This document shows, piece after piece, positions 1 to 64,000 of a stretch of 64,000 nt of DNA (its first letter is position 1; each line of letters opens with the position of its first letter). A program made the position numbers and the translations under genes. Origin of the DNA: a virus; the IMG/VR virus record IMGVR_UViG_3300043395_001987, positions 1-64,000 of that record, one strand, 5' to 3'. The notes under the pieces were generated by a model. The model was not told the origin of the DNA. It did no database searches and saw only the letters and a program-made list of their open reading frames with translations.

Positions 1-376
1 GAATTACACCATTAATAGCAAGTACGGAGGCACCACCTCCGCCACCGCCCTGACCTGATGTTCCTACACCACCAGAGGCACCACCAAGCCCCCCTCTGAA
101 ATAGTATCCACCCATATTAGGGCCTTCACCATAATTATTATTCTGAGTGTTAGATCCACCTCCACCACCTCCGCCACCTGAACCTACTCCAGCAGTTACA
201 ATATCACCAGGTGCCATTGCTAATGTAAAACTGATAGATGTTCCACCTCCAGCTTCACCGCGATAACTCGTATCTGGTCCTCCGTAACCTCCACCTCCGC
301 CTCTCATAAAGACAGTTATATTAGAAGGAGTTGCTGCACCACCACCATAACCTAATAATGTATTATAAATTGACAT
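1..376 (-). CDS. Glycine-rich tail-tip/adhesin protein, partial (C-terminus beyond window)
   Basis: The reading frame begins at an ATG at 376-374 and runs off the left edge, so only about 125 N-terminal residues are visible. They are dominated by poly-Gly stretches separated by short Ser/Tyr/Asn/Pro segments, and a segment near residue 50 (SISFTLAMAPGD) resembles the beta-strand scaffold of glycine-rich phage adhesins. The composition matches the complete glycine-rich protein at 22544-23386. In T4-like phages such proteins cap long tail fibres (gp38-type polyglycine loops) and contact the receptor; that role is inferred. The stop of the next gene upstream lies one base away, so the two are probably co-transcribed. 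Confidence 0.7.
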   Translation of the reverse strand, partial: MSIYNTLLGYGGGAATPSNITVFMRGGGGGYGGPDTSYRGEAGGGTSISFTLAMAPGDIVTAGVGSGGGGGGGGSNTQNNNYGEGPNMGGYYFRGGLGGASGGVGTSGQGGGGGGASVLAINGVI

Positions 377-377
377 A

Positions 378-1085
378 TTAAGTTAAACCTGCACCGGTTA
401 TTATTGCAGCTGAGGCACTAGTATAAAATACCGTACATAAACCTTTTATTCCCAAGGTTCTATTACCAGTTGTAGCTGCAGATTGGCCTGCCCAATGCAT
501 GGTCAATCCAGTACCTTGTGTAATAGTAAGAGCAGCAGTTGTACTGCTATTATGAATTGTTATATTTTCACCTGCAGTAAAAGTACCTGATGGAATTGTT
601 ACCGTTCCACCGGATAAAGAAACTGTTTTACCACTATCTAAATCTATTAAAGTATATCCAGAGGATGATGTATTAATTGGCACTTGTCTTAAATTACCAA
701 TTCTATCAGAGACAGTATTTGCAGCTGTAAGATTGCCTCTTCTATCTAATATTAAATAATCTCTTGATGCGCCACTATTATCTCTCATCCTCCATCTAAA
801 AGATCTATTAGCTGCAAATGTTGCATCACTTGAATAATATATTCCCGTATCATCAAGACCAGTTGTAAGTGTATAAAATGAAGTAGATTCGTCTGTTCTT
901 AATGCAATACTACCTGCAGGACTCAACACCCTGAATCCACCATCGGAACCATTTGCCCATAAATTTGCACTATGAATATGTGCACCTGTAAATGTAAATG
1001 ATCCAGTAGTATTGACTGCTTCCGAAAGAGAAGCATTAAGATCAGCTGCTGTTAATACATCACCCTGTAAATATGTTTTTCCCAT
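378..1085 (-). CDS. Tail fibre protein with C-terminal WAG module
   Basis: A 235-residue protein starting at ATG. The N-terminus (MGKTYLQGDVLTAADLN) resembles short fibre attachment segments. The middle part contains strands and the phrase SFRWRMRDNSG, as in fibre domains that describe a rendered object. The last 60 residues carry a beta-rich module with the motifs ITIHNSS, MHWAGQ and GNRTL. The same module ends the fibre protein at 23386-25044, which points to domain shuffling. No enzymatic motif is visible. It is packed between a PAAR protein and a glycine-rich tip, so it is probably a virion adhesion component. The exact role is not known. Confidence 0.6.
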   Translation of the reverse strand: MGKTYLQGDVLTAADLNASLSEAVNTTGSFTFTGAHIHSANLWANGSDGGFRVLSPAGSIALRTDESTSFYTLTTGLDDTGIYYSSDATFAANRSFRWRMRDNSGASRDYLILDRRGNLTAANTVSDRIGNLRQVPINTSSSGYTLIDLDSGKTVSLSGGTVTIPSGTFTAGENITIHNSSTTAALTITQGTGLTMHWAGQSAATTGNRTLGIKGLCTVFYTSASAAIITGAGLT

Positions 1086-1088
1086 CTC

Positions 1089-1448
1089 TTATCCCATTAT
1101 TAAACCGTTTTCAGGAGGAATATCTGGTCCTCCTAACACTGCAGTTCCTAATCTACCAGCATTTGATGGTGATTCTAGGGGTGCAAATGATGTAGTACTA
1201 CCTGCTGTAATTACCGCACGACATCCACAAATACTTCCATCAACTGCTGTAATTTTACCCTCACATTTGAAATTACCCGAACCATTTGTAATAGGCGTTA
1301 CACCATGACCTGGTATTGGGCAAACATGTAAATCACCAACACGTGCTGTCAGGATCCCTTCAGTTCTAGCTGTTGAGGCGCTTGTTATTATAACACCACC
1401 ATGACTACTAGAGTCACCTAATCGTGCTATAAGTGATACACTTCCCAT
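1089..1448 (-). CDS. PAAR-repeat spike-tip protein (gp5.4-like)
   Basis: A 119-residue protein with the PAAR-family pattern. It opens with a hydrophobic strand and ARLGDSSSHGG, followed by SASTARTEGILTARVGD, then a Cys/His-bearing segment (HVCPIPGHG) and further Cys residues (CEGK, CGCR). These provide candidate metal ligands. PAAR proteins form a sharp cone that caps the central spike of contractile tails, and T4 gp5.4 is the equivalent. Here the gene lies in the adhesin cluster, far from the spike gene at 54979-56760, but the product should sit at the tip of that spike. Length and motif spacing are normal for the family. Confidence 0.85.
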   Translation of the reverse strand: MGSVSLIARLGDSSSHGGVIITSASTARTEGILTARVGDLHVCPIPGHGVTPITNGSGNFKCEGKITAVDGSICGCRAVITAGSTTSFAPLESPSNAGRLGTAVLGGPDIPPENGLIMG

Positions 1449-2999
1449 TTATGCTCCGCCTATAAATTCTAAGGAAGAAAAAGCCCAGTTATCATTTTGT
1501 TTATAACTACCAACCCACTGATTCATAGTATATCTAAAGTATATAGGTGTGTTTTTAATACTATCAGGAAACCCTGTATATTCTATTTTTGTCCAAACAT
1601 TAGTAGGTATACTATCTGCTGAGCCTGTTGCAATAGTTATCCAATTAGTATTATCAGTAGAATACTGAAGATAGAAATCTTCACCACTATCAGGAGGATC
1701 TCCCCATTCACCACCACCTTTATTTAAATAAAATGAAACACCTTTATAGTATCTTAGAGTATAACTATTTGTAGATGTAAAGATTCTATTGATACTTGTA
1801 CTTGTTGATATATCAGTTGCAGTATGACCAAATAATCCAATCTTAACATCTGTTCTGTTTCCCAAAGGATTCATTTTTCTATTAGGACTAGCCACACCAC
1901 CTATATTAGCAGAATTGATATTTGAAGGCAATAAAACCTGACTTTGTATACTGTCACCAACCGTATAAGAGGCAGGATCATTAAAATTGATAGGACATTG
2001 TGGATTTACCGTGACACCTTCCAAAGATGATACTGCCCAGTTATCACCATCATTGTTAATATTATTTGTTGCATCGTAAGGATTGGTTTGTAATGCTAAT
2101 AACCTTAACCAAACAGAAGATGATTTGATAGAATCAGGTATTTTAAATGTTATTGGATTCCATCCTGTTGTTCCAGTTGGAAATGGAGTTGTTTCTTGTA
2201 AATTTATCCATGTACTATTATTTGTAGAGTATTGTAAAAATATTGATTCATTGGCAGTTGTTGATCCATAATAACCAGGAGTGGTTGACCATAATACTGA
2301 GGAATCAGGATTTAATATTTGTAAAGCTACTCCAGATGGAGCATACGTATCAGTCAAATTAATTCTTAATATATTATAACCAGCAGTAACTGATACAGAG
2401 TAGTTTGTACTTGATGTATAATTCAATGAATTTGATACAACCTGTATCCCGTTAATATAAATTACTGCTGAATTGTCAGAGGATACTGTAAAAGTGTATG
2501 TACCAGTTGTAGGAAAATAAATGATTGCAAATAAATTAGCGTTTAAATTGGGGTTAATTGGATCTAAAGTTTCTGGAAATACTCCATATGTAGTAAAAAA
2601 GGTTGAGGGTGTAAATGGTGAATCGTAAGCCTTAAAATTAATATAATATTTCCAGCTCTTTTGATTTATTGAATACCAATTATATGATGTAGATAAATCA
2701 GGTTGATGGTTACCCCAATCTGCAGGACCATTACCATTTGGTTGGCTAACAAAATATTTTAAATAATCATATCTGGCAAGACTTACAGCGTTTTTAGTTC
2801 GAACAAATCTATATCCATTCTCGCCATATGAATTTACTTTGCTACCAAAAGTACAAATTAAATTAGTAGGATCCCCCAAAAGGTTACTCATATTGGAGTA
2901 ATTAAAATGGGGAGATCCTACTTGACTTGGTAGAAAAATATTTGCTGCTGCCCCTAGCGTGTAGGTTGAAGCATCAGCAAGATTTATTATTTTTGGCAT
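1449..2999 (-). CDS. PA14-domain adhesin with duplicated discoidin-like modules
   Basis: A 516-residue beta-rich protein. Residues about 110-240 look like a PA14 domain, a carbohydrate-binding jelly roll: a GTYTFTVSSDNSAVIYING segment followed by a SVTAGYNILRINL strand. Two related modules follow or flank it, each with an F(Y/L)LQYSTxNxxWI strand, a PDSIK segment and a closing DNWAxSSLE phrase (about residues 250-335 and 430-516). This internal duplication suggests tandem sugar-binding folds. There is no signal peptide or membrane segment. It lies directly upstream of the PAAR gene and is most likely a tail-attached receptor-binding protein, although the ligand cannot be predicted. Confidence 0.65.
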   Translation of the reverse strand: MPKIINLADASTYTLGAAANIFLPSQVGSPHFNYSNMSNLLGDPTNLICTFGSKVNSYGENGYRFVRTKNAVSLARYDYLKYFVSQPNGNGPADWGNHQPDLSTSYNWYSINQKSWKYYINFKAYDSPFTPSTFFTTYGVFPETLDPINPNLNANLFAIIYFPTTGTYTFTVSSDNSAVIYINGIQVVSNSLNYTSSTNYSVSVTAGYNILRINLTDTYAPSGVALQILNPDSSVLWSTTPGYYGSTTANESIFLQYSTNNSTWINLQETTPFPTGTTGWNPITFKIPDSIKSSSVWLRLLALQTNPYDATNNINNDGDNWAVSSLEGVTVNPQCPINFNDPASYTVGDSIQSQVLLPSNINSANIGGVASPNRKMNPLGNRTDVKIGLFGHTATDISTSTSINRIFTSTNSYTLRYYKGVSFYLNKGGGEWGDPPDSGEDFYLQYSTDNTNWITIATGSADSIPTNVWTKIEYTGFPDSIKNTPIYFRYTMNQWVGSYKQNDNWAFSSLEFIGGA

Positions 3000-3005
3000 T
3001 GCCTA

Positions 3006-3626
3006 TTAGGCACCTAAAAGACTCTTGAACTCTTCAGTGTGTTTTTTGCGATCTTCAAGACCAATTGTTCCGCCGTTGATCTTTTTTGTAACAGCAGTAA
3101 CATCGTCTTTATCAGCTAATGCATTAAGACCATTTTTATGCCAGAACCAAGCAGCTGATTCACAAGCACCCTCTGGAGTCTCAAGATAAAGAGCACATTC
3201 TTCAACAGTAATACCCATATCAGAAGCCATTGCTGAGTAGTTATTCTTACCAGTAAGCTGAATCAACCCGCGACCACGATAACGGAAACCATCACCTGAT
3301 GCAGTATCGCCATTACCCATACGTGATGCATAAACTACGTTAGCAATCTTTTCTGGTTGACGAGCATATTCAGCAGCATTACGTCCAGCATTTTTAAAAT
3401 ATTTTGGAAATACCTTATCAAGACTCTCAGCTGAGTAGTTAAGATTTTCTACAATAGCTCTAAAACCACCAGACTCGTGTGCAGTCTGAGCAAGGAAATG
3501 AGCAAGGCGAAGCGGAGTATTGATTTCATATTTTTCAGCGAAATTATCTAGACTGCCTGCAAGTGCTTTAACAACTTCTGGCTTTGAACTAGGATAACCG
3601 TGTTTAATTTGTTCTTCTGTAAGCAT
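3006..3626 (-). CDS. Endolysin, glycoside hydrolase family 19 (chitinase-like muramidase)
   Basis: A 206-residue protein of the GH19 fold that many phages use as endolysin. Visible hallmarks are AHESGGF at residues 50-56, with the candidate catalytic Glu51. Also present are the sugar-groove segment YRGRGLIQLTGKNNY (116-130), ESAAWFW (156-162) and the INGG turn near 183-186. It would cleave peptidoglycan beta-1,4 bonds at lysis. There is no signal peptide, so a holin or export route is expected, but none was recognised nearby. A clear Shine-Dalgarno (AGAGGTAG) precedes the ATG. Its codon and amino-acid style looks less AT-biased than its fibre neighbours, and its place among adhesin genes is unusual for T4-like layouts. 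Confidence 0.88.
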   Translation of the reverse strand: MLTEEQIKHGYPSSKPEVVKALAGSLDNFAEKYEINTPLRLAHFLAQTAHESGGFRAIVENLNYSAESLDKVFPKYFKNAGRNAAEYARQPEKIANVVYASRMGNGDTASGDGFRYRGRGLIQLTGKNNYSAMASDMGITVEECALYLETPEGACESAAWFWHKNGLNALADKDDVTAVTKKINGGTIGLEDRKKHTEEFKSLLGA

Positions 3627-3636
3627 GATCTACCTC

Positions 3637-5112
3637 TTATGTTATAGTATTATTATACATTATAAAAGCAAGTTTAACTGTTGGAGGTGTATATGAATAA
3701 GTTTGACCTGCTCTTATATTAACTACATTTGCTGCATCTGTAGTATTTAATTTAAATTCTGATACATCCGTCATTGTGTGAATATGATCAAGTGTATCCT
3801 CATATGTATGACTACCAATATCAACAGCAGTCCCTACACCCACTTCCTGACCTGTCAAAGGTCCAAGATGTGAATGATTGCCATTAGCTGCCATATCTAC
3901 TGAATAAATTGTAAATGTATTTGATGAATTTAAAACAACATCGTGATATGTATTTGATGAATCGAAATTAGCATATATGTAATATCCACGAAGATCAGGT
4001 GTTTCATTTTCACCATTACAGAAATGCCAATTTACTGGTAACCCAGTTGAATTTGAACTAATACCTTCATATAATGTGTTTTTACCAATTGAATAACCTA
4101 TAATTACACCATTTGCAATTGGTGTATTAGCATCAGTTGTAATCCAAGCTTTTAAAATCTTAGATTTCAAACTAACATTTGCAGTATAGGTTACTTGATG
4201 TGAATGTGCACCCGCTTCTAATATTTGATAAGCTGTTTGATTATTCTTATCTGATTTATATGTTTTAGCTACAGGAAATATGTTATGATTATGATTTAAA
4301 ACAGTATTTGATGGTATAGTAAATGATATTGTATTAGAAAGTTGAATTACTCCATCATTTCCGTCTTTTGCTATTAGAGGCAATATTTGACCATTTGCTG
4401 AATTTATATGATCTGCGTCATCTTGAGAATAATAAGGGCTTGGAAGATTATTGCCAAATACAATTACACCTTTAGGAAAAAATGATAATTTTGTATCATT
4501 ATAACCAGTAAAAGTTGTTGTGAGTCTAGGATCCCTTAAGATAGGATCAACTGCAATTGCCTTGATACCTTTTATATTTCCATCATCATCTGGTTGTGCA
4601 AAAGGAATACCCCTTAACCCATCAGCAATACCTGTCACAACATGTCTATGTGTATCAGTACCTTTTTGTTCATAATAAAATGCCGTAGAAGAAGCAGTAT
4701 CACCTAGCTTATAACCTAAAGCATTGTAGATAGTTGTTCTTCCTAGTGTTGTTGGATTATGAGAGACAGGTTCATACAATGTACCTGCGGTATTTGGCAT
4801 GTCTGTTGTTGCTTCTATACATACACCATTATTATTTGCCCAATCATTGCTTGTATCTATACAAGAAATTACTGGATTGCTTTGTAATCCAGATAATGAA
4901 CCATCGGGTTTATAATATTGAGCAACAGGATAATAAATTTCTGAATATTGTCTATAGTATTCATAATTTAAAGTGCCTGAAAGTGTGTTGGCAAAATCTT
5001 CGTCTTTACCATACCAAAATAATACTGAATACAATGGAATGTAAGGATCTTTACCCTTTGGAGCATTAGCTGTTCCGTCAGTTCTAATCAATCCTACTTT
5101 AGATAAAGGCAT
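3637..5112 (-). CDS. Collar-domain tail fibre with five HxH motifs
   Basis: A 491-residue fibre protein. Residues about 335-395 match a phage tail-collar domain: NGVIIGYSIG, then WHFCNGENETPDLRG, the typical CNG...TPDLRG signature of short tail fibre and collar proteins. Five His-x-His motifs occur at about residues 155-157, 274-276, 303-305, 413-415 and 443-445. In T4 gp37 HxH motifs in the tip needle coordinate iron along the trimer axis, and T4 gp12 has metal-binding histidines. By analogy this should be a trimeric, metal-threaded receptor-binding fibre, which is an inference. It sits between the endolysin and a collagen-like fibre gene and is probably transcribed from the late box at 6192-6199. 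Confidence 0.72.
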   Translation of the reverse strand: MPLSKVGLIRTDGTANAPKGKDPYIPLYSVLFWYGKDEDFANTLSGTLNYEYYRQYSEIYYPVAQYYKPDGSLSGLQSNPVISCIDTSNDWANNNGVCIEATTDMPNTAGTLYEPVSHNPTTLGRTTIYNALGYKLGDTASSTAFYYEQKGTDTHRHVVTGIADGLRGIPFAQPDDDGNIKGIKAIAVDPILRDPRLTTTFTGYNDTKLSFFPKGVIVFGNNLPSPYYSQDDADHINSANGQILPLIAKDGNDGVIQLSNTISFTIPSNTVLNHNHNIFPVAKTYKSDKNNQTAYQILEAGAHSHQVTYTANVSLKSKILKAWITTDANTPIANGVIIGYSIGKNTLYEGISSNSTGLPVNWHFCNGENETPDLRGYYIYANFDSSNTYHDVVLNSSNTFTIYSVDMAANGNHSHLGPLTGQEVGVGTAVDIGSHTYEDTLDHIHTMTDVSEFKLNTTDAANVVNIRAGQTYSYTPPTVKLAFIMYNNTIT

Positions 5113-5124
5113 TTAAATTCCTAA

Positions 5125-6156
5125 TTATGTAGTTGGGAAACCTTTGGCTGACATCAAACCAAACCAAGTAACACCACCATCAAATGTCATAAAGGTAACA
5201 AAATCTGTATAATTAGGTTGTGTTGATAGGGTAGGACCATCAGGTGCGTATATACCTTCACCCGCTGGCCAGTAGATTGTTTGGTTAGACCAATCTACCG
5301 TTCTTCCGCCTGTCGAATCTTGTTTAAGAGCTATGGTCATACTAAATGATTTGCCTGCAACAAGACCAGATGTACCTAAAGTTATTGCAACAATATCCTG
5401 ATTTAAAGTAAGAGTTGCAAGATTACCATCAGCAGGATCAACTATAATTGTTGTACCTGAATTACCTTTAGCGTTAATCACTTCACTATAATTTTGAAAT
5501 GAAGGGGCATAGATAGTATTACCACTAAAATTCATTCCAGTTGAAACAGAATTTGTAATATAAGCTCCGGAGTCAAATGTGATGCCCGTTGCATTAGCAT
5601 TTACTCTGAGGAAGAAATTGCCTTTACCAGAATAAGTTTGTGGAACATCTGTTAAGTTGATAAAGGCAAGAGTACCAGTGGCACCAGTTGAACCTCTGTA
5701 ACCTACATCACCCTGTGATCCTTTATAACCAACAGAACCCTGGAATCCTTCTGATCCCTGATAACCCTCAGAACCTTTATATCCTTCTGATCCTTGATAT
5801 CCAGCAGAGCCCTGATAACCCAAATTACCTGCAGAACCTGTATAGCCAACAGATCCCATATAGCCCGTATCACCTAATGAACCCTGATATCCTGAAACGC
5901 CTACAGGCCCATCTGGTCCAGTTGAGCCTGTAAATCCTGTTGTTCCTTGTGATCCAGTAAATCCAGCAGACCCTCTATAACCAGCAGAACCAGTATAACC
6001 TGTTAATTCAGATAATGGCTTTCCTAAGATAGCCATAACTGCATTATTAGACCAATACGGACCCTGTGATCCAATTACAATAAGAGATCCTACATCGGCC
6101 TGACCGCCGGTAGAATTAGCTGTATCTATCTGGGAAACATAAATTTTGGTAGCCAT
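5125..6156 (-). CDS. Collagen-like tail fibre protein
   Basis: A 343-residue protein. A short N-terminal segment (about 1-50) is followed by a collagen-like stalk of Gly-x-y triplets (about 50-165), built mainly from GYTGS, GYQGS and GFTGS hexads with almost no proline. A C-terminal globular beta-rich domain (about 165-343) includes a VDWSNQTIYWP segment and ends with FDGGVTWFGLMSAKG. Such triple-helical stalks occur in many phage fibres. It is the first gene of a minus-strand unit headed by a perfect T4-type late box 36 bases upstream. It is divergent from the heptose operon. Confidence 0.75.
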   Translation of the reverse strand: MATKIYVSQIDTANSTGGQADVGSLIVIGSQGPYWSNNAVMAILGKPLSELTGYTGSAGYRGSAGFTGSQGTTGFTGSTGPDGPVGVSGYQGSLGDTGYMGSVGYTGSAGNLGYQGSAGYQGSEGYKGSEGYQGSEGFQGSVGYKGSQGDVGYRGSTGATGTLAFINLTDVPQTYSGKGNFFLRVNANATGITFDSGAYITNSVSTGMNFSGNTIYAPSFQNYSEVINAKGNSGTTIIVDPADGNLATLTLNQDIVAITLGTSGLVAGKSFSMTIALKQDSTGGRTVDWSNQTIYWPAGEGIYAPDGPTLSTQPNYTDFVTFMTFDGGVTWFGLMSAKGFPTT

Positions 6157-6191
6157 ATTAAATCCTGGTTGACTAAATTATTATATGATAC

Positions 6192-6199
6192 TATTTATA
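6192..6199 (-). promoter_or_regulatory. T4-type late promoter box
   Basis: The minus strand reads TATAAATA, an exact match to the T4 late promoter element recognised by gp55-type sigma factors. It lies 36 bases upstream of the ATG of the collagen-like fibre gene (5125-6156). It is interleaved with the oppositely oriented sigma70-like promoter at 6222-6250, so late and early-type transcription would diverge from this 115-bp gap. Confidence 0.7.
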
Positions 6200-6221
6200 C
6201 TGCCAAATATAACAATTTAGG

Positions 6222-6250
6222 TTGCATAGATAATACATATATTTTATAAT
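6222..6250 (+). promoter_or_regulatory. Sigma70-like promoter of the heptose operon
   Basis: TTGCAT at 6222-6227 and TATAAT at 6245-6250 are separated by exactly 17 bases. A start near 6257 gives a short leader, with GAGG at 6260-6263 placed 8 bases before the hldE-like ATG at 6272. In AT-rich DNA a -10 box alone would mean little, but the -35, the spacing and the position agree. Near-identical architecture precedes the other plus-strand sugar gene (36683-36711). Confidence 0.65.
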
Positions 6251-6271
6251 GGTTAAATTGAGGTAATTTAT

Positions 6272-7426
6272 ATGATTTGTGTCATTGGTGATTTTATATC
6301 TGATATTTATGTGTATGGTGAAATAAACAGGATTTCACCCGAATCTCCCATACCAATCTTCAAAAAAATGAATGAAGAGATCAGGCAAGGTGGCGCTGGC
6401 AATGTTGTTGCCAATTTAAAAGCTCTCGGAATAGACCCAAAAACATTTGGTTCTAACAATTCATCAAAATACAGATTTGTAGTTGATAAACACATTTTAT
6501 TTCGTATGGATGATGAAAATTATGTTGCTAATATTGATAAACCTAGTTATAATTTAAATGATGTCAATTACGTAATAATATCAGATTATAATAAAGGATA
6601 TCTGCATAATAGTCAAGAGATAATCAATTACTGTAAGAATAATAATTGTTTTGTTATAGTGGATCCTAAGAAATCAATTGATAATTATAAAAATGTAGAT
6701 ATTGTTAAACTCAATGAAAAAGAATTAAAAGAGTATTGTTCTTCATATAACAATATTGAAGATATTTTAATTGATAATAATATTGGATGTTTAATAGTTA
6801 CTAAAAGTGCTGATGGAGCTATTATTCACACCCTCAATAATACTATAGAAATTGAAGCAGAACAACACCAGGTATCTGATGTAACAGGTGCTGGTGATAT
6901 TTTTATTGCTGTGCTTACATATTTTTTAAATAAAGGAAATGATCTTGAAAGTGCTGTAAGAAAAGCAGTAAAACTTGCAAGTATATCAGTTACTAAATTT
7001 GGCACTTATACTTTACAGCCTGAAGATATTAAAAAAGCATATACTGTTTTTACTAATGGATGTTTTGATATTATTCACAAAGGTCATGTTGAATATCTCA
7101 AAAAATCAAAACAACTTGGTGATAAATTAATTGTTGGTTTAAATTCTGATTCTTCAGTTAAAAGATTAAAGGGTGAAGATAGGCCTGTTAATAATCAACA
7201 GGATAGAAAAGCTGTTTTAGAATCACTAGATTGTGTAGATGAAGTTATTATTTTTGATAACGATACACCCTATGAACTTATTAAGAGTATTCAACCCGAT
7301 ATTATTACAAAGGGTGGTGACTATACATCGAATACTGTTGTTGGTAATGATCTTGCTGATGTTGTTATTATTCCTTATGTAGAAGGTTATTCAACTAGTA
7401 AAATTTTGGAGAAATCAGTTGGTTAA
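6272..7426 (+). CDS. hldE: HldE-like bifunctional heptose-7-phosphate kinase / heptose-1-phosphate adenylyltransferase
   Basis: A 384-residue two-domain protein. The N-terminal PfkB-type kinase (about 1-255) has GDFISD, then RISPESPIPI (20-29) and the GGAGNV segment (40-45), both characteristic of heptose kinases. It ends with DVTGAGD (203-209), whose Asp209 is the expected base. The C-terminal nucleotidyltransferase (about 256-384) has FTNGCFDIIHKGH (260-272, HxGH motif) and KGGDY (347-351). In bacteria HldE phosphorylates D-glycero-D-manno-heptose 7-phosphate at C1 and later adenylylates the 1-phosphate. E. coli HldE has 477 residues. Here about 45 residues after the Gly-rich segment, in the kinase lid region, are missing, but catalytic motifs remain. 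It is the first gene of an operon ending in hldD. Substrate specificity is inferred from motifs. Confidence 0.85.
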   Translation: MICVIGDFISDIYVYGEINRISPESPIPIFKKMNEEIRQGGAGNVVANLKALGIDPKTFGSNNSSKYRFVVDKHILFRMDDENYVANIDKPSYNLNDVNYVIISDYNKGYLHNSQEIINYCKNNNCFVIVDPKKSIDNYKNVDIVKLNEKELKEYCSSYNNIEDILIDNNIGCLIVTKSADGAIIHTLNNTIEIEAEQHQVSDVTGAGDIFIAVLTYFLNKGNDLESAVRKAVKLASISVTKFGTYTLQPEDIKKAYTVFTNGCFDIIHKGHVEYLKKSKQLGDKLIVGLNSDSSVKRLKGEDRPVNNQQDRKAVLESLDCVDEVIIFDNDTPYELIKSIQPDIITKGGDYTSNTVVGNDLADVVIIPYVEGYSTSKILEKSVG

Positions 7427-7778
7427 AAGAATTGTTGAAAAGGGTTGGGGTAAAGAAATAATATTTGCCAATCATCCTGAATATTGCGGCAAACTCTTAA
7501 TATATGATAATGAAGGTTCAACAAGTTCCATGCATTTTCATAAAGATAAAAAAGAATCTTGGTATGTCTTACAGGGATCTTTTGAATATAAAACTATAGA
7601 TACATCAACAGGTAAAGTTCAATCAAGTATTATGTACCAAGGTGATACATGTACAAACTTTCCTTTATTGATTCATCAATTAATTGCATTAGAATCAAAC
7701 TCGATAATTATAGAAACCTCTACTTACGATAGTGGTGAAGATAATTATAGGGTTATTCCAGGAGATAGTCAAAAGTGA
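7419..7778 (+). CDS. Small cupin-fold protein, sugar metabolism
   Basis: A 119-residue single-domain cupin. It shows GWGKE near residue 10, then the metal-binding pattern SMHFHKDKKESWYVLQG (H-x-H with a downstream Glu and Gly) and a later PLLIHQL with the third His. It resembles the cupin halves of mannose-6-phosphate isomerase/GDP-mannose pyrophosphorylase and small sugar-phosphate cupins. Its reaction is unknown; within a heptose operon an isomerase or epimerase role is possible. The start is a TTG at 7419 that overlaps the hldE stop by 8 bases. GGAG at 7408-7411 is well spaced for it. The tight overlap implies translational coupling. Confidence 0.7.
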   Translation: MVKRIVEKGWGKEIIFANHPEYCGKLLIYDNEGSTSSMHFHKDKKESWYVLQGSFEYKTIDTSTGKVQSSIMYQGDTCTNFPLLIHQLIALESNSIIIETSTYDSGEDNYRVIPGDSQK

Positions 7779-8086
7779 AATACTTAGTAGATATAGACGG
7801 AACAATATGTTCTCTAACAGATGGTAAATATGAAGAAGCAATACCTTTTGTTGATAGAATAAAATATTTAAATGAAATGTATGATAAGGGTCATACAATT
7901 GTTTATTGGACCGCAAGAGGTGGCAATTCTGGTAAAGATTGGTCATTGTTAACCAAGCAACAGTTATTTGATTGGAATGTAAAATATAATGAATTGCTAT
8001 TTAATAAGCCAACATACGATATATGGATTGATGATAAAGCAATGAACGCAGAAAGATTCTTTGATGATATTGATAACTGGGTATAA
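7775..8086 (+). CDS. Small HAD-superfamily phosphatase
   Basis: A 103-residue HAD-like protein. Motif I is DIDGTIC (Asp6 nucleophile, Asp8 acid), motif II is the Thr in YWTARGG (about 44-50), and motif IV is the acidic YDIWIDDKA (81-89). It resembles small HAD proteins found in capsule and lipopolysaccharide loci. In the ADP-heptose pathway a HAD phosphatase (GmhB) removes the C7 phosphate from heptose 1,7-bisphosphate between the two HldE steps. GmhB is larger (about 190 residues), so equivalence is an inference from context. It starts at GTG 7775, overlapping the cupin stop by 4 bases, with GGAG at 7761-7764. Confidence 0.75.
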   Translation: MKYLVDIDGTICSLTDGKYEEAIPFVDRIKYLNEMYDKGHTIVYWTARGGNSGKDWSLLTKQQLFDWNVKYNELLFNKPTYDIWIDDKAMNAERFFDDIDNWV

Positions 8087-8840
8087 AGGGTTTATTGGCA
8101 GTAATCTTATAAAAAGATTTAAACCTGAAGATCTTATTTTGGTTGGATATGAAGATTGTTTTTCTTCTTTATTTTTAACTGATTGGTCTAAGGTAACCAA
8201 GATATATCATTTAGGTGGCATAAGTGATACTACATGTAGTGATTTAAATTTACTACATGAATACAATGTAAACTTTACTATGGAATTATTCAATCGTGCT
8301 AAAATACATAATATCCCTATCGTTTATGCTTCTTCAGCTTCTGTATATGGTAATAGCCTTACATATACTCCTAACCCATTGAACCATTATGCAATATCTA
8401 AAGCTAATGTTGATATATGGGTAGAATCTAATTATAAAGATTTTAAAAATATCATCGGTGTTAGATTTTTTAATGTTTATGGTGATGGTGAAGATCATAA
8501 AGGAAATCAAGCTTCACCAATTCATCAATTTACTTTGCAGGCTAAACAAAATAAAAACATAAAAGTTTTTGAAGGGTCTGATAATTTTATTAGAGATTTT
8601 ATTTGGGTTGAAGATGCTATTGATTGTATAATTGAAGATAAACATTCTGGCATATATGACGTAGGAACATCAAAACCCGTATCATTTAGATTCATAGCTG
8701 ATTTGATAGCAAAGAAATATAATTGTTCTGTAGAAGAAATAAAATTTCCGGAAAAATTAAGGCACAAGTATCAATTCTATACATGTGCCCGTAAACATTA
8801 TAATAAACAATTTATGGATGTTAGAGAATACTTAAAATAA
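8064..8840 (+). CDS. hldD: HldD-like ADP-heptose 6-epimerase (SDR family)
   Basis: A 258-residue extended short-chain dehydrogenase/reductase. It has the NAD(P) motif GYKGFIG (6-12), SSASVYG near 90 and the catalytic YAISK (Tyr109, Lys113). Beyond the generic fold it carries features specific to HldD: FFNVYG..EDHKGNQAS, containing the Lys equivalent to the second acid/base of E. coli HldD; FEGSDNFIRDF; SGIYDVGTSKPVSF; and FPEKLRHKYQ. HldD converts ADP-D-glycero- to ADP-L-glycero-D-manno-heptose. It is somewhat shorter than E. coli HldD (310 residues). I chose ATG 8064 over TTG 8061 because GAAAGA lies 7 bases before it. It overlaps the HAD gene by 23 bases and ends one base from the convergent GT25 stop. 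Confidence 0.82.
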   Translation: MILITGYKGFIGSNLIKRFKPEDLILVGYEDCFSSLFLTDWSKVTKIYHLGGISDTTCSDLNLLHEYNVNFTMELFNRAKIHNIPIVYASSASVYGNSLTYTPNPLNHYAISKANVDIWVESNYKDFKNIIGVRFFNVYGDGEDHKGNQASPIHQFTLQAKQNKNIKVFEGSDNFIRDFIWVEDAIDCIIEDKHSGIYDVGTSKPVSFRFIADLIAKKYNCSVEEIKFPEKLRHKYQFYTCARKHYNKQFMDVREYLK

Positions 8841-8841
8841 A

Positions 8842-9552
8842 TTATCTTTCATCACCAATATTTTCTTCTTTTAAACTTACATTCTTTTTACGATTAACAA
8901 TTGTTGTACCTTCAAATTTATCATAAGCAAATAATCCGGCTTGTGATATATTAAATATATCTGCTCTAAGAACAACATCAAGGGATTCGCATATACCTCT
9001 TTGTATAGTATGAGCAACTAAGTTTTTTGCAATCTGCGGATCTATTGCATAGGCATGAGCTCTACAAATAAAATGGTAATTGTGATTTAAAGTACCGTGC
9101 GGAGGTATATTAATTATTGGCATGGTACCTTTTTGTTGTTCTAAGCTTCCTAGATAAACAATAGTGTTATATCCGGTATGATACAAATAAGGTTTTATCA
9201 TTACCGCGTCATGTTCTAAGATCACAATTGGCTTATCTAATTCAATACATCTTGTCCATAAAGAAAAATGACTTAGATAACAAGCTATCTCAGTGATAGA
9301 AAGATGGTGATCAAATACCTTCAGCCATTTTAAATGATTTGAATTTTTTGAATGTTCAGGTATCTTAATAGAGACATTATCAGTACCGTCAAAGGCATCC
9401 CAAACCTGATAAGGCATTCTTATATTTTCACATGAATGTTGACATCTCAGAGATAATTTCTCAGACTGCATGTGATCTTTAATAGTTATGATATAGGCAG
9501 ATTCTACTCCTATATCATAACTATATTGCAATGATTTTGATAAATCAATCAT
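8842..9552 (-). CDS. Family 25 glycosyltransferase (LPS-type)
   Basis: A 236-residue GT25 protein. It has an N-terminal YIITIKD strand and the WDAFDGTD segment. The family signature follows: LSITEIACYLSHFSLW, then ILEHDAVM, in which EHD takes the place of the metal-binding EDD/DxD. A later CRAHAYAID segment matches the family's acceptor-side loop. GT25 enzymes add galactose or similar sugars to lipooligosaccharide, and relatives glycosylate collagen hydroxylysine. It lies 3 bases downstream of the GT9-like gene and is co-oriented with it, so the pair should share the promoter at 11372-11400. Its acceptor is unknown. Its stop is one base from the hldD stop with no obvious terminator hairpin. 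Confidence 0.8.
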   Translation of the reverse strand: MIDLSKSLQYSYDIGVESAYIITIKDHMQSEKLSLRCQHSCENIRMPYQVWDAFDGTDNVSIKIPEHSKNSNHLKWLKVFDHHLSITEIACYLSHFSLWTRCIELDKPIVILEHDAVMIKPYLYHTGYNTIVYLGSLEQQKGTMPIINIPPHGTLNHNYHFICRAHAYAIDPQIAKNLVAHTIQRGICESLDVVLRADIFNISQAGLFAYDKFEGTTIVNRKKNVSLKEENIGDER

Positions 9553-9555
9553 TTA

Positions 9556-11346
9556 TTATCTTTTAAAGACTGTTTTTTCAGCTCGAGCTTTATCTAATTC
9601 ATCTCTGAAGAATTTAATTTTTTCAGTCTTCAAATCTTCTTTGCCATATCTTCCTGGTTTATGAACTTGCACAAGCATCTTAGTACTTAATATGATATTG
9701 CTAAGATGATTCATTCCATATTCTAATTGAGATCTCAAAGCATCGGGTTCAACCTTATCTTTATTTTTTTCAATCAGATTATGCCAAGCATCTGTATATT
9801 CATATTCAACATCCACCAATTCAATATCAACATCATTTAAGAAAGCAAGATAAGAATCGGAACTTCCCGCTAGAATTTTTTCATAATTTAATTTCATATC
9901 AAACATTCTAATAGTGCTTGGTGTAATAGTTCTTACATGTGATGGGTCATCCCAATAAATTTCACAACGATGATGTGGAACTTGAATTTCCCATAGTGCA
10001 CCATTATCAGAGATTCTATACATCTCCTTAATGATATCAGTAAATGATACACCATCATGACCAAGATGCTCAAGAATATCTTTAGCAACAATGTGCATAT
10101 ATTCATCATCAGGCCATGGCCATTTTTTAGAATTTAGATCAACAACTTCATCTGGATTGCAAATTTCTGAGTAGTCAACATTATGGAAATCATCAAACTT
10201 TTTAAATCCACAACCAATATTCAATCTTCTTACTTCTTTATCTCTTGAAGGAAGATCAACATGTTCAAGATTAAACTTTCTTTCTAGTTCTTTATAAAGA
10301 ATTTGGAAGGTGTTATTCCATACATCTTTTTGTTCTTGTCTAAAGAGAGTAACACTTTCATAGTAAGGTGTCTTAATAGAATAAGGTGCATTCAAAGCCC
10401 ACGTGTGATAAGGTAACAATGGAGTTATAATCCATGTTTCTTTACCAAGAGCTGCAGAGGCATGAGCTACTGCTGTGCAACTTGTAATAACTAAATCTAA
10501 ATTAGAAATAGCAGCAAGTGTATCATCCCAGGTATTGATTTGATCTTTAAGGTCAATAATTTCTTCCGGAAGATTTACAAGATTGTTATCACGTTGTAAA
10601 GAATATAATTGAATTTCTTTATATTCAGAAAGTTGTGTTAAGAAATTAACTGGAAATCTTCTGAATTGCTGATGTTCAAATTTAGGATTACCAGCCCATC
10701 TAATACCAACTTTATATTTCTTATCCGTCTTAATAATATCTTTCCAGCTTTCTACCATATCAGGTAAAGCAGTCAAATAGGGATTACCAGGAAAATCTTC
10801 AAATGTATATCCACAAATCCATCCTGCACTAAATCCTGGAATCCAGAAATCATGAGGAACAGTATTTGATTCCATTCTGGAAATACATTTTTCAACACCG
10901 TCAATTCTTGAGATAATAGAAGCAAGCTGAGGATCACAAGCTACATAAACATGATTTGCTTTAAGTTTACGCTTGAGTGATGTTGCAAATCTTGCATGAA
11001 TCAATTCATCACCGAGACCACCTTCAAGTGATAGAATAATATTCTTGCCTTCTAAAGAATGTTCATTTGGATTATAGATTGGTGCTGTAGTTCTTAGTGG
11101 AGGACTGCCGTAGACATTAATGAATCTACCATTTTCTAACAATTCACAACCTTCACGATATTTGTTCTGTTGTAACAAAAACCATCCACGATTGAAGCTG
11201 TGTCGAATCCACATTTCAGGATTTGGTTTGCCTTCAGGATCTAATATACCCTGAGGTCCTAAGCTTTGCAATTCTTCTGAAATTTTCCAGGCTTCATCAA
11301 ACTTGCCTTCAAGCATCAATTTAAGTTGTAAATCAATCTTATGCAT
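9556..11346 (-). CDS. GT9/heptosyltransferase-like glycosyltransferase fused to a methyltransferase
   Basis: A 596-residue protein. Residues about 1-80 look helical and TPR-like (FDEAWKISEEL; NRGWFLLQQNKY). Residues about 95-345 are GT-B like GT9: GGLGDELIHARFATSL, GIRWAGNPKFEHQQFRR and DLVITSCTAVAHASAALG. The last corresponds to the donor-site TavaH-AgaLG motif of heptosyltransferases. Residues about 370-500 are a class I methyltransferase-like domain (LNIGCG; DLNSKKWPWPDDEY; DILEHLGHDG). The C-terminal about 90 residues are helical. The GT9 family uses ADP-heptose, which the convergent operon should supply, but TPR-GT9 proteins may use other donors. GGAG precedes the ATG by 6 bases. Confidence 0.75.
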   Translation of the reverse strand: MHKIDLQLKLMLEGKFDEAWKISEELQSLGPQGILDPEGKPNPEMWIRHSFNRGWFLLQQNKYREGCELLENGRFINVYGSPPLRTTAPIYNPNEHSLEGKNIILSLEGGLGDELIHARFATSLKRKLKANHVYVACDPQLASIISRIDGVEKCISRMESNTVPHDFWIPGFSAGWICGYTFEDFPGNPYLTALPDMVESWKDIIKTDKKYKVGIRWAGNPKFEHQQFRRFPVNFLTQLSEYKEIQLYSLQRDNNLVNLPEEIIDLKDQINTWDDTLAAISNLDLVITSCTAVAHASAALGKETWIITPLLPYHTWALNAPYSIKTPYYESVTLFRQEQKDVWNNTFQILYKELERKFNLEHVDLPSRDKEVRRLNIGCGFKKFDDFHNVDYSEICNPDEVVDLNSKKWPWPDDEYMHIVAKDILEHLGHDGVSFTDIIKEMYRISDNGALWEIQVPHHRCEIYWDDPSHVRTITPSTIRMFDMKLNYEKILAGSSDSYLAFLNDVDIELVDVEYEYTDAWHNLIEKNKDKVEPDALRSQLEYGMNHLSNIILSTKMLVQVHKPGRYGKEDLKTEKIKFFRDELDKARAEKTVFKR

Positions 11347-11371
11347 ATTCTACTCCATAATATATTCATAT

Positions 11372-11400
11372 AATATATGATAAATTTGTATAAAAATCAA
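11372..11400 (-). promoter_or_regulatory. Sigma70-like promoter of the GT9-GT25 pair
   Basis: On the minus strand TTGATT (11400-11395) and TATATT (11377-11372) are separated by 17 bases. The predicted start near 11365 gives a leader of about 18 bases with GGAG before the ATG at 11346. This gap of about 60 bases also follows the stop of the giant RCC1 gene, so read-through from upstream is possible too. The box is weaker than those of the two plus-strand sugar units. Confidence 0.5.
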
Positions 11401-11408
11401 GGAAAAAA

Positions 11409-14400
11409 TTATCTGGAACTTACAAATACTGTTGCTGAATCTCTCGTTGAGCTAGCAAATATTGACACCCACTTATTAGAAGTTCCAATTTGAACAGGTG
11501 TTGTTTTCCATGCAGCTGTTGCATTGTCACCTGCTAAACCATATGAATTCTTACCCCATGACCAAAGTGTACCATCAGCTTTAATACCAATTATTGTGTA
11601 ACTAACGTCAGCTGCAACTGTTGAACCAATAGCATAAACTTGTTTCCACTTAGCCGATGAACCAATAATTGTAGGTGAAGATTGTACTGTATTAGTTAAA
11701 ATAGGAGGTCTGAAACCACCTATTCTTCCCCAACCCATTAATAAACCATCATAATTGATACCGAAAATTGATCCTTCACTCGCTGTAATATATTTATAGT
11801 GTTGCATATAATAGTCTTCAGTGTTTTTATATCCTGACTGAATTGAAACAGGAGATCCCTTACCAAATACGTTACCCCACCAATAAACATAATCATCAGC
11901 ACCTATAGCAACACCGACACTTTCACCAATAGATGCTGATTTAAATTTTTGAATGCCAGTTCTGGTTACAGTAGGTTTAGTAATTTGTGTATCTAATCTA
12001 TCATTTTTACCCCATACACCTGTACTATTATCAGTACCCCACTGTAATAAATTGCCGTACACGTCAACACCAATATTTAAATTTTGTATTTGACTAATTG
12101 AAGTAAATGGTGCAAGACCGTTTGGTAGTGTCTGAAGAGTGTTGTTGCTATTTGTAATAGCAGCATTCCAGTGATACTGTAATCCGTTGACATTATTTGC
12201 AAACCCACCATATGCACCCAATTGATTCCATTTAGTTAACCCAAGACTAGTCCAAGAACCTTCCCAACTAGGTAGGCTTAAATTTGTATCAACAATATTA
12301 TAATTATAATGTCCTACCAATGCGTCATATGGTACATATACTCCTCCATGCCATCCTGCAACAGCTAATTTATTATTCTGTGATGGATCTTTAATAAACA
12401 CAAAAGGTTGATCATATGTTCCAGAATCTGAATTATTTTCAGTTCCAAAATTATTTGGACCTAGTGGATATGTTTTAGAAAATTCTAATAATTTTGGCCA
12501 AGGTATTGGTGCACCGGCACTTCCTGAGTAATTATAAATGTTGTTTGCATAACCTGCAATGTTTGTACCAATATTTAATTCTGTTGGTGCTAATTCAGCA
12601 CTCTGAACTGATGCTCTAGAAGTGGCAGTTTTACCATTCATTCTATCTGCCATATATCCAGTGACAAATGCTTTTCCTTCACTATCAAAAAGAATAGATG
12701 TATGGTTAGCACTACACCACACTGAAACCCATTGTGATGCTAAAGCTGTGCCCGCTATACCGGATATACCTACTAAAACTGGTGAAGATCTATTAATTGT
12801 ACTATTATCACCCAATGCTCCTCTACCATTATATCCCCAACCCCAAGCCTGTCCACCAGTATCAATTGCAATATTGTGATACTGGCCTGCTGACATAAAG
12901 GTAAATGAAGTACCCGATTTAACTTGAATTGGTGAAGATTTATTTACTGTAGTACTATCACCAAGTTGTCCCTGATCATTCGTACCCCAAGTCCATAGTT
13001 TACCAAGAGTATCTAATGCTAACGCCCCGGCAGCTCTTGCCTTTACAAGTACAAAACTTGTTCCCGCCATAAGCTGAACAGGTGATGATCTAGAAATAGT
13101 AGTTGTATCACCTAATCTACCATCACCATTATAACCCCAAGCCCACAACTGACCTAAACTATTTAAAGCAAATGTTGTAGCACTACCGGTTACAATATCA
13201 GTCCAATTATTTGCTGTTCCAATTTGAACAGGTGATGATCTGTTAGTTAATGCACCAAGAGTTTGGGCTAATTCACCATTACCATTATATCCCCAACCCC
13301 ATATAGTACCATCAGTTCTAATTCCCACTTTATGAATATTATGACCGGCAAATTTACTCCATTTACCAGGCAATTTTCTAAAATATGAAAATGTAGGACG
13401 AGATAACTGAGTTGCTGCTATAACATCAAGATCCACGTTAAAAGATAAAGACTCACCATAACCATCATATCCCTTAAACCACAAATCATCATTATTATCA
13501 ACAACAAATATACTTTCGTAGTTAATTACAGTTCTTGATGATATCTGCTTAACTGACAAATCTTGACTATAAAGTACATCAAATCCATTTATATCGTTAC
13601 AATATGTCCATGTATCCCAATTTGATGTATAACGACCATGTCCTAAACCTTTGAATCCTAAGAAACCACCTGAGGGATGATTATATCCTGAAGCTATGAC
13701 TCTACCATCAACAGTTAGACCAAAGAAATTAGTATCATTGCCAGCAATAGCAGTAAAACTTGAACCAGCAAAAATTTGAACTGGTGAATAATACACACTA
13801 TATGGTCCATATTTGGGTTTTATTTCACCACCACTATTTGCTCCCCACCCCCATACTGTACCATCTGATCTTAGTGCAGCCACAGCACTATGTTTAGTCG
13901 CAATAGCAGTATAACTATAAAAATTTAAAGGAACATAATCAAATAAGAAATTATAGATAGTTACGGTGTTGTTATTTTGCCAAGCAAATCTACCCGAGCC
14001 TGAAGATCCTATTAATTTAAGAACACCAGGTTGATCAGATCTTACCAGTCCCTGAACTGATAATAATGCAACACTGCTCACAGCATACACTTGTGTCAAT
14101 GATGATCTTCTACCTAAAGAACCCGTTGGATCTGTACTCCAATCATCACCAAGTGGTTGTGAAGTTGTATTTTCACCTGTTGCCCAAACAGTTCCGTCAC
14201 TACGAAGAGCCCAATATTGTCTACCAGAATAACTATGTGCAACTTGTGTATAAGACGAAGAAGAAATAAGAACAGGGGATGATCTTTGTAATGTAGTACC
14301 ATCACCAACTGATCCTTGGCTGTTTTCACCCCAGGCCCATAATCTACCGTTGATATCAATAGCTGTAGCAGTAGATATACCCGCTTTAACAATAGTAAAT

Positions 14401-16079
14401 GAAGATCCACCAGCAATTTGAATTGGTGAAGATTTGTTTATAGTAGTGTTATCACCAAGTTGACCAACGTGGTTTCTTCCCCAGGCGTATAATTTACCTA
14501 CTGTATCAATTGCATAACTTGAATCAAAGGATACACCAACATAAACAAAACTTGTACCTGCTAAGACTTGTACTGGTGAAGACTTATTAATAGTAGTATT
14601 ATCGCCTACTTGACCATATGCATTATACCCAAATCCCCACAGTTTATAAGTAGAATCAATGGCCATAGTATGAGATGGACCGGTTGCAACAAAATTAAAA
14701 CTAGTACCTGATTTAACTTGAATTGGTGAAGATTTATTTACAGTTGTACTATCACCAAGTTGTCCTAGGTTATTAGAACCCCATATGAATAGTTTACCAT
14801 CTGTTCGAATAGCTGCTGCAATTTTTTCAACATAATTTCCAATAGAAACAAAATTCCAAGATCCTCCGACCTGTGTAGGAGAAGATCGATCAATGGTTGT
14901 ACTCTGACCCAATTGACCTTTATCACTTCCTCCCCACATCCATAATGTATAATCATCTTTGATTGCAGCACAATAATAATCATCGGTTGCTATAGCTCTG
15001 TAGAATTTTGCAGTACCAGAAACATTGTATCCGATCTGCATAGGGCTTTTATAAGATGCAGATCCATATGGGGTTGTTCCATATCCTGACCCCCAGACCC
15101 ACAATCCGTTGTTTGCAGAATCAATAGCAACCGTATGCCCGCCACCAAGATTTGAGGCTAATACAGCTGTCCAGCTTCCTGCAACCTGTGTAGGAGCATT
15201 TCTTAATATGGTTGTACCATCACCAAGAGCATATGTACCATTATATCCCCAACCCCATAATGTTCCATTTGTTCTAAGTGCAACAACATGTGAAGCCCCT
15301 GCATGAACAAAATTATATGAAGCACCTACGTTAATGGCAGTTTCTGTAAGAGCTCCTGAACCAGTACCACCATTACCAATCATGCCAATAGAGTTGTTTC
15401 CTAAAGCATAAAGTTGATAATTGCTGTCAATGTAATGGATCGTTCTATAGCTGGGCGCATACCAAATATAATTAGTTGTTGCGTAGATATATGATTTATT
15501 TGTAACCTGAACAGGTGAAGATCTATTTGTACCTGAATTATCACCAAGTTGATTGTTGTTATTTAAACCCCAGGCCCAAAGTGTACTATCTGATCTGATT
15601 GCAGATGCAGCAGAACCAGATGCATTAATAGAGTTCCATGATCCTGGAACTTGCACTGGTGATGATCTATTGATAGTGGTAATATCACCCAATTGACCAA
15701 CAGTATTTAATCCCCAAGTATAAATTTTACTATTATAATCTAAGGCAACAAAGAAGTTATTACCGGCAACAAGATCTTTAAATTTTGAGGCACTGATCTG
15801 AACTGGTGAAGACCTATCAATGGTTGTATTATCACCCACTTGCCCACTTGAATTTCTTCCCCAACCCCATAATGTACCGTCAGTCTTGATTGCGGCAGCT
15901 GCTTCACCACCATTGACAACTTTTTTCCAAGTACCAGAAATTAAAACAGGACTTGATCTAGTTGCAACACTATAGGTTCCATCCCAGATTTGATAGAAGG
16001 CAGAAGCACCCCAACCATATACGTTGGAGTAACCTACAGTTGAAGAACCATCACCAGCAAGTAAAAAATTATTAAACAT
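11409..16079 (-). CDS. Giant RCC1-repeat (beta-propeller) virion protein
   Basis: A 1556-residue protein made almost entirely of RCC1-type repeats of about 50 residues. Typical units read WGWGxNxxGQLGDxTTxxRSSPVQI, followed by an AIxxxGxLW strand. I count roughly 25 recognisable units, enough for three or more seven-bladed propellers. Repeats around 650-850 and 1140-1420 are more degenerate. There is no signal peptide or enzymatic motif. RCC1 propellers bind proteins or chromatin in eukaryotes; in phages the role is unknown, with a large receptor-binding or fibre-shaft structure most likely given the neighbours. Ser/Thr-rich blades could be glycosylation acceptors, which is speculative. A tail-fibre assembly chaperone is encoded just upstream. 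Confidence 0.85.
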   Translation of the reverse strand: MFNNFLLAGDGSSTVGYSNVYGWGASAFYQIWDGTYSVATRSSPVLISGTWKKVVNGGEAAAAIKTDGTLWGWGRNSSGQVGDNTTIDRSSPVQISASKFKDLVAGNNFFVALDYNSKIYTWGLNTVGQLGDITTINRSSPVQVPGSWNSINASGSAASAIRSDSTLWAWGLNNNNQLGDNSGTNRSSPVQVTNKSYIYATTNYIWYAPSYRTIHYIDSNYQLYALGNNSIGMIGNGGTGSGALTETAINVGASYNFVHAGASHVVALRTNGTLWGWGYNGTYALGDGTTILRNAPTQVAGSWTAVLASNLGGGHTVAIDSANNGLWVWGSGYGTTPYGSASYKSPMQIGYNVSGTAKFYRAIATDDYYCAAIKDDYTLWMWGGSDKGQLGQSTTIDRSSPTQVGGSWNFVSIGNYVEKIAAAIRTDGKLFIWGSNNLGQLGDSTTVNKSSPIQVKSGTSFNFVATGPSHTMAIDSTYKLWGFGYNAYGQVGDNTTINKSSPVQVLAGTSFVYVGVSFDSSYAIDTVGKLYAWGRNHVGQLGDNTTINKSSPIQIAGGSSFTIVKAGISTATAIDINGRLWAWGENSQGSVGDGTTLQRSSPVLISSSSYTQVAHSYSGRQYWALRSDGTVWATGENTTSQPLGDDWSTDPTGSLGRRSSLTQVYAVSSVALLSVQGLVRSDQPGVLKLIGSSGSGRFAWQNNNTVTIYNFLFDYVPLNFYSYTAIATKHSAVAALRSDGTVWGWGANSGGEIKPKYGPYSVYYSPVQIFAGSSFTAIAGNDTNFFGLTVDGRVIASGYNHPSGGFLGFKGLGHGRYTSNWDTWTYCNDINGFDVLYSQDLSVKQISSRTVINYESIFVVDNNDDLWFKGYDGYGESLSFNVDLDVIAATQLSRPTFSYFRKLPGKWSKFAGHNIHKVGIRTDGTIWGWGYNGNGELAQTLGALTNRSSPVQIGTANNWTDIVTGSATTFALNSLGQLWAWGYNGDGRLGDTTTISRSSPVQLMAGTSFVLVKARAAGALALDTLGKLWTWGTNDQGQLGDSTTVNKSSPIQVKSGTSFTFMSAGQYHNIAIDTGGQAWGWGYNGRGALGDNSTINRSSPVLVGISGIAGTALASQWVSVWCSANHTSILFDSEGKAFVTGYMADRMNGKTATSRASVQSAELAPTELNIGTNIAGYANNIYNYSGSAGAPIPWPKLLEFSKTYPLGPNNFGTENNSDSGTYDQPFVFIKDPSQNNKLAVAGWHGGVYVPYDALVGHYNYNIVDTNLSLPSWEGSWTSLGLTKWNQLGAYGGFANNVNGLQYHWNAAITNSNNTLQTLPNGLAPFTSISQIQNLNIGVDVYGNLLQWGTDNSTGVWGKNDRLDTQITKPTVTRTGIQKFKSASIGESVGVAIGADDYVYWWGNVFGKGSPVSIQSGYKNTEDYYMQHYKYITASEGSIFGINYDGLLMGWGRIGGFRPPILTNTVQSSPTIIGSSAKWKQVYAIGSTVAADVSYTIIGIKADGTLWSWGKNSYGLAGDNATAAWKTTPVQIGTSNKWVSIFASSTRDSATVFVSSR

Positions 16080-16080
16080 A

Positions 16081-16569
16081 TTATTCCGGTTTACTAGGCC
16101 ATACTACTTGAGATATATTAGTCAATTCTGTATTTTGATAGGATGCAGGTAGATCTCTTAATTGTTGTCTATAATTTTCCCAAGCTGAATTAAATTCAGG
16201 AGAATTTACTTTTATAACATCAGCTAACTGCGTCCAATCAGATTCTAAAAGTAATCTATTTCTTGCATCCCTTACTTCTTTTAGAATTATAGATTTCAAC
16301 TGTTCTAAAGTATAAATGTCAGTAACATTTGCTTTATTGATAATTTGTTTTACTTTATTATCTTCAAAAACATAAGAAACACCAGTAATAGTTTCTAAAG
16401 TGTGATCAATAGTTATTTCTGAAGATTGTACTTCATACCAACCTAGGTTGTTTAATTCTTCTGTGTTGTTTTCTAATAAATCCAATCCACTAATGTTCCT
16501 CCAAGATTTAGGAAGATCATCATGTAGTTCTACAACATTATTGTTTTCAACATAAGCAAATCTGGACAT
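16081..16569 (-). CDS. Tail fibre assembly chaperone-like protein
   Basis: A 162-residue protein. The C-terminal half has the signature of phage tail assembly chaperones: ARNRLLLESDWTQLADV, a short linker, then WENYRQQLRDLP. This is seen in T4 gp38/lambda Tfa-like and DUF4376-type proteins. The N-terminal part begins MSRFAYVENNNVVELHDDLP, as in many such chaperones. I chose the ATG at 16569 rather than an upstream in-frame start at 16587 because AGGTAA precedes it. It also leaves a 4-base gap to the previous stop, and homologous proteins begin here. Its position directly before the RCC1 gene suggests it folds or trimerises that or another nearby adhesin. Confidence 0.72.
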   Translation of the reverse strand: MSRFAYVENNNVVELHDDLPKSWRNISGLDLLENNTEELNNLGWYEVQSSEITIDHTLETITGVSYVFEDNKVKQIINKANVTDIYTLEQLKSIILKEVRDARNRLLLESDWTQLADVIKVNSPEFNSAWENYRQQLRDLPASYQNTELTNISQVVWPSKPE

Positions 16570-16573
16570 TTTA

Positions 16574-17122
16574 TTACCTACTATCAATCATTGATGCTAT
16601 ACCTCTCCAAGTTGTACCTCCATCATCAGTAACAAATGCAAGTATATCTACACCAGTTGAAAGTACAGGAGCAACAGCACTAGGCCATTTAACTGAAGCT
16701 GGCCATGTTATAGTATAACTTCCCGCTGCTGTTAATTCTAATATAAATGAATAAACTCTTGAAGAAGGTGGAGCGTTGGTAAAAGTAAATGCTGTGGTTG
16801 TTGAAATTGTCTTAGTAAAATAATTTGACAAAGCACAATTAACATTGTTTGTAGAAACTACAGAATATACCTGTGAAAAGTTACCAGTTAAATCTAAATT
16901 TGAAGTTGGTATAGCACTTGATGTACCAATACTAAGTGCTGTTATATTAACGTTAGACATAACAGCATTATTGGCTGGAGCCATAGGAAATCCTCCAACC
17001 TTGGCTCCATCATGAACCACTACAACATCTTTGGTAGTATCAATAGTTATTTCACCGACTGCTCCGGTAAAAGTGCTATGATCAGCTGTTGTTCCGCGTC
17101 TAAATTGTACTTGAGTTGCCAT
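16574..17122 (-). CDS. Small fibre protein with QFRRGTT N-terminal domain
   Basis: A 182-residue protein. Residues 1-50 contain QFRRGTTADHSTFTGAVGE and VVVHDG, a virion-attachment fold recurrent at the N-termini of phage fibres, including Mtd-like tropism determinants. The rest is a beta-rich domain with ITWPASVKWPS and a closing FVTDDGGTTWRGI, related in style to the C-terminal domain of the protein at 5125-6156. It probably forms a short fibre or adapter. A CATAAATA late-type box lies 22 bases upstream. There is no evidence of enzymatic activity. Confidence 0.65.
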   Translation of the reverse strand: MATQVQFRRGTTADHSTFTGAVGEITIDTTKDVVVVHDGAKVGGFPMAPANNAVMSNVNITALSIGTSSAIPTSNLDLTGNFSQVYSVVSTNNVNCALSNYFTKTISTTTAFTFTNAPPSSRVYSFILELTAAGSYTITWPASVKWPSAVAPVLSTGVDILAFVTDDGGTTWRGIASMIDSR

Positions 17123-17143
17123 ATTTTTTACCTAATTTTATAA

Positions 17144-17151
17144 TATTTATG
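17144..17151 (-). promoter_or_regulatory. Late-type promoter box (CATAAATA)
   Basis: The minus strand reads CATAAATA, one base from the T4 late consensus, 22 bases upstream of the fibre gene at 16574-17122. It overlaps the stop codon of the small gene at 17147-17341, so the downstream unit may have its own late start. Confidence 0.5.
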
Positions 17152-17341
17152 TGAGAGATCCATAATCATAACTGGAGGTAACTGTACTAGTAGCACCAGT
17201 GATGGTCCCATAATCAACCTGCATAACGCCTGTAAAAGCATTATAGGTGATATTCCAGGAAGTTCCATCCCACGTCCAAGCCGTTAAGCCATTGGTGAAT
17301 GTATCATTAACAGCTGGGCTATCTGGAAAATTAATGGCCAT
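17147..17341 (-). CDS. Small MAINFP-module virion protein
   Basis: A 64-residue protein that is little more than the N-terminal MAINFPxSP...TWxWDGTSW module plus a short Thr/Ser tail. The same module starts three longer fibre proteins here (21944-22516, 23386-25044, 31848-32261). Its free-standing form suggests either a decoy or adapter that caps an attachment site, or the remains of a longer fibre. A perfect TATAAATA box lies 18 bases upstream of the ATG. Confidence 0.6.
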   Translation of the reverse strand: MAINFPDSPAVNDTFTNGLTAWTWDGTSWNITYNAFTGVMQVDYGTITGATSTVTSSYDYGSLT

Positions 17342-17359
17342 GATAAATTCCTTTTTTAA

Positions 17360-17367
17360 TATTTATA
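17360..17367 (-). promoter_or_regulatory. T4-type late promoter box
   Basis: The minus strand reads TATAAATA exactly, 18 bases before the ATG of the small MAINFP protein. The gap between that gene and the LamG gene upstream is only 35 bases, so the match sits where a promoter would be expected. Confidence 0.65.
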
Positions 17368-17376
17368 TTTCAATTT

Positions 17377-19488
17377 TTATTGATCCGGCAATGGAAATTT
17401 AGGAACTCCAAAATTTGAAGTATATTTAGCATATAAACATATAGAAAATTGATCTATAAATCCATTCATGTAAGTAGAACTTGCATCATAACCAATGAAA
17501 GGTCCGTGTGTTATAGATGTATAATCATTTGTATCTGTATAACTAGAACCCCTTTGAATACCGTCTACAAATAATCTAGTAGTTCCTGATGATCTACAAA
17601 CAGCAAAATGATACCATTGACCTAGATTAGGATTAAATCCAGAGTCAATTCTGGTTGCACCATTTGAATAAAACTGAAATGTTGGAGTACTAGTTAAACC
17701 TACAAATAAAGTACCTGTTGAAAAGAATCTAGTACTTGCGGTTTTTGCAGAGAGATTAATCCAAAATTCAATTGTAAAATCACCTTTTCCAAATGCAAAA
17801 ACTGGATTTGCTATATTGTTTGTATGTGTTAAATTCAAATAACCATTTGTACCATTGAAAAATATAGTATTTGAACTAAATTTTTTATTAGTAGAAGAAA
17901 CTATAGCTCCTCCTAGAGTCCTTATGTTTGTTCTACTATTTGCATCATATATTTTTAAATTTGATCCATTTAATAAAAATATAGTATTATTATCACTAGT
18001 TGATGGTTTAGTAGGAAGTGTAAATGAAGGATTTGTATAACGAGCAATACCTTTTGATATTCTTAGATCTGAAATATATCCCTGAAATTTATTTGTTCCA
18101 TCAGTTGCATTATGACCTACTGCTGGTGTGGCAAGGCCTGGTGCTGTAGAATAATCTACTAATGAGGTTGTAGATGCTGAATTGCTTAAAATTCCATTAA
18201 TATATAATCTAATTACCCCATTTTTTCTTGTTACAGCAACATGTACCCACTGCTTTGGAGGAACTAATATTGATCCAGTATTGTGAAAAGTAGTTCCATC
18301 ATAAAATTCAAGAATATAGTTAGCTTTTAATCTAAAATAAAAATTTGATCCAAAAGTAAAAATTACTTGTTGTGTATTAGTTCTCGTAAATACCCAGGCC
18401 TCAACAGTAAAATCTCCTGTGCCCCAATAAACATCAAGGGTAGGCATTTGCAAATTATCACTAGTACCATCAAAATATATACTTCCACCTATATCAGTAT
18501 TAGAATATTGAGAAATTGATTTAGCAAAAGGAGAAAACGAAAAATTTTCTGGTCTATTACCACCATCAGAGAGTGTGGTGTTGCTTGTTCCTTTATCAAG
18601 ATTATTAATACCTGACATTACTAAAAATATAGTATTAGAATCTGCAGTTAAATTTGTTGTTGGAACTGAAAATGTATTACCTGAATATGCAGACGATCCC
18701 TTTATAATTCTAAGATTATTCATAAAACCTTTATAATTATAGTTAGAATATGAATGATATCCAATTAAATTCATCATGTTAAAATTTGTATTATTGAATG
18801 CAGATGCAACTTCTACACCATCTTTATACAATCTTAATGTATTTGATATTCTAGTAACGGCAACATGATACCATTTTGAAATAGTAATTGGAGTAGGATC
18901 AAAAATATAAGTACCTTGAGAACCCTGAACCCTATAACCAACAGCTAACCTATCTGCCCCATCAATAAACACCAAAAAAGCACGATCATTGACCCCTCCT
19001 GCAGGATCTGAGGAAACTATAGGATTTCCAAGAACACTTCCGCTCGCTGATCCTGTATTCTGAGGATATATCCAAACCTCAAATGAAAAATCTCCGGATC
19101 CAAGTGCAATATGATTAAAGGTAAAATAATTACCTCCTAGAAAAGCTCCATTAAAATAAGTTGACCAACCAAATGGGCTATAAGGACTAAATGCTCCTTG
19201 TGCTGCTAAACTAGCTCCTGTCTGAGTTATGGTAACATTTCTTGATGAGCTATCGTAAAAGGCATAATTATTAGATTTATTATCACCAATAGATTTTAAA
19301 AATAGTATATTAGAATTAGATGGTACAACATTATTCAAATTATAATGAACACTGTAATCAGATGGCCATGTGTTACCAATTCTCTGGCTTCTTTCAACAT
19401 CTTTAAGGTTCCACATTCCACTGGCTGAATATTCACCAATGCTTGTGTTTACACCAAGATATCCACCATTTGGTCTAGTTCTTGCCAT
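17377..19488 (-). CDS. Triple LamG-like adhesin A
   Basis: A 703-residue protein. After an N-terminal segment (ARTRPNGGYLGV; SGMWNLKDV) come three concanavalin/LamG-like jelly rolls. Each is marked by a GDFxxExW strand and a QWYHxAVxR...LRLYxDG strand pair (about residues 130-260, 345-480 and 565-690). LamG domains bind carbohydrate or protein, so this is a strong receptor-binding candidate. It is adjacent and paralogous to the 696-residue protein at 19490-21580, indicating tandem duplication followed by divergence. There is no signal peptide and no transmembrane segment. Confidence 0.75.
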   Translation of the reverse strand: MARTRPNGGYLGVNTSIGEYSASGMWNLKDVERSQRIGNTWPSDYSVHYNLNNVVPSNSNILFLKSIGDNKSNNYAFYDSSSRNVTITQTGASLAAQGAFSPYSPFGWSTYFNGAFLGGNYFTFNHIALGSGDFSFEVWIYPQNTGSASGSVLGNPIVSSDPAGGVNDRAFLVFIDGADRLAVGYRVQGSQGTYIFDPTPITISKWYHVAVTRISNTLRLYKDGVEVASAFNNTNFNMMNLIGYHSYSNYNYKGFMNNLRIIKGSSAYSGNTFSVPTTNLTADSNTIFLVMSGINNLDKGTSNTTLSDGGNRPENFSFSPFAKSISQYSNTDIGGSIYFDGTSDNLQMPTLDVYWGTGDFTVEAWVFTRTNTQQVIFTFGSNFYFRLKANYILEFYDGTTFHNTGSILVPPKQWVHVAVTRKNGVIRLYINGILSNSASTTSLVDYSTAPGLATPAVGHNATDGTNKFQGYISDLRISKGIARYTNPSFTLPTKPSTSDNNTIFLLNGSNLKIYDANSRTNIRTLGGAIVSSTNKKFSSNTIFFNGTNGYLNLTHTNNIANPVFAFGKGDFTIEFWINLSAKTASTRFFSTGTLFVGLTSTPTFQFYSNGATRIDSGFNPNLGQWYHFAVCRSSGTTRLFVDGIQRGSSYTDTNDYTSITHGPFIGYDASSTYMNGFIDQFSICLYAKYTSNFGVPKFPLPDQ

Positions 19489-19489
19489 T

Positions 19490-21580
19490 TTATCTCACAT
19501 TGAATGCGTTTGCGGGTACAGGGAAAGTAGCTGTATATCTAGCTGCTCTTGTTACTCTAACATCATCTAAATAACCGGTAAATTTTTGTGTTGTATCCAA
19601 CAGGGCACCAACTGAGAATCCACCTTGTCCGTAGTTAGTTGTATCTGCTGCTGAACTTACAAGAGCTCCATTTTTAAAACCATATACCGTCGAGCCTGAT
19701 CTACTTACTGCCACGTGTGTCCATGTGTTAGAAGGAATTGTATCAGTAAAAGTAACGTTAGTACCAATACCAGAAAGTCCAATTGAAAAAGTAGTGCTAT
19801 TAAATTGTAAGAAAAATCCACCTGTACCTAAATTAAATAAACAAACTTGAGTTACAGACTGAGTAAAAGTTGGATATACCCACATTTCAACAGTAAAATC
19901 ACCAGTACCGAAATTTAACATTGGATTACTTATACCAGTTATTTGTCTTGAAGTACCATCAAAATAATAGCTGCCTTTACCAAATTTCTTTTGAGACTGA
20001 GAAATAGAAGCTGATCCCAATGTCTTTAAATTATTTTTACCTGTTTTATCAACAACACCGCCATTAGTTCCTTTTATATGCAAAACAGCATCACTATCTG
20101 TAGTTAGAGGTGATGAAGGAGGTGTAAAATCTGTTGTATATAATGCTCGACCTTTGATATATCTTATATCATACATATGACCTGTTACATAAGTAGTTCC
20201 CGCGGGATCCTTACCTGAAGTATATCTTAAATTATTTGTATAATTAAATGTATCAGAATAAGTACTTCCTACCTGAGTACCATTTACAAAAAGTTTAGTT
20301 GCGTTTGATATTTTACAAGCTGCAACATGATACCACTGCTGATAAAGTGCAGCATAAAGGCCACCAGGTGAAGTAATTCTATCAGCTGCAATCCCAGTAT
20401 CAGCAGCATAAGCAAAATTAGAACCATTATGGTAAACAATAATTCTATTGCCACTGCCTGTAGGATCAGTTAAATCAAACCAATCTTGCCTATTACCAGT
20501 ACCAGCTAAAGTTGGATATGTCCAAAATTCGATTGTGAAATCATCATTTGCAGTAAACAAAAGTGCAGAAGATCCAATATTACTTTGCAAATAATCTGTA
20601 CTTCCATTAAAATATATACTTCCACCATATGAAGTGTTACTATAAGTATCTGATGGATAAAAAGGTGAGAATGGCTGTACTGATAATGTGGAACCAGAGC
20701 TAGGTGTTACTGTATATTGATTTGATGAACTATCTTTAAATCTATTATCTTTACATGTTAAAAATAATGTATTACTTACAGATGAAAGTGGTCTAGTTGG
20801 TGGAGTAAAATTACTTGTGTATAAAGCAGTACCCACTACAAATCTAATATTAGAAGCCCATCCAGTATAATACAAATTAGGTGTCTGATTAGCTCCTATT
20901 CTAGGAGTAGAAAATGCAGTATATGTAGTATTATCCGTAGCTGTGGTGGCTTCAGCTACACCATTAATATAAAGAGTTGCTGTGCTTGAACCACTTGAAG
21001 ATTTTACCAATGCAAAATGATACCATTGATAAGGAGTCAACGTAGTATTACCACCAACTATTGTAGCACTATTGTTTATTCTTCCTTGTATTTTACTACT
21101 AACTATTCTCAATTCTATTGTTTGAGTTGCATTATAAAGCTTTACTAGAGGTATTTCAGCCGCTGAAACAGTCGTAGGAAAAAACCAACCTTCTAGTGTA
21201 TAGGAATTATTACCAACAGCTGTCATGTTGGTAGGAAGTGTTAAGTAGTCTGATGATCCACCAAAATAATTTGACCAACCAGTAGGGCTGAAAGGACTAA
21301 AAGATCCTTGCAGTGGTGAACCATTAACATTTATACTATATAAATTTGAGTATGTTGAATCATTTACATAGATTGTATTATTAACAAATTCACCTTCTTC
21401 ACCATTTAATAATAAAACAGTGTTGTTAAAGGAAGTATCTCTGAGTGTTGTATCTACAGGCCATGTTTGACCTGACATACCTGTTATAACACTATTTAAA
21501 GACCAAACCCCGTTAATTGAGTTGGTATTCAAAGTGTTAATACTACCCGACAATCCACCGTCGAGTTTGGTTCTAGGCAT
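19490..21580 (-). CDS. Triple LamG-like adhesin B
   Basis: A 696-residue paralogue of the next gene (17377-19488). The N-terminus MPRTKLDGGLSG...NGVWSLNSV aligns with that of adhesin A, and three LamG-like domains follow (NSYTLEGWFFP, DDFTIEFWTYP, GDFTVEMWVYP, each with a WYHxA strand). I chose ATG 21580, which overlaps the preceding stop as TAATG, over an upstream TTG at 21598. The N-terminus then matches the paralogue, and GGGAG lies upstream. The protein probably forms part of a tail-attached adhesin. Coupled translation with the 118-residue upstream protein is likely. Confidence 0.75.
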   Translation of the reverse strand: MPRTKLDGGLSGSINTLNTNSINGVWSLNSVITGMSGQTWPVDTTLRDTSFNNTVLLLNGEEGEFVNNTIYVNDSTYSNLYSINVNGSPLQGSFSPFSPTGWSNYFGGSSDYLTLPTNMTAVGNNSYTLEGWFFPTTVSAAEIPLVKLYNATQTIELRIVSSKIQGRINNSATIVGGNTTLTPYQWYHFALVKSSSGSSTATLYINGVAEATTATDNTTYTAFSTPRIGANQTPNLYYTGWASNIRFVVGTALYTSNFTPPTRPLSSVSNTLFLTCKDNRFKDSSSNQYTVTPSSGSTLSVQPFSPFYPSDTYSNTSYGGSIYFNGSTDYLQSNIGSSALLFTANDDFTIEFWTYPTLAGTGNRQDWFDLTDPTGSGNRIIVYHNGSNFAYAADTGIAADRITSPGGLYAALYQQWYHVAACKISNATKLFVNGTQVGSTYSDTFNYTNNLRYTSGKDPAGTTYVTGHMYDIRYIKGRALYTTDFTPPSSPLTTDSDAVLHIKGTNGGVVDKTGKNNLKTLGSASISQSQKKFGKGSYYFDGTSRQITGISNPMLNFGTGDFTVEMWVYPTFTQSVTQVCLFNLGTGGFFLQFNSTTFSIGLSGIGTNVTFTDTIPSNTWTHVAVSRSGSTVYGFKNGALVSSAADTTNYGQGGFSVGALLDTTQKFTGYLDDVRVTRAARYTATFPVPANAFNVR

Positions 21581-21936
21581 TAGCTTATTTGCTCCCAACT
21601 ACAAATAGCCTGCAATGCAGCATTAGCTGATGCAGTGAGTTGGATTGAAGAATTTTCAAGTATATAAAAAGTAGTATCTTTACCAACAACAGTAAGTGCA
21701 GAGTTTGCAGGTACAACAACGTTTTTAACAACAGATGTGTTAGAACCATTAACATTCAATTCAACAGTTACTGAATAAGGGTTTGCATTTATATTAGCAA
21801 CGTTGATAGAATTGATTTTATAAATTGTATTAGTACCTGTAGCATTCTGAACTATATTTGCAGTCGTCGTAGAGACGTTCATATATGCTGTGTTACCAAA
21901 AATACTAGTGATGTTTACTATATTTGGGTTTGCCAT
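21580..21936 (-). CDS. Small beta-structured virion protein
   Basis: A 118-residue protein rich in Asn, Thr, Val and Ala. It has an alternating strand pattern and the closing phrase LTASANAALQAICSWEQIS, which recalls small conserved proteins in phage fibre loci. No function can be assigned. It could be an adapter or head-binding protein for the LamG adhesins, since its stop overlaps the start of adhesin B. There is no signal peptide or motif. Confidence 0.55.
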   Translation of the reverse strand: MANPNIVNITSIFGNTAYMNVSTTTANIVQNATGTNTIYKINSINVANINANPYSVTVELNVNGSNTSVVKNVVVPANSALTVVGKDTTFYILENSSIQLTASANAALQAICSWEQIS

Positions 21937-21943
21937 TTATATA

Positions 21944-22516
21944 TTATCCTCCAAAAATTATATTCATGGCAATAGATTTGCCTAGTGAAATTCCACCCGA
22001 TGAACCTGTAAATCCAATTGATCCTGTGAACCCGGCGGGATCACCTTTGGATCCGGTATAACCAACAGGAGATCCTTGTGATCCAGTATAACCGCGAGGA
22101 CCTGGTTGTGTTGCAATGTCTACCCACTGTTCTGATGTACTATCATTATAATAAATTTTTAATGTTGCTGTATTACTATTAAACCAAAGATATCCTTGAG
22201 CTGCTGCACCCGGTACAGTATCAGAAACCGTAACTGAAGCACCTCCTCCACCACCAGTTCCACCAACACCCGCTGATCCTGTATAACCCCTTAAACCCTG
22301 ATCACCTTGCGAACCAGTATAACCAGGAGTAGTGCTGACTGGGCCTATTTCTCCCTGTGAGCCAGTATAACCCAAATCACCCTTTGATCCGGAGTAACCA
22401 ATAGTTGTAGATGAAGCACGCCAATATCCGCCGCCAGAACTAGACCAAATCCAAGTTCTGTCTCCTACTGAATACGATTGCCCTTCAACAGGACTATTAG
22501 GAAAATTTATAGCCAT
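21944..22516 (-). CDS. Short collagen-like fibre with MAINFP module
   Basis: A 190-residue protein. It starts with the MAINFPNSP...TWIW attachment module (1-35). Two collagen-like Gly-x-y blocks follow (about 42-90 and 140-180), with a small globular insert between them (SVTVSDTVPGAAAQGYLWFNS...STSEQWVDIATQ). This insert also appears in the proteins at 23386-25044, 25048-30012 and 32306-36679. It ends without a large head domain, so it may be a short whisker or a partner of the glycine-rich protein encoded just upstream. An AATAAATA late-type box lies about 20 bases upstream. Confidence 0.65.
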   Translation of the reverse strand: MAINFPNSPVEGQSYSVGDRTWIWSSSGGGYWRASSTTIGYSGSKGDLGYTGSQGEIGPVSTTPGYTGSQGDQGLRGYTGSAGVGGTGGGGGASVTVSDTVPGAAAQGYLWFNSNTATLKIYYNDSTSEQWVDIATQPGPRGYTGSQGSPVGYTGSKGDPAGFTGSIGFTGSSGGISLGKSIAMNIIFGG

Positions 22517-22536
22517 TAATTATTTCTCTTTATACG

Positions 22537-22544
22537 TATTTATT
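22537..22544 (-). promoter_or_regulatory. Late-type promoter box (AATAAATA)
   Basis: The minus strand reads AATAAATA, one base off the T4 late consensus, 20 bases upstream of the ATG at 22516. It touches the stop of the upstream glycine-rich gene. AT-richness makes single matches weak; the position supports it. Confidence 0.45.
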
Positions 22545-23386
22545 CAATATGCTTGGGTATTAGTATTAGGAAATGTTCTAGTATTATTAAGTCCCCATAT
22601 TATTCTTACAACACCATTTGCACCATATCCCGGTACTTGTACATACCATCCACCTCTACCACCTCCTCCTCCATATAACCCACCTGGTCCACCTACACCA
22701 TTGTTTCTAGTTACACCATCTGCACCAGATGAACCTGATTTTCCACCTTCACCACCGGAACCAGGACCTTGGTTACCGCCTCTCCCACCCGCACCAGCAT
22801 TACCTTGACCATATATTCCTACACCACCACCACCGCCGCCATCTTCAAACCAACCATTACCATTATGCAACATTGCAGCACCACCGCCACCAGAACCACC
22901 AGAACCGGGATTGCCATTTGCGGTTAGACCATTACCACCATCACCCCCATTGCCATTATACCCACCAGCACCTCCTGCTCCTGAAATGCCGGTTCCTCCA
23001 CTTCCGCCTCCTGTTCCAGCCCATCCACCACCACTTGCAGGATTATAATTACCAGAAATACCTCCGCTGCCTCTTACAGTGGATGTACTAAAAAAGAAAC
23101 TGTTAGTTGCATTAGCTGAAGGAGTCTGTCCTCCTAAACCCACGGATAAATTATAGGTATTACCTGGTACTACGGAAATATTGTTTCTCCATCCTAAACC
23201 ACCACCACCTCCGCTTCTAGAAGCAGCACCTGTACCACATCCTCCTCCGCCTATACAAAGAACTGTTACATTATAAACACCCGGTGGACATGTCCATATA
23301 TAATCACCTGGTGTTGTATACAAAGATTCACCTGGCTCACTATTATACTTTGCATTAGTGCCTATTACTGAATTAACAATAGACAT
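22544..23386 (-). CDS. Glycine-rich tail adhesin
   Basis: A 280-residue protein. An N-terminal segment of about 25 residues leads to YTTPGDYIWTCPPGVYNVTVLCIGGGG, the entry to a glycine-rich domain found in many phage tail proteins. Long Gly runs follow, broken by Ser, Asn and aromatic residues, and it ends GANGVVRIIWG, a typical closing strand. Such domains form polyglycine sandwiches at fibre tips, as in S16 gp38, where surface loops decide receptor specificity. It is related to the partial gene at the left edge. It abuts the fibre gene at 23386-25044 by sharing one base (stop/start overlap). Confidence 0.75.
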   Translation of the reverse strand: MSIVNSVIGTNAKYNSEPGESLYTTPGDYIWTCPPGVYNVTVLCIGGGGCGTGAASRSGGGGGLGWRNNISVVPGNTYNLSVGLGGQTPSANATNSFFFSTSTVRGSGGISGNYNPASGGGWAGTGGGSGGTGISGAGGAGGYNGNGGDGGNGLTANGNPGSGGSGGGGAAMLHNGNGWFEDGGGGGGVGIYGQGNAGAGGRGGNQGPGSGGEGGKSGSSGADGVTRNNGVGGPGGLYGGGGGRGGWYVQVPGYGANGVVRIIWGLNNTRTFPNTNTQAY

Positions 23387-25044
23387 TAGAATAGATTTCC
23401 ACTTATTGTAAATGTATTAGAATATTGAACACATATAATAGTAGCTAAACCTCTTTGTAATAATGTTCTATTACCTGTATTTGCAGTACCTGCCCAATAC
23501 ATTGTTGTACCAGTATTAGCAATAATAGTAATATTTGCACTAGTATTATTGAATATTGTACAGTTAAATCCTGTAAGAACAACATCACTATTAATTGTAA
23601 CATTACTAGTGGTGGATAATAAAGAACCATTATCACCATTTGCAATAACATATGAAGTAGATTTTTCATATACAGGAAGATCAGTTGTTCCTCGTGAACC
23701 AGTGTATCCTACAGGTCCTAAAAATCCATGTGATGATATTTCTACCCATTGTGAACTATCACCATCACTAGTATAAACTAATTCAATACCATAATCAGAA
23801 TTAAACCATCTATCACCATCTAATGGACTTGGAGGTGCAGTATTAGCAATTGTATATGCTCCTCCTGATCCATTCAATCCTCTTGAACCCGTATAACCTA
23901 TAGAACCGGTAAAGCCAGTACCACCAGAACCCGTGAATCCAACAGAACCAGTGTAACCAGCTCCTGTAGATCCAGTAAAACCAACTGAACCAGTATATCC
24001 TATAGAACCTGTAAAACCAACTGAACCTGTATAACCGACCGAGCCTGTAAACCCAATCGAGCCAGTAAAACCAACTGAACCCGTATATCCTATAGAACCC
24101 TGTGAACCAGCATACCCAGTAACAGTTGAAGAATAAACAACACCAGCATTATACAAACCTGCAGCTTTGGCATGAGCTAATATTCTAGCATCTGAAAGTT
24201 TAGACCCACTATAATAAACCGTATGTGATCTAATGTTGGGAGATTGACCATCTGTAGTTGGATTATAACCAATACCAAATGTAGTTGATGTACCGCCTGT
24301 TGGTTCATTTACATATGAAGCAGTTGCGACCTTTATTCCATTTAAATACACTGTTAAGGTTTTCGCTGTACTATCTTTTACAACTACAAAATGATTGGGA
24401 ACACCGTTTACAACCCATGCATCTAATGAAGTTAATTGATCTGTACCATTACCATATTCCCAGAATATAGCAATTTGACCAGTATTTTGAATTCTAATAA
24501 TAAACTGATAATTTACTGGTGCAGTTTCTCCAGTCGCACCAATATTGGCTACATAGATTGGATTAGTTCCATTTAAATTAGGTATTAAAACAGTTTCCCA
24601 AGTCCAGTCACCAGTTATAGGAGCTGAAAGCCCCATCAACGATGATGAGGCAGCTCCTGCAGTAGTACTTGAAAATAATATACCATTAGCACTTGTATTG
24701 GAAGGATAAACAGGACCAAATGCTTGAGTATATGTACCACTTAATGTCAAATTGCCAGCAGGTGCATACGAACCATAGTTAATTACACTACCAGCTACTT
24801 CGTTAAATTTATACCAGAGATAAGGTGTATCTATAGAAATTTCTTGATCTAGAGAATTTACACCTACAATATATCCTGGTATACCCTGTGAACCTGTATA
24901 ACCTATATCACCTTTTGATCCAGTGAAACCAATTGCAAGTGTGTTGGCTTGCCATAATCCATAGTTATTTGCCCAGTACCAAGTCTGGTTTCCATATGTG
25001 TATATTTGATTATTAGATGGATTGCTAGGAAAATTAATTGCCAT
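23386..25044 (-). CDS. Modular fibre: MAINFP module, LamG, collagen stalk, WAG tail
   Basis: A 552-residue mosaic. The MAINFPSNP...TWYW module (1-35) is followed by a short GYTGSQG collagen patch. A LamG-like domain comes next (about 60-300), including WTWETVLIPN and KTLTVYLNGIKVA. A collagen-like stalk of GYTGSVGFTGS repeats follows (about 310-395), then a small SQWVEIS insert. A C-terminal module (about 460-552) with MYWAGTA and GNRTL is shared with the protein at 378-1085. This one gene documents how the cluster recombines modules. It is probably a trimeric receptor-binding fibre. Confidence 0.72.
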   Translation of the reverse strand: MAINFPSNPSNNQIYTYGNQTWYWANNYGLWQANTLAIGFTGSKGDIGYTGSQGIPGYIVGVNSLDQEISIDTPYLWYKFNEVAGSVINYGSYAPAGNLTLSGTYTQAFGPVYPSNTSANGILFSSTTAGAASSSLMGLSAPITGDWTWETVLIPNLNGTNPIYVANIGATGETAPVNYQFIIRIQNTGQIAIFWEYGNGTDQLTSLDAWVVNGVPNHFVVVKDSTAKTLTVYLNGIKVATASYVNEPTGGTSTTFGIGYNPTTDGQSPNIRSHTVYYSGSKLSDARILAHAKAAGLYNAGVVYSSTVTGYAGSQGSIGYTGSVGFTGSIGFTGSVGYTGSVGFTGSIGYTGSVGFTGSTGAGYTGSVGFTGSGGTGFTGSIGYTGSRGLNGSGGAYTIANTAPPSPLDGDRWFNSDYGIELVYTSDGDSSQWVEISSHGFLGPVGYTGSRGTTDLPVYEKSTSYVIANGDNGSLLSTTSNVTINSDVVLTGFNCTIFNNTSANITIIANTGTTMYWAGTANTGNRTLLQRGLATIICVQYSNTFTISGNLF

Positions 25045-25047
25045 TTA

Positions 25048-30012
<4,965 letters not shown>

Positions 30013-30042
30013 ATGGCCCTCTTACAAACAGTATATACTGTG

Positions 30043-30246
30043 TTAATTATCTAAAGATTCGTTTTTCTTTGTTTTGGAATTTGCTTTATCTAAAGCTTTT
30101 TGTAATTCCTCAACTTTACTATTTAGGTTTGTATTTTGCTTCTCATAAAAAGCAATCTGAGCTGATTGCAAGATATTACTCTTGGTCAGCTCAGTTACCA
30201 TATTCGTTAATTTTTCCACGTAGATATTATATAACTCAGGACCCAT
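30043..30246 (-). CDS. Small coiled-coil protein
   Basis: A 67-residue, highly charged helical protein. Heptad-like hydrophobics run from about residue 10 to 55 (YVEKLTNMVTELTKSN; LNSKVEELQKALDKA), with a Lys-rich tail. It sits between two long fibre genes that share the QIKR-type N-terminus. It may be a fibre chaperone, an oligomerisation aid or a structural adapter; no homologous family is recognised. The ATG at 30246 has plausible spacing after a short gap. It is comparable in style to the 77-residue coiled coil at 41694-41927. Confidence 0.55.
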   Translation of the reverse strand: MGPELYNIYVEKLTNMVTELTKSNILQSAQIAFYEKQNTNLNSKVEELQKALDKANSKTKKNESLDN

Positions 30247-30264
30247 AATATAGAACTTTCACTA

Positions 30265-31848
30265 TCAGAATGAACCGCCGTCTAATGATCCATAATAGAG
30301 GTTAGTACCATCTGATTGTAGAACATATCCAGCAGCCCCAGCAGTTAATTTCTGAAGACCTGATGTTGTATTACCAACAAGTAAATCACCATCAGTGTAT
30401 GTCTTAAATCCAGTACCACCTGATCCATATCCAAGAGCAGTTGAAAGAGTCAAGGTATTAGCCTGAATAGCAACTGTTAGTGAATTTGTACCAGTAATAT
30501 TAAGTGCTGTTGAATTAGAAACTAATGCACCTGAATCTAAGTATGCTTTAAGAGTAGCTTGATGATATGAACCATCTCCAGTATCAACGAATGTTGTAGG
30601 TGTTACTGTTAATCCATCAAATAACTTATAAACACCATCTGATGCATCACGGAAGAAGCCAGTATGTTCATGACCACCACCGTTATTATTATAGTTACCA
30701 AAGAAACCAATATCAATAAGGTCTGTTTGAGTATTGTTAGCAGCAAGTTGAATTAACGGATCAGTTACAATGTAAGATTCGACGTTTGAGAATACTGCAT
30801 TACCAGTAATATGTAAGTCACCACCAATATAGAAGTCATGATAAACTGTGCCAGTGTTAGCAATAAAATTACTATTTACTGAAAGATTATGAATTTCAAT
30901 TGTGTTAGCAGATGATGTTATATAAGATGAACTATCAGAACCAAGTCTTAGTTGAGTAAACCAACCAGTATTATAAACTGCTCCAACAGAACCGATATCA
31001 AATGAATTATCTGAGGTTGGAATTACAGTACCATAAAGACTACCGTTGAGAGTAACTCTATCTTGAATTGCATCACCAAGAACAACATTACCGTTGAGTG
31101 TAGTTTGGCCATTTACTGTTAATGAATCAAATGTTTGAGTAACAGAAGGATTAATATGTACGCCTGTACTATTTGATACAAGACCTGTACCTGCAACTAC
31201 TGCAATTGTTGGTGTTGAAGATTCACCAGTACCACCAGTTACTGATGTACCATTACCTGCCGTGATACTTTGGACATAATCACCATCTGTATCAACACCA
31301 AGTGTTACACCGTTTGCATTGGTAATTGTAACATTAAGTGTTGCATCACCTAGATTATTAAATGTAACGTTACCAGTTGCATCACCAGAAAGGGTAAGTT
31401 TTGGTGAACGGTTGATTGTAGTTACAAATAGATTTTCAATAGTTGTGTTGGCAGCTGAAAGATAAAGATTACCAGAGAGTGTTCTGGAATCTGTATTTTG
31501 AACAAATGAAGGTCCGGCTGCAGCTGTTGTTGACCAGAATAATTTACCAGATCCATCTACTGCAAGAACGGAACCCGATGGACCATAAGAACCATTTGCA
31601 GAAAGACTGTCAATAGTTGCATTGGCTGTTTTGATTTGATTGAGCCAACCAGTACTGTTTGCAACAAGTGCTTGGTTAGCTGTAAGAATACCAGGATTTC
31701 TTTCACCTGCGATAGGTAAAACAGAACCGAAATTACCGATATAAACGACATTACCAGAGGCTGTAAATGCCAATTCACCATTGGCCAGCGACCCCGGCTG
31801 TGCTGTGGTTTGTGAACGTTTAATTTGTAATAAATTTGGGGACGCCAT
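30265..31848 (-). CDS. Tail fibre protein with QIKRS N-terminal module
   Basis: A 527-residue protein. The N-terminus LLQIKRSQTTAQPGSLANGELAF...VYIGN is the same attachment fold as in the protein at 25048-30012. Fibre-shaft repeats with GxVLxVDGSGKLFWS and several SNSTGxxI segments follow. A DIGFFGNYN...GHEHTGFFRDASDGVYKLFDG domain (about 390-440) has a close counterpart in the 1654-residue fibre (HAGFFRDHTSGIWKVFDG). It ends with LTAGAAGYVLQSDGTNLYYG. No collagen stalk is present. It is probably a virion fibre, and its start overlaps the preceding stop by one base (TAATG). Confidence 0.7.
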   Translation of the reverse strand: MASPNLLQIKRSQTTAQPGSLANGELAFTASGNVVYIGNFGSVLPIAGERNPGILTANQALVANSTGWLNQIKTANATIDSLSANGSYGPSGSVLAVDGSGKLFWSTTAAAGPSFVQNTDSRTLSGNLYLSAANTTIENLFVTTINRSPKLTLSGDATGNVTFNNLGDATLNVTITNANGVTLGVDTDGDYVQSITAGNGTSVTGGTGESSTPTIAVVAGTGLVSNSTGVHINPSVTQTFDSLTVNGQTTLNGNVVLGDAIQDRVTLNGSLYGTVIPTSDNSFDIGSVGAVYNTGWFTQLRLGSDSSSYITSSANTIEIHNLSVNSNFIANTGTVYHDFYIGGDLHITGNAVFSNVESYIVTDPLIQLAANNTQTDLIDIGFFGNYNNNGGGHEHTGFFRDASDGVYKLFDGLTVTPTTFVDTGDGSYHQATLKAYLDSGALVSNSTALNITGTNSLTVAIQANTLTLSTALGYGSGGTGFKTYTDGDLLVGNTTSGLQKLTAGAAGYVLQSDGTNLYYGSLDGGSF

Positions 31849-32261
31849 TAAAAGTCTCCTCCGTCGAGTGTTTGATTTGAAATTTCAAGTGGTAGTATTG
31901 TATATTTATCAGATTCGGACACGTAAGTCAAAATATATCCATTCGCCGGCATACCCACTACAACATCATCTAAACCTGCTAATGTACTTGATCCTCTTGA
32001 ACCCGTATATCCAAAAGAGCCAGTATATCCCTGAGACCCGGTATAACCCTGTGAACCTGTGTATCCAAATTCACCTTGGGAGCCCTGATAACCTACGGAA
32101 CCTCGATATCCGGTCTCACCTCGAGAACCTTGATAACCAACTGATCCCTGAAACCCAACAGTGCCCACGTTTTGCCAACGTGAGCCATCCCATCTCCAGG
32201 TTTTGCCGCCGGTGACTACTTCATCACCAATTTGCGGACTGTTAGGAAAAACTAATGCCAT
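31848..32261 (-). CDS. Short collagen-like fibre with MALVFP module
   Basis: A 137-residue protein. The MALVFPNSPQ...KTWRWDGSRW module (1-35) is a divergent copy of the MAINFP module. It is followed by about 20 collagen-like triplets (GYQGS, GYTGS) and a short C-terminal segment (LAGLDDVVVGMPANGYIL). With its small size and lack of a head it resembles a whisker or linker fibre. It heads a unit with an AATAAATA box 22 bases upstream and is translationally coupled to the QIKRS fibre gene. Confidence 0.65.
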   Translation of the reverse strand: MALVFPNSPQIGDEVVTGGKTWRWDGSRWQNVGTVGFQGSVGYQGSRGETGYRGSVGYQGSQGEFGYTGSQGYTGSQGYTGSFGYTGSRGSSTLAGLDDVVVGMPANGYILTYVSESDKYTILPLEISNQTLDGGDF

Positions 32262-32282
32262 CTATTCTTTACCATTTTATAT

Positions 32283-32290
32283 TATTTATT
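32283..32290 (-). promoter_or_regulatory. Late-type promoter box (AATAAATA)
   Basis: The minus strand reads AATAAATA 22 bases upstream of the ATG at 32261, in the 44-base gap after the giant collagen-like gene. It is one base off the T4 late consensus. Confidence 0.45.
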
Positions 32291-32305
32291 TCTTGTAAAA
32301 ACATA

Positions 32306-35300
32306 TCAGTTACGTATAAATCTGCCAGTAAATCTTGGTTGTGAAGCAGTTGGTGTATTATCAGTTAATTGTGAACCTGCAGCTGCATTTTGATAAACAA
32401 ACAATTCAAAATAATCACTAGCAGAAGCATAAACAATTTCTGATATTGTTACTGCAACTGAAGTACCATATGCTGGTATTTTCATACCATTTCTTAGAGC
32501 TGATCCATTTTTATAAATTGCAATACTTACAGTACCAGTATTACTATTAGTTAAACCTGAGAAAGATACATGGCCTTCTAAATGATAATAACCTGTTTGT
32601 TGTGGTGTGAATGAACTACTAGCAACCTCAGCATTTAAATCGTAATCAGTTGTATTAAATGTTACTTTAGTCCAGTTGTTATTAGCAATTGATTGTTGAG
32701 TAGTTTTTCTTAAACCGAAATTAGATCCTGTAACTACTGCTTGTGATCCTGTATATCCTATTGCACCTTGTGAACCAACATAACCTACGGATCCAACATA
32801 ACCTTCAGAACCAACATACCCTGCATCACCCACTGAACCTGTGAATCCAAGTGAACCAGAATATCCTATATCACCTTGTGAGCCAACATAGCCTGAACCA
32901 ATAGATCCAGTGAATCCCGCTGAACCAGTTGATCCGGTAAACCCTGTTGACCCTGTAAATCCTGCACCTGTGGAACCAGTATATCCAAGAGAACCTGCAG
33001 GTCCTTGAGGTCCTGTCAAACCAATTGAACCTTGTGATCCTGTGTATCCGTTAGTACCTGCTGAGCCTGTATATCCGCCTGCAGGACCAGCAGAACCAGT
33101 GAATCCCATTTCACCAGGAGGTCCACCTGCGGTAATACCTAACCATACTTGTTCAGGTTCATAATAGATACTCAATATACCTGTATTAGAATCTAACCAT
33201 AACAGCCCATCCCACTGTATAGCTGGTGTTGTATCACTAACAATAACGTTAGCTATACCTTCAGAACCAACATAACCAACTTCACCTTGTGAACCAGTGT
33301 AACCGAGTGATCCTGTAAATCCTATACCTCTAGACCCAGTAAATCCTTTATCACCTTGTGAACCTACAAATCCTGTGTCTCCACGTGATCCTGTATAACC
33401 AATAGATCCAGTGTAACCTAAATCACCTCTAGAACCGACATAGCCTTGAGATCCATCATAACCTGCACCTGTCGATCCTGTAAATCCTTGATCACCTTGA
33501 GAACCCGCATACCCTACATCACCTTGTGAACCAACATAACCAGCACCGGTAGAACCAGTATAACCTAAATCCCCCTGTGATCCCGTATATCCCAAATCAC
33601 CTTGTGATCCAGAATATCCTAATGATCCCGAATAACCTATTTCACCCTGTGATCCTGCATAACCTACAGAACCTGTATATCCTATTGATCCAGTATATCC
33701 AATAGAACCAGTATAACCATAACCCCCTTGTGAACCTACAGAACCAACATAACCTGCATCACCTCTATCACCAATTCTTGCTAAAGTAAGAACTGAAATG
33801 GTTGCATCTGGAATCGATGAATCACCAGATAAGAATGAAATAGGAACAGTTGAATATGTTGAGTTATCAATTGGACTATTAATGATTGCAAATAAAGCAT
33901 AATTATTTGTGTTGGTACTTGAGGTAATCTTAAAGTGACCTTTAATACCTGAAGTAGAAGCACCAATAACTAGAAGAGAATTGAATATGTAAGTTAAATC
34001 AAGTGCATTTTTATTAATATAAAGAGTATTAGCATTATTAAAAGTAGTATTGCTAAATCTTAAAGTACCTGTACCAGGATCTGCTGCTTCAGTGTTTGCA
34101 CTAAAATAGAATAGATAATTATAACCAGCAAATTGACCAGGTTGGCCTTCTATACCTTGAGAACCAGTAAATCCTCTATCACCTTGAGATCCAGTGTAGC
34201 CAATAGAACCAGTATATCCTAGATCACCTTGAGAACCTACGTAGCCTTCTGAACCAACATATCCAGCACCCGTTGAACCAGTATAGCCGAGATCACCTAC
34301 TGATCCAGTAAATCCTATATCACCTTGTGGTCCAGCTGGGCCTGTATCGCCCTGTGATCCAGTAAATCCTTGATCACCCTGAGAACCTACATAACCAGCC
34401 CCCTGAGAACCTGTATAACCTAAATCACCTTGTGAACCAACATAGCCTTCAGAACCAGTAAATCCTGTTCCCTGTGATCCAGTATAACCTAAAACCCCTT
34501 GTATACCCTGTGATCCTGTGTATCCCAAAGAACCAGAGTAACCTAATGAACCTGAATATCCAAGAGGTCCAATATTACCCTGTATACCTTGATCACCTTT
34601 AGAACCCGTAAAGCCCTCTGATCCTGTATATCCTATAGATCCTGTATAACCAAAGGAACCAGTATATCCCAGATCACCATAAGATCCAGTATAACCAATA
34701 TCCCCTTTAGAACCTGTATAACCAAAAGAGCCAGTATATCCTATTGATCCTGTATAGCCAATAGAACCAGTGTAACCTAAATCACCATAAGAACCTGTAT
34801 AACCAATATCACCCTTAGAACCAGTATATCCTATTGATCCTGTATAACCAATAGATCCAGTATAGCCTCTTACACCCTGATCACCTTGAGAACCAGTGAA
34901 TCCTAGTGAACCAACATATCCTGTAGAACCAGTATAACCTAAAGATCCTGTGTAACCAAAAGAACCCGTATATCCTAATGAACCAGCATAACCTGTTATT
35001 CCTTGGTCACCTTTGGAACCAGTAAAGCCTGTTGAACCCAAATAACCCGCTGAGCCAGTATAACCGGTGTCACCAATATCACCAGTACGAGCAAAAGTTA
35101 GAACAACATTAGATTCATTAGTATAGTCAGAATTGCCTGAAACAAAGCTTACTGGAACAATAAAGTAGTTGCTAATAAATTGATGTTCACCTATAATATT
35201 AAATATAGATGATTTACCTACTTCATCCAAGCTATTGATAGAAAATTGACCTTTAATAGCTGATGTTGAGTCATCAATTGTTTGTAAGAATGAGTATGTT

Positions 35301-36679
35301 GAATCATAGAATATATCATTCTCATTAATAAACATCTTTGTAACAGATGTATAGGTATTACTATCAAACTTATAATGACCTGCACCCGGATCTGTATTTG
35401 ATGTATTTGCACTAAATTTATAATTAAATGATGCACCACCAAAGTTACCTGTTGTACCTTGTGGACCTTGAACACCTCTAGAACCCGCGTAACCTATAAT
35501 ACCTTGTGAACCTACAAAACCTGAAGAGCCAGTATAACCTTGCGATCCACCATAACCAGTTGCACCACGTGAACCTTGATAACCTTCAGATCCTCTATAA
35601 CCAGTTTCACCTTGGGTAGTACCAAAATATCTTACTTCAATCTCAGCACCATTTTGAGGTGCATATGCCAGTGTTAGTTCTGTTCCAGCTACTGTATAAT
35701 CAACAGTAGGTGTTTCTAAAATACCATTAACAAAAACAAAGATATGATTAGGATCAGAGGTAGAATCTGATAAAGTAAATTGTGTATTGCTTCCGTTAGC
35801 AATATAACGAGATGATTTATATGGTCGACCTGCGCCTTCAGAACCAGTATAACCAATACCTATAGATCCTGTATAACCTATAGAACCGGTATAGCCGTCT
35901 TGACCACCTGAAGGTCCTTGTGGTCCAACTGCACCCACTGAACCCTGATAACCTGTAAGACCTAACGAACCCTGATATCCAACTGAACCGGTATAACCTA
36001 CAGAACCTTCTGATCCTTGATAACCTGGTGATCCTATTGTAATATCAAAATATCTTACCTCAATCTCAGCATTAAGAGGAGGTGCGTTATTAAAAGTAAT
36101 TGTTGTTCCTGATACTGAATAATCAACATCAGGACTTTCAAGAATACCGTTTGTAAATACTAAAATATGGTTAGCATTGGCAGTATTTTCAGCTAAAGTA
36201 AATACAGTATTGCTGCCATTTCCTGTATATCTAGATGAACTAGAAGGTTTACCTACGAGGCCTGCAGAACCTGTATATCCAGCACCTCTTGAACCTGTGA
36301 AACCTAAGGAACCAGCATAACCTTGTGCGCCACCTGGATCACCTGCAGGTCCTTTATCACCAACTGATCCTGAATAACCTATAGAACCTGAATAACCAGT
36401 ACTGCCTTGAGATCCTGAATAGCCAACATTACCTGCCGAACCGGTATAACCAACACCATCGTTTTCAATATATCTTATTTCAATATCAGTAGAATTAAAT
36501 GGGGTTGACGCTAAATTTATTGTGTTACTATTGACAATAACATAGTCAACATCTGGAATTTGTACAAGACCGTTGACAATAACAAGGATGCTATTGGCTG
36601 AGTTTACTGTCTGTAAAAGTGGGTAGGAATTAGCCGTTCCGTTGGCAGATATTTGTTGACTATTAAAAACCAGAGACAT
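32306..36679 (-). CDS. Giant collagen-like fibre with C1q-like head
   Basis: A 1457-residue protein. Three related N-terminal fibre domains (about 1-75, 150-215 and 285-350; each ends in an EI(E/R)xRY(F/I) strand) alternate with collagen blocks. Long Gly-x-y stalks follow, interrupted by two copies of a roughly 125-residue globular module (SANTxxxDPGxGxxxF ... LTFARTGDIGD and LTLARIGDRGD). The last 135 residues look like a C1q/TNF jelly roll (FTPQQTGYYHLEGHV; IAIYKNGS; YFELFVYQNA). A collagen stalk plus C1q head is the architecture of C1q and many bacterial collagen-like adhesins. The stalk has little proline and much Ser, Thr and Tyr. A CATAAATA box lies 48 bases upstream. Confidence 0.78.
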   Translation of the reverse strand: MSLVFNSQQISANGTANSYPLLQTVNSANSILVIVNGLVQIPDVDYVIVNSNTINLASTPFNSTDIEIRYIENDGVGYTGSAGNVGYSGSQGSTGYSGSIGYSGSVGDKGPAGDPGGAQGYAGSLGFTGSRGAGYTGSAGLVGKPSSSSRYTGNGSNTVFTLAENTANANHILVFTNGILESPDVDYSVSGTTITFNNAPPLNAEIEVRYFDITIGSPGYQGSEGSVGYTGSVGYQGSLGLTGYQGSVGAVGPQGPSGGQDGYTGSIGYTGSIGIGYTGSEGAGRPYKSSRYIANGSNTQFTLSDSTSDPNHIFVFVNGILETPTVDYTVAGTELTLAYAPQNGAEIEVRYFGTTQGETGYRGSEGYQGSRGATGYGGSQGYTGSSGFVGSQGIIGYAGSRGVQGPQGTTGNFGGASFNYKFSANTSNTDPGAGHYKFDSNTYTSVTKMFINENDIFYDSTYSFLQTIDDSTSAIKGQFSINSLDEVGKSSIFNIIGEHQFISNYFIVPVSFVSGNSDYTNESNVVLTFARTGDIGDTGYTGSAGYLGSTGFTGSKGDQGITGYAGSLGYTGSFGYTGSLGYTGSTGYVGSLGFTGSQGDQGVRGYTGSIGYTGSIGYTGSKGDIGYTGSYGDLGYTGSIGYTGSIGYTGSFGYTGSKGDIGYTGSYGDLGYTGSFGYTGSIGYTGSEGFTGSKGDQGIQGNIGPLGYSGSLGYSGSLGYTGSQGIQGVLGYTGSQGTGFTGSEGYVGSQGDLGYTGSQGAGYVGSQGDQGFTGSQGDTGPAGPQGDIGFTGSVGDLGYTGSTGAGYVGSEGYVGSQGDLGYTGSIGYTGSQGDRGFTGSQGIEGQPGQFAGYNYLFYFSANTEAADPGTGTLRFSNTTFNNANTLYINKNALDLTYIFNSLLVIGASTSGIKGHFKITSSTNTNNYALFAIINSPIDNSTYSTVPISFLSGDSSIPDATISVLTLARIGDRGDAGYVGSVGSQGGYGYTGSIGYTGSIGYTGSVGYAGSQGEIGYSGSLGYSGSQGDLGYTGSQGDLGYTGSTGAGYVGSQGDVGYAGSQGDQGFTGSTGAGYDGSQGYVGSRGDLGYTGSIGYTGSRGDTGFVGSQGDKGFTGSRGIGFTGSLGYTGSQGEVGYVGSEGIANVIVSDTTPAIQWDGLLWLDSNTGILSIYYEPEQVWLGITAGGPPGEMGFTGSAGPAGGYTGSAGTNGYTGSQGSIGLTGPQGPAGSLGYTGSTGAGFTGSTGFTGSTGSAGFTGSIGSGYVGSQGDIGYSGSLGFTGSVGDAGYVGSEGYVGSVGYVGSQGAIGYTGSQAVVTGSNFGLRKTTQQSIANNNWTKVTFNTTDYDLNAEVASSSFTPQQTGYYHLEGHVSFSGLTNSNTGTVSIAIYKNGSALRNGMKIPAYGTSVAVTISEIVYASASDYFELFVYQNAAAGSQLTDNTPTASQPRFTGRFIRN
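33240..33770 (-). repeat. Collagen-like coding repeats, distal stalk block
   Basis: Direct near-repeats in steps of 9 and 18 bases encode GYTGS, GYVGS, GYSGS and GFTGS hexads of the giant fibre. The DNA copies have drifted at third positions but stay similar enough for slippage or recombination. Assembly from short reads could collapse this block. Confidence 0.75.
34130..35075 (-). repeat. Collagen-like coding repeats, main stalk block
   Basis: This is the longest uninterrupted run of 9/18-base coding repeats in the window, encoding over a hundred Gly-x-y triplets between the two globular inserts of the giant fibre. A GDIGYTGSYGDLGYTGS unit is duplicated within it, showing recent internal expansion. 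Confidence 0.75.
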
Positions 36680-36682
36680 TTA

Positions 36683-36711
36683 TTGCCTTATTTTTTATCT
36701 AGATATATAAT
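36683..36711 (+). promoter_or_regulatory. Sigma70-like promoter of the triple glycosyltransferase gene
   Basis: TTGCCT at 36683-36688 and TATAAT at 36706-36711 are separated by exactly 17 bases. The predicted start near 36718 gives a leader ending in GAGG (36745-36748), 6 bases before the ATG at 36755. The arrangement copies that of the heptose operon promoter at 6222-6250. Confidence 0.65.
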
Positions 36712-36726
36712 GATAGAATTCTGAGA

Positions 36727-36734
36727 TATTTATG
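36727..36734 (-). promoter_or_regulatory. Late-type promoter box (CATAAATA)
   Basis: The minus strand reads CATAAATA, one base off the T4 late consensus, 48 bases upstream of the giant collagen-like fibre ATG. It lies within the leader of the divergent glycosyltransferase transcript, repeating the interleaved arrangement at 6192-6250. Confidence 0.5.
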
Positions 36735-36754
36735 TTTTTATAATGAGGTATATT

Positions 36755-39529
36755 ATGAACCTTCCCAATATTGCTATACTTGATTTGATAGGCCTGGTTT
36801 ACGATGGCACAACTCTCCAAAAAAGAGGTTTGGGTGGTTCAGAATCTGCAGTTATTCTTATTTCAAAAGAACTAGCTAAACTAGGATTTCCTATTACTGT
36901 TTTTAATGCTTGTGATGTGGATGATGCAAAATCAGGAATTTATGATGGTGTAATTTATAGACCCATCTCAAGTTTAAATTCTAATGATAAATTTGATATT
37001 GTAATATCATCTAGAACGGTTGTTCCTTTTGTTCCTGATCATTATTATGATGCATTTGCAACAGCAACAAGACATCATCCAAGCCTTTTTAAAACAATCA
37101 GAGATAATGCAGAACTTAAGATTATGTGGATGCATGATACTTTTGCATCAGGTGATCTTAATTTAGAAGATCTATTAGTAAATGGATTTATTGATAAAAT
37201 CTTTACATTATCAGATTTTCATACTGCTTATGTTACTAATTGCAATCATGGCCGCCGACGCAATTTTGAAGTGTTAAAGAATAAAGTATTTCAAACAAGA
37301 AATGCTATTGTTAATTATATTGATGAGGTTGATATTGGTGCAAAAGATAGAAATCTTTTTGTTTACAATGCTTCCGTTACAAAAGGCATGTTGCCTCTTA
37401 TTGATGGTATATGGCCTCAAGTAAAAAGATATATCCCTGATGCTAAATTAAAAATAGTTGGAGGATATTATAAATTTAGAGACGATTCACCTTTAGATGC
37501 TCAAGGTGAAACTCTTATGAAGCTTGTAAAAGAACAAAAGTATAAAGACCTTGATATTGAATTTACTGGTATTATTACACAAAAAGAAATAGCTGAATTA
37601 CTTGCTAAAGCCAATATGTTTCTTTTCCCTGGTGCCTTTCCAGAAACATTCGGCATATCAACATTAGAATCTTTAACATATAATACTCCTCTTGTGGCTA
37701 CCCGTTTTGGGGCCTTAGAAGAGACAGCTATTGATTTGGCTTCTTACTTTATTGATTATGCAATTGAACCTAATAGCCTGTTTACAGAAATAAACACCCA
37801 AGATCAAATTAATAAATTTGTTGAGAAAGTGTTTAGAGCTTATAATGATCCTTATCTTCATCAACAAAAACAATATTACTGTAATGTAATTAAAGATATC
37901 AATACTTGGGATACTGTTGCCTTACAATGGAAACAATTCTTCCTAAAACAATTTGATATACCTTTACCTGTTAATGAATATCGTAAGGTTACTTACATTA
38001 ATGATAAGGTTCATCGTGTCTATGGTAGAAGGTTTGCTAATAAAGAAGAAGGCCATAATTATAAGTTAGGACATGAACAACCAGTAAGTATTATTACACC
38101 TTTTTATAATGCAGAAAAATATATTGCTAATTGTATTAATTCTGTAGCCTCTCAAGACTATAACAACTATATGATGTACCTGATTAATGATTGTAGTACA
38201 GATAATTCATTAAATATAGCCAAAGAGTGCATTGATAGTTTTCCTAAAGATATTCAGGGTAAATTTGTTATTATTAATAATAAAGCTAATAGGGGAGCAG
38301 TTTATAATCAAATTAGAACCTTAAAAACATTTCCTATTGATGATGATAGTCTTGTTATGTTTTTAGATGGTGATGATTGGTTAAGAGCAGATAATAATAT
38401 ATTTAATTTTTACAATAATCTTTTTGCTAATGATAAAACCGATTATGCTTATGGTAGTTGTTGGTCTTTAGCAGATAATATTCCTTTGATTGCTCAACCC
38501 TATCCTAAAGAAATTAAAAAGAACAAATCATATAGAGAACACAAATTTAATTGGGGAATGCCTTATCCTCATCTTAGAGTCTTTAGAAAAAAATTGATCA
38601 ATAATATTGATGAAGAAGTTTTTAAAGATGAGGTTGGTAATTGGTTTAAAGCAGGTGGAGATAATGCAACTTTTTATAATATAATTGAACAAGCTGATCC
38701 TAATAAGATTGTAGCTGTTCAAGAAATATTTTATAATTATAATGATACAAATCCTATTAATGATTATAAGGTACACGGTGAATTACAAAACCAAAATGCT
38801 GCAAAAATAACGAGTAATTCCAAACCGATCGAGGCCCCTGAAGTTATAGAAAATTTTAAAGAATCTAAAGATATTATTAATCAAGTAGCCAAAGAAATAA
38901 ACAACAAGACAAAGGTAATCAATTCATATATGAAGAAGAAAATTTTAATTGCTATACCTACTGCAAGAAATATAGAGGCTCAAACTTTTAAATCAATTTA
39001 CGATTTAATTATCCCAGATGGATATGAAGCCAATTTTCAATATTTTTATGGATATCAAGTAGATCAAGTACGCAATCTTATAGCTGACTGGGTTGTCAAA
39101 GGCTATGATTATCTCTTTGCTGTTGATTCTGATATTGCTTTTGCACCTGATACATTACTCAAACTTCTATTACATGACAAAGATATTGTTTCCGGTATCT
39201 ATAGACAACGTGTTCCCGAAAGACAAACTTTGGAAATCTTTGAGTCTAATGATAAGGGTGGCTATACTCACATTGATTGGGAAAAGATTAAGGGTAAGGG
39301 AGTTGTTGAGATAGGTGCTTGTGGATTTGGATGCGTTCTTATTAAAAAGAATGTTTTAGCAGATATTGGATATCCACAATTTGCATATAAATCAGCTCTT
39401 GATCATAACCATACTTTCTCAGAAGATTTATATTTTGCTAAAATGGCTTCTGAAAAAGGTTATAGATTCTATGCTGACACTTCTATCGTCTGTGATCACA
39501 TAGGATCATACGTATTCAAAGTATCTTAA
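36755..39529 (+). CDS. Three-domain glycosyltransferase (GT4 + GT2 + GT-A)
   Basis: A 924-residue polypeptide with three glycosyltransferase domains. Residues about 1-405 are GT-B/GT4-like (GLGGSESAV near the N-terminus; FPETFGISTLE with the Ex7E motif near 297-305). Residues about 440-660 are GT2 (VSIITPFYNAEKYI; LINDCSTDNS; LDGDDW near 537-542). Residues about 727-924 are a second GT-A fold (ILIAIPTARNIEA; VDSDIAF with DSD near 791-793; a late SEDLYFAKMA). A polar linker of about 50 residues separates the last two. Start 36755 is preferred over ATG 36743 because GAGG overlaps the earlier codon and is well placed for the later one. The sequential addition of two or three sugars is inferred; donors and acceptor are unknown. 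Confidence 0.82.
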   Translation: MNLPNIAILDLIGLVYDGTTLQKRGLGGSESAVILISKELAKLGFPITVFNACDVDDAKSGIYDGVIYRPISSLNSNDKFDIVISSRTVVPFVPDHYYDAFATATRHHPSLFKTIRDNAELKIMWMHDTFASGDLNLEDLLVNGFIDKIFTLSDFHTAYVTNCNHGRRRNFEVLKNKVFQTRNAIVNYIDEVDIGAKDRNLFVYNASVTKGMLPLIDGIWPQVKRYIPDAKLKIVGGYYKFRDDSPLDAQGETLMKLVKEQKYKDLDIEFTGIITQKEIAELLAKANMFLFPGAFPETFGISTLESLTYNTPLVATRFGALEETAIDLASYFIDYAIEPNSLFTEINTQDQINKFVEKVFRAYNDPYLHQQKQYYCNVIKDINTWDTVALQWKQFFLKQFDIPLPVNEYRKVTYINDKVHRVYGRRFANKEEGHNYKLGHEQPVSIITPFYNAEKYIANCINSVASQDYNNYMMYLINDCSTDNSLNIAKECIDSFPKDIQGKFVIINNKANRGAVYNQIRTLKTFPIDDDSLVMFLDGDDWLRADNNIFNFYNNLFANDKTDYAYGSCWSLADNIPLIAQPYPKEIKKNKSYREHKFNWGMPYPHLRVFRKKLINNIDEEVFKDEVGNWFKAGGDNATFYNIIEQADPNKIVAVQEIFYNYNDTNPINDYKVHGELQNQNAAKITSNSKPIEAPEVIENFKESKDIINQVAKEINNKTKVINSYMKKKILIAIPTARNIEAQTFKSIYDLIIPDGYEANFQYFYGYQVDQVRNLIADWVVKGYDYLFAVDSDIAFAPDTLLKLLLHDKDIVSGIYRQRVPERQTLEIFESNDKGGYTHIDWEKIKGKGVVEIGACGFGCVLIKKNVLADIGYPQFAYKSALDHNHTFSEDLYFAKMASEKGYRFYADTSIVCDHIGSYVFKVS

Positions 39530-39729
39530 AAATAATTTACAGGCGGTGCTTGGTTAGGAACTGTAGGTGTAGTTCCTAACACATCTGAAGCTTTTTGCTT
39601 TAATATAGAAAGTGGTTCTACAGTCTCACCAATTTTTTTAACTATTACTTTAGTTTCCATTGGTGCAGTTCTTGCAACTGTAACTAATACATTACCATAT
39701 TTTTGTATTACAATCCTTGAGTCACGCAT
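39526..39729 (-). CDS. Small conserved structural protein, function unknown
   Basis: A 67-residue protein beginning MRDSRIVIQKYGNVLVTVART, with a strand-rich N-terminal half and a Pro-rich tail (TPTVPNQAPPVNYF). Small proteins of this kind lie next to fibre and baseplate genes in T4-like aquatic phages, but I recognise no family. Its stop codon overlaps that of the convergent glycosyltransferase gene in the palindrome TTAA. It abuts the 108-residue protein (shared base 39729), suggesting coupled translation. Confidence 0.5.
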   Translation of the reverse strand: MRDSRIVIQKYGNVLVTVARTAPMETKVIVKKIGETVEPLSILKQKASDVLGTTPTVPNQAPPVNYF

Positions 39730-40055
39730 CAGCGAGTAACCTCGGGATTTACTGTTACAATACCTTCAAGAATTCTTGATGAGACATTGTTTGAATGTAA
39801 TTGAAGATCATATACATAACGGCTATTTGTAAGATTAGCCGTTGATGCAGCATTCATAGACAAGGTTACTAAACCTGATGTGTTTCCCAAAGCAACATTA
39901 ATTGTATAATATGTTGATGATGTATAGGTTTTTCTTATCTGTGCATTTGCAGTATAACCTGATATATCAAAGGCATCACCATTTGAATCAATCAAATAAA
40001 TGTTATGAATAAAATCAGCACCTTGATCTATTACTAGATTAGTCTTTATTGCCAT
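39729..40055 (-). CDS. Beta-sandwich virion protein (BppU/Ig-like N-domain type)
   Basis: A 108-residue protein: LVIDQGADFIHNIYLIDSNGDAFDISGYTANAQIRK, followed by VTLSMNAASTANL and a DLQLHSNNVSSRILEGIVTV ending. This pattern (a 'linear polarisable' strand pair, an ISGY-type turn and a closing ILEGxVTV) is typical of small baseplate/fibre beta-sandwich proteins of many phages. It overlaps the S74 fibre gene by 17 bases. Probably an adapter between fibre and baseplate; the precise role is not known. Confidence 0.55.
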   Translation of the reverse strand: MAIKTNLVIDQGADFIHNIYLIDSNGDAFDISGYTANAQIRKTYTSSTYYTINVALGNTSGLVTLSMNAASTANLTNSRYVYDLQLHSNNVSSRILEGIVTVNPEVTR

Positions 40056-41697
40056 TTTTTAAACTATCTATTTCAGCCTTAAGTTCCTTAATGGCTTCAA
40101 TTAAAAGAGGCACCAATTTATCATACTGAACTGTTAGATATTTTTCATCAACAGGTGCAGGGAATACAGCTTCTGGTAATACTGCTTGAACTTTTTGTGC
40201 CGAAAGACCAACTTGAATCTTCTCATCATCATATCCAAGTTCTTTAGCAGTATCATTACCTTTATAATAGAATCCATCTAGGCTTTGTACTTTTTCAAGA
40301 GCATTCTCAATAGGTCCTATTACATCTTTGAGTCTCTCGTCGGAGTAATAGGCAATAACGTTACCTTTGGCTCTTATTTCACCTTTGTTATTTTGTCCCG
40401 GTGCATTTACTCCAACACCTAAACTTCTAGCTTCAACATCTACATCATCAGGATTAGAACCATGGTTATCGTCAAATCCTAATATGCCATTATCTTCATC
40501 AACAACAACCAATACTTGTTTTATTTTACCTTTTTTATCAGGTAATATTAAATCAAAATTTACATTTGTAGGGGGTGCTAATAATCTTACATAACCTGAA
40601 CCAGCAGCACTTTCTAATCTTATAGCACCTTCAACATGCAAAGCATCAAGTGGTGTGGTAATACCACCAACGCCAAGTGCATTTGCAAAATAAGCTTTTG
40701 TAGTATTAGCAGATAGTATTATAGTGTTACCAGTTGAGGTTCTTGTACCAGGTGTTGCATTTGGAAATACTGTGGCAGTTAAAGTTCCTAAATTCAAATT
40801 TATTACTTCAGCAACTGTATTTGTAAAAACAGAATGTCCAATAGTATTTTGAAAAATATTTCTTGCAAAATTAGATCCACCACCAGCACCATTATACATA
40901 AATGTTATATTTGAGGCTATGGTATTACTATAATATCCGTGTGAGAAATGTCTACCTGCTCCAACGATATCCACATCACCAGCTGAGCCAATACCATTAA
41001 TGAAATAATTATTAGATCCTGCAAATAAAACATTGGCTGTGAAGAGTGAATTACTTCCTGAAATTGAAAGGTTTGAGGTCTTTACTGTACCAACCTTTAG
41101 TTCATAAGCATTAAAATAAGAATTAGTATCACCGGCCGGTAAATTATCATTGTAAGAAATATATACACCGGTTCTGGTAATTATTGTGTTTCCGTCTGCA
41201 GCACCAACAACAAGATTGGCTGCAAAATTAGCACTTACAATATTAGCCTGATTAAATGCTACACTATTTTTATATAAGAAATTATTACCTACAAACAATT
41301 GATCAGTAAAATATGCGGAATTGGTACTAACATTACCTGTTCTGATTACAGTATTACCCATTGAAATAAGGGTTTTAGTATAAGCTGTTGATCCATCAAT
41401 CAACATACCAGATGAAGTAATGATTGCGTTTGATGTAGGACCAGAATTGAATATTAATTGATTTGAATTTGCAATAGCATTAGCTGTACTATTTGTACTT
41501 AAAAATAATGATCCAGCATTAGAAACAAAATAACTGTTGGCATAAAAGGTACCAGTAATAGCAGCATTACCAGGAGCTGTATTAGAATTGGTAGAAACAA
41601 CGTATTGTGCTAAGGCATTAATAACCAAATTGGTTTTTGTTAACCACTGGCCAAATGAATCAGTTGATTGAGTAATAATTCCTACATTGATTGTCAT
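40039..41697 (-). CDS. Tail fibre with C-terminal S74 intramolecular chaperone
   Basis: A 552-residue fibre. Residues about 1-430 are shaft-like Asn/Thr/Ala-rich repeats (SNAIITSSGMLIDG; GNTVIRTGN). The C-terminal about 110 residues are a peptidase S74/endosialidase-type chaperone: YYSDERLKDVIGPIENAL with the SDERLK cleavage signature, then GLSAQKVQAVLPEAV and a closing coiled coil (LVPLLIEAIKELKAEIDSL). S74 domains trimerise the fibre and then cut themselves off at the Ser, so the mature fibre would lack this part. The start overlaps the stop of the 77-residue coiled-coil protein by 4 bases. Confidence 0.85.
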   Translation of the reverse strand: MTINVGIITQSTDSFGQWLTKTNLVINALAQYVVSTNSNTAPGNAAITGTFYANSYFVSNAGSLFLSTNSTANAIANSNQLIFNSGPTSNAIITSSGMLIDGSTAYTKTLISMGNTVIRTGNVSTNSAYFTDQLFVGNNFLYKNSVAFNQANIVSANFAANLVVGAADGNTIITRTGVYISYNDNLPAGDTNSYFNAYELKVGTVKTSNLSISGSNSLFTANVLFAGSNNYFINGIGSAGDVDIVGAGRHFSHGYYSNTIASNITFMYNGAGGGSNFARNIFQNTIGHSVFTNTVAEVINLNLGTLTATVFPNATPGTRTSTGNTIILSANTTKAYFANALGVGGITTPLDALHVEGAIRLESAAGSGYVRLLAPPTNVNFDLILPDKKGKIKQVLVVVDEDNGILGFDDNHGSNPDDVDVEARSLGVGVNAPGQNNKGEIRAKGNVIAYYSDERLKDVIGPIENALEKVQSLDGFYYKGNDTAKELGYDDEKIQVGLSAQKVQAVLPEAVFPAPVDEKYLTVQYDKLVPLLIEAIKELKAEIDSLKNGNKD

Positions 41698-41927
41698 TTA
41701 TTTTCTAATGCCTTTGTTAGAAGATCTTTGATTGAAGAAATATCATTTTTTATAGAATCTATTTCTTCCTTAAGATTATTTATTTCATTTATTTTACTTG
41801 CTTCTAACATTCTTTTTTGTCTTGCTTCTTTGTAAGCTAATAATCCATCTATATCACGGTTTACAAAGGCACCTGGATTACCTCTTTGCTGTACAAATTC
41901 ATCATCTAATACTTTTCTTTTATCCAT
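41694..41927 (-). CDS. Small coiled-coil protein of the fibre-baseplate region
   Basis: A 77-residue charged protein. The first about 35 residues (DKRKVLDDEFVQQRGNPGAF) look extended. The rest is a strong coiled coil (INNLKEEIDSIKNDISSIKDLLTKAL). It lies between a baseplate gene and the S74 fibre gene with a 4-base overlap. It may serve as a fibre adapter or assembly aid. No family recognised. Confidence 0.55.
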   Translation of the reverse strand: MDKRKVLDDEFVQQRGNPGAFVNRDIDGLLAYKEARQKRMLEASKINEINNLKEEIDSIKNDISSIKDLLTKALENK

Positions 41928-41929
41928 AA

Positions 41930-43630
41930 TTATACCTGTAATGCTACAGCTCTTACATCACGCATTGTCGGGAAATTAGCACCATCTACTGAGAATATGG
42001 CTATTTTGATAGAGAATGTATCAAAACCTCTATGAATAACACCAGCTGATGTGTAATATGTTAATGTTCCTACAGATATTCCATTAGGGGCATCGCCTAT
42101 TGAATCAAGATATGATACAGTATTTACAGGTGATGAGGGGCGAGATGTTGCAGAAGGTACACCAAATCTATATTCTTTATAATCTTCAAAATCTTTAGGT
42201 GAGCCATATATAGCGCCCAAACCATCAAGATAAGAAAGTTCTGTCCATGGTTTTGTATCAAATACATCAGAATCAGTTTGTGAATTTAAAAATTTACCAT
42301 AAACTTTAATGTTTGTTCCTGGTGGTCTATATCCTGTGATCCAAACCTTTAAATCTTCTGCTACGGCGTCAAGAACTACTGTTTTAGAGATATATTTACT
42401 TCTTGCATTACCATATCTAGTATGTTCATTGGTATCATCATTATTAATATAATTTGTAATATAATCTATTGTCTTGGTAGATAAATCAAGTACAGGTGAA
42501 AGATATTGACTAGAAGTATAAAGACCTATTTCATATGTTGATGTACCTTTTGTACCATATGTGCCGGTTGCTACTTCATTTGAATAACTTCTAATAATTC
42601 TTTCATAATCTCTAAATTCAAACAGGTCTTGATTTTGTATTACTGTACCAACTGAATCTTTTGTCAAAGCTGCTGAATATGTTGCATTACTTGTACCATA
42701 ATATTTAAAATCAGCATATGTACCAATAGGTTCATTCATTTTAAATTTAGGTACAACAGCATTATAGGGAATATCATCAATAGATAATGTTGTTGCATTT
42801 GCTATAAGATTGGATGGTGTTATTAACTGCAGGTTGGCGTAATTTGATGTTCTATAAATTCTTAAATTTTTGTATTTTGTTGTATCAAATTTACCATTAG
42901 AATTTTTAATATGTAAAACCCCTTTACTCTCATCAATATATTTTACAAAGCCTCTTGGGTATTTTGTAGCATCAGTTAAAGTCTGTGTGAGATTTGTTGC
43001 ATTCGCTGCATATACAATATCACCGATGTAAATTGGAACATTATTATCTTTTCTATAGATACCACCTGATGTAGAAAGATCTAATGTAATAAAATCTACT
43101 GTATCATTTCTAAAAGTAACTTTACCGGTACTTACTGGGAATTGTGCAATATACAAATTAAATTTTAAATCTTGTGTCTGAACTGCGGTCCAAGAATTAC
43201 CATTTGATGAAATATAGAGTACTCCAGAATAAGCTTGTTGAGTTACAGACTGACCAGTAAGAACATCTTTTCCTCCAATTTCAGCACACCACATATCATA
43301 ATCAGGAGTATTGTTATCCGGATAAACATAAAAAGCATATGGTTTATCTGTTTGAAGCATTAGGGGTTCTTGAAATTTAAAAATAGTTTCTGCAGATGCA
43401 TCTTCACTTACTAATATATCTTTAGGATATAAATGTCCAGAACCCATTCTTTTAGATGTATCTGGAACACCATTATTTGTTTGAACAACTACACAAAACG
43501 CACCCAGTGAAGAAGATTTATTCTTGAAGAAAACACCTATTTGAGTAAGAAATACACCAGGAAGATTGCCAACTGATGATGCATCAATTGTAAATGTTTG
43601 TGCAATTGGATTTGTTGCTTCTAATGCCAT
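41930..43630 (-). CDS. Baseplate/structural protein (C-terminal third of a DUF4815-type protein)
   Basis: A 566-residue protein. It opens with NPIAQTFTIDASS...GVFLTQIGVFFKNK, then VVQTNNGVPDTSK, MLQTDKPYAFYVYPD and a GVLYISSNGNSWTA...DLKFNLY strand set. In other T4-like phages I recall this sequence pattern as the C-terminal part of one very large baseplate protein that begins with the DUF4815 domain. Here it is a separate gene, third in a row after 45071-48208 and 43647-45068. It ends in a beta-rich domain (SYLDSIGDAPNGISVG...VRAVALQV). It would act in the outer wedge or in fibre attachment; the exact T4 equivalent (gp10 region) is uncertain. Confidence 0.6.
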   Translation of the reverse strand: MALEATNPIAQTFTIDASSVGNLPGVFLTQIGVFFKNKSSSLGAFCVVVQTNNGVPDTSKRMGSGHLYPKDILVSEDASAETIFKFQEPLMLQTDKPYAFYVYPDNNTPDYDMWCAEIGGKDVLTGQSVTQQAYSGVLYISSNGNSWTAVQTQDLKFNLYIAQFPVSTGKVTFRNDTVDFITLDLSTSGGIYRKDNNVPIYIGDIVYAANATNLTQTLTDATKYPRGFVKYIDESKGVLHIKNSNGKFDTTKYKNLRIYRTSNYANLQLITPSNLIANATTLSIDDIPYNAVVPKFKMNEPIGTYADFKYYGTSNATYSAALTKDSVGTVIQNQDLFEFRDYERIIRSYSNEVATGTYGTKGTSTYEIGLYTSSQYLSPVLDLSTKTIDYITNYINNDDTNEHTRYGNARSKYISKTVVLDAVAEDLKVWITGYRPPGTNIKVYGKFLNSQTDSDVFDTKPWTELSYLDGLGAIYGSPKDFEDYKEYRFGVPSATSRPSSPVNTVSYLDSIGDAPNGISVGTLTYYTSAGVIHRGFDTFSIKIAIFSVDGANFPTMRDVRAVALQV

Positions 43631-43646
43631 TAATAAATTCCTTAAA

Positions 43647-45068
43647 TTAACCTAATGTACTTCCATCACCATCTGAGAACCCATCAAATCCAGGTGCACC
43701 CGCCGCTTCCAATGCATCAAAAGCACTGGGCATATCACCACAAGGGTCTGGTGAGTGATCACCACCTCCACCTCCACCGCCGCCTCCTCCGCCTCCTCCA
43801 TAAGTAGGTGGTGGGGATGGTGGAGGTGGTGGATCTTGTGTAGTCCAAGTAAGAGGAGGCTGATCTTTCGTATTTGTAGAAGGTGTAAAGATAGGATCAA
43901 TAATTTTAAATTGGACGTCTTGTTGTGTAACTGAAAGACCCATTGAAGTATATACACCTTCTGCAGATGTAATAATGGCATCTTTATTATCAAGATTATT
44001 TACATTTGTGAGCATGAAAGATCTTTCACCTGCTCTAAATGTATTTTCTGGAAGATAGAAAATAAGAAGAATTTCACCATAACGATTAGCTGTTAAAGTT
44101 CCTCCTAATGCTCCTGATGGTGTAAATTTATCAGCCGGGTCACCTTTAAATCCTGCAGCAAATTTATCTTCATCAACAGTTCCATTTTCTTTAACAAAAT
44201 CTTGACTAATTTGTGCCATGCAACAGTATTGACTTACTAATTTTTTATCAAAGAAAGGATATAGTATTGATCCTGGTCTTAAGAATCTTCCTATAATACC
44301 AATCTTTCTTCCTTTCATATAAGGAAGCATTGAAACATCCCTTACCACATTACCCATATCTTGATAAGTAGTTTGTGATGTTACTTTAATATCAGTAATA
44401 GTTTGTTTAACATCCATGGCCCAGTAATTGGTTTGACCACTCTCACCTGTTTGTTTAGGTGCACTATAGGTGGTATCAATATCCTTGAAAGCACCATTAG
44501 CAGCAGCATCCTGCCAATTTTTAGCTTGGTCAATTGTAATCGTTTGAGGTGCTTGTTGAGTGGTTACATTGGTACCATCATAGTTTGGATAACAGTGTAA
44601 GGCACCCTTGTAATTGTAAAATGTTTCTGCACAATTTCTATACATAGTCGCATAGGGGTTGCCGCCAAGTTTGATGCTGTTGTAGTTCAACATCATTAGA
44701 CGACCACGCCATCCAACAGCAGTAGTATTAGTTTCATCAACTATTAAATCATTATATACTTCACCGAAATTAGGTCTAGCAATTGATTTAGAAGAACTAA
44801 TAGCCATGTTAAATTCAGGATCATTAGTTCTTCCAATTGTACCGTCATTAAATGGATCTGCAAAGATACCATTTTTAAATCTTTCCAAACCACTTCCATC
44901 AGCTCTAGGAAGAGAAAGAGTCTTTGTATCCAATGCTAAGGCATTCAAGACAGAATAGTATTCAAGGGCTTTAATTCTTTGCTCAAGAGCAAAGATTTCT
45001 TTCATTGTATAGCCCTTAGTTGTTTGGATGTTTACTCTAACAGCAAGATCTTGTCTTTTGTAACCCAT
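43647..45068 (-). CDS. Baseplate/structural protein (middle third of a DUF4815-type protein)
   Basis: A 473-residue protein. It opens YKRQDLAVRVNIQTTKGYTMKEIFALEQRIKALEYYSVL, a segment that in related phages follows directly on the DUF4815 domain within one polypeptide. Later motifs are SGLERFKNGIFADPF, MLPYMKGRKIGIIGRFLRPGSILYPFFD and RAGERSFMLTNVNN. The C-terminal 60 residues are low complexity: PPPPPSPPP, then thirteen glycines, then an Asp/Ala/Gly-rich tail. Its ATG lies 2 bases after the stop of the upstream gene. It is presumably a baseplate subunit that associates with both flanking products. Confidence 0.6.
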   Translation of the reverse strand: MGYKRQDLAVRVNIQTTKGYTMKEIFALEQRIKALEYYSVLNALALDTKTLSLPRADGSGLERFKNGIFADPFNDGTIGRTNDPEFNMAISSSKSIARPNFGEVYNDLIVDETNTTAVGWRGRLMMLNYNSIKLGGNPYATMYRNCAETFYNYKGALHCYPNYDGTNVTTQQAPQTITIDQAKNWQDAAANGAFKDIDTTYSAPKQTGESGQTNYWAMDVKQTITDIKVTSQTTYQDMGNVVRDVSMLPYMKGRKIGIIGRFLRPGSILYPFFDKKLVSQYCCMAQISQDFVKENGTVDEDKFAAGFKGDPADKFTPSGALGGTLTANRYGEILLIFYLPENTFRAGERSFMLTNVNNLDNKDAIITSAEGVYTSMGLSVTQQDVQFKIIDPIFTPSTNTKDQPPLTWTTQDPPPPPSPPPTYGGGGGGGGGGGGGDHSPDPCGDMPSAFDALEAAGAPGFDGFSDGDGSTLG

Positions 45069-45070
45069 AA

Positions 45071-48000
45071 TTATTCTGCTTCCGAAAATGTTAAGGATGG
45101 ATATGGTGTAACATACACATCTGCAATTTTTAATCCCGTATCATTTACAATAGGTGGTTTTGAATTATAAGAAGGTGCACTTGATTTGACACTTAATAGA
45201 CCATCTTTATTTATTATAAGGGTATCAACTCGTGGCAGATAATATTCAATGTTATAAGTCATGTTAGTATCTGGTTCAATGGCCATTTTAACACTTGGTG
45301 AAGAATAATATACTAATGATGTGTTGGCTGGATTGATTGTATAATTTGGAAAAACTGCAGATACAGAACTAACAGCTGTATTTTTCATTACAGGTCTAAA
45401 ATCAATGTGATTTCTAAGATCATAAAGATTACCAGAGATATCTTTGTAAACTGGAATCTGTGCAGTAACAACAGCTGTTGTATTTGCAGTATTAGCATCA
45501 TCAATTGAGTAGGAATCTACAGAGAAGAATGTTGCCTTTGTTGAGGTAACATTAGGTGTAAAATGATCTAGTCTTACAAATATTCTTGATGTAGAAGAGA
45601 TAGCATTTTTAAATTGCGGAAGAATGGAGATGTAACTTAAACCATAGAAATTATCTCTTTGTCCATTATCAAAACTAAACCAATCTTTTCTATCAGGATT
45701 GGTATTAGCAAAATTAGCACCAACATATATTGCTTTAATATTATATACATCAGGAATACCAAGAGACCACGGACCACTTGTTGATGCTGGATGACTTGCG
45801 CAATTAATAGCTACATAAGCATCTTTTGTAACAACTTTTTCTATAGGTGTTGCTTGATTTCTTACTAAAGGAACTTGTGCTCTTATTTGATATGTTTGAC
45901 TTGTATCTAAATCAAGAGCAACAGTGATACCCATTTGATTTACTTTAGGAGGTGAACCAGATGTTGAGAATGAAATAACATTACCACCACCATTGAAATC
46001 AACGTGTGTGCCTACCTTAAAAAATCTTTGTAGAGTAATAGAACTTGCATCAGCTACACCTGATAGAGGTGGTGTAATTGAAATACTATTAGCAGAATTG
46101 ATAGCTGTGATTGTATGATAAGAAACTGTAGGAACAGTTGCAACTTTATAGGAAGCTTTAATACCATCACCTACCTTAGGGAAAATACCGGAAGTTGTTG
46201 GCGTGGTAATAGGATATGATAATGAACCCCAGTTATTGATAAAGCTACCAGTTGCAGCAGTAACAGCAGCACAAGTAACGTTACTGTGAGTAGCGTTAGA
46301 GACACCGCCCTGTGAACCCAAACTTATAGTAGTTGTTGAATAACAGTTGGCTAATGTATCTTGTGCAAATTGTACATGTATATCAGTAGAAAGACTATCA
46401 TCAAGCCCTGCAGTAGCACCATAATTAAATTCGTCTGTTCCCGATGTAAATGATGCTGTAAAAGATCCTGATCCACGAGTTGCATTTACTGCATCTAATG
46501 TTGTTCTATAGATGTAGGAGGTATTGTTAGCACCAGTTGAACTTAATAATCTTTTAGTTCCATCTAGACCAGTATAGAACAATAATGATTTTTGTGTTGT
46601 ATCACTTTGATATAGTTGATTAAATGATCCAGTAGTTGTTCTTGTTTCTGGAACAATATCACCAAAGATTTTTGTAAATGTACCACTTACTTTACCGATA
46701 CTTTTTACGTTTGCCTGAAAACTATTTCCTGGTACTAAATTGATATTAGTAACATAAACAAGATATTGAGCTTGTGCGGTTCCTTTAATACCTGAATAAT
46801 ATTTTACAGCACGGATGGTTGCATTACCAACAATTGTTCCTGTTGGATTTACACCACCTGCAAAGTTTTTAGTAAGTGAGTATTGATTGGCGCTATAAAG
46901 ATCAACTGATTCTATTCCTCCAACATCAACTATACCGGAGAAATCCGCAACCTTCATATAGTTACCGAAATTTACTGTTACTCTTTCATTAAGTGATGAA
47001 TTAGAATCAATACCTCTTCTTACTTCAATTCTTCTTGGTGATCTAAATTCAACTCTGTAACCATCAACATAAGCAACACCTGGTGAAACAGTATAATACA
47101 TTGTTTGTGTATTAGAAGTAGGTTCAACATTTACTTGAAATGGTTTTACAACATAATCACCAGATTCTTCTTTGGTTCTTTTTGCCATAACATCCCCAAT
47201 AATTGAATAAAGAGGATCTTCTTGAATAGTTACAGCAGTACCTGTCCCACCACTGAAATCTACTACAGGTACAAAATCTTTAGGTATAATAACATCTGTA
47301 TTAGTAGTATCATAAGCAATAAGATCAGGAACTAGTTTAAGTCTGTAAGCACCAGGAGCGTTATAATTAGGACTTCCTAATGAGTTATCATACAAAGATG
47401 GATCTTCGTGAGGTGTTACAATATATTCTTTTGTATTGAACCCAACTTTAATACCTACAGCATTAGTACTGTGTTCTTTAATCATGAAATTTTTTGGATT
47501 TGATTTAAGGAAGAATCCTTTTTGATAAATTATACCTTGGCCAACGTGAAGACCAAATCCAGTACCTAAAGCATTTACTGTATTATTACTTGGAAGTGTA
47601 TAGATATCTCCAACATAATAATTAGGATTCAACGCACCTGTTTTGTCTTGCAGAGGTGAATATACATTTATCTTTTCACCTGCTGTACTAAATGTATAAA
47701 CAGGAGTACCAGTACCAGTCAATGATCCGCCACTTGAAGCGTCTGAACGACCTGTATTAATATAAATTACATAGGCTCTATTAGTATCATTACTACCACG
47801 ATTTACAGCAGCTTCTGCACCACTAAATGCCTCAAAAATTGCAGCTCTTAAAAGTGTATTATTTGAAACCAGAAGATAAGAATCTGACATATGTGACTGG
47901 ACATTGGCAACATCAGTTACTTCTCTAGTTAACAATTTAAAATCTAAAGTTGCAGTGTTACTATCTTTAAATTTAACTTGTGGCAATGCGGGATATTGAG

Positions 48001-48208
48001 TAAAATTGCAACCTTCAACCACAGAACCATCTTTGTAAATACTAGAACCAAATCTTGAGATTTGTTTCTGCATCATTGTTTGAAGCTGAGTTAATTCTCT
48101 CGCTTGCACGGCAGTTGATGGGCGGAACAAAACGCGATAATACATTTTGTCTTCATCATAATCATCATAAAAAGGTGCAACATTAAAATTCGTTTGTAAC
48201 TCAGCCAT
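45071..48208 (-). CDS. DUF4815 baseplate protein
   Basis: A 1045-residue protein whose N-terminus carries the DUF4815 signature: FYDDYDEDKMYYRVLFRP, then AVQARELTQLQTMMQKQISRFG and IYKDGSVVEGC. Long beta-rich repeats follow, with a VSPGVAYVDGYRVEF segment near 385 and FYGLSYISILPQ near 880. It ends DVYVTPYPSLTFSEAE, the point at which relatives continue into the sequence found in the next gene. The family is abundant in T4-like aquatic phages as a baseplate or fibre-network component. It has no catalytic motif. Confidence 0.75.
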   Translation of the reverse strand: MAELQTNFNVAPFYDDYDEDKMYYRVLFRPSTAVQARELTQLQTMMQKQISRFGSSIYKDGSVVEGCNFTQYPALPQVKFKDSNTATLDFKLLTREVTDVANVQSHMSDSYLLVSNNTLLRAAIFEAFSGAEAAVNRGSNDTNRAYVIYINTGRSDASSGGSLTGTGTPVYTFSTAGEKINVYSPLQDKTGALNPNYYVGDIYTLPSNNTVNALGTGFGLHVGQGIIYQKGFFLKSNPKNFMIKEHSTNAVGIKVGFNTKEYIVTPHEDPSLYDNSLGSPNYNAPGAYRLKLVPDLIAYDTTNTDVIIPKDFVPVVDFSGGTGTAVTIQEDPLYSIIGDVMAKRTKEESGDYVVKPFQVNVEPTSNTQTMYYTVSPGVAYVDGYRVEFRSPRRIEVRRGIDSNSSLNERVTVNFGNYMKVADFSGIVDVGGIESVDLYSANQYSLTKNFAGGVNPTGTIVGNATIRAVKYYSGIKGTAQAQYLVYVTNINLVPGNSFQANVKSIGKVSGTFTKIFGDIVPETRTTTGSFNQLYQSDTTQKSLLFYTGLDGTKRLLSSTGANNTSYIYRTTLDAVNATRGSGSFTASFTSGTDEFNYGATAGLDDSLSTDIHVQFAQDTLANCYSTTTISLGSQGGVSNATHSNVTCAAVTAATGSFINNWGSLSYPITTPTTSGIFPKVGDGIKASYKVATVPTVSYHTITAINSANSISITPPLSGVADASSITLQRFFKVGTHVDFNGGGNVISFSTSGSPPKVNQMGITVALDLDTSQTYQIRAQVPLVRNQATPIEKVVTKDAYVAINCASHPASTSGPWSLGIPDVYNIKAIYVGANFANTNPDRKDWFSFDNGQRDNFYGLSYISILPQFKNAISSTSRIFVRLDHFTPNVTSTKATFFSVDSYSIDDANTANTTAVVTAQIPVYKDISGNLYDLRNHIDFRPVMKNTAVSSVSAVFPNYTINPANTSLVYYSSPSVKMAIEPDTNMTYNIEYYLPRVDTLIINKDGLLSVKSSAPSYNSKPPIVNDTGLKIADVYVTPYPSLTFSEAE

Positions 48209-48217
48209 TTCTATTCC

Positions 48218-49714
48218 TTAGAATTTAAAATATATTTTAACATCTTCAGATTTAATACCTGTTCTACTGATAGGTTCAATATTTTTATAATATAAAACCT
48301 CAGATGAATAAGGAACAAGATCTTTATTATTTATTGTTGAAATAACAACTGTTTTTCCTGACGATAATGAAGTAATTGTTTCATAAGGATTGAAAGTGCC
48401 CACTTCATTAAGGACATATATGCTTGAAGTATTCATGAAAGCAACAGTAGCTTTAGCTTTACTATTAAATCCCTGTATTTCTTCACCAACAGAAAGAAGA
48501 GACGGTGCAGTTAAGACACCAAAATTTAACATTTGATTAAATGTTCTTCCCTGAAAGTTAGCAAGATTAGCAGCGGCTGTTGGATTCTGAATAAGTGAAA
48601 CTTGTCTATATTTACCCCAAGGTGGTAAATTATCAAATGAAGAAGTTGAAACTGAAAGACCAACAGTATCACCACCTAGTTCAGAAGTGGGATTAGATCC
48701 GTGTCCTTCCTCGGGAGAAATTATAGCATAAGCTGTTGCATTAGATCCAAAATATGTATTACATTCAATTGAAATATTTGCGTAAGTATAATTTCTACCT
48801 CTAGCTATTACACGAATAGAAGAAATATTACCATTAGCATTTACTTCTGAAATAGCCTTAGCACCTGAACCATCACCTGTAATATAAACTTGTGGACCAA
48901 TTTTAAATTTAGAAGTGCTGCTTAATCCTGTTATGGATTTATCTGTAAACACATATTTTCCAGAACTATTAACAATATAATCCTTGATAAGTGTTAATGC
49001 ACCTGACCCTGAACCAGCTGAAATATAAAAATAAGAATTAGTATAAGCCCCACTAATTGAGATAACACCTGAATTTGATACTTTAAATTTTTTATCACTT
49101 ATTATACTATCAAATGTACCGTTTCCAGAAATATAGTTGTTACCTGAATTGCTAGGTAGAATGACATGAAGTGCACCGGGCTCTGCCGTTGCAACAACTG
49201 TTGGATTGGGAATTATAGGAAAATATACATCAGTGGAAAATTTCTTTACATTTTTATTATTAATGGCAAACATAAATTTCCATTTGTATCCATCGGAGGT
49301 ATTGAAATCCCCTTTTGACACAGTCAAATTTGGCTCTACAGTTGATGGAGCACCATAATTATTAAACAAACATTTATAAACACGATTTAAACTATTAATA
49401 ACATAAAAGTTTTTACTATAAAGATTAGGATCATTATGAGTATAATAATCATAAACGGTTCCTGAAGTCCAATTAATTTTCTTTCCAACACACACAATAT
49501 CATCTGGTGTTACTTTTTTACCAAAAATCATTTCTTTATTAACATCAATAAATGATGTCTGTACAGAAGTGTTTGGTAATGGAGGAATTGAATCATCATC
49601 CCATTCAAAATATTTGCCAAAAGCAATATAAAAATTAGAAGCAGTATTGCCGACACTTTCTTTAAATGCCTCGACAAATTTATTTTTAATGTTTTGTGTA
49701 AAGGTGCCTGCCAT
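48218..49714 (-). CDS. 8: Baseplate wedge subunit gp8-like
   Basis: A 498-residue protein. The N-terminal pattern NKFVEAFKESVGNTASNFYIAFGKYFEWDDD, then DIVCVGKKINWTSGTVYDYYTHND, a YVINSLNRVYKCLFNNYG strand and TSDGYKWKFMFAI, follows the layout of T4 gp8 (FITFGRSEPW; YRCLD; GDGYVWEYLFEI). The central part is beta-rich with Gly/Ser repeats and is longer than in T4 (334 residues). It lies in the wedge order gp25-gp6-(gp7-like)-gp8, which supports the call. The product should join gp10 and gp7 in the wedge. Confidence 0.72.
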   Translation of the reverse strand: MAGTFTQNIKNKFVEAFKESVGNTASNFYIAFGKYFEWDDDSIPPLPNTSVQTSFIDVNKEMIFGKKVTPDDIVCVGKKINWTSGTVYDYYTHNDPNLYSKNFYVINSLNRVYKCLFNNYGAPSTVEPNLTVSKGDFNTSDGYKWKFMFAINNKNVKKFSTDVYFPIIPNPTVVATAEPGALHVILPSNSGNNYISGNGTFDSIISDKKFKVSNSGVISISGAYTNSYFYISAGSGSGALTLIKDYIVNSSGKYVFTDKSITGLSSTSKFKIGPQVYITGDGSGAKAISEVNANGNISSIRVIARGRNYTYANISIECNTYFGSNATAYAIISPEEGHGSNPTSELGGDTVGLSVSTSSFDNLPPWGKYRQVSLIQNPTAAANLANFQGRTFNQMLNFGVLTAPSLLSVGEEIQGFNSKAKATVAFMNTSSIYVLNEVGTFNPYETITSLSSGKTVVISTINNKDLVPYSSEVLYYKNIEPISRTGIKSEDVKIYFKF

Positions 49715-49727
49715 AATATCAGCCGTA

Positions 49728-51317
49728 TTAAGTGGTTGTTACTGAATCATAAACTAATTCTGTATTTAAATTTTTACTATCTAAAATTGTCGGATGACCA
49801 AATACTTTATTACCTACTGGGTGGTAAACTTGTTTAAGAACATCAATATATTTATCCAAGGATTTTTCAACCTGAATTTCATATGAAAATTCTTGGTAAT
49901 AATCACTATCTTGAATATATTTGTCGGCGTTTAAGAAACCACTAGTATCAGTCCATTCACCTTCCGATTTACCTATAGCACCAGATATAATAGTCAACTC
50001 TGCAGAACATTCAGAATTAGCAGTATTATAAAATTCTAATGTCTCATCATCATTAAATCCAAAGCCTGATGATATTAATTCTACAGTTTCTATTACACCG
50101 TTACCAGTTGTAGGTACACCGTGTATAATACTATCATTGCCCCAGAATTTGCCCTTAGGATCTTTTATTCCATATCCCTTAACTTTGTAATCTATAACTT
50201 CAACTGTAACATCACCATCATAACGATGATCACCTGAGCTTATAGACCCTAGAGAAGCAATAGTACCTACTTGAACAATACTATCAGTTAATGCGTTACC
50301 GATTACGGATCCAACTGAAGCCATTTTTAAATTTGATCCATACGAGGCAGCACTAATTAATGTATTCATTTCTGGATCAAGTAAATTTGTATTATATGTA
50401 AAATTGACCGTATTAGAAATAGATTTAACTTTGAATACTGCTCCGGAACCCTTTGTATTAGCACCTTGTGTAATCAATATAGTAGAATTGGTTGAATAAC
50501 CATACCCACCGTCTCTCAATATAAATCTTAAATAACCTCTTAACTTATCACTATCAGTTAAAGTGCTTACATCATATATTAGACCTTCACCAGATGTACT
50601 AGTGGTTTGCAAAGGATCACCTGGTGTATTATTTTCAGATGATGTAAATACAGTTGCACCTATTGCAGATCCTTTTACTTTAGAAGCTTCTAAAATATTA
50701 ATTCCATCAGTAAGAAGATATTCACCTTTAACAAATAATGAACCAGAAGGACCTGGAACTAAATCTTTTACATAAAGAACATGGGCTACTTGAAGACCTG
50801 TATAAATTTGTACTGAGGAAGAGACAAAGGCAACTGCACCTGACGTAGTACCCTTTATATATTTTTTATGATAAAGGTGATTGATATCTGTTTCTTCAAT
50901 TTCAATATATTGATTAGATTGCCATGTACCATCAGAGGTTCTTAACATATCCTCTTGAGGAACAAATAAAAGTATTTCTAGATCGTATAATAATCTAAAA
51001 AGTAATTTGAGACCTTCGACAGATCCTTTTGATCTATAAACATCTAATATATGTTTTTCTAAAAGGGCTTTATCTGATAATACTTTTCTTGGTATACCAA
51101 ACATAAACTTTGAAAGGTAGTTATCAATATATTCCGTTGATACTTCATCAACATCCGAATATTCAAGTAATCTTCTTGATTTGAATATAGGACCACCTTC
51201 ATCCATCCATTCATAATAAGCTTTGACAAAAGTGACAAAATCATCACCCTCTTCCCTATAAAATTCAGGAAATTGTCTGCTAACCAATGATGATATTTTT
51301 TTAAGTTCAGCTTCCAT
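49728..51317 (-). CDS. Baseplate wedge protein, gp7-like/tail protein I-like
   Basis: A 529-residue protein. The N-terminal helical part (FPEFYREEGDDFVTFVKAYYEWMDE; YIDNYLSKFMFGIP; VYRSKGSVEGLKLLFRLLYDLEI) has the layout of tail protein I-type wedge subunits, including the KGS...LLFRLL helix. A long beta-rich region follows with Gly-rich strands (GLIYDVSTLTDSDKLRGYL; LRDGGYGYS). A closing FSYEIQVEKSLDKYIDVLKQVYHPVG is typical of the gp7-like wedge proteins of aquatic T4-like phages. T4 gp7 is twice as long (1032 residues), so only part of it is represented. Its start shares one base with the gp6 stop. Confidence 0.58.
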   Translation of the reverse strand: MEAELKKISSLVSRQFPEFYREEGDDFVTFVKAYYEWMDEGGPIFKSRRLLEYSDVDEVSTEYIDNYLSKFMFGIPRKVLSDKALLEKHILDVYRSKGSVEGLKLLFRLLYDLEILLFVPQEDMLRTSDGTWQSNQYIEIEETDINHLYHKKYIKGTTSGAVAFVSSSVQIYTGLQVAHVLYVKDLVPGPSGSLFVKGEYLLTDGINILEASKVKGSAIGATVFTSSENNTPGDPLQTTSTSGEGLIYDVSTLTDSDKLRGYLRFILRDGGYGYSTNSTILITQGANTKGSGAVFKVKSISNTVNFTYNTNLLDPEMNTLISAASYGSNLKMASVGSVIGNALTDSIVQVGTIASLGSISSGDHRYDGDVTVEVIDYKVKGYGIKDPKGKFWGNDSIIHGVPTTGNGVIETVELISSGFGFNDDETLEFYNTANSECSAELTIISGAIGKSEGEWTDTSGFLNADKYIQDSDYYQEFSYEIQVEKSLDKYIDVLKQVYHPVGNKVFGHPTILDSKNLNTELVYDSVTTT

Positions 51318-53110
51318 TATTGTCTTACAACGTTAATTGAAATGAGTAGTTTGGAAAAATCAATTTTAAGATATTTACTTTCTTGAACAACAATATCATC
51401 ATTTAAAGTAATAGCATAAAAATCAATATAGTTAATATAATCTTGTACGGTAATATCTAAAACTACAGCACCTGTATCATAATTAACAGTTCCTATATTT
51501 TCATTTAAAATGATTTGTTTAGAATCAGGTGTGAGGTAATATAGTCTTAAAAGACCTTCACCATTATCTGAAATGCGGGCATTGTAAGATACATTATCTT
51601 TAAGGTAAGTAAAGAAATCAGATCTTACTGTTTCTTCTTCACCTTCTATATAAGGTTTTTTAAATGGTCTATATAGAGGATTTGAGAAGGAAAAAGATAA
51701 TCTTTGTGAAATTCCTTTTGGAGGTGCGGTTCTGTATATTGCTCTTAAGTATGTTTGATTACTAATGATTGCTGGATCTGCTTCATCAATCATTGATGAT
51801 AATCTTGATTTTCTTAAATCGTTACCAAAATCTGTAAGATAAAGATCGCTATATTCTTGAATTTTTGAAATAACTTCTGTTTTTAATTGTTGTAAACTTT
51901 TTGAAGTGAGAGTAGGATCATATCTAACATCTGATACTACTTCAACATAGAGATATTCAGGATCTATAATAACAGGTTCTGTGGTAATACTTTTTGTTTT
52001 TAAATAAGTAATAATATTTGTTTTTAACTCTGAAGCTACAATTGGATTGCTTCCGTAAGGAATCATACTAATAATAACCTTACCATATTGTGGAGGATCT
52101 GCAAGTTCACCCCCATAAACATTTACTGTTTTGATTTGTGGATAACTTTCAATAATTATATTTTTATAATCATCTTTGGTCACAGCACGATTTTGAGATG
52201 CAAAGTGTCGAGGAGCGTTATACTTAATTGATTCAATAGTTTCTCTTTCAGATCCATCAGCAGCAGGTGTATTTGTTGAAACTGCTACCGAATATAATCC
52301 ATTTTCTACTTTTGTAGTAGGTGTAAAAGTATAAGCCTTGTTACCTAATTCACCGTTGGTTGATCTATATTTGATATTTACAATGTTTCCATTTGTTAAT
52401 TTTTTGCCCAATATTCCATCACCGAATATGATTTCATATTGATTTGCACCATATCCTTGAATAAAATAAATTTCAGAATTAGAATCTAAACCGTACAGAT
52501 TTTCAGCGTAAGTGTAAACAGAATTTGAGGAATCTGTGGTCGATTTAACAACAGTTACCTTTATACTATTGGTGTCAACATTCTCTGAATTAATAATGTA
52601 TCTTACACCATCAGCCACATTAAAAAACTCATTTACGATTTTGCCTTCATAAATGTAAACAGGATCACTTGTATATGAAACACCATTATATGTTAAAACA
52701 AGTGTTTCATCAGTAGTAAAATCTAAATTGGTATTATCAACAACTGCCCTTGTTGTATAATTTTCAGGTATGGTAACTGTTGGAGGAGTATCTTGTCCTG
52801 TATTAACAGTAAAAGAAACAAGAGCTCTGGCAGATGTTCTAGATCTCGGTAAGTAATTTAATTCTTTAGCATGTGAAACAACTGAATTTTTAATTTGAGC
52901 TGAATCTAAAAACATTTCACTTCCTATCATATTAAGATAGTAAGCATTCATATAGGAATTATATGAAAGAAGATCAATCAAAGCATTAAGATTTGATCCT
53001 TCAAAATCATAGTCTTTAAATTCAGTTTTACTCTTCAAAAAAGTTTTTAGGTTTTGTTTAATACCATCAAAACTTAATTCGGATACACTTAAGAATCCTG
53101 TGTTTGCCAT
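51317..53110 (-). CDS. 6: Baseplate wedge subunit gp6
   Basis: A 597-residue J-like baseplate protein. It has the gp6 N-terminus (FDGIKQNLKTFLKSKTEFKDYDFEGSNLNALIDLLSYN, then YYLNMIGSEMFLDSA and HAKELNYLPRSRTSA). The central region holds FGDGILGKKL, and NAPRHFASQNRAVTKDDYKNII is the conserved baseplate-J hallmark. gp6 dimers form the inner ring of the baseplate wedge and trigger contraction. Length is close to T4 gp6 (660 residues). It is coupled to gp25, whose stop shares its first base. Confidence 0.92.
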   Translation of the reverse strand: MANTGFLSVSELSFDGIKQNLKTFLKSKTEFKDYDFEGSNLNALIDLLSYNSYMNAYYLNMIGSEMFLDSAQIKNSVVSHAKELNYLPRSRTSARALVSFTVNTGQDTPPTVTIPENYTTRAVVDNTNLDFTTDETLVLTYNGVSYTSDPVYIYEGKIVNEFFNVADGVRYIINSENVDTNSIKVTVVKSTTDSSNSVYTYAENLYGLDSNSEIYFIQGYGANQYEIIFGDGILGKKLTNGNIVNIKYRSTNGELGNKAYTFTPTTKVENGLYSVAVSTNTPAADGSERETIESIKYNAPRHFASQNRAVTKDDYKNIIIESYPQIKTVNVYGGELADPPQYGKVIISMIPYGSNPIVASELKTNIITYLKTKSITTEPVIIDPEYLYVEVVSDVRYDPTLTSKSLQQLKTEVISKIQEYSDLYLTDFGNDLRKSRLSSMIDEADPAIISNQTYLRAIYRTAPPKGISQRLSFSFSNPLYRPFKKPYIEGEEETVRSDFFTYLKDNVSYNARISDNGEGLLRLYYLTPDSKQIILNENIGTVNYDTGAVVLDITVQDYINYIDFYAITLNDDIVVQESKYLKIDFSKLLISINVVRQ

Positions 53111-53499
53111 TATCTTACTCTTCTAAGAATTAAATCTAAAGTTATCGGAACAGTATTATTTGTTAAATAAAATACTATTGTGGCATAATAAGCATTTTCA
53201 TCGGGAAGAGCTTTAACATTTACAGAATAAAGACTAGCTCTTGGTTCATAATTTCTAATAGTTTCTGATATTTTTTCTTTTATGATATATTCAGTATCTC
53301 TACTAATATTTTCAAATAATGTGTTTCTAATACCCGCACCCAAATTAGGATTAAAAAATCTTTCGCCTGGGTTTGTTAAAAGAAGATTGCGAATGGATCT
53401 TTTTACTGACTGCTCATTAGTAAGCAGCACCAGATCTCCCTTGATCGGATGTACATCAAAATTAGTAGGTATATCTGAATAAAATACAGTTGTTGTCAT
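53110..53499 (-). CDS. 25: Baseplate wedge subunit gp25
   Basis: A 129-residue protein of the gp25/lysozyme-like wedge family. It has HPIKGDLVLLTNEQSVKRSIRNLLLTNPGERFFNPNLGAGIRNTLFE, containing the conserved NPGER(F/L) and the EPR-type core (NYEPRASL). gp25 joins the sheath to the wedge and binds gp6. Length equals T4 gp25 (132). The region just upstream lacks a clear Shine-Dalgarno, and a perfect late box ends 5 bases before the ATG, which would make a transcript from that box practically leaderless. Confidence 0.93.
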   Translation of the reverse strand: MTTTVFYSDIPTNFDVHPIKGDLVLLTNEQSVKRSIRNLLLTNPGERFFNPNLGAGIRNTLFENISRDTEYIIKEKISETIRNYEPRASLYSVNVKALPDENAYYATIVFYLTNNTVPITLDLILRRVR

Positions 53500-53504
53500 T
53501 TAAA

Positions 53505-53512
53505 TATTTATA
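53505..53512 (-). promoter_or_regulatory. T4-type late promoter box before gp25
   Basis: The minus strand reads TATAAATA exactly and overlaps the stop codon (53510-53508) of the upstream gene. With normal T4 spacing the transcript would begin at or next to the gp25 ATG (53499). It may be functional with a leaderless mRNA, or a chance match in AT-rich DNA. Confidence 0.4.
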
Positions 53513-54986
53513 ATGATGTCTGACATGCGCGTAGATACTGTGGATTGTATTTTTGAATGTCGTTTGCTGTTGATGCAGCTAGTTGCCAGCCTTGCATTAT
53601 AGGTTTTGATCCAAGAGGAGAGAAATTTTCGCCCATCATAGTAGCATTCATTCCTAACATAAAGGGGATAGCATTATCAGATCTTCTCATTTCTATTGTT
53701 GAAGTAACAGGAACATTTAAATTACTACAAAGATTAGTAGCCATTTGAGATACTTGTTGACCGTAATAAGTAGAAGATGGAGGCATTTCTGGTGAACCCG
53801 TAATCATTCTTGATACCATGGATGTAATAGGGATTGAACCACCCATCGAAGCAAAGTTTTGCATACCAAAACTTACCACCCCAGTACCACCTTGATTTGT
53901 ACCAAATGCACCAACTCTTCTACAAAATACTTGATCAATGGCAGGCAGAGAAACAGGAGCTTCACCAAAGAAACTTTTACCAGCATATGAAGGTGGGGTA
54001 AGCATTGGGTTATTTGCTCTGGTTGATGTAGCTATTCTATTGCCCGTAATAACTTCTGACATCATACCGCCAATAGCAAGTCCTCCTCCCTTACCTAATA
54101 ATGATGCCATGGCAATACCACCAAGAGAACCAAGTGATGCTAATGATCCACCAAGTGGTGTTTGATTAAGAAGACTTGCAATTGCTGAGGCTCCGGCAAG
54201 TGTTGCCAATCCTTGAGTTGCAACTGCAGGATTAGTTACAGATGCAAGTTGTACTGCACTTAATGTTCCTGCAGCTAATCCTGCATAAGTGTTAACAGCA
54301 TTTGTAATAGATGATTGTGAAAGATCGGAAGAAGCTCTTAGATAATTAGTACCAGGATTTTGATTATTATTAAAAGCTGTTCCTATGATAGATGAACCAA
54401 TTACACCCAATGATATACCGAGAGCTGCTGCAGATAAAGTATCACCTGAACTACTTCTTGAAGGATCATCATATTGGCGCATTGATTCATATTGATTAGA
54501 ATATCTTTGATCAACAGAATATACAGCTTGACTCAAATAACCAATATTAGAAATAGAATGAATTTGTACTACACCTAAAATATTACGGATGTATCTTTGA
54601 TTTGCTAATTCAGGAATGTTTACAGTATTTGCAATATATGTTAGCTGTTCTATATTAGAAACAGAGGCTAATATATAAAAAAATTTTTCTAAGGCATCAT
54701 AAGGAATGACACCATAAGATGACAATTCTTTTGATTTGGATTCTATAGCTTCAATTTCTTTTTCAGTAAGTTTATAATTCTTATCAGTTCTTACATAGTC
54801 CGCTGGTGCTGGTCCATATGATTTTAAAATAGAAGCCGGACCTGCCATAGCAGCACCTATAGCAACAGCGTTATTAAATTGTTCATTAGAAGGTTTTAAT
54901 TCTTGACTACCATAAAACCCTGGTTGTTGAATTACACCTCTTTGAATTAAAGCAGTAATATCTGGGGAAATATTGTAATTAGGCAA
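53508..54986 (-). CDS. Hydrophobic Ala/Gly-rich tail-region protein, unknown
   Basis: A 492-residue protein I do not recognise. The N-terminal half is helical (TEKEIEAIESKSKEL; YDALEKFFYILASVS). Several hydrophobic Ala/Gly/Ser segments follow (AALGISLGVIGSSIIGTAF near 190-210; GLATLAGASAIASLL near 260; LGGIAMASLLGKGGGLAIGGMM near 290), which might insert into membrane. A C-terminal segment has Cys (VFCRRVGAFG; NLCSNLNV). The start is TTG at 54986, supported by a strong GGAGG placed 7 bases upstream; it overlaps the spike gene stop by 8 bases. Position between spike and gp25 suggests a tail component, perhaps one ejected at infection. Confidence 0.5.
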   Translation of the reverse strand: MPNYNISPDITALIQRGVIQQPGFYGSQELKPSNEQFNNAVAIGAAMAGPASILKSYGPAPADYVRTDKNYKLTEKEIEAIESKSKELSSYGVIPYDALEKFFYILASVSNIEQLTYIANTVNIPELANQRYIRNILGVVQIHSISNIGYLSQAVYSVDQRYSNQYESMRQYDDPSRSSSGDTLSAAALGISLGVIGSSIIGTAFNNNQNPGTNYLRASSDLSQSSITNAVNTYAGLAAGTLSAVQLASVTNPAVATQGLATLAGASAIASLLNQTPLGGSLASLGSLGGIAMASLLGKGGGLAIGGMMSEVITGNRIATSTRANNPMLTPPSYAGKSFFGEAPVSLPAIDQVFCRRVGAFGTNQGGTGVVSFGMQNFASMGGSIPITSMVSRMITGSPEMPPSSTYYGQQVSQMATNLCSNLNVPVTSTIEMRRSDNAIPFMLGMNATMMGENFSPLGSKPIMQGWQLAASTANDIQKYNPQYLRACQTSL

Positions 54987-56760
54987 CTCTACCCTCCAAT
55001 GCTGCTACTGCATATGATAATTTAATTCCTGCAATTGCTGATTGACAATGTGGATCAGCACATGTTAATACACTACCTCCACCTTGTTGACCAGGTTGAG
55101 CAGATTCAACATGACAATGAATACCACCTTGATCATTTTTTTCAAGAAGTATTTTACTATAAGGAAGAAAATCTCTCACGTAAGCTGCCATCTCAGCCGT
55201 AAATCCATAATCAGGTTTATTGGAACATCTAATATCTACCGCACCACCTTTGATATGATTAGATGAGTTATCTCTATACCAAGAGGAGATATACATACGA
55301 CCCCCAAATTTTTCGTATAAAGGATCTAATATGTTCCAAGCAACATTCATTGCTTCTTTGAGTATTTGTTGATGTTGTGCGGCTGGAGCACTTCTGATGT
55401 TTATAATTTGTCCTACAGTGATATGCTTTGATATCTTCTGTGATGAATTGTATATTGAGGTAGGAATAGGTAAAGGATTTTTCTCTGCTGTTCCATTATT
55501 ACTTGATACACCAGCTGGTCTATCATATATGCCTGTTGCAATAGCTTCAGCTGTAATGCCTGAATCTTTAGCCTGATAAGTGACACCAGATCCTTTGTTG
55601 CCTGCAGCATAAGCTTCTGCCTGAGGATTTGGTCTACCGCCTTCATTTTTATAAAGAGAAAATTCTTCAGCTGACATACCCGCAGCATTCTTTGGAAAAT
55701 CAGGAGCCAATCTTACTGAAGTAATTGAATCTATAATAGTGTTAGTTGTAGGATACTGTGCAAGTTGTGCTGCATTTATATTAGCATCATCAACAGAAGG
55801 TGATCCACCTGTTTGAATATCCGTAGTTGATCCTTTGATATTAACTTTTGCAGATGCTAATAAATCTATAGTTGATGAAGAATGAATAGAAGCAGCACTT
55901 GTTGATGAAATTTTTGTTGTGCCGTTTGCTCTTACAGATAAGTCAGCTTCTGTAGCAATTCCTATATCATCCTTTGCGTCAATTTCAATTTTTTCTTTAG
56001 CATAGATACCTACATTTTTCTGTGCGTTCACTTCTACGGTCTTATCAGATCTAACAGTAATTTCTTTTCCTGCATCTACTTCAAGTGATTGAGGTGTTTG
56101 TATTCTCATTTTACCAGCAGATGTAATTCTATAATCACCTGCAATCATTGTACTAGAATCTTTAGCTACTTCAATTATCTTACTGCCGTTTTGAATTACT
56201 TCTTCAATTGATCCATCGTGAACTGTAGTAACCATATCACCACCAACTGATATGTTCAAACTACCTCCGACATTGATATCTAAATCCCCAACCGTTTCAA
56301 TTGTAATTTTACCATCACCTTTCAATATCATATGACCTTTTGCAAACATAGTCATATCACCTTTTGGTGCAACTATGCCAACACCCTTTGATCCGGAAGA
56401 TATCATATGAATAGAACCATCAGCGTCAATCATAATAGTTGCACCTGAATGATGTTGCAATGTAATAGTATCAGAACCAAATGTGTTATCAATTACAACT
56501 TTGTTTCCTGTAGCAGAAACAAATCCTTGAACATCAGTTGAATCACCAATGCCTCCCATAACACCTGCACCAGGTCCTGTATGAGTTATGGTATTATCAG
56601 AAGCAGAACCGGGTTTATCTTTTACTGATACTTCATAATAAGGTGCTGGATTACCAGATCCAATTATTTGTGGTCCTTCATTTCTCCCTACGCCATCACT
56701 TTCAATATTGGTGACGGCTTTTACTAATTCAGGATCTGATGCAAATTTATCAATTGACAT
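54979..56760 (-). CDS. Central spike protein with C-terminal M15-type peptidase
   Basis: A 593-residue protein. Residues about 60-320 form the repetitive beta-helical spike of gp5-C/VgrG type (DTITLQHHSGATIMIDADGSIHMISS, then ILKGDGKITIETVGDLDINVGGSLNI and many xVxVxA repeats). After a linker, residues about 435-560 resemble a zinc D-Ala-D-Ala carboxypeptidase/endopeptidase of family M15: SSWYRDNSSNHIKGGAVDI, giving the HxxGxAxD motif (His502, Asp509), and HCHVE (His548/His550). T4 gp5 instead carries its lysozyme before the helix. I chose ATG 56760, two bases after the previous stop, over TTG 56772. It would pierce the outer membrane and cut peptide cross-links. A PAAR tip is encoded at 1089-1448. 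Confidence 0.82.
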   Translation of the reverse strand: MSIDKFASDPELVKAVTNIESDGVGRNEGPQIIGSGNPAPYYEVSVKDKPGSASDNTITHTGPGAGVMGGIGDSTDVQGFVSATGNKVVIDNTFGSDTITLQHHSGATIMIDADGSIHMISSGSKGVGIVAPKGDMTMFAKGHMILKGDGKITIETVGDLDINVGGSLNISVGGDMVTTVHDGSIEEVIQNGSKIIEVAKDSSTMIAGDYRITSAGKMRIQTPQSLEVDAGKEITVRSDKTVEVNAQKNVGIYAKEKIEIDAKDDIGIATEADLSVRANGTTKISSTSAASIHSSSTIDLLASAKVNIKGSTTDIQTGGSPSVDDANINAAQLAQYPTTNTIIDSITSVRLAPDFPKNAAGMSAEEFSLYKNEGGRPNPQAEAYAAGNKGSGVTYQAKDSGITAEAIATGIYDRPAGVSSNNGTAEKNPLPIPTSIYNSSQKISKHITVGQIINIRSAPAAQHQQILKEAMNVAWNILDPLYEKFGGRMYISSWYRDNSSNHIKGGAVDIRCSNKPDYGFTAEMAAYVRDFLPYSKILLEKNDQGGIHCHVESAQPGQQGGGSVLTCADPHCQSAIAGIKLSYAVAALEGRVA

Positions 56761-56762
56761 TG

Positions 56763-57143
56763 TTATCCACAATAATTGTTATACAAAGTGTTTAAATTAT
56801 GTTCTAATTTATTATGATCTGCAGTAATTGTTGCATTATCAGTAAACATAGATAGATCTTTCATAATTTTATATAGTGTAATTTTTTGCTGCTCAGTAAG
56901 ATAATAATTAGAGTGTAAAACGTTTAATTTGCTATTGACGAATTTATTCAACCCACCAATAATACATACAGTTGCATTCTTTTCACTAGCTTGTGATCCC
57001 TGATAAACCGATCCATCTACATCAATTATAAATGTAAAGTTACTATAGTCATTTAAATTTACATTCTCACCTCTTGTAGTATTAGAAAAGGTGAAATTTA
57101 AATTTGTACTGTAGGATACTGCAGTTGGGGCAACTCTATTCAT
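56763..57143 (-). CDS. Amidase_2/T7-lysozyme-like protein, probably degenerate
   Basis: A 126-residue protein. The segment FTFIIDVDGSVYQGSQASEKNATVCIIGGLNKFVN, then LTEQQKITLYKIMKDL and ATITADHNKLEHN, follows the order of N-acetylmuramoyl-L-alanine amidases such as T7 lysozyme (YHFIIKRDGTV; GVCLVGG; FTPAQ; LRAHHEV). The first zinc-ligand His expected before the core is not visible, and the HHEV region reads DHNK, so activity is doubtful. It may keep a peptidoglycan-binding or structural role. It overlaps gp5-like by 4 bases and precedes the spike gene, indicating a role in the hub. Confidence 0.55.
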   Translation of the reverse strand: MNRVAPTAVSYSTNLNFTFSNTTRGENVNLNDYSNFTFIIDVDGSVYQGSQASEKNATVCIIGGLNKFVNSKLNVLHSNYYLTEQQKITLYKIMKDLSMFTDNATITADHNKLEHNLNTLYNNYCG

Positions 57144-58096
57144 ACAAAATTACCTGTATAAGAAAATGATGAGAGGGCAGCTCTTGCCTTTACAAGTTTT
57201 TTCTGGTAGAAAGGTGATTCTCTATCAACTGCCCATACTTTATTACTTATTTGTTTATAAGAGTCATCTCTTTCATAACAAATAATAGCTGCAGTAGCAT
57301 CCTGAATAGTAGTTGCTACTAACAATTTTTTATATGCTTCTCTTTCAGAAACATGAAATTCATGCCATACATAATCTAATTGTTGTTCTAGAGGTGGCAA
57401 ATTAGGAGGTTTCACAAGACCTGATATACCACAAAATTTAAGCATTGGAGTTGCTCTGTCATATTTGCCGGTTCTCCATTGTGCTATACCAATTGAAATT
57501 TCACCTTCATCATTTGGATTATATGCTTGTGGATTTATATTATCTGATGCGGATTCAATTTGAAAATTACCTACTATGGCTGCACACATGAGTTTGATGT
57601 CACCCGAAGCTGAACCTTCTTTAGATATTTTTTCCCAGAAATAATTATAAACTTTTTGAGCATTACTTCCACCTGTTAATTGTGTTGTGGGTGTAGTATT
57701 GGTGTCAGTAGGAATATTATTTCCTGGACTACTCACTTCTCTAGAATCATTTCGGGTGCCGCTGCCAGCTGGTGAATTATTAATCGAACCAGGTCCACCA
57801 TTTATTACACCCATAACAATAGGTTGTTGACTATCTTCTCCGTCAACAAACATCCCAAATACCCAAGTGCCAACCTTTAAGCCATGGCTCACATTACCAC
57901 TTGATGTTTGTCCACCCGTTGTAGGATATAAAACCATCGCCCAAGGTAATATATCATTAGGTACTCTCAAAGTATCTTCTATGTGATGAATACCAAATAT
58001 TCTTACACGCACACGAGATCTATCATCGGCAATGTCTTGAACAACACCAATGAACCATCTAAATCTATCTCCGTAAAAATCGTCGTTTAATATCAT
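57140..58096 (-). CDS. 5: Baseplate hub gp5-like: OB-fold plus tail lysozyme
   Basis: A 318-residue protein. Residues 1-105 are the gp5 OB-fold (RFRWFIGVVQDIADD; RVRVRIFGIHH; PWAMVLYPTTGG; GMFVDGEDSQQPIVMGVING). A Ser/Thr/Asn-rich linker follows. Residues about 143-310 are a lysozyme-like domain of the phage tail lysozyme type (KLMCAAIVGNFQIES with candidate Glu181; SIGIAQW at 201-207). It lacks the beta-helical spike of T4 gp5, which is encoded separately at 54979-56760. It should sit on the gp27-like trimer, and the lysozyme would open peptidoglycan during injection. It overlaps the hub gene by 4 bases. Confidence 0.85.
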   Translation of the reverse strand: MILNDDFYGDRFRWFIGVVQDIADDRSRVRVRIFGIHHIEDTLRVPNDILPWAMVLYPTTGGQTSSGNVSHGLKVGTWVFGMFVDGEDSQQPIVMGVINGGPGSINNSPAGSGTRNDSREVSSPGNNIPTDTNTTPTTQLTGGSNAQKVYNYFWEKISKEGSASGDIKLMCAAIVGNFQIESASDNINPQAYNPNDEGEISIGIAQWRTGKYDRATPMLKFCGISGLVKPPNLPPLEQQLDYVWHEFHVSEREAYKKLLVATTIQDATAAIICYERDDSYKQISNKVWAVDRESPFYQKKLVKARAALSSFSYTGNFV

Positions 58097-59499
58097 GCGT
58101 GACCGTATTTTACTACTGGTGAAGAGATTGAAGAATTATATTCAGACTCTTCTAATAACTGATTAAGATAACCATCTTTGTAAATTCTAATTGATGTAGC
58201 AGCTTTATCCCCTGCTGAGAATACTGTTTTAATTTCAGAAATAATAAACATACCTGAAATATAAATGTCGGTTAAAACATTATTAAACCCATGCATTTCA
58301 GGAATGTCACAGTATATTATATCTCCTGCTTTTAAATTTATATTTGCTGGTACTGTAGCTGATAAATCAATTTGATTTAAAGCGTGATTATATTTTACAG
58401 TATTACCAAATTTCAATCTATAGCCAGGTTGTGTCTTTCCAATATCATCATTAAAATTATCATAATTATTTACAATATATCTGATTCTATTTGTATATTC
58501 AGATTTTGCATTTTCATTTTTAACATAATCAATATATTTTTGAGTATTCAAAGGATATTTTTCAAGTGTGAAAGGTTTGTCTTTTGTTCCTGTATGTTCA
58601 GTAACTTTACTATTGTAGGCTTTTTGTAACATACTAATTTCAAATAGTTCGTTCTGATAATATCCACTAGCAATTTTTTCAATAGATGAAAATCTTTTAT
58701 TATTAATTAAATTAGTAATAATTCTTAAATCTTGATCCGGATCACCAGTAGGTGAAGCATTATTTAATTCAATATCTGAAATATAGACATATTTTTTCTG
58801 TCTTAAAGATTCTCTTTTCTTTAATGCTTCTTCAATTAATTTTTGAATAGTTATAAAATTAAACTTTTCAGTATCTTCGTAAAAAAGATAAGTAAAATGA
58901 TTATCAGGATCAGCTGATACAGCATGTTTGGCTAACCATTTAATACCCTGAAATGGTCTCAAATTTGGAACTATAAGTGTTCTAACTTTACTTGATGTTT
59001 CTTTAACAAATGGTTTGCCAATATTATATAATGCTTTTGTATCTTCTGCAAGATATTCATCGAATAATTTTTCAGCAGCGTCCTCTACTTTTTCATTATA
59101 ACCATGTGAAACATATTTTCTAACATTTTGAAGATAGTACGGACTGATTAATTCAACAACATACATTAAAGATCTTGCTTTGTCACCTAATACGATATTT
59201 CTTACACCTTTAATAATAAATTTATATTCTTTTACTGTCTTAGCAGGACCTATAGCTGATGCAAGATTTGTGTTATATTCATAAGATATTGTAATTAATT
59301 CTTCACCAGTAAAAGGATAATTGACAAATAATCCTATCTGGTCATTTATAAGCATCTCTGCTTTAATTGATGATTCAAAAATAGATTGGTATACTGACAC
59401 TTCCACAAATTGAGGAAGCAAACTCATTTTATCTGTTTTATTAAATTTTTCAATTGTTATAGCAACAATTTTAATATCAAGTGGATTAAAATTAGCCAT
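58093..59499 (-). CDS. 27: Baseplate hub protein, gp27-like
   Basis: A 468-residue protein. It has the start ANFNPLDIKIVAITIEKFNK, then VEVSVYQSIFESSIKAEMLINDQIGLFVNYPFTGEELITISYE and RSLMYVVELISPYY, a pattern shared by tail hub proteins of T4-like phages. Later come LRPFQGIKWLAKHAV, typical of hub domain 2, and an OB-like C-terminus with AGDIIYCDIPEMHG. The trimer would form the torus that joins the tail tube to gp5. I chose ATG 59499 over GTG 59532, because homologues begin here and the overlap with gp53 is a usual 8 bases. Similarity to T4 gp27 itself is low. Confidence 0.75.
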   Translation of the reverse strand: MANFNPLDIKIVAITIEKFNKTDKMSLLPQFVEVSVYQSIFESSIKAEMLINDQIGLFVNYPFTGEELITISYEYNTNLASAIGPAKTVKEYKFIIKGVRNIVLGDKARSLMYVVELISPYYLQNVRKYVSHGYNEKVEDAAEKLFDEYLAEDTKALYNIGKPFVKETSSKVRTLIVPNLRPFQGIKWLAKHAVSADPDNHFTYLFYEDTEKFNFITIQKLIEEALKKRESLRQKKYVYISDIELNNASPTGDPDQDLRIITNLINNKRFSSIEKIASGYYQNELFEISMLQKAYNSKVTEHTGTKDKPFTLEKYPLNTQKYIDYVKNENAKSEYTNRIRYIVNNYDNFNDDIGKTQPGYRLKFGNTVKYNHALNQIDLSATVPANINLKAGDIIYCDIPEMHGFNNVLTDIYISGMFIISEIKTVFSAGDKAATSIRIYKDGYLNQLLEESEYNSSISSPVVKYGHA

Positions 59500-60052
59500 T
59501 AAATAGATCTTTAATTTGCTGTTTAAAATCACTTATATAATTTGGTCTTAACAATTTTATATCTCTCTTCAATTCATTTAATTCATATTCATATTCCCAG
59601 ATTGATACAGGTTCCCATCCTGGAGGATTACCAAGTTTAGAATATGTTAATGGAGTCATTTTATAATTGTAAGAATTTATTGTTGCTTGATCGTCTGAAT
59701 TTAAACCTTTATAGTAATAGTAAGCAATAGTATCAGATGATAATGTAGAATTTAATCTTGAGGCAGTAGTATTATATTTTGTTTCCATATAATCTTTAAA
59801 TGAATTGTCATCCATCAACCAATCTTTATAAGGATCAACTATTTTATTCGTAAGATAAATGACCCAATCAAGAGTTGGATCATTATATTCTTGATAGGCG
59901 ATAGCATCTGCACGCTCATTACCTTTTATTGTATAAGAATAAAATTTATTATAATCATTTAAATATTGTGTTACGATTTCAGGTTCAACTAATATGTTGA
60001 TACCTTGATTGCTATTATATTGGAGTCTAGGATAATAATCGAATATTGACAT
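59492..60052 (-). CDS. 53: Baseplate wedge subunit gp53
   Basis: A 186-residue protein with the gp53 pattern: SIFDYYPRLQYN, then ERADAIAYQEYNDPTLDWVIYLTNKIVDPYKDW, and a helical C-terminus ending IWEYEYELNELKRDIKLLRP. gp53 clamps wedges together around the hub. Length is close to T4 gp53 (196). It lies between gp48-like and hub genes in typical T4 order, 2 bases after the gp48-like stop. Confidence 0.9.
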   Translation of the reverse strand: MSIFDYYPRLQYNSNQGINILVEPEIVTQYLNDYNKFYSYTIKGNERADAIAYQEYNDPTLDWVIYLTNKIVDPYKDWLMDDNSFKDYMETKYNTTASRLNSTLSSDTIAYYYYKGLNSDDQATINSYNYKMTPLTYSKLGNPPGWEPVSIWEYEYELNELKRDIKLLRPNYISDFKQQIKDLFNG

Positions 60053-60054
60053 TT

Positions 60055-60849
60055 TTACGTATTATCTCTCTTGTAGTGAGAACCTGCGGTTGCCGTTGTT
60101 CCGTCAAAATTATCTCTTGTTTGAATATTGATTTCTTGGAATGACATAGCAATCTCAACTGATATAGGTTGTCCGTCTTTATAAAAAGCAGGAGTACCAG
60201 TACCAGCACCATTAATATCCAATCTAGTAATAAATGAATCGTTTACATTTGGCATTATTGAATAAGGAAGACCTATAAAATCAACTGTTGCAAGATAAGG
60301 ATACTCCAATGCATATCCGCCAGGGATAATTTTTGGATGCATATATGTTTTTACATGGTCAATAATTCTGTTTAACGATCTTGCTTCATCAGAAGATTTA
60401 GGAGCCAGCTTCCACACAAACTGATAAGACTTAGGTCTTACACCTTCGAATATAGTTGTAAGATGTGGGTTGCGAACCTGACCACTTACGGATTGTGCAT
60501 ACTTACCTATAATAGTATCAGATATACCAGGAGCAATTGCTGCAGCTTGTAATGATATGTCTAAAATTTTACTTACTGACATATTGCCTGCTTTTGTTTG
60601 ATTTTCATATTCTTGCAATTGTGTTTTACCCGCCGATAGTAAGTCAGTTGGTGAATTGCCAAATAATTCAAAAGCAGGATTACTCACGTCCATGTTAAAT
60701 GAATCATGTAACCCTAAAGGTAAAGGTAAACGTATTGAAGAAGCCAGGGTTACAGTAGGTTGTGTTCCCGGTTTTCTTTCATATTTTCTTAAAGCCAGTC
60801 TAGTATAGAACTGGGGTTCTTGTAAAGGAAAAGCAAATATTTCAGCCAT
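60055..60849 (-). CDS. 48: Baseplate tail-tube cap/junction protein, gp48-like
   Basis: A 264-residue protein. It opens with FPLQEPQFYTRLALRKYERKPG. The C-terminal half has a tail-tube-like fold: SYQFVWKLAPKSSDEARSLNRIIDHVKTYMHP, then IGLPYSIMPNVNDSFITRLDINGAG and SVEIAMSFQEINIQTRD. T4 gp48 and gp54 start tube polymerisation on the hub and share this fold. Length is shorter than T4 gp48 (364). A GATAAATA late-type box lies 25 bases upstream, opposite the late box for gp4. Confidence 0.68.
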   Translation of the reverse strand: MAEIFAFPLQEPQFYTRLALRKYERKPGTQPTVTLASSIRLPLPLGLHDSFNMDVSNPAFELFGNSPTDLLSAGKTQLQEYENQTKAGNMSVSKILDISLQAAAIAPGISDTIIGKYAQSVSGQVRNPHLTTIFEGVRPKSYQFVWKLAPKSSDEARSLNRIIDHVKTYMHPKIIPGGYALEYPYLATVDFIGLPYSIMPNVNDSFITRLDINGAGTGTPAFYKDGQPISVEIAMSFQEINIQTRDNFDGTTATAGSHYKRDNT

Positions 60850-60858
60850 TTTACTCCC

Positions 60859-60866
60859 TATAAATA
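60859..60866 (+). promoter_or_regulatory. T4-type late promoter box before gp4
   Basis: TATAAATA on the plus strand, exact T4 late consensus, 28 bases upstream of the gp4 ATG at 60894. The gap of 44 bases holds divergent late boxes for the two transcription directions. Confidence 0.7.
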
Positions 60867-60873
60867 TTCTTAT

Positions 60874-60881
60874 TATTTATC
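60874..60881 (-). promoter_or_regulatory. Late-type promoter box (GATAAATA)
   Basis: The minus strand reads GATAAATA, one base off consensus, 25 bases upstream of the gp48-like ATG at 60849. It would head the long minus-strand baseplate unit. Confidence 0.5.
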
Positions 60882-60893
60882 GGTATTTTTGAA

Positions 60894-61337
60894 ATGGCAT
60901 ATAAAGGTAAATTTAAACCTAAGTTCCCTGAAAAATATAGAGGGGATCCTACCAACATTATCTATAGAAGTCTTTGGGAGATGAGGTTCATGAGATATTT
61001 GGACCACCACCCAAGTGTTATGCAATGGGCTTCAGAAGAAGTTATTATTCCTTATATAAGTCCTATTGATAAAAGAGTTCATAGATACTTTCCTGATTTT
61101 TGGGTAAAGATGAAGGCTGCAAATGGTGAAATAAATACTTTATTAATAGAAATTAAACCTTCTAAGCAAACTAAAATACCGATAAGACCTGAAAAATTAA
61201 CTCGCAAATTTATTAACGAAGCCCGTACATATAGTGTCAATATAGCTAAGTGGAAAGCTGCACAAGAATTTTGCGATGATAGAAAATGGCAATTTAAAGT
61301 ACTTACAGAAAAAGAATTAGGATTAGATAAAATTTAA
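60894..61337 (+). CDS. 4: Head completion protein gp4 (nuclease-fold)
   Basis: A 147-residue protein of the gp4/gp50 family. It has YRSLWEMRFMRYLDHHPSVMQWASEEVIIPY, then VHRYFPDFWV and LLIEIKPSKQT, a PD-(D/E)xK-like arrangement related to TnsA endonucleases, with Asp in FPDFW and EIK as the candidate active site. gp4 completes filled heads before tail joining. Length equals T4 gp4 (150). A perfect late box precedes it. It overlaps the next ATG by one base (TAATG). Confidence 0.9.
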   Translation: MAYKGKFKPKFPEKYRGDPTNIIYRSLWEMRFMRYLDHHPSVMQWASEEVIIPYISPIDKRVHRYFPDFWVKMKAANGEINTLLIEIKPSKQTKIPIRPEKLTRKFINEARTYSVNIAKWKAAQEFCDDRKWQFKVLTEKELGLDKI

Positions 61338-61942
61338 TGGGAATTTTTACTAACGTTCTTAAAGATGGTAGAACTTCTAGTTCATCTACTGGCATTTTAA
61401 GACCAGGGACAGTTGATGCTCGTGATTGGTTTAGAGATAAAGCCAGAGAAGTAAGATCAGTACAAGTGGATTCTATAATAAGAAAAAATCCTACTTACAC
61501 AAGAACTACTATTAGACCTGGATTCATGTATCTTTTTAATTATGATCCAAAGATGAAAGATGAACTTCCTTACTATGATAGATTTCCTTTAGTGTTTCCT
61601 TTTGAGGCAACACCTGATGGGTTCTTGGGAATGAATATGCATTACATTCCTCATATCTACAGAGCAAGATTGATGGATAATCTTTATGATCTAACCAATA
61701 ATGAAAGATATGATGAAACAACCAAGCTCAGAGCATCGTATTCTATGCTTAATTCAGCCGCCCGCTATAAATACTTTAAACCTTGTATTAAAAGATATCT
61801 ATACTCTCATGTGAGAAGCAGATTTCTTTTGATACCAGCAAATGAATGGGATATAGCTTTATTTTTACCACTTGAAAGATTTGCTAAATCAACAAAAAGT
61901 AAAGTATATAAAGATTCAAGGAATTATATAAATGGCCTTTAA
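61337..61942 (+). CDS. Conserved myovirus protein, unassigned (possible gp2-like)
   Basis: A 201-residue basic protein between gp4 and a tail-tube-like gene. It contains GFMYLFNYDPKMKDELPYYDRFPLVFPFE, GFLGMNMHYIPHIYRARLMDNLYDL, YKYFKPCIKRYLYSHVRSRFLLIPANEWDIALFLPLERF and a Lys-rich tail. I have seen this pattern in aquatic T4-like phages but cannot tie it firmly to a T4 gene. A DNA end protector (gp2) or other head-neck function is possible from position only. It overlaps both neighbours. Confidence 0.6.
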   Translation: MGIFTNVLKDGRTSSSSTGILRPGTVDARDWFRDKAREVRSVQVDSIIRKNPTYTRTTIRPGFMYLFNYDPKMKDELPYYDRFPLVFPFEATPDGFLGMNMHYIPHIYRARLMDNLYDLTNNERYDETTKLRASYSMLNSAARYKYFKPCIKRYLYSHVRSRFLLIPANEWDIALFLPLERFAKSTKSKVYKDSRNYINGL

Positions 61943-62669
61943 TATTAGAGACATGATGGGGGCAATGAATGCCTCCGGAGGTCTAACTAAAACTTCTAAA
62001 TTTTTTGTTGAGGTTTATCCTCCAAGAAGTTTAGCTGTTAATCCTAATCTTTTCTTTTTGTGCGAGGCTGCAACATTACCAGGGGTATCATGGCAAACTG
62101 ATGAAATAAGAATGTCTGGATATGGTAATCTAGAAAAACGTCCGTATACACCAATTTTTCAAGATGTCAATTTAACTTTTTATAATGATTCAAATAGTAA
62201 AGTGATGACATTCTTTCACAGATGGATGCAGACAATATTTAACTTTAATGCTTCTATCAATCCCAATTCAACAACTGCCGCAGGTCAACCCATTAATACC
62301 CTTAACTATCCTAATGAATATAGAGGTATTGTTGAAATAATTCATTATGATGATGCAGGCGAACAGGTAGTTAAATATACAATGCAAGATGCATATCCAA
62401 TTGCAATTGGTGATATTAATGTTGACTGGAATCAATCAGATCAGCTTGTAAGAATACCTGTAACATTTGCATATACTTATTGGTCTTCAGAAACACTTGA
62501 TCCAGGGTTAGCCTCTTATAAATCACAAGCTATTTTCAATGCTACTCAATCTACTGCCTCAAGAGTAGATATGGAAAACAAAATTATTTGGGAACTTCTC
62601 AACTTTACATCACCAGCCATAGTACAAAATAAAGTAAACATTCTAGCTGGTGTTTTATCATTTTTATAA
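61932..62669 (+). CDS. Tail-tube-like protein (gp54/gp19 type)
   Basis: A 245-residue protein with the tail-tube fold pattern: TSKFFVEVYPPRS, then LFFLCEAATLPGVSWQTDEIRMSGYG, EKRPYTPIFQDVNLTFYNDSN and MTFFHRWMQTIFN. A later strand set reads GDINVDWNQSDQLVRIPVTFAYTYW. This fold is shared by T4 gp19 (tube) and gp54 (tube initiator). Placement beside gp26 and the probable tape measure gene favours gp54-type or a tube subunit. The start ATG overlaps the previous gene by 11 bases. Confidence 0.62.
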   Translation: MAFNIRDMMGAMNASGGLTKTSKFFVEVYPPRSLAVNPNLFFLCEAATLPGVSWQTDEIRMSGYGNLEKRPYTPIFQDVNLTFYNDSNSKVMTFFHRWMQTIFNFNASINPNSTTAAGQPINTLNYPNEYRGIVEIIHYDDAGEQVVKYTMQDAYPIAIGDINVDWNQSDQLVRIPVTFAYTYWSSETLDPGLASYKSQAIFNATQSTASRVDMENKIIWELLNFTSPAIVQNKVNILAGVLSFL

Positions 62670-62686
62670 TATAAGGACTATTTGAA

Positions 62687-63385
62687 ATGGCACTACCTAA
62701 AATTAAACACCCAACATATAATGTTACTATACCTTCCAATAAACAGAAGGTTAACATTAGACCCTTTACTGTTCAAGAAGAAAAACTTCTTCTTATGGCA
62801 AGACAGTCAGAAAATGCTGAAGATTCCATCAATACAATTAAACAAATAATTACCAATTGTGTAATTGAAAGTATTGATGTTGATAAATTAGCTACATTTG
62901 ATATAGAATATTTGTTTGTCAAATTGAGAGCTAAATCAGTAGGTGAAATTGTTGAATTGGAATATAAAGATACTGAAACAAATGAATCAATAAAATTCAA
63001 AGTAAATCTTGATGATGTGGAAATTAAATACAATCCAAACCACACAAATAAATTCATTATAAGTGGTGAGGTTGGAGTATCTATGAGATATCCATCAATA
63101 AGCGAATTAAAACAAATAGAAAATGATATGATTGCAGATAAAACTATTACTGGAATCCTTAGTAAATGTATAGATAAAATTTTTGATAATGATAATGTCT
63201 ATACAGATTACACAGATTCAGAATTAGAAGAATTTATCAACAGTTTACCTGTTGAAGCTATGACGAAAATTAGAGAATTTTTTGAAACAATGCCTTCACT
63301 TGAATATACAACAAAGGTTAAAAATAAAGCTGGTAAAGAAATAGATGTTGAATTGCGAGGAATCAACAATTTTTTTACGTATTGA
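62687..63385 (+). CDS. 26: Baseplate hub assembly protein/tape measure chaperone, gp26-like (zero-frame product)
   Basis: A 232-residue protein of the T4 baseplate gp26 family. It has LPKIKHPTYNVTIPSNKQKVNIRPFTVQEEKLLLMA, with the conserved RPF(T/L)xxEEKLLL, then FDIEYLFVKLRAKSVGE and a GVSMRYPS strand. The C-terminal MTKIREFFETMPSLEYTT...GINNFF is typical. It corresponds in role to tape measure chaperones such as lambda gpG. The zero-frame product ends two codons after a seven-T run. A -1 shift there opens a 60-codon extension, described separately. AGGACT precedes the ATG. Confidence 0.88.
   Translation: MALPKIKHPTYNVTIPSNKQKVNIRPFTVQEEKLLLMARQSENAEDSINTIKQIITNCVIESIDVDKLATFDIEYLFVKLRAKSVGEIVELEYKDTETNESIKFKVNLDDVEIKYNPNHTNKFIISGEVGVSMRYPSISELKQIENDMIADKTITGILSKCIDKIFDNDNVYTDYTDSELEEFINSLPVEAMTKIREFFETMPSLEYTTKVKNKAGKEIDVELRGINNFFTY
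63370..63376 (+). other. Probable programmed -1 ribosomal frameshift site
   Basis: Seven T residues lie in the phase T TTT TTT of the gp26 frame, where both Phe codons can re-pair after a one-base slip. The zero frame stops at 63383-63385. The -1 frame is open from the slip site to 63558. The layout equals the lambda G/GT and related tail chaperone frameshifts found just before tape measure genes. Confidence 0.7.
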
Positions 63386-63558
63386 CCGGATATTCTAATA
63401 TCTCGGTCTATTACAATACGTTGTTTTCTTTAGTACATCACCATAAATATTCATTGACAGAGGTTTATGATATGTATCCTTACGAAAGAGATCTATTTTT
63501 AGAATTGCTAATGATGCATATTAAGGACGTACAAGAAAGAAAGACACGTAATGGCTAA
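63376..63558 (+). CDS. Frameshift extension of gp26 (gpGT-like C-terminal part)
   Basis: In the -1 frame 60 codons follow the slip site: YVLTGYSNISVYYNTLF, then SLVHHHKYSLTEVYDM and PYERDLFLELLMMHI, ending KTRNG. Helix-like, aromatic and charged residues, and the PYERD segment typical of tail chaperone extensions, suggest selection for protein. The fusion with gp26 would be 290 residues and should bind the tape measure protein. It overlaps the next ATG by 8 bases. An internal ATG at 63472 with AGAGG upstream could also give a 28-residue peptide, so independent translation cannot be excluded. Confidence 0.65.
   Translation, partial: YVLTGYSNISVYYNTLFSLVHHHKYSLTEVYDMYPYERDLFLELLMMHIKDVQERKTRNG
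63442..63449 (+). promoter_or_regulatory. Late-type promoter box (CATAAATA) before the tape measure gene
   Basis: CATAAATA on the plus strand, one base off the T4 late consensus, inside the frameshift extension and about 100 bases before the ATG at 63551. It could add transcription of the tape measure gene or be a chance match. Confidence 0.4.
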
Positions 63559-64000
63559 AAAAGAAACAGGCGAAGATATTCTCCGAGCTATTATGGAAAA
63601 AGGTGGTAAGGGTGGTGGTAGAGCTCAGCAAGCAGCTGCAGAGGCTCTTAATGATGCTGCTGAAAGTATTAAAGAAAATACCAGACAACAGGCAAAAATT
63701 GGTGAAACCTTAGGTAACGTTTTTAATAATTTTAAAAATTCATTTTCCAGTGCTGGTGGTGGAGGCAGAGGTACGGGTGACGGAACAGGAGGCCTTGGTG
63801 GCCTTGGGGGCGGCGGAAGAAGAAATAATGTTCCAAATATATTATTAGATATCCTAAATGTAAATAGAAGTATCTTAAAATTTACTCATTCTAATAATGA
63901 TGTTCTTTATGATATTCTTGACGCTATTCGTGGCAATGAAAGAAGTAAAATTGAAGAACGTAGAGAAAGATCCACAAGAACTCAACCTACTGAAGGTACA
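63551..64000 (+). CDS. Probable tape measure/large tail protein, partial (C-terminus beyond window)
   Basis: The first 150 residues are visible. They begin AKKETGEDILRAIMEKGGKGGGRAQ, then a helical segment (AAAEALNDAAESIKENTRQQAKIGETLGNVFNNF). A poly-Gly linker follows, then helices (NVPNILLDILNVNRSILKF; NNDVLYDILDAIRGNERSKIEERRERS). The helical, low-Cys character and position directly after the gp26 frameshift unit fit a tape measure protein, but T4 gp29 similarity is not evident in this short part. Other large tail or ejected proteins remain possible. Purine-rich GAAAGAAAG precedes the ATG. Confidence 0.6.
   Translation, partial: MAKKETGEDILRAIMEKGGKGGGRAQQAAAEALNDAAESIKENTRQQAKIGETLGNVFNNFKNSFSSAGGGGRGTGDGTGGLGGLGGGGRRNNVPNILLDILNVNRSILKFTHSNNDVLYDILDAIRGNERSKIEERRERSTRTQPTEGT

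What the first reader, a model, noticed from the sequence alone, without database searches (positions are those of the whole stretch)
6272..8840. Phage-encoded ADP-heptose biosynthesis operon
Four tightly overlapping genes encode HldE-like kinase/adenylyltransferase, a cupin, a small HAD phosphatase and an HldD-like epimerase. The HldE and HldD motifs are specific, not only fold-level: RISPESPIPI, DVTGAGD and HKGH for HldE; EDHKGNQAS with the second catalytic Lys, FEGSDNFIRDF and FPEKLRHKYQ for HldD. With HAD acting as GmhB, only GmhA (sedoheptulose-7-phosphate isomerase) is missing for full ADP-L-glycero-D-manno-heptose synthesis. The product is a glycosyl donor and a known activator of ALPK1 in animals. 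Operon-level carriage among fibre genes is unusual.
Basis: partly seen in the sequence, partly recalled or inferred. Interest (0 to 1): 0.85.

Follow-up and report, generated by a model that had tools for sequence, protein, structure and literature searches.

The report
Phage heptose operon with cupin isomerase
A virus of bacteria carries a compact set of genes for making an activated seven-carbon sugar, and a small barrel-shaped (cupin) enzyme in it most likely does the first step that is normally assigned to a different enzyme, which is absent here.

Summary
In detail: four overlapping + strand genes (6272-8840) encode an HldE-like kinase/adenylyltransferase, a cupin, a small HAD phosphatase and an HldD-like epimerase, in a T4-like phage contig. 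The cassette is not new as such: cyanophages P-SSM2, S-SSM7, S-CAM3, P-TIM68 and S-SM2 carry the same functions. The interest lies in the "missing" GmhA. A SIS-type isomerase was found in 0 of 36 phage records, but the cupin is in 122 of 123 phage loci with kinase plus adenylyltransferase (the exception is cut by its contig end). In sampled Patescibacteria, where HldA, GmhB and HldC are recognisable, the cupin takes GmhA's place in the operon, is fused to HldA in both orders, and rarely co-occurs with GmhA (12 of 13 cupin-linked genomes lack SIS_2; 24 of 25 other HldA genomes have it). Best explanation: the cupin is a non-orthologous sedoheptulose-7-phosphate isomerase, and the small HAD stands in for GmhB (never both in one locus). 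In the five cyanophage records read, the HAD is labelled 'phosphoheptose isomerase' and the cupin 'cysteine dioxygenase'. No enzyme activity has been shown.

The parts
6272..7426 (+). HldE-like bifunctional protein: PfkB-type heptose-7-phosphate kinase (about residues 1-255) fused to a nucleotidyltransferase (about 256-381)
   Evidence: kinase and transferase in one ORF in 30 of 123 related phage loci, separate genes in P-SSM2, S-SSM7, P-TIM68 and S-SM2
7419..7778 (+). cupin, proposed sedoheptulose-7-phosphate isomerase (GmhA substitute); HxHxxKxE (H39, H41, K44, E46) plus H86
   Evidence: linkage; Patescibacteria; tree; motif; model pLDDT 94.8
7775..8086 (+). small HAD phosphatase (EcbF-BcbF-like), proposed GmhB stand-in
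   Evidence: in none of 122 loci together with a GmhB-type gene
8064..8840 (+). HldD-like ADP-glycero-manno-heptose 6-epimerase (258 aa, ATG start)
   Evidence: 1eq2 E 2.8e-35
8842..9552 (-). family-25-type glycosyltransferase, neighbour, possible user
9556..11346 (-). TPR plus GT9-like (heptosyltransferase-fold) domain plus methyltransferase-like C-terminus, possible ADP-heptose user
   Evidence: cassette within about 6 kb in only 5 of 33 related loci

Best explanation
The operon is a self-contained ADP-heptose pathway starting from the host's sedoheptulose 7-phosphate. Inferred steps: the cupin isomerises sedoheptulose 7-phosphate to D-glycero-D-manno-heptose 7-phosphate, the step GmhA performs elsewhere; the kinase half of the HldE-like protein adds a phosphate at C1; the small HAD removes the C7 phosphate in place of GmhB; the nucleotidyltransferase half adds AMP; the HldD-like epimerase inverts C6. 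The product would be used by phage glycosyltransferases, on fibres or on the host surface. Shown here: gene content, family placement, conserved motifs, no GmhA found, genetic linkage, fusion and near-exclusion. Not shown: any enzyme activity, or what the sugar is used for.
For: (1) Of 160 phage loci, 123 hold kinase plus adenylyltransferase and 122 of these hold the cupin; L121 lacks it but ends at its contig edge. In the HldD-anchored subset, chosen without regard to the cupin, 60 of 61. The set appears in many arrangements (18 order strings, some differing only by a cut-off or undetected gene); the cupin is on the kinase's strand in 130 of 131 loci. (2) GmhA: TIGR00441 in 0 of 6 records, the window's own and five cyanophage genomes titled complete; SIS_2 in 0 of 30 further phage records, many of them fragments; a GmhA HMM in 0 of 183 fetched loci plus the window, while it finds GmhA in 14 of the control loci. 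(3) 38 distinct HldA-bearing Patescibacteria from two samples (286 and 338 genomes): 13 have the cupin next to or fused with HldA and 12 of these lack SIS_2 at 1e-8; of the other 25, 24 have SIS_2 (Fisher p 6e-8, uncorrected for kinship). Fusions: cupin N-terminal to HldA in 10 genomes, C-terminal in G263 (kinase part 351 and 340 bits with TIGR02198 in G211 and G263). GmhA itself is N-terminal to HldA in one ORF in G169. (4) The operons match in content: GmhA, HldA, GmhB, HldC against cupin, HldA, GmhB, HldC. (5) In the HldA tree the cupin-linked G035 sits with GmhA-linked G127 (95/80) inside a GmhA-linked clade, and well-supported branches force at least two changes of partner. (6) A 100/98 branch parts these cupins from 22 others that include all six found beside a mannose-1-phosphate guanylyltransferase motif. 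(7) HxHxxKxE also stands in the L-ribose isomerase aligned. (8) Small HAD in 69 loci (all within 100 bases of the cassette), linked GmhB in 35, both in 0.
Against: No activity is known. Some cupins of this type stand alone: 8 of 80 cupin-anchored phage loci (L057 and L085 start within 1 kb of a contig end; L053 and L055 have full 10 kb flanks) and 7 of 18 cellular loci show none of the other four genes. Prochlorococcus AG-409-P03 has the cupin but no HldA match at 1e-30. Structure search does not single out isomerases: CapF, KdgF, phosphomannose isomerase, quercetinase and D-lyxose isomerase lie within about one Z unit, and with the broader profile oxalate-decarboxylase-type bicupins rank first. 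G399 has the cupin fusion and a weak, unlinked SIS_2; G557 has neither. Picocyanobacterium G666 has HldE and HldD but no SIS_2, and no cupin within 1.5 kb, so HldE can occur with neither. Most N-terminal fusions may share one origin. 9 of 16 cellular genomes with the cupin also have an SIS_2 match. Some genomes are MAGs and may be incomplete. The small HAD's relatives occur in 384 phage records, mostly not cyanophages, so it is not heptose-specific as a family; one 70% kinase cluster holds both HAD- and GmhB-type loci.
Confidence: 0.8

Rival explanations
1. The cassette makes ADP-heptose, but the host supplies heptose 7-phosphate through its own GmhA; the cupin is a tailoring enzyme, for example an epimerase or ketoisomerase on the nucleotide sugar, as other small cupins in sugar clusters are.
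For: Best NCBIfam hit is WbuC, a sugar-cluster cupin, below cut-off. Structure matches are generic. 11 of 39 picocyanobacterial genomes have SIS_2.
Against: 28 of 39 picocyanobacteria have no SIS_2 at 1e-8 and 31 of 39 no HldA at 1e-30, though this phage's host is unknown. 12 of 13 Patescibacteria with cupin-linked HldA lack SIS_2, and in 11 the cupin is fused to the kinase, which acts before any nucleotide sugar exists.
Confidence: 0.13
2. The cassette makes another ADP-activated sugar, not a heptose; the kinase and epimerase are relatives of HldE/HldD with a changed substrate.
For: All heptose profile scores are below curated cut-offs, and the phage kinase lacks roughly 40 residues of HldA.
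Against: HldE and HldD profiles beat the best other family by more than 100 bits; epimerase Y109, K113 and K146 are invariant in six phages; 35 related loci carry a linked GmhB-type gene in the same set.
Confidence: 0.06
3. The operon is decaying or silent cargo.
For: None found; it only runs against most neighbouring genes.
Against: Four intact overlapping frames with conserved motifs; relative contig L007 holds the same cassette with a 99% identical cupin.
Confidence: 0.01

Closest known systems
Cyanophage heptose genes T4-GC 304-308 (P-SSM2, S-SSM7, S-SM2) and their relatives in S-CAM3 and P-TIM68
   Same: Same functions, near tail fibre genes in P-SSM2 and S-CAM3; PMC7378029 (passages read) names heptose-related LPS genes in cyanophage SynMITS9220M01.
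   Different: Kinase and adenylyltransferase are separate there, fused here; gene order differs; there the HAD is annotated 'phosphoheptose isomerase' and the cupin 'cysteine dioxygenase'.
ADP-heptose pathway GmhA-HldE-GmhB-HldD of E. coli (recalled)
   Same: HldE and HldD homologues; same chemistry proposed.
   Different: GmhA replaced by a cupin, GmhB by a small HAD.
Phosphomannose-isomerase-like cupins beside mannose-1-phosphate guanylyltransferase in Patescibacteria
   Same: Nearest other cupins found; same HxxKxE core; phosphomannose isomerase also links a ketose phosphate and a D-manno aldose phosphate (recalled).
   Different: Q in place of H39 in 22 of 22 rows; a 100/98 branch between. 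That those cupins are isomerases is inferred from the neighbour gene.
WaaF/WaaC/TibC heptosyltransferases
   Same: GT9-like fold of the neighbour 9556-11346.
   Different: TPR and methyltransferase-like parts; 10-13% identity; low TM; linkage to the cassette in 5 of 33 loci.

Membership tests
HldE (heptose-7-phosphate kinase/adenylyltransferase) | PfkB kinase plus cytidylyltransferase-like domain, best match to HldE models | tested here: met
   best by more than 100 bits
HldE (heptose-7-phosphate kinase/adenylyltransferase) | Score above curated equivalog cut-offs | tested here: not met
   301 against 521, 184 against 345, 177 against 181.5 bits; a shortened homologue
HldE (heptose-7-phosphate kinase/adenylyltransferase) | GAGD kinase motif and HxGH nucleotidyltransferase motif | tested here: met
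   DVTGAGD and HKGH in the window; G206-D209 invariant in A4
HldD (ADP-heptose 6-epimerase) | Best match to HldD models and structures | tested here: met
   TIGR02197 195 bits against 41 for galE; 1eq2 E 2.8e-35
HldD (ADP-heptose 6-epimerase) | Score above curated cut-off | tested here: not met
   195 against 274.6 bits
HldD (ADP-heptose 6-epimerase) | Catalytic Tyr-x3-Lys and second Lys | tested here: met
   Y109, K113, K146 invariant in A3; catalytic roles recalled
GmhB | Match to a GmhB model | tested here: not met
   No GmhB model at E 0.01, unlike the GmhB-type genes of L010, L012, L172, L179
GmhB | HAD catalytic residues | tested here: met
   D6, D8, T46, K78, D87 invariant in A2; catalytic roles recalled
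GmhA | SIS-fold protein in the cassette or record | tested here: not met
   the record is a fragment
Cupin-type sugar(-phosphate) isomerases | Metal site HxH...E...H | tested here: met
   H39, H41, E46, H86 in the window; H41 and H86 invariant, H39 and E46 at least 90% in 66 rows
Cupin-type sugar(-phosphate) isomerases | Fold closer to isomerases than to other cupins | tested here: inconclusive
   tied with other cupins
Cupin-type sugar(-phosphate) isomerases | Ketose-aldose isomerase activity | not testable with these tools
   needs an enzyme assay
WbuC cupins | Score above TIGR04366 cut-off | tested here: not met
   30.9 against 42 bits
GT9 heptosyltransferases (9556-11346) | GT9 profile or fold | tested here: inconclusive
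   Pfam GT9 best E 0.039 in 5 of 10 members, not the window's own; Foldseek top hits are GT9, WaaF, TibC, WaaC at low TM

The most novel reading that the evidence does not exclude
ADP-heptose synthesis has a second, unrelated first enzyme, a cupin isomerase, shared by phages and Patescibacteria, and in phages a second C7 phosphatase (the small HAD). With both, a phage can make ADP-heptose in hosts that have no heptose pathway, and the adjacent GT9-fold enzyme may use it to heptosylate the phage's own repeat-rich fibres, as TibC does with an adhesin (recalled).
Probability: 0.25. Interest if true: 0.87.

Novelty: new variant of a known kind. Interest (0 to 1): 0.72.

Why it matters
If right, a missing step in phage and Patescibacteria heptose synthesis gets its enzyme, one assay can test it, and a widely copied label is corrected: the gene called 'phosphoheptose isomerase' in the five cyanophage records read and in PHROG 1238 is a HAD phosphatase homologue, while the likely isomerase is labelled 'cysteine dioxygenase'. 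A paper lists phosphoheptose isomerase (gmhA) among well-characterised auxiliary metabolic genes (PMC9238414, one passage read); whether its markers are this HAD was not checked. Searches for GmhA alone would score such pathways as broken.

Tried and rejected
GmhA elsewhere in the record: searched, none found. GT9-like gene as an obligate partner of the cassette: not supported, linked in 5 of 33 loci, three of them near copies of one another by their gene coordinates and scores. Structure search to name the cupin's reaction: not decisive. PDB profile search: with 6 rows, 7 of the 20 sequences listed are named sugar isomerases, the top four among them, and four more are chains of 7zvy, titled phosphomannose isomerase; with 66 rows bicupins rank first. 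Host of the phage: unresolved; baseplate wedge nearest to Stenotrophomonas, Caulobacter and rhizobial phages at 36-39%, GT9-like gene nearest to Synechococcus phage BUCT-ZZ01 at 49%.

Literature, listings only unless said: 'sedoheptulose-7-phosphate isomerase'+cupin, ADP-heptose+cyanophage, GmhA+cupin+heptose, phosphoheptose isomerase+cyanophage, ADP-heptose+phage-encoded, ADP-heptose+cupin, sedoheptulose+cupin+isomerase, GmhA+nonorthologous, heptose+cupin+lipopolysaccharide+phage, cyanophage+lipopolysaccharide biosynthesis+P-SSM2 (98). No listed title or abstract start describes a cupin in this role; the library lacks most subscription papers and all preprints. The P-SSM2 genome paper is not held.

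Rows dropped or chosen: the kinase tree leaves out the partial L242 and second copies L244, L245; kinases of TGA-containing genomes were read with table 25. The cupin tree uses 67 chosen rows; the unlinked cupins of G432 and G525 were not placed. SIS_2 was sought in 30 chosen records behind the 160 phage loci; the GmhA HMM covered all fetched loci L002-L184. Related-locus scans keep the best 80 of more matches.
Full report
What is there. The window is 1-64000 of a 76,168-base IMG/VR virus record. It carries T4-like baseplate and fibre genes, mostly on the - strand. Between a collagen-like fibre gene (5125-6156 -) and a glycosyltransferase gene (8842-9552 -) lie four overlapping + strand genes: HldE-like 6272-7426, cupin 7419-7778, HAD 7775-8086, HldD-like 8064-8840.

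Family placement. The HldE-like protein scores 301 bits with the HldE model, 184 and 177 with the kinase and transferase domain models, and 67 with the best non-heptose kinase model; the epimerase scores 195 bits with TIGR02197 and 41 with galE. All heptose scores are below curated cut-offs. PDB relatives: 5x9q (1.3e-32) for the transferase half, HldA 4e84 (4.3e-22) for the kinase, HldD 1eq2 (2.8e-35) for the epimerase. The HAD finds no GmhB model; its nearest are EcbF-BcbF and PDB 9iqw, a 'capsule biosynthesis protein' (1.7e-20, profile of seven phage HADs).

The cassette is known in phages. tblastn finds the kinase/transferase over at least 80% of its length in 32 of 50,697 phage records and the cupin in 35; by organism name all 35 are Synechococcus or Prochlorococcus phages, a cyanophage or marine viruses. 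In P-SSM2, S-SSM7, S-CAM3, P-TIM68 and S-SM2 the kinase, HAD, cupin and epimerase lie within about 9 kb in varied order; the adenylyltransferase is a separate annotated gene in four, and in S-CAM3 the tblastn match covers it. There the HAD gene is called 'phosphoheptose isomerase' and the cupin 'cysteine dioxygenase'. GmhA proper (TIGR00441) is in 0 of 6 records: the window's own and these five. Cyanophage SynMITS9220M01 is reported to carry heptose-related LPS genes including a 'phosphoheptose isomerase' (PMC7378029, passages); in that record the HAD match lies under features labelled 'hypothetical protein' and 'phosphoheptose isomerase'.

The cupin belongs to the pathway. I fetched 80 phage loci with the cupin as anchor and 80 with the epimerase as anchor and scored them with HMMs of the five domains. 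Of the 160, 123 hold kinase plus transferase; 122 of these hold the cupin; the exception, L121, ends at its contig edge inside the HAD gene. In the epimerase-anchored set the figure is 60 of 61. The 123 loci fall into 55 clusters at 70% kinase identity, each with the cupin in at least one member, and show 18 gene-order strings, some differing only by a missing gene. The gap between cupin and nearest cassette gene has a median of 12 bases over 146 loci. SIS_2 is in 0 of 30 phage records, and a GmhA HMM finds nothing in the 183 fetched loci L002-L184 and the window, while it finds GmhA in 14 of the later control loci. Against this, 8 of the 80 cupin-anchored phage loci show the cupin alone.

Two phosphatase solutions. 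Among the 122 loci with cupin, kinase and transferase, 69 have the small HAD, all within 100 bases of the cassette; 38 have a GmhB-type gene, 35 of them within 1 kb and on the same strand, three more than 8 kb away on the other strand; 15 have neither; none has both. Two of the GmhB-type genes match PRK08942 at 144 and 129 bits, below its cut-off of 178. So the small HAD stands where GmhB stands elsewhere, and loci such as L010 hold cupin, GmhB, transferase, kinase and epimerase with no GmhA.

The test in cells. Cupin loci in genome contigs (18) include Parcubacteria L179: a gene with 121 bits to heptosyltransferase II (below cut-off), the cupin, HldA, an ORF joining HldC and GmhB (GmhB 196 bits, over cut-off), and HldD, in this order, with one reverse-strand ORF between HldA and HldC-GmhB; and L172: cupin, HldA, GmhB (181 bits, over cut-off), HldC. 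Neither genome has an SIS_2 match. In 286 genomes of that phylum HldA (E 1e-30) is in 17; 12 have SIS_2 (E 1e-8) and the other 5 are exactly those with the cupin next to or fused with HldA. In a second sample of 338 genomes of one class (G211, G233 and G262 shared among HldA genomes) HldA is in 24: 10 with a cupin-HldA fusion, 13 with SIS_2 and no fusion, one (G557) with neither; one fusion genome (G399) also has a weak, unlinked SIS_2. Together 38 genomes: cupin-linked 13, of which 12 lack SIS_2; not cupin-linked 25, of which 24 have it; Fisher p 6e-8, not corrected for kinship. Of the 24, 16 have SIS_2 within 250 bases of HldA or in the same ORF, 4 within 3 kb, 4 on another contig. Ten genomes have the cupin N-terminal and G263 has it C-terminal to the kinase; G169 has GmhA N-terminal to the kinase. 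GmhB was found beside the kinase in 11 of the 13 cupin-type loci by HMM, plus in G041 as the L179 fusion, and HldC in 12 of 13. Some GmhA-type genomes also have weak or unlinked cupins; that of G262 falls on the other side of the cupin tree, those of G432 and G525 were not placed.

Phylogeny and motif. In a tree of 67 cupins a 100/98 branch puts 45 (22 phage, 13 HldA-linked, 9 other cellular, L199) against 22 others, among them all six with a guanylyltransferase motif next door (few columns, so many inner forks are open). Residue 39 is H in 43 of 45 and Q in 22 of 22; K44, H41 and H86 are invariant in all 67. In the HldA tree G035 (cupin) sits with G127 (GmhA) at 95/80, and well-supported branches force at least two changes of the cupin label. 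The cupin model is confident (pLDDT 94.8); fold matches are generic cupins, with phosphomannose isomerase and D-lyxose isomerase in a tied group.

Why a phage would need it. In 39 genomes of the family of Prochlorococcus AG-409-P03, SIS_2 is in 11 and HldA in 8; seven of those eight have SIS_2 and one (G666) does not, and no cupin lies near its HldE. So most such hosts could not supply heptose 7-phosphate by the known route. The host of this window's phage is not known.

Possible use. The neighbour 9556-11346 has an N-terminal TPR and a GT9-like domain: the model is good only in about residues 1-360, and Foldseek's best matches are GT9 3tov, WaaF 1psw, TibC 4rap and WaaC 6dfe at low TM. Pfam GT9 matches 5 of 10 members weakly. 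Its relatives have the cassette nearby in 5 of 33 loci, one of them the 100% identical L246. A heptosyltransferase is plausible but not tied to the cassette.

Judgement. The cassette makes ADP-heptose: likely. The cupin is the sedoheptulose-7-phosphate isomerase: likely (about 0.8), on linkage, fusion, replacement and near-exclusion; activity untested.

Noticed in passing
11409-16079 (-): 1556 aa protein rich in RCC1-like repeats (Pfam RCC1 E 8e-100), in the fibre region of the phage.
   Followed up: partly
36743-39529 (+): 928 aa protein with group 1 and family 2 glycosyltransferase domains, like the heptose operon on the + strand among - strand structural genes.
   Followed up: no
phage annotation, PHROG 1238 / T4-GC 306: A HAD phosphatase homologue is labelled 'phosphoheptose isomerase' in PHROGs and in five cyanophage records.
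   Followed up: yes
1089-1448 (-), 3006-3626 (-), 57140-58096 (-): PAAR motif, GH19-type and tail lysozyme domains.
   Followed up: no
L038 8078-8881: Fructose-bisphosphate aldolase-like gene (NCBIfam 242 bits, cut-off 392) inside a phage heptose cassette; transketolase-like genes near the cassette in P-TIM68 and S-SM2, perhaps feeding sedoheptulose phosphate.
   Followed up: no
L289-L299: HldA genes in sampled Patescibacteria with in-frame TGA codons in the standard reading, which suggests TGA recoding.
   Followed up: no
60894-61337 (+): TnsA-like endonuclease N-terminal domain (Pfam E 2.5e-24) in the phage's structural region.
   Followed up: no
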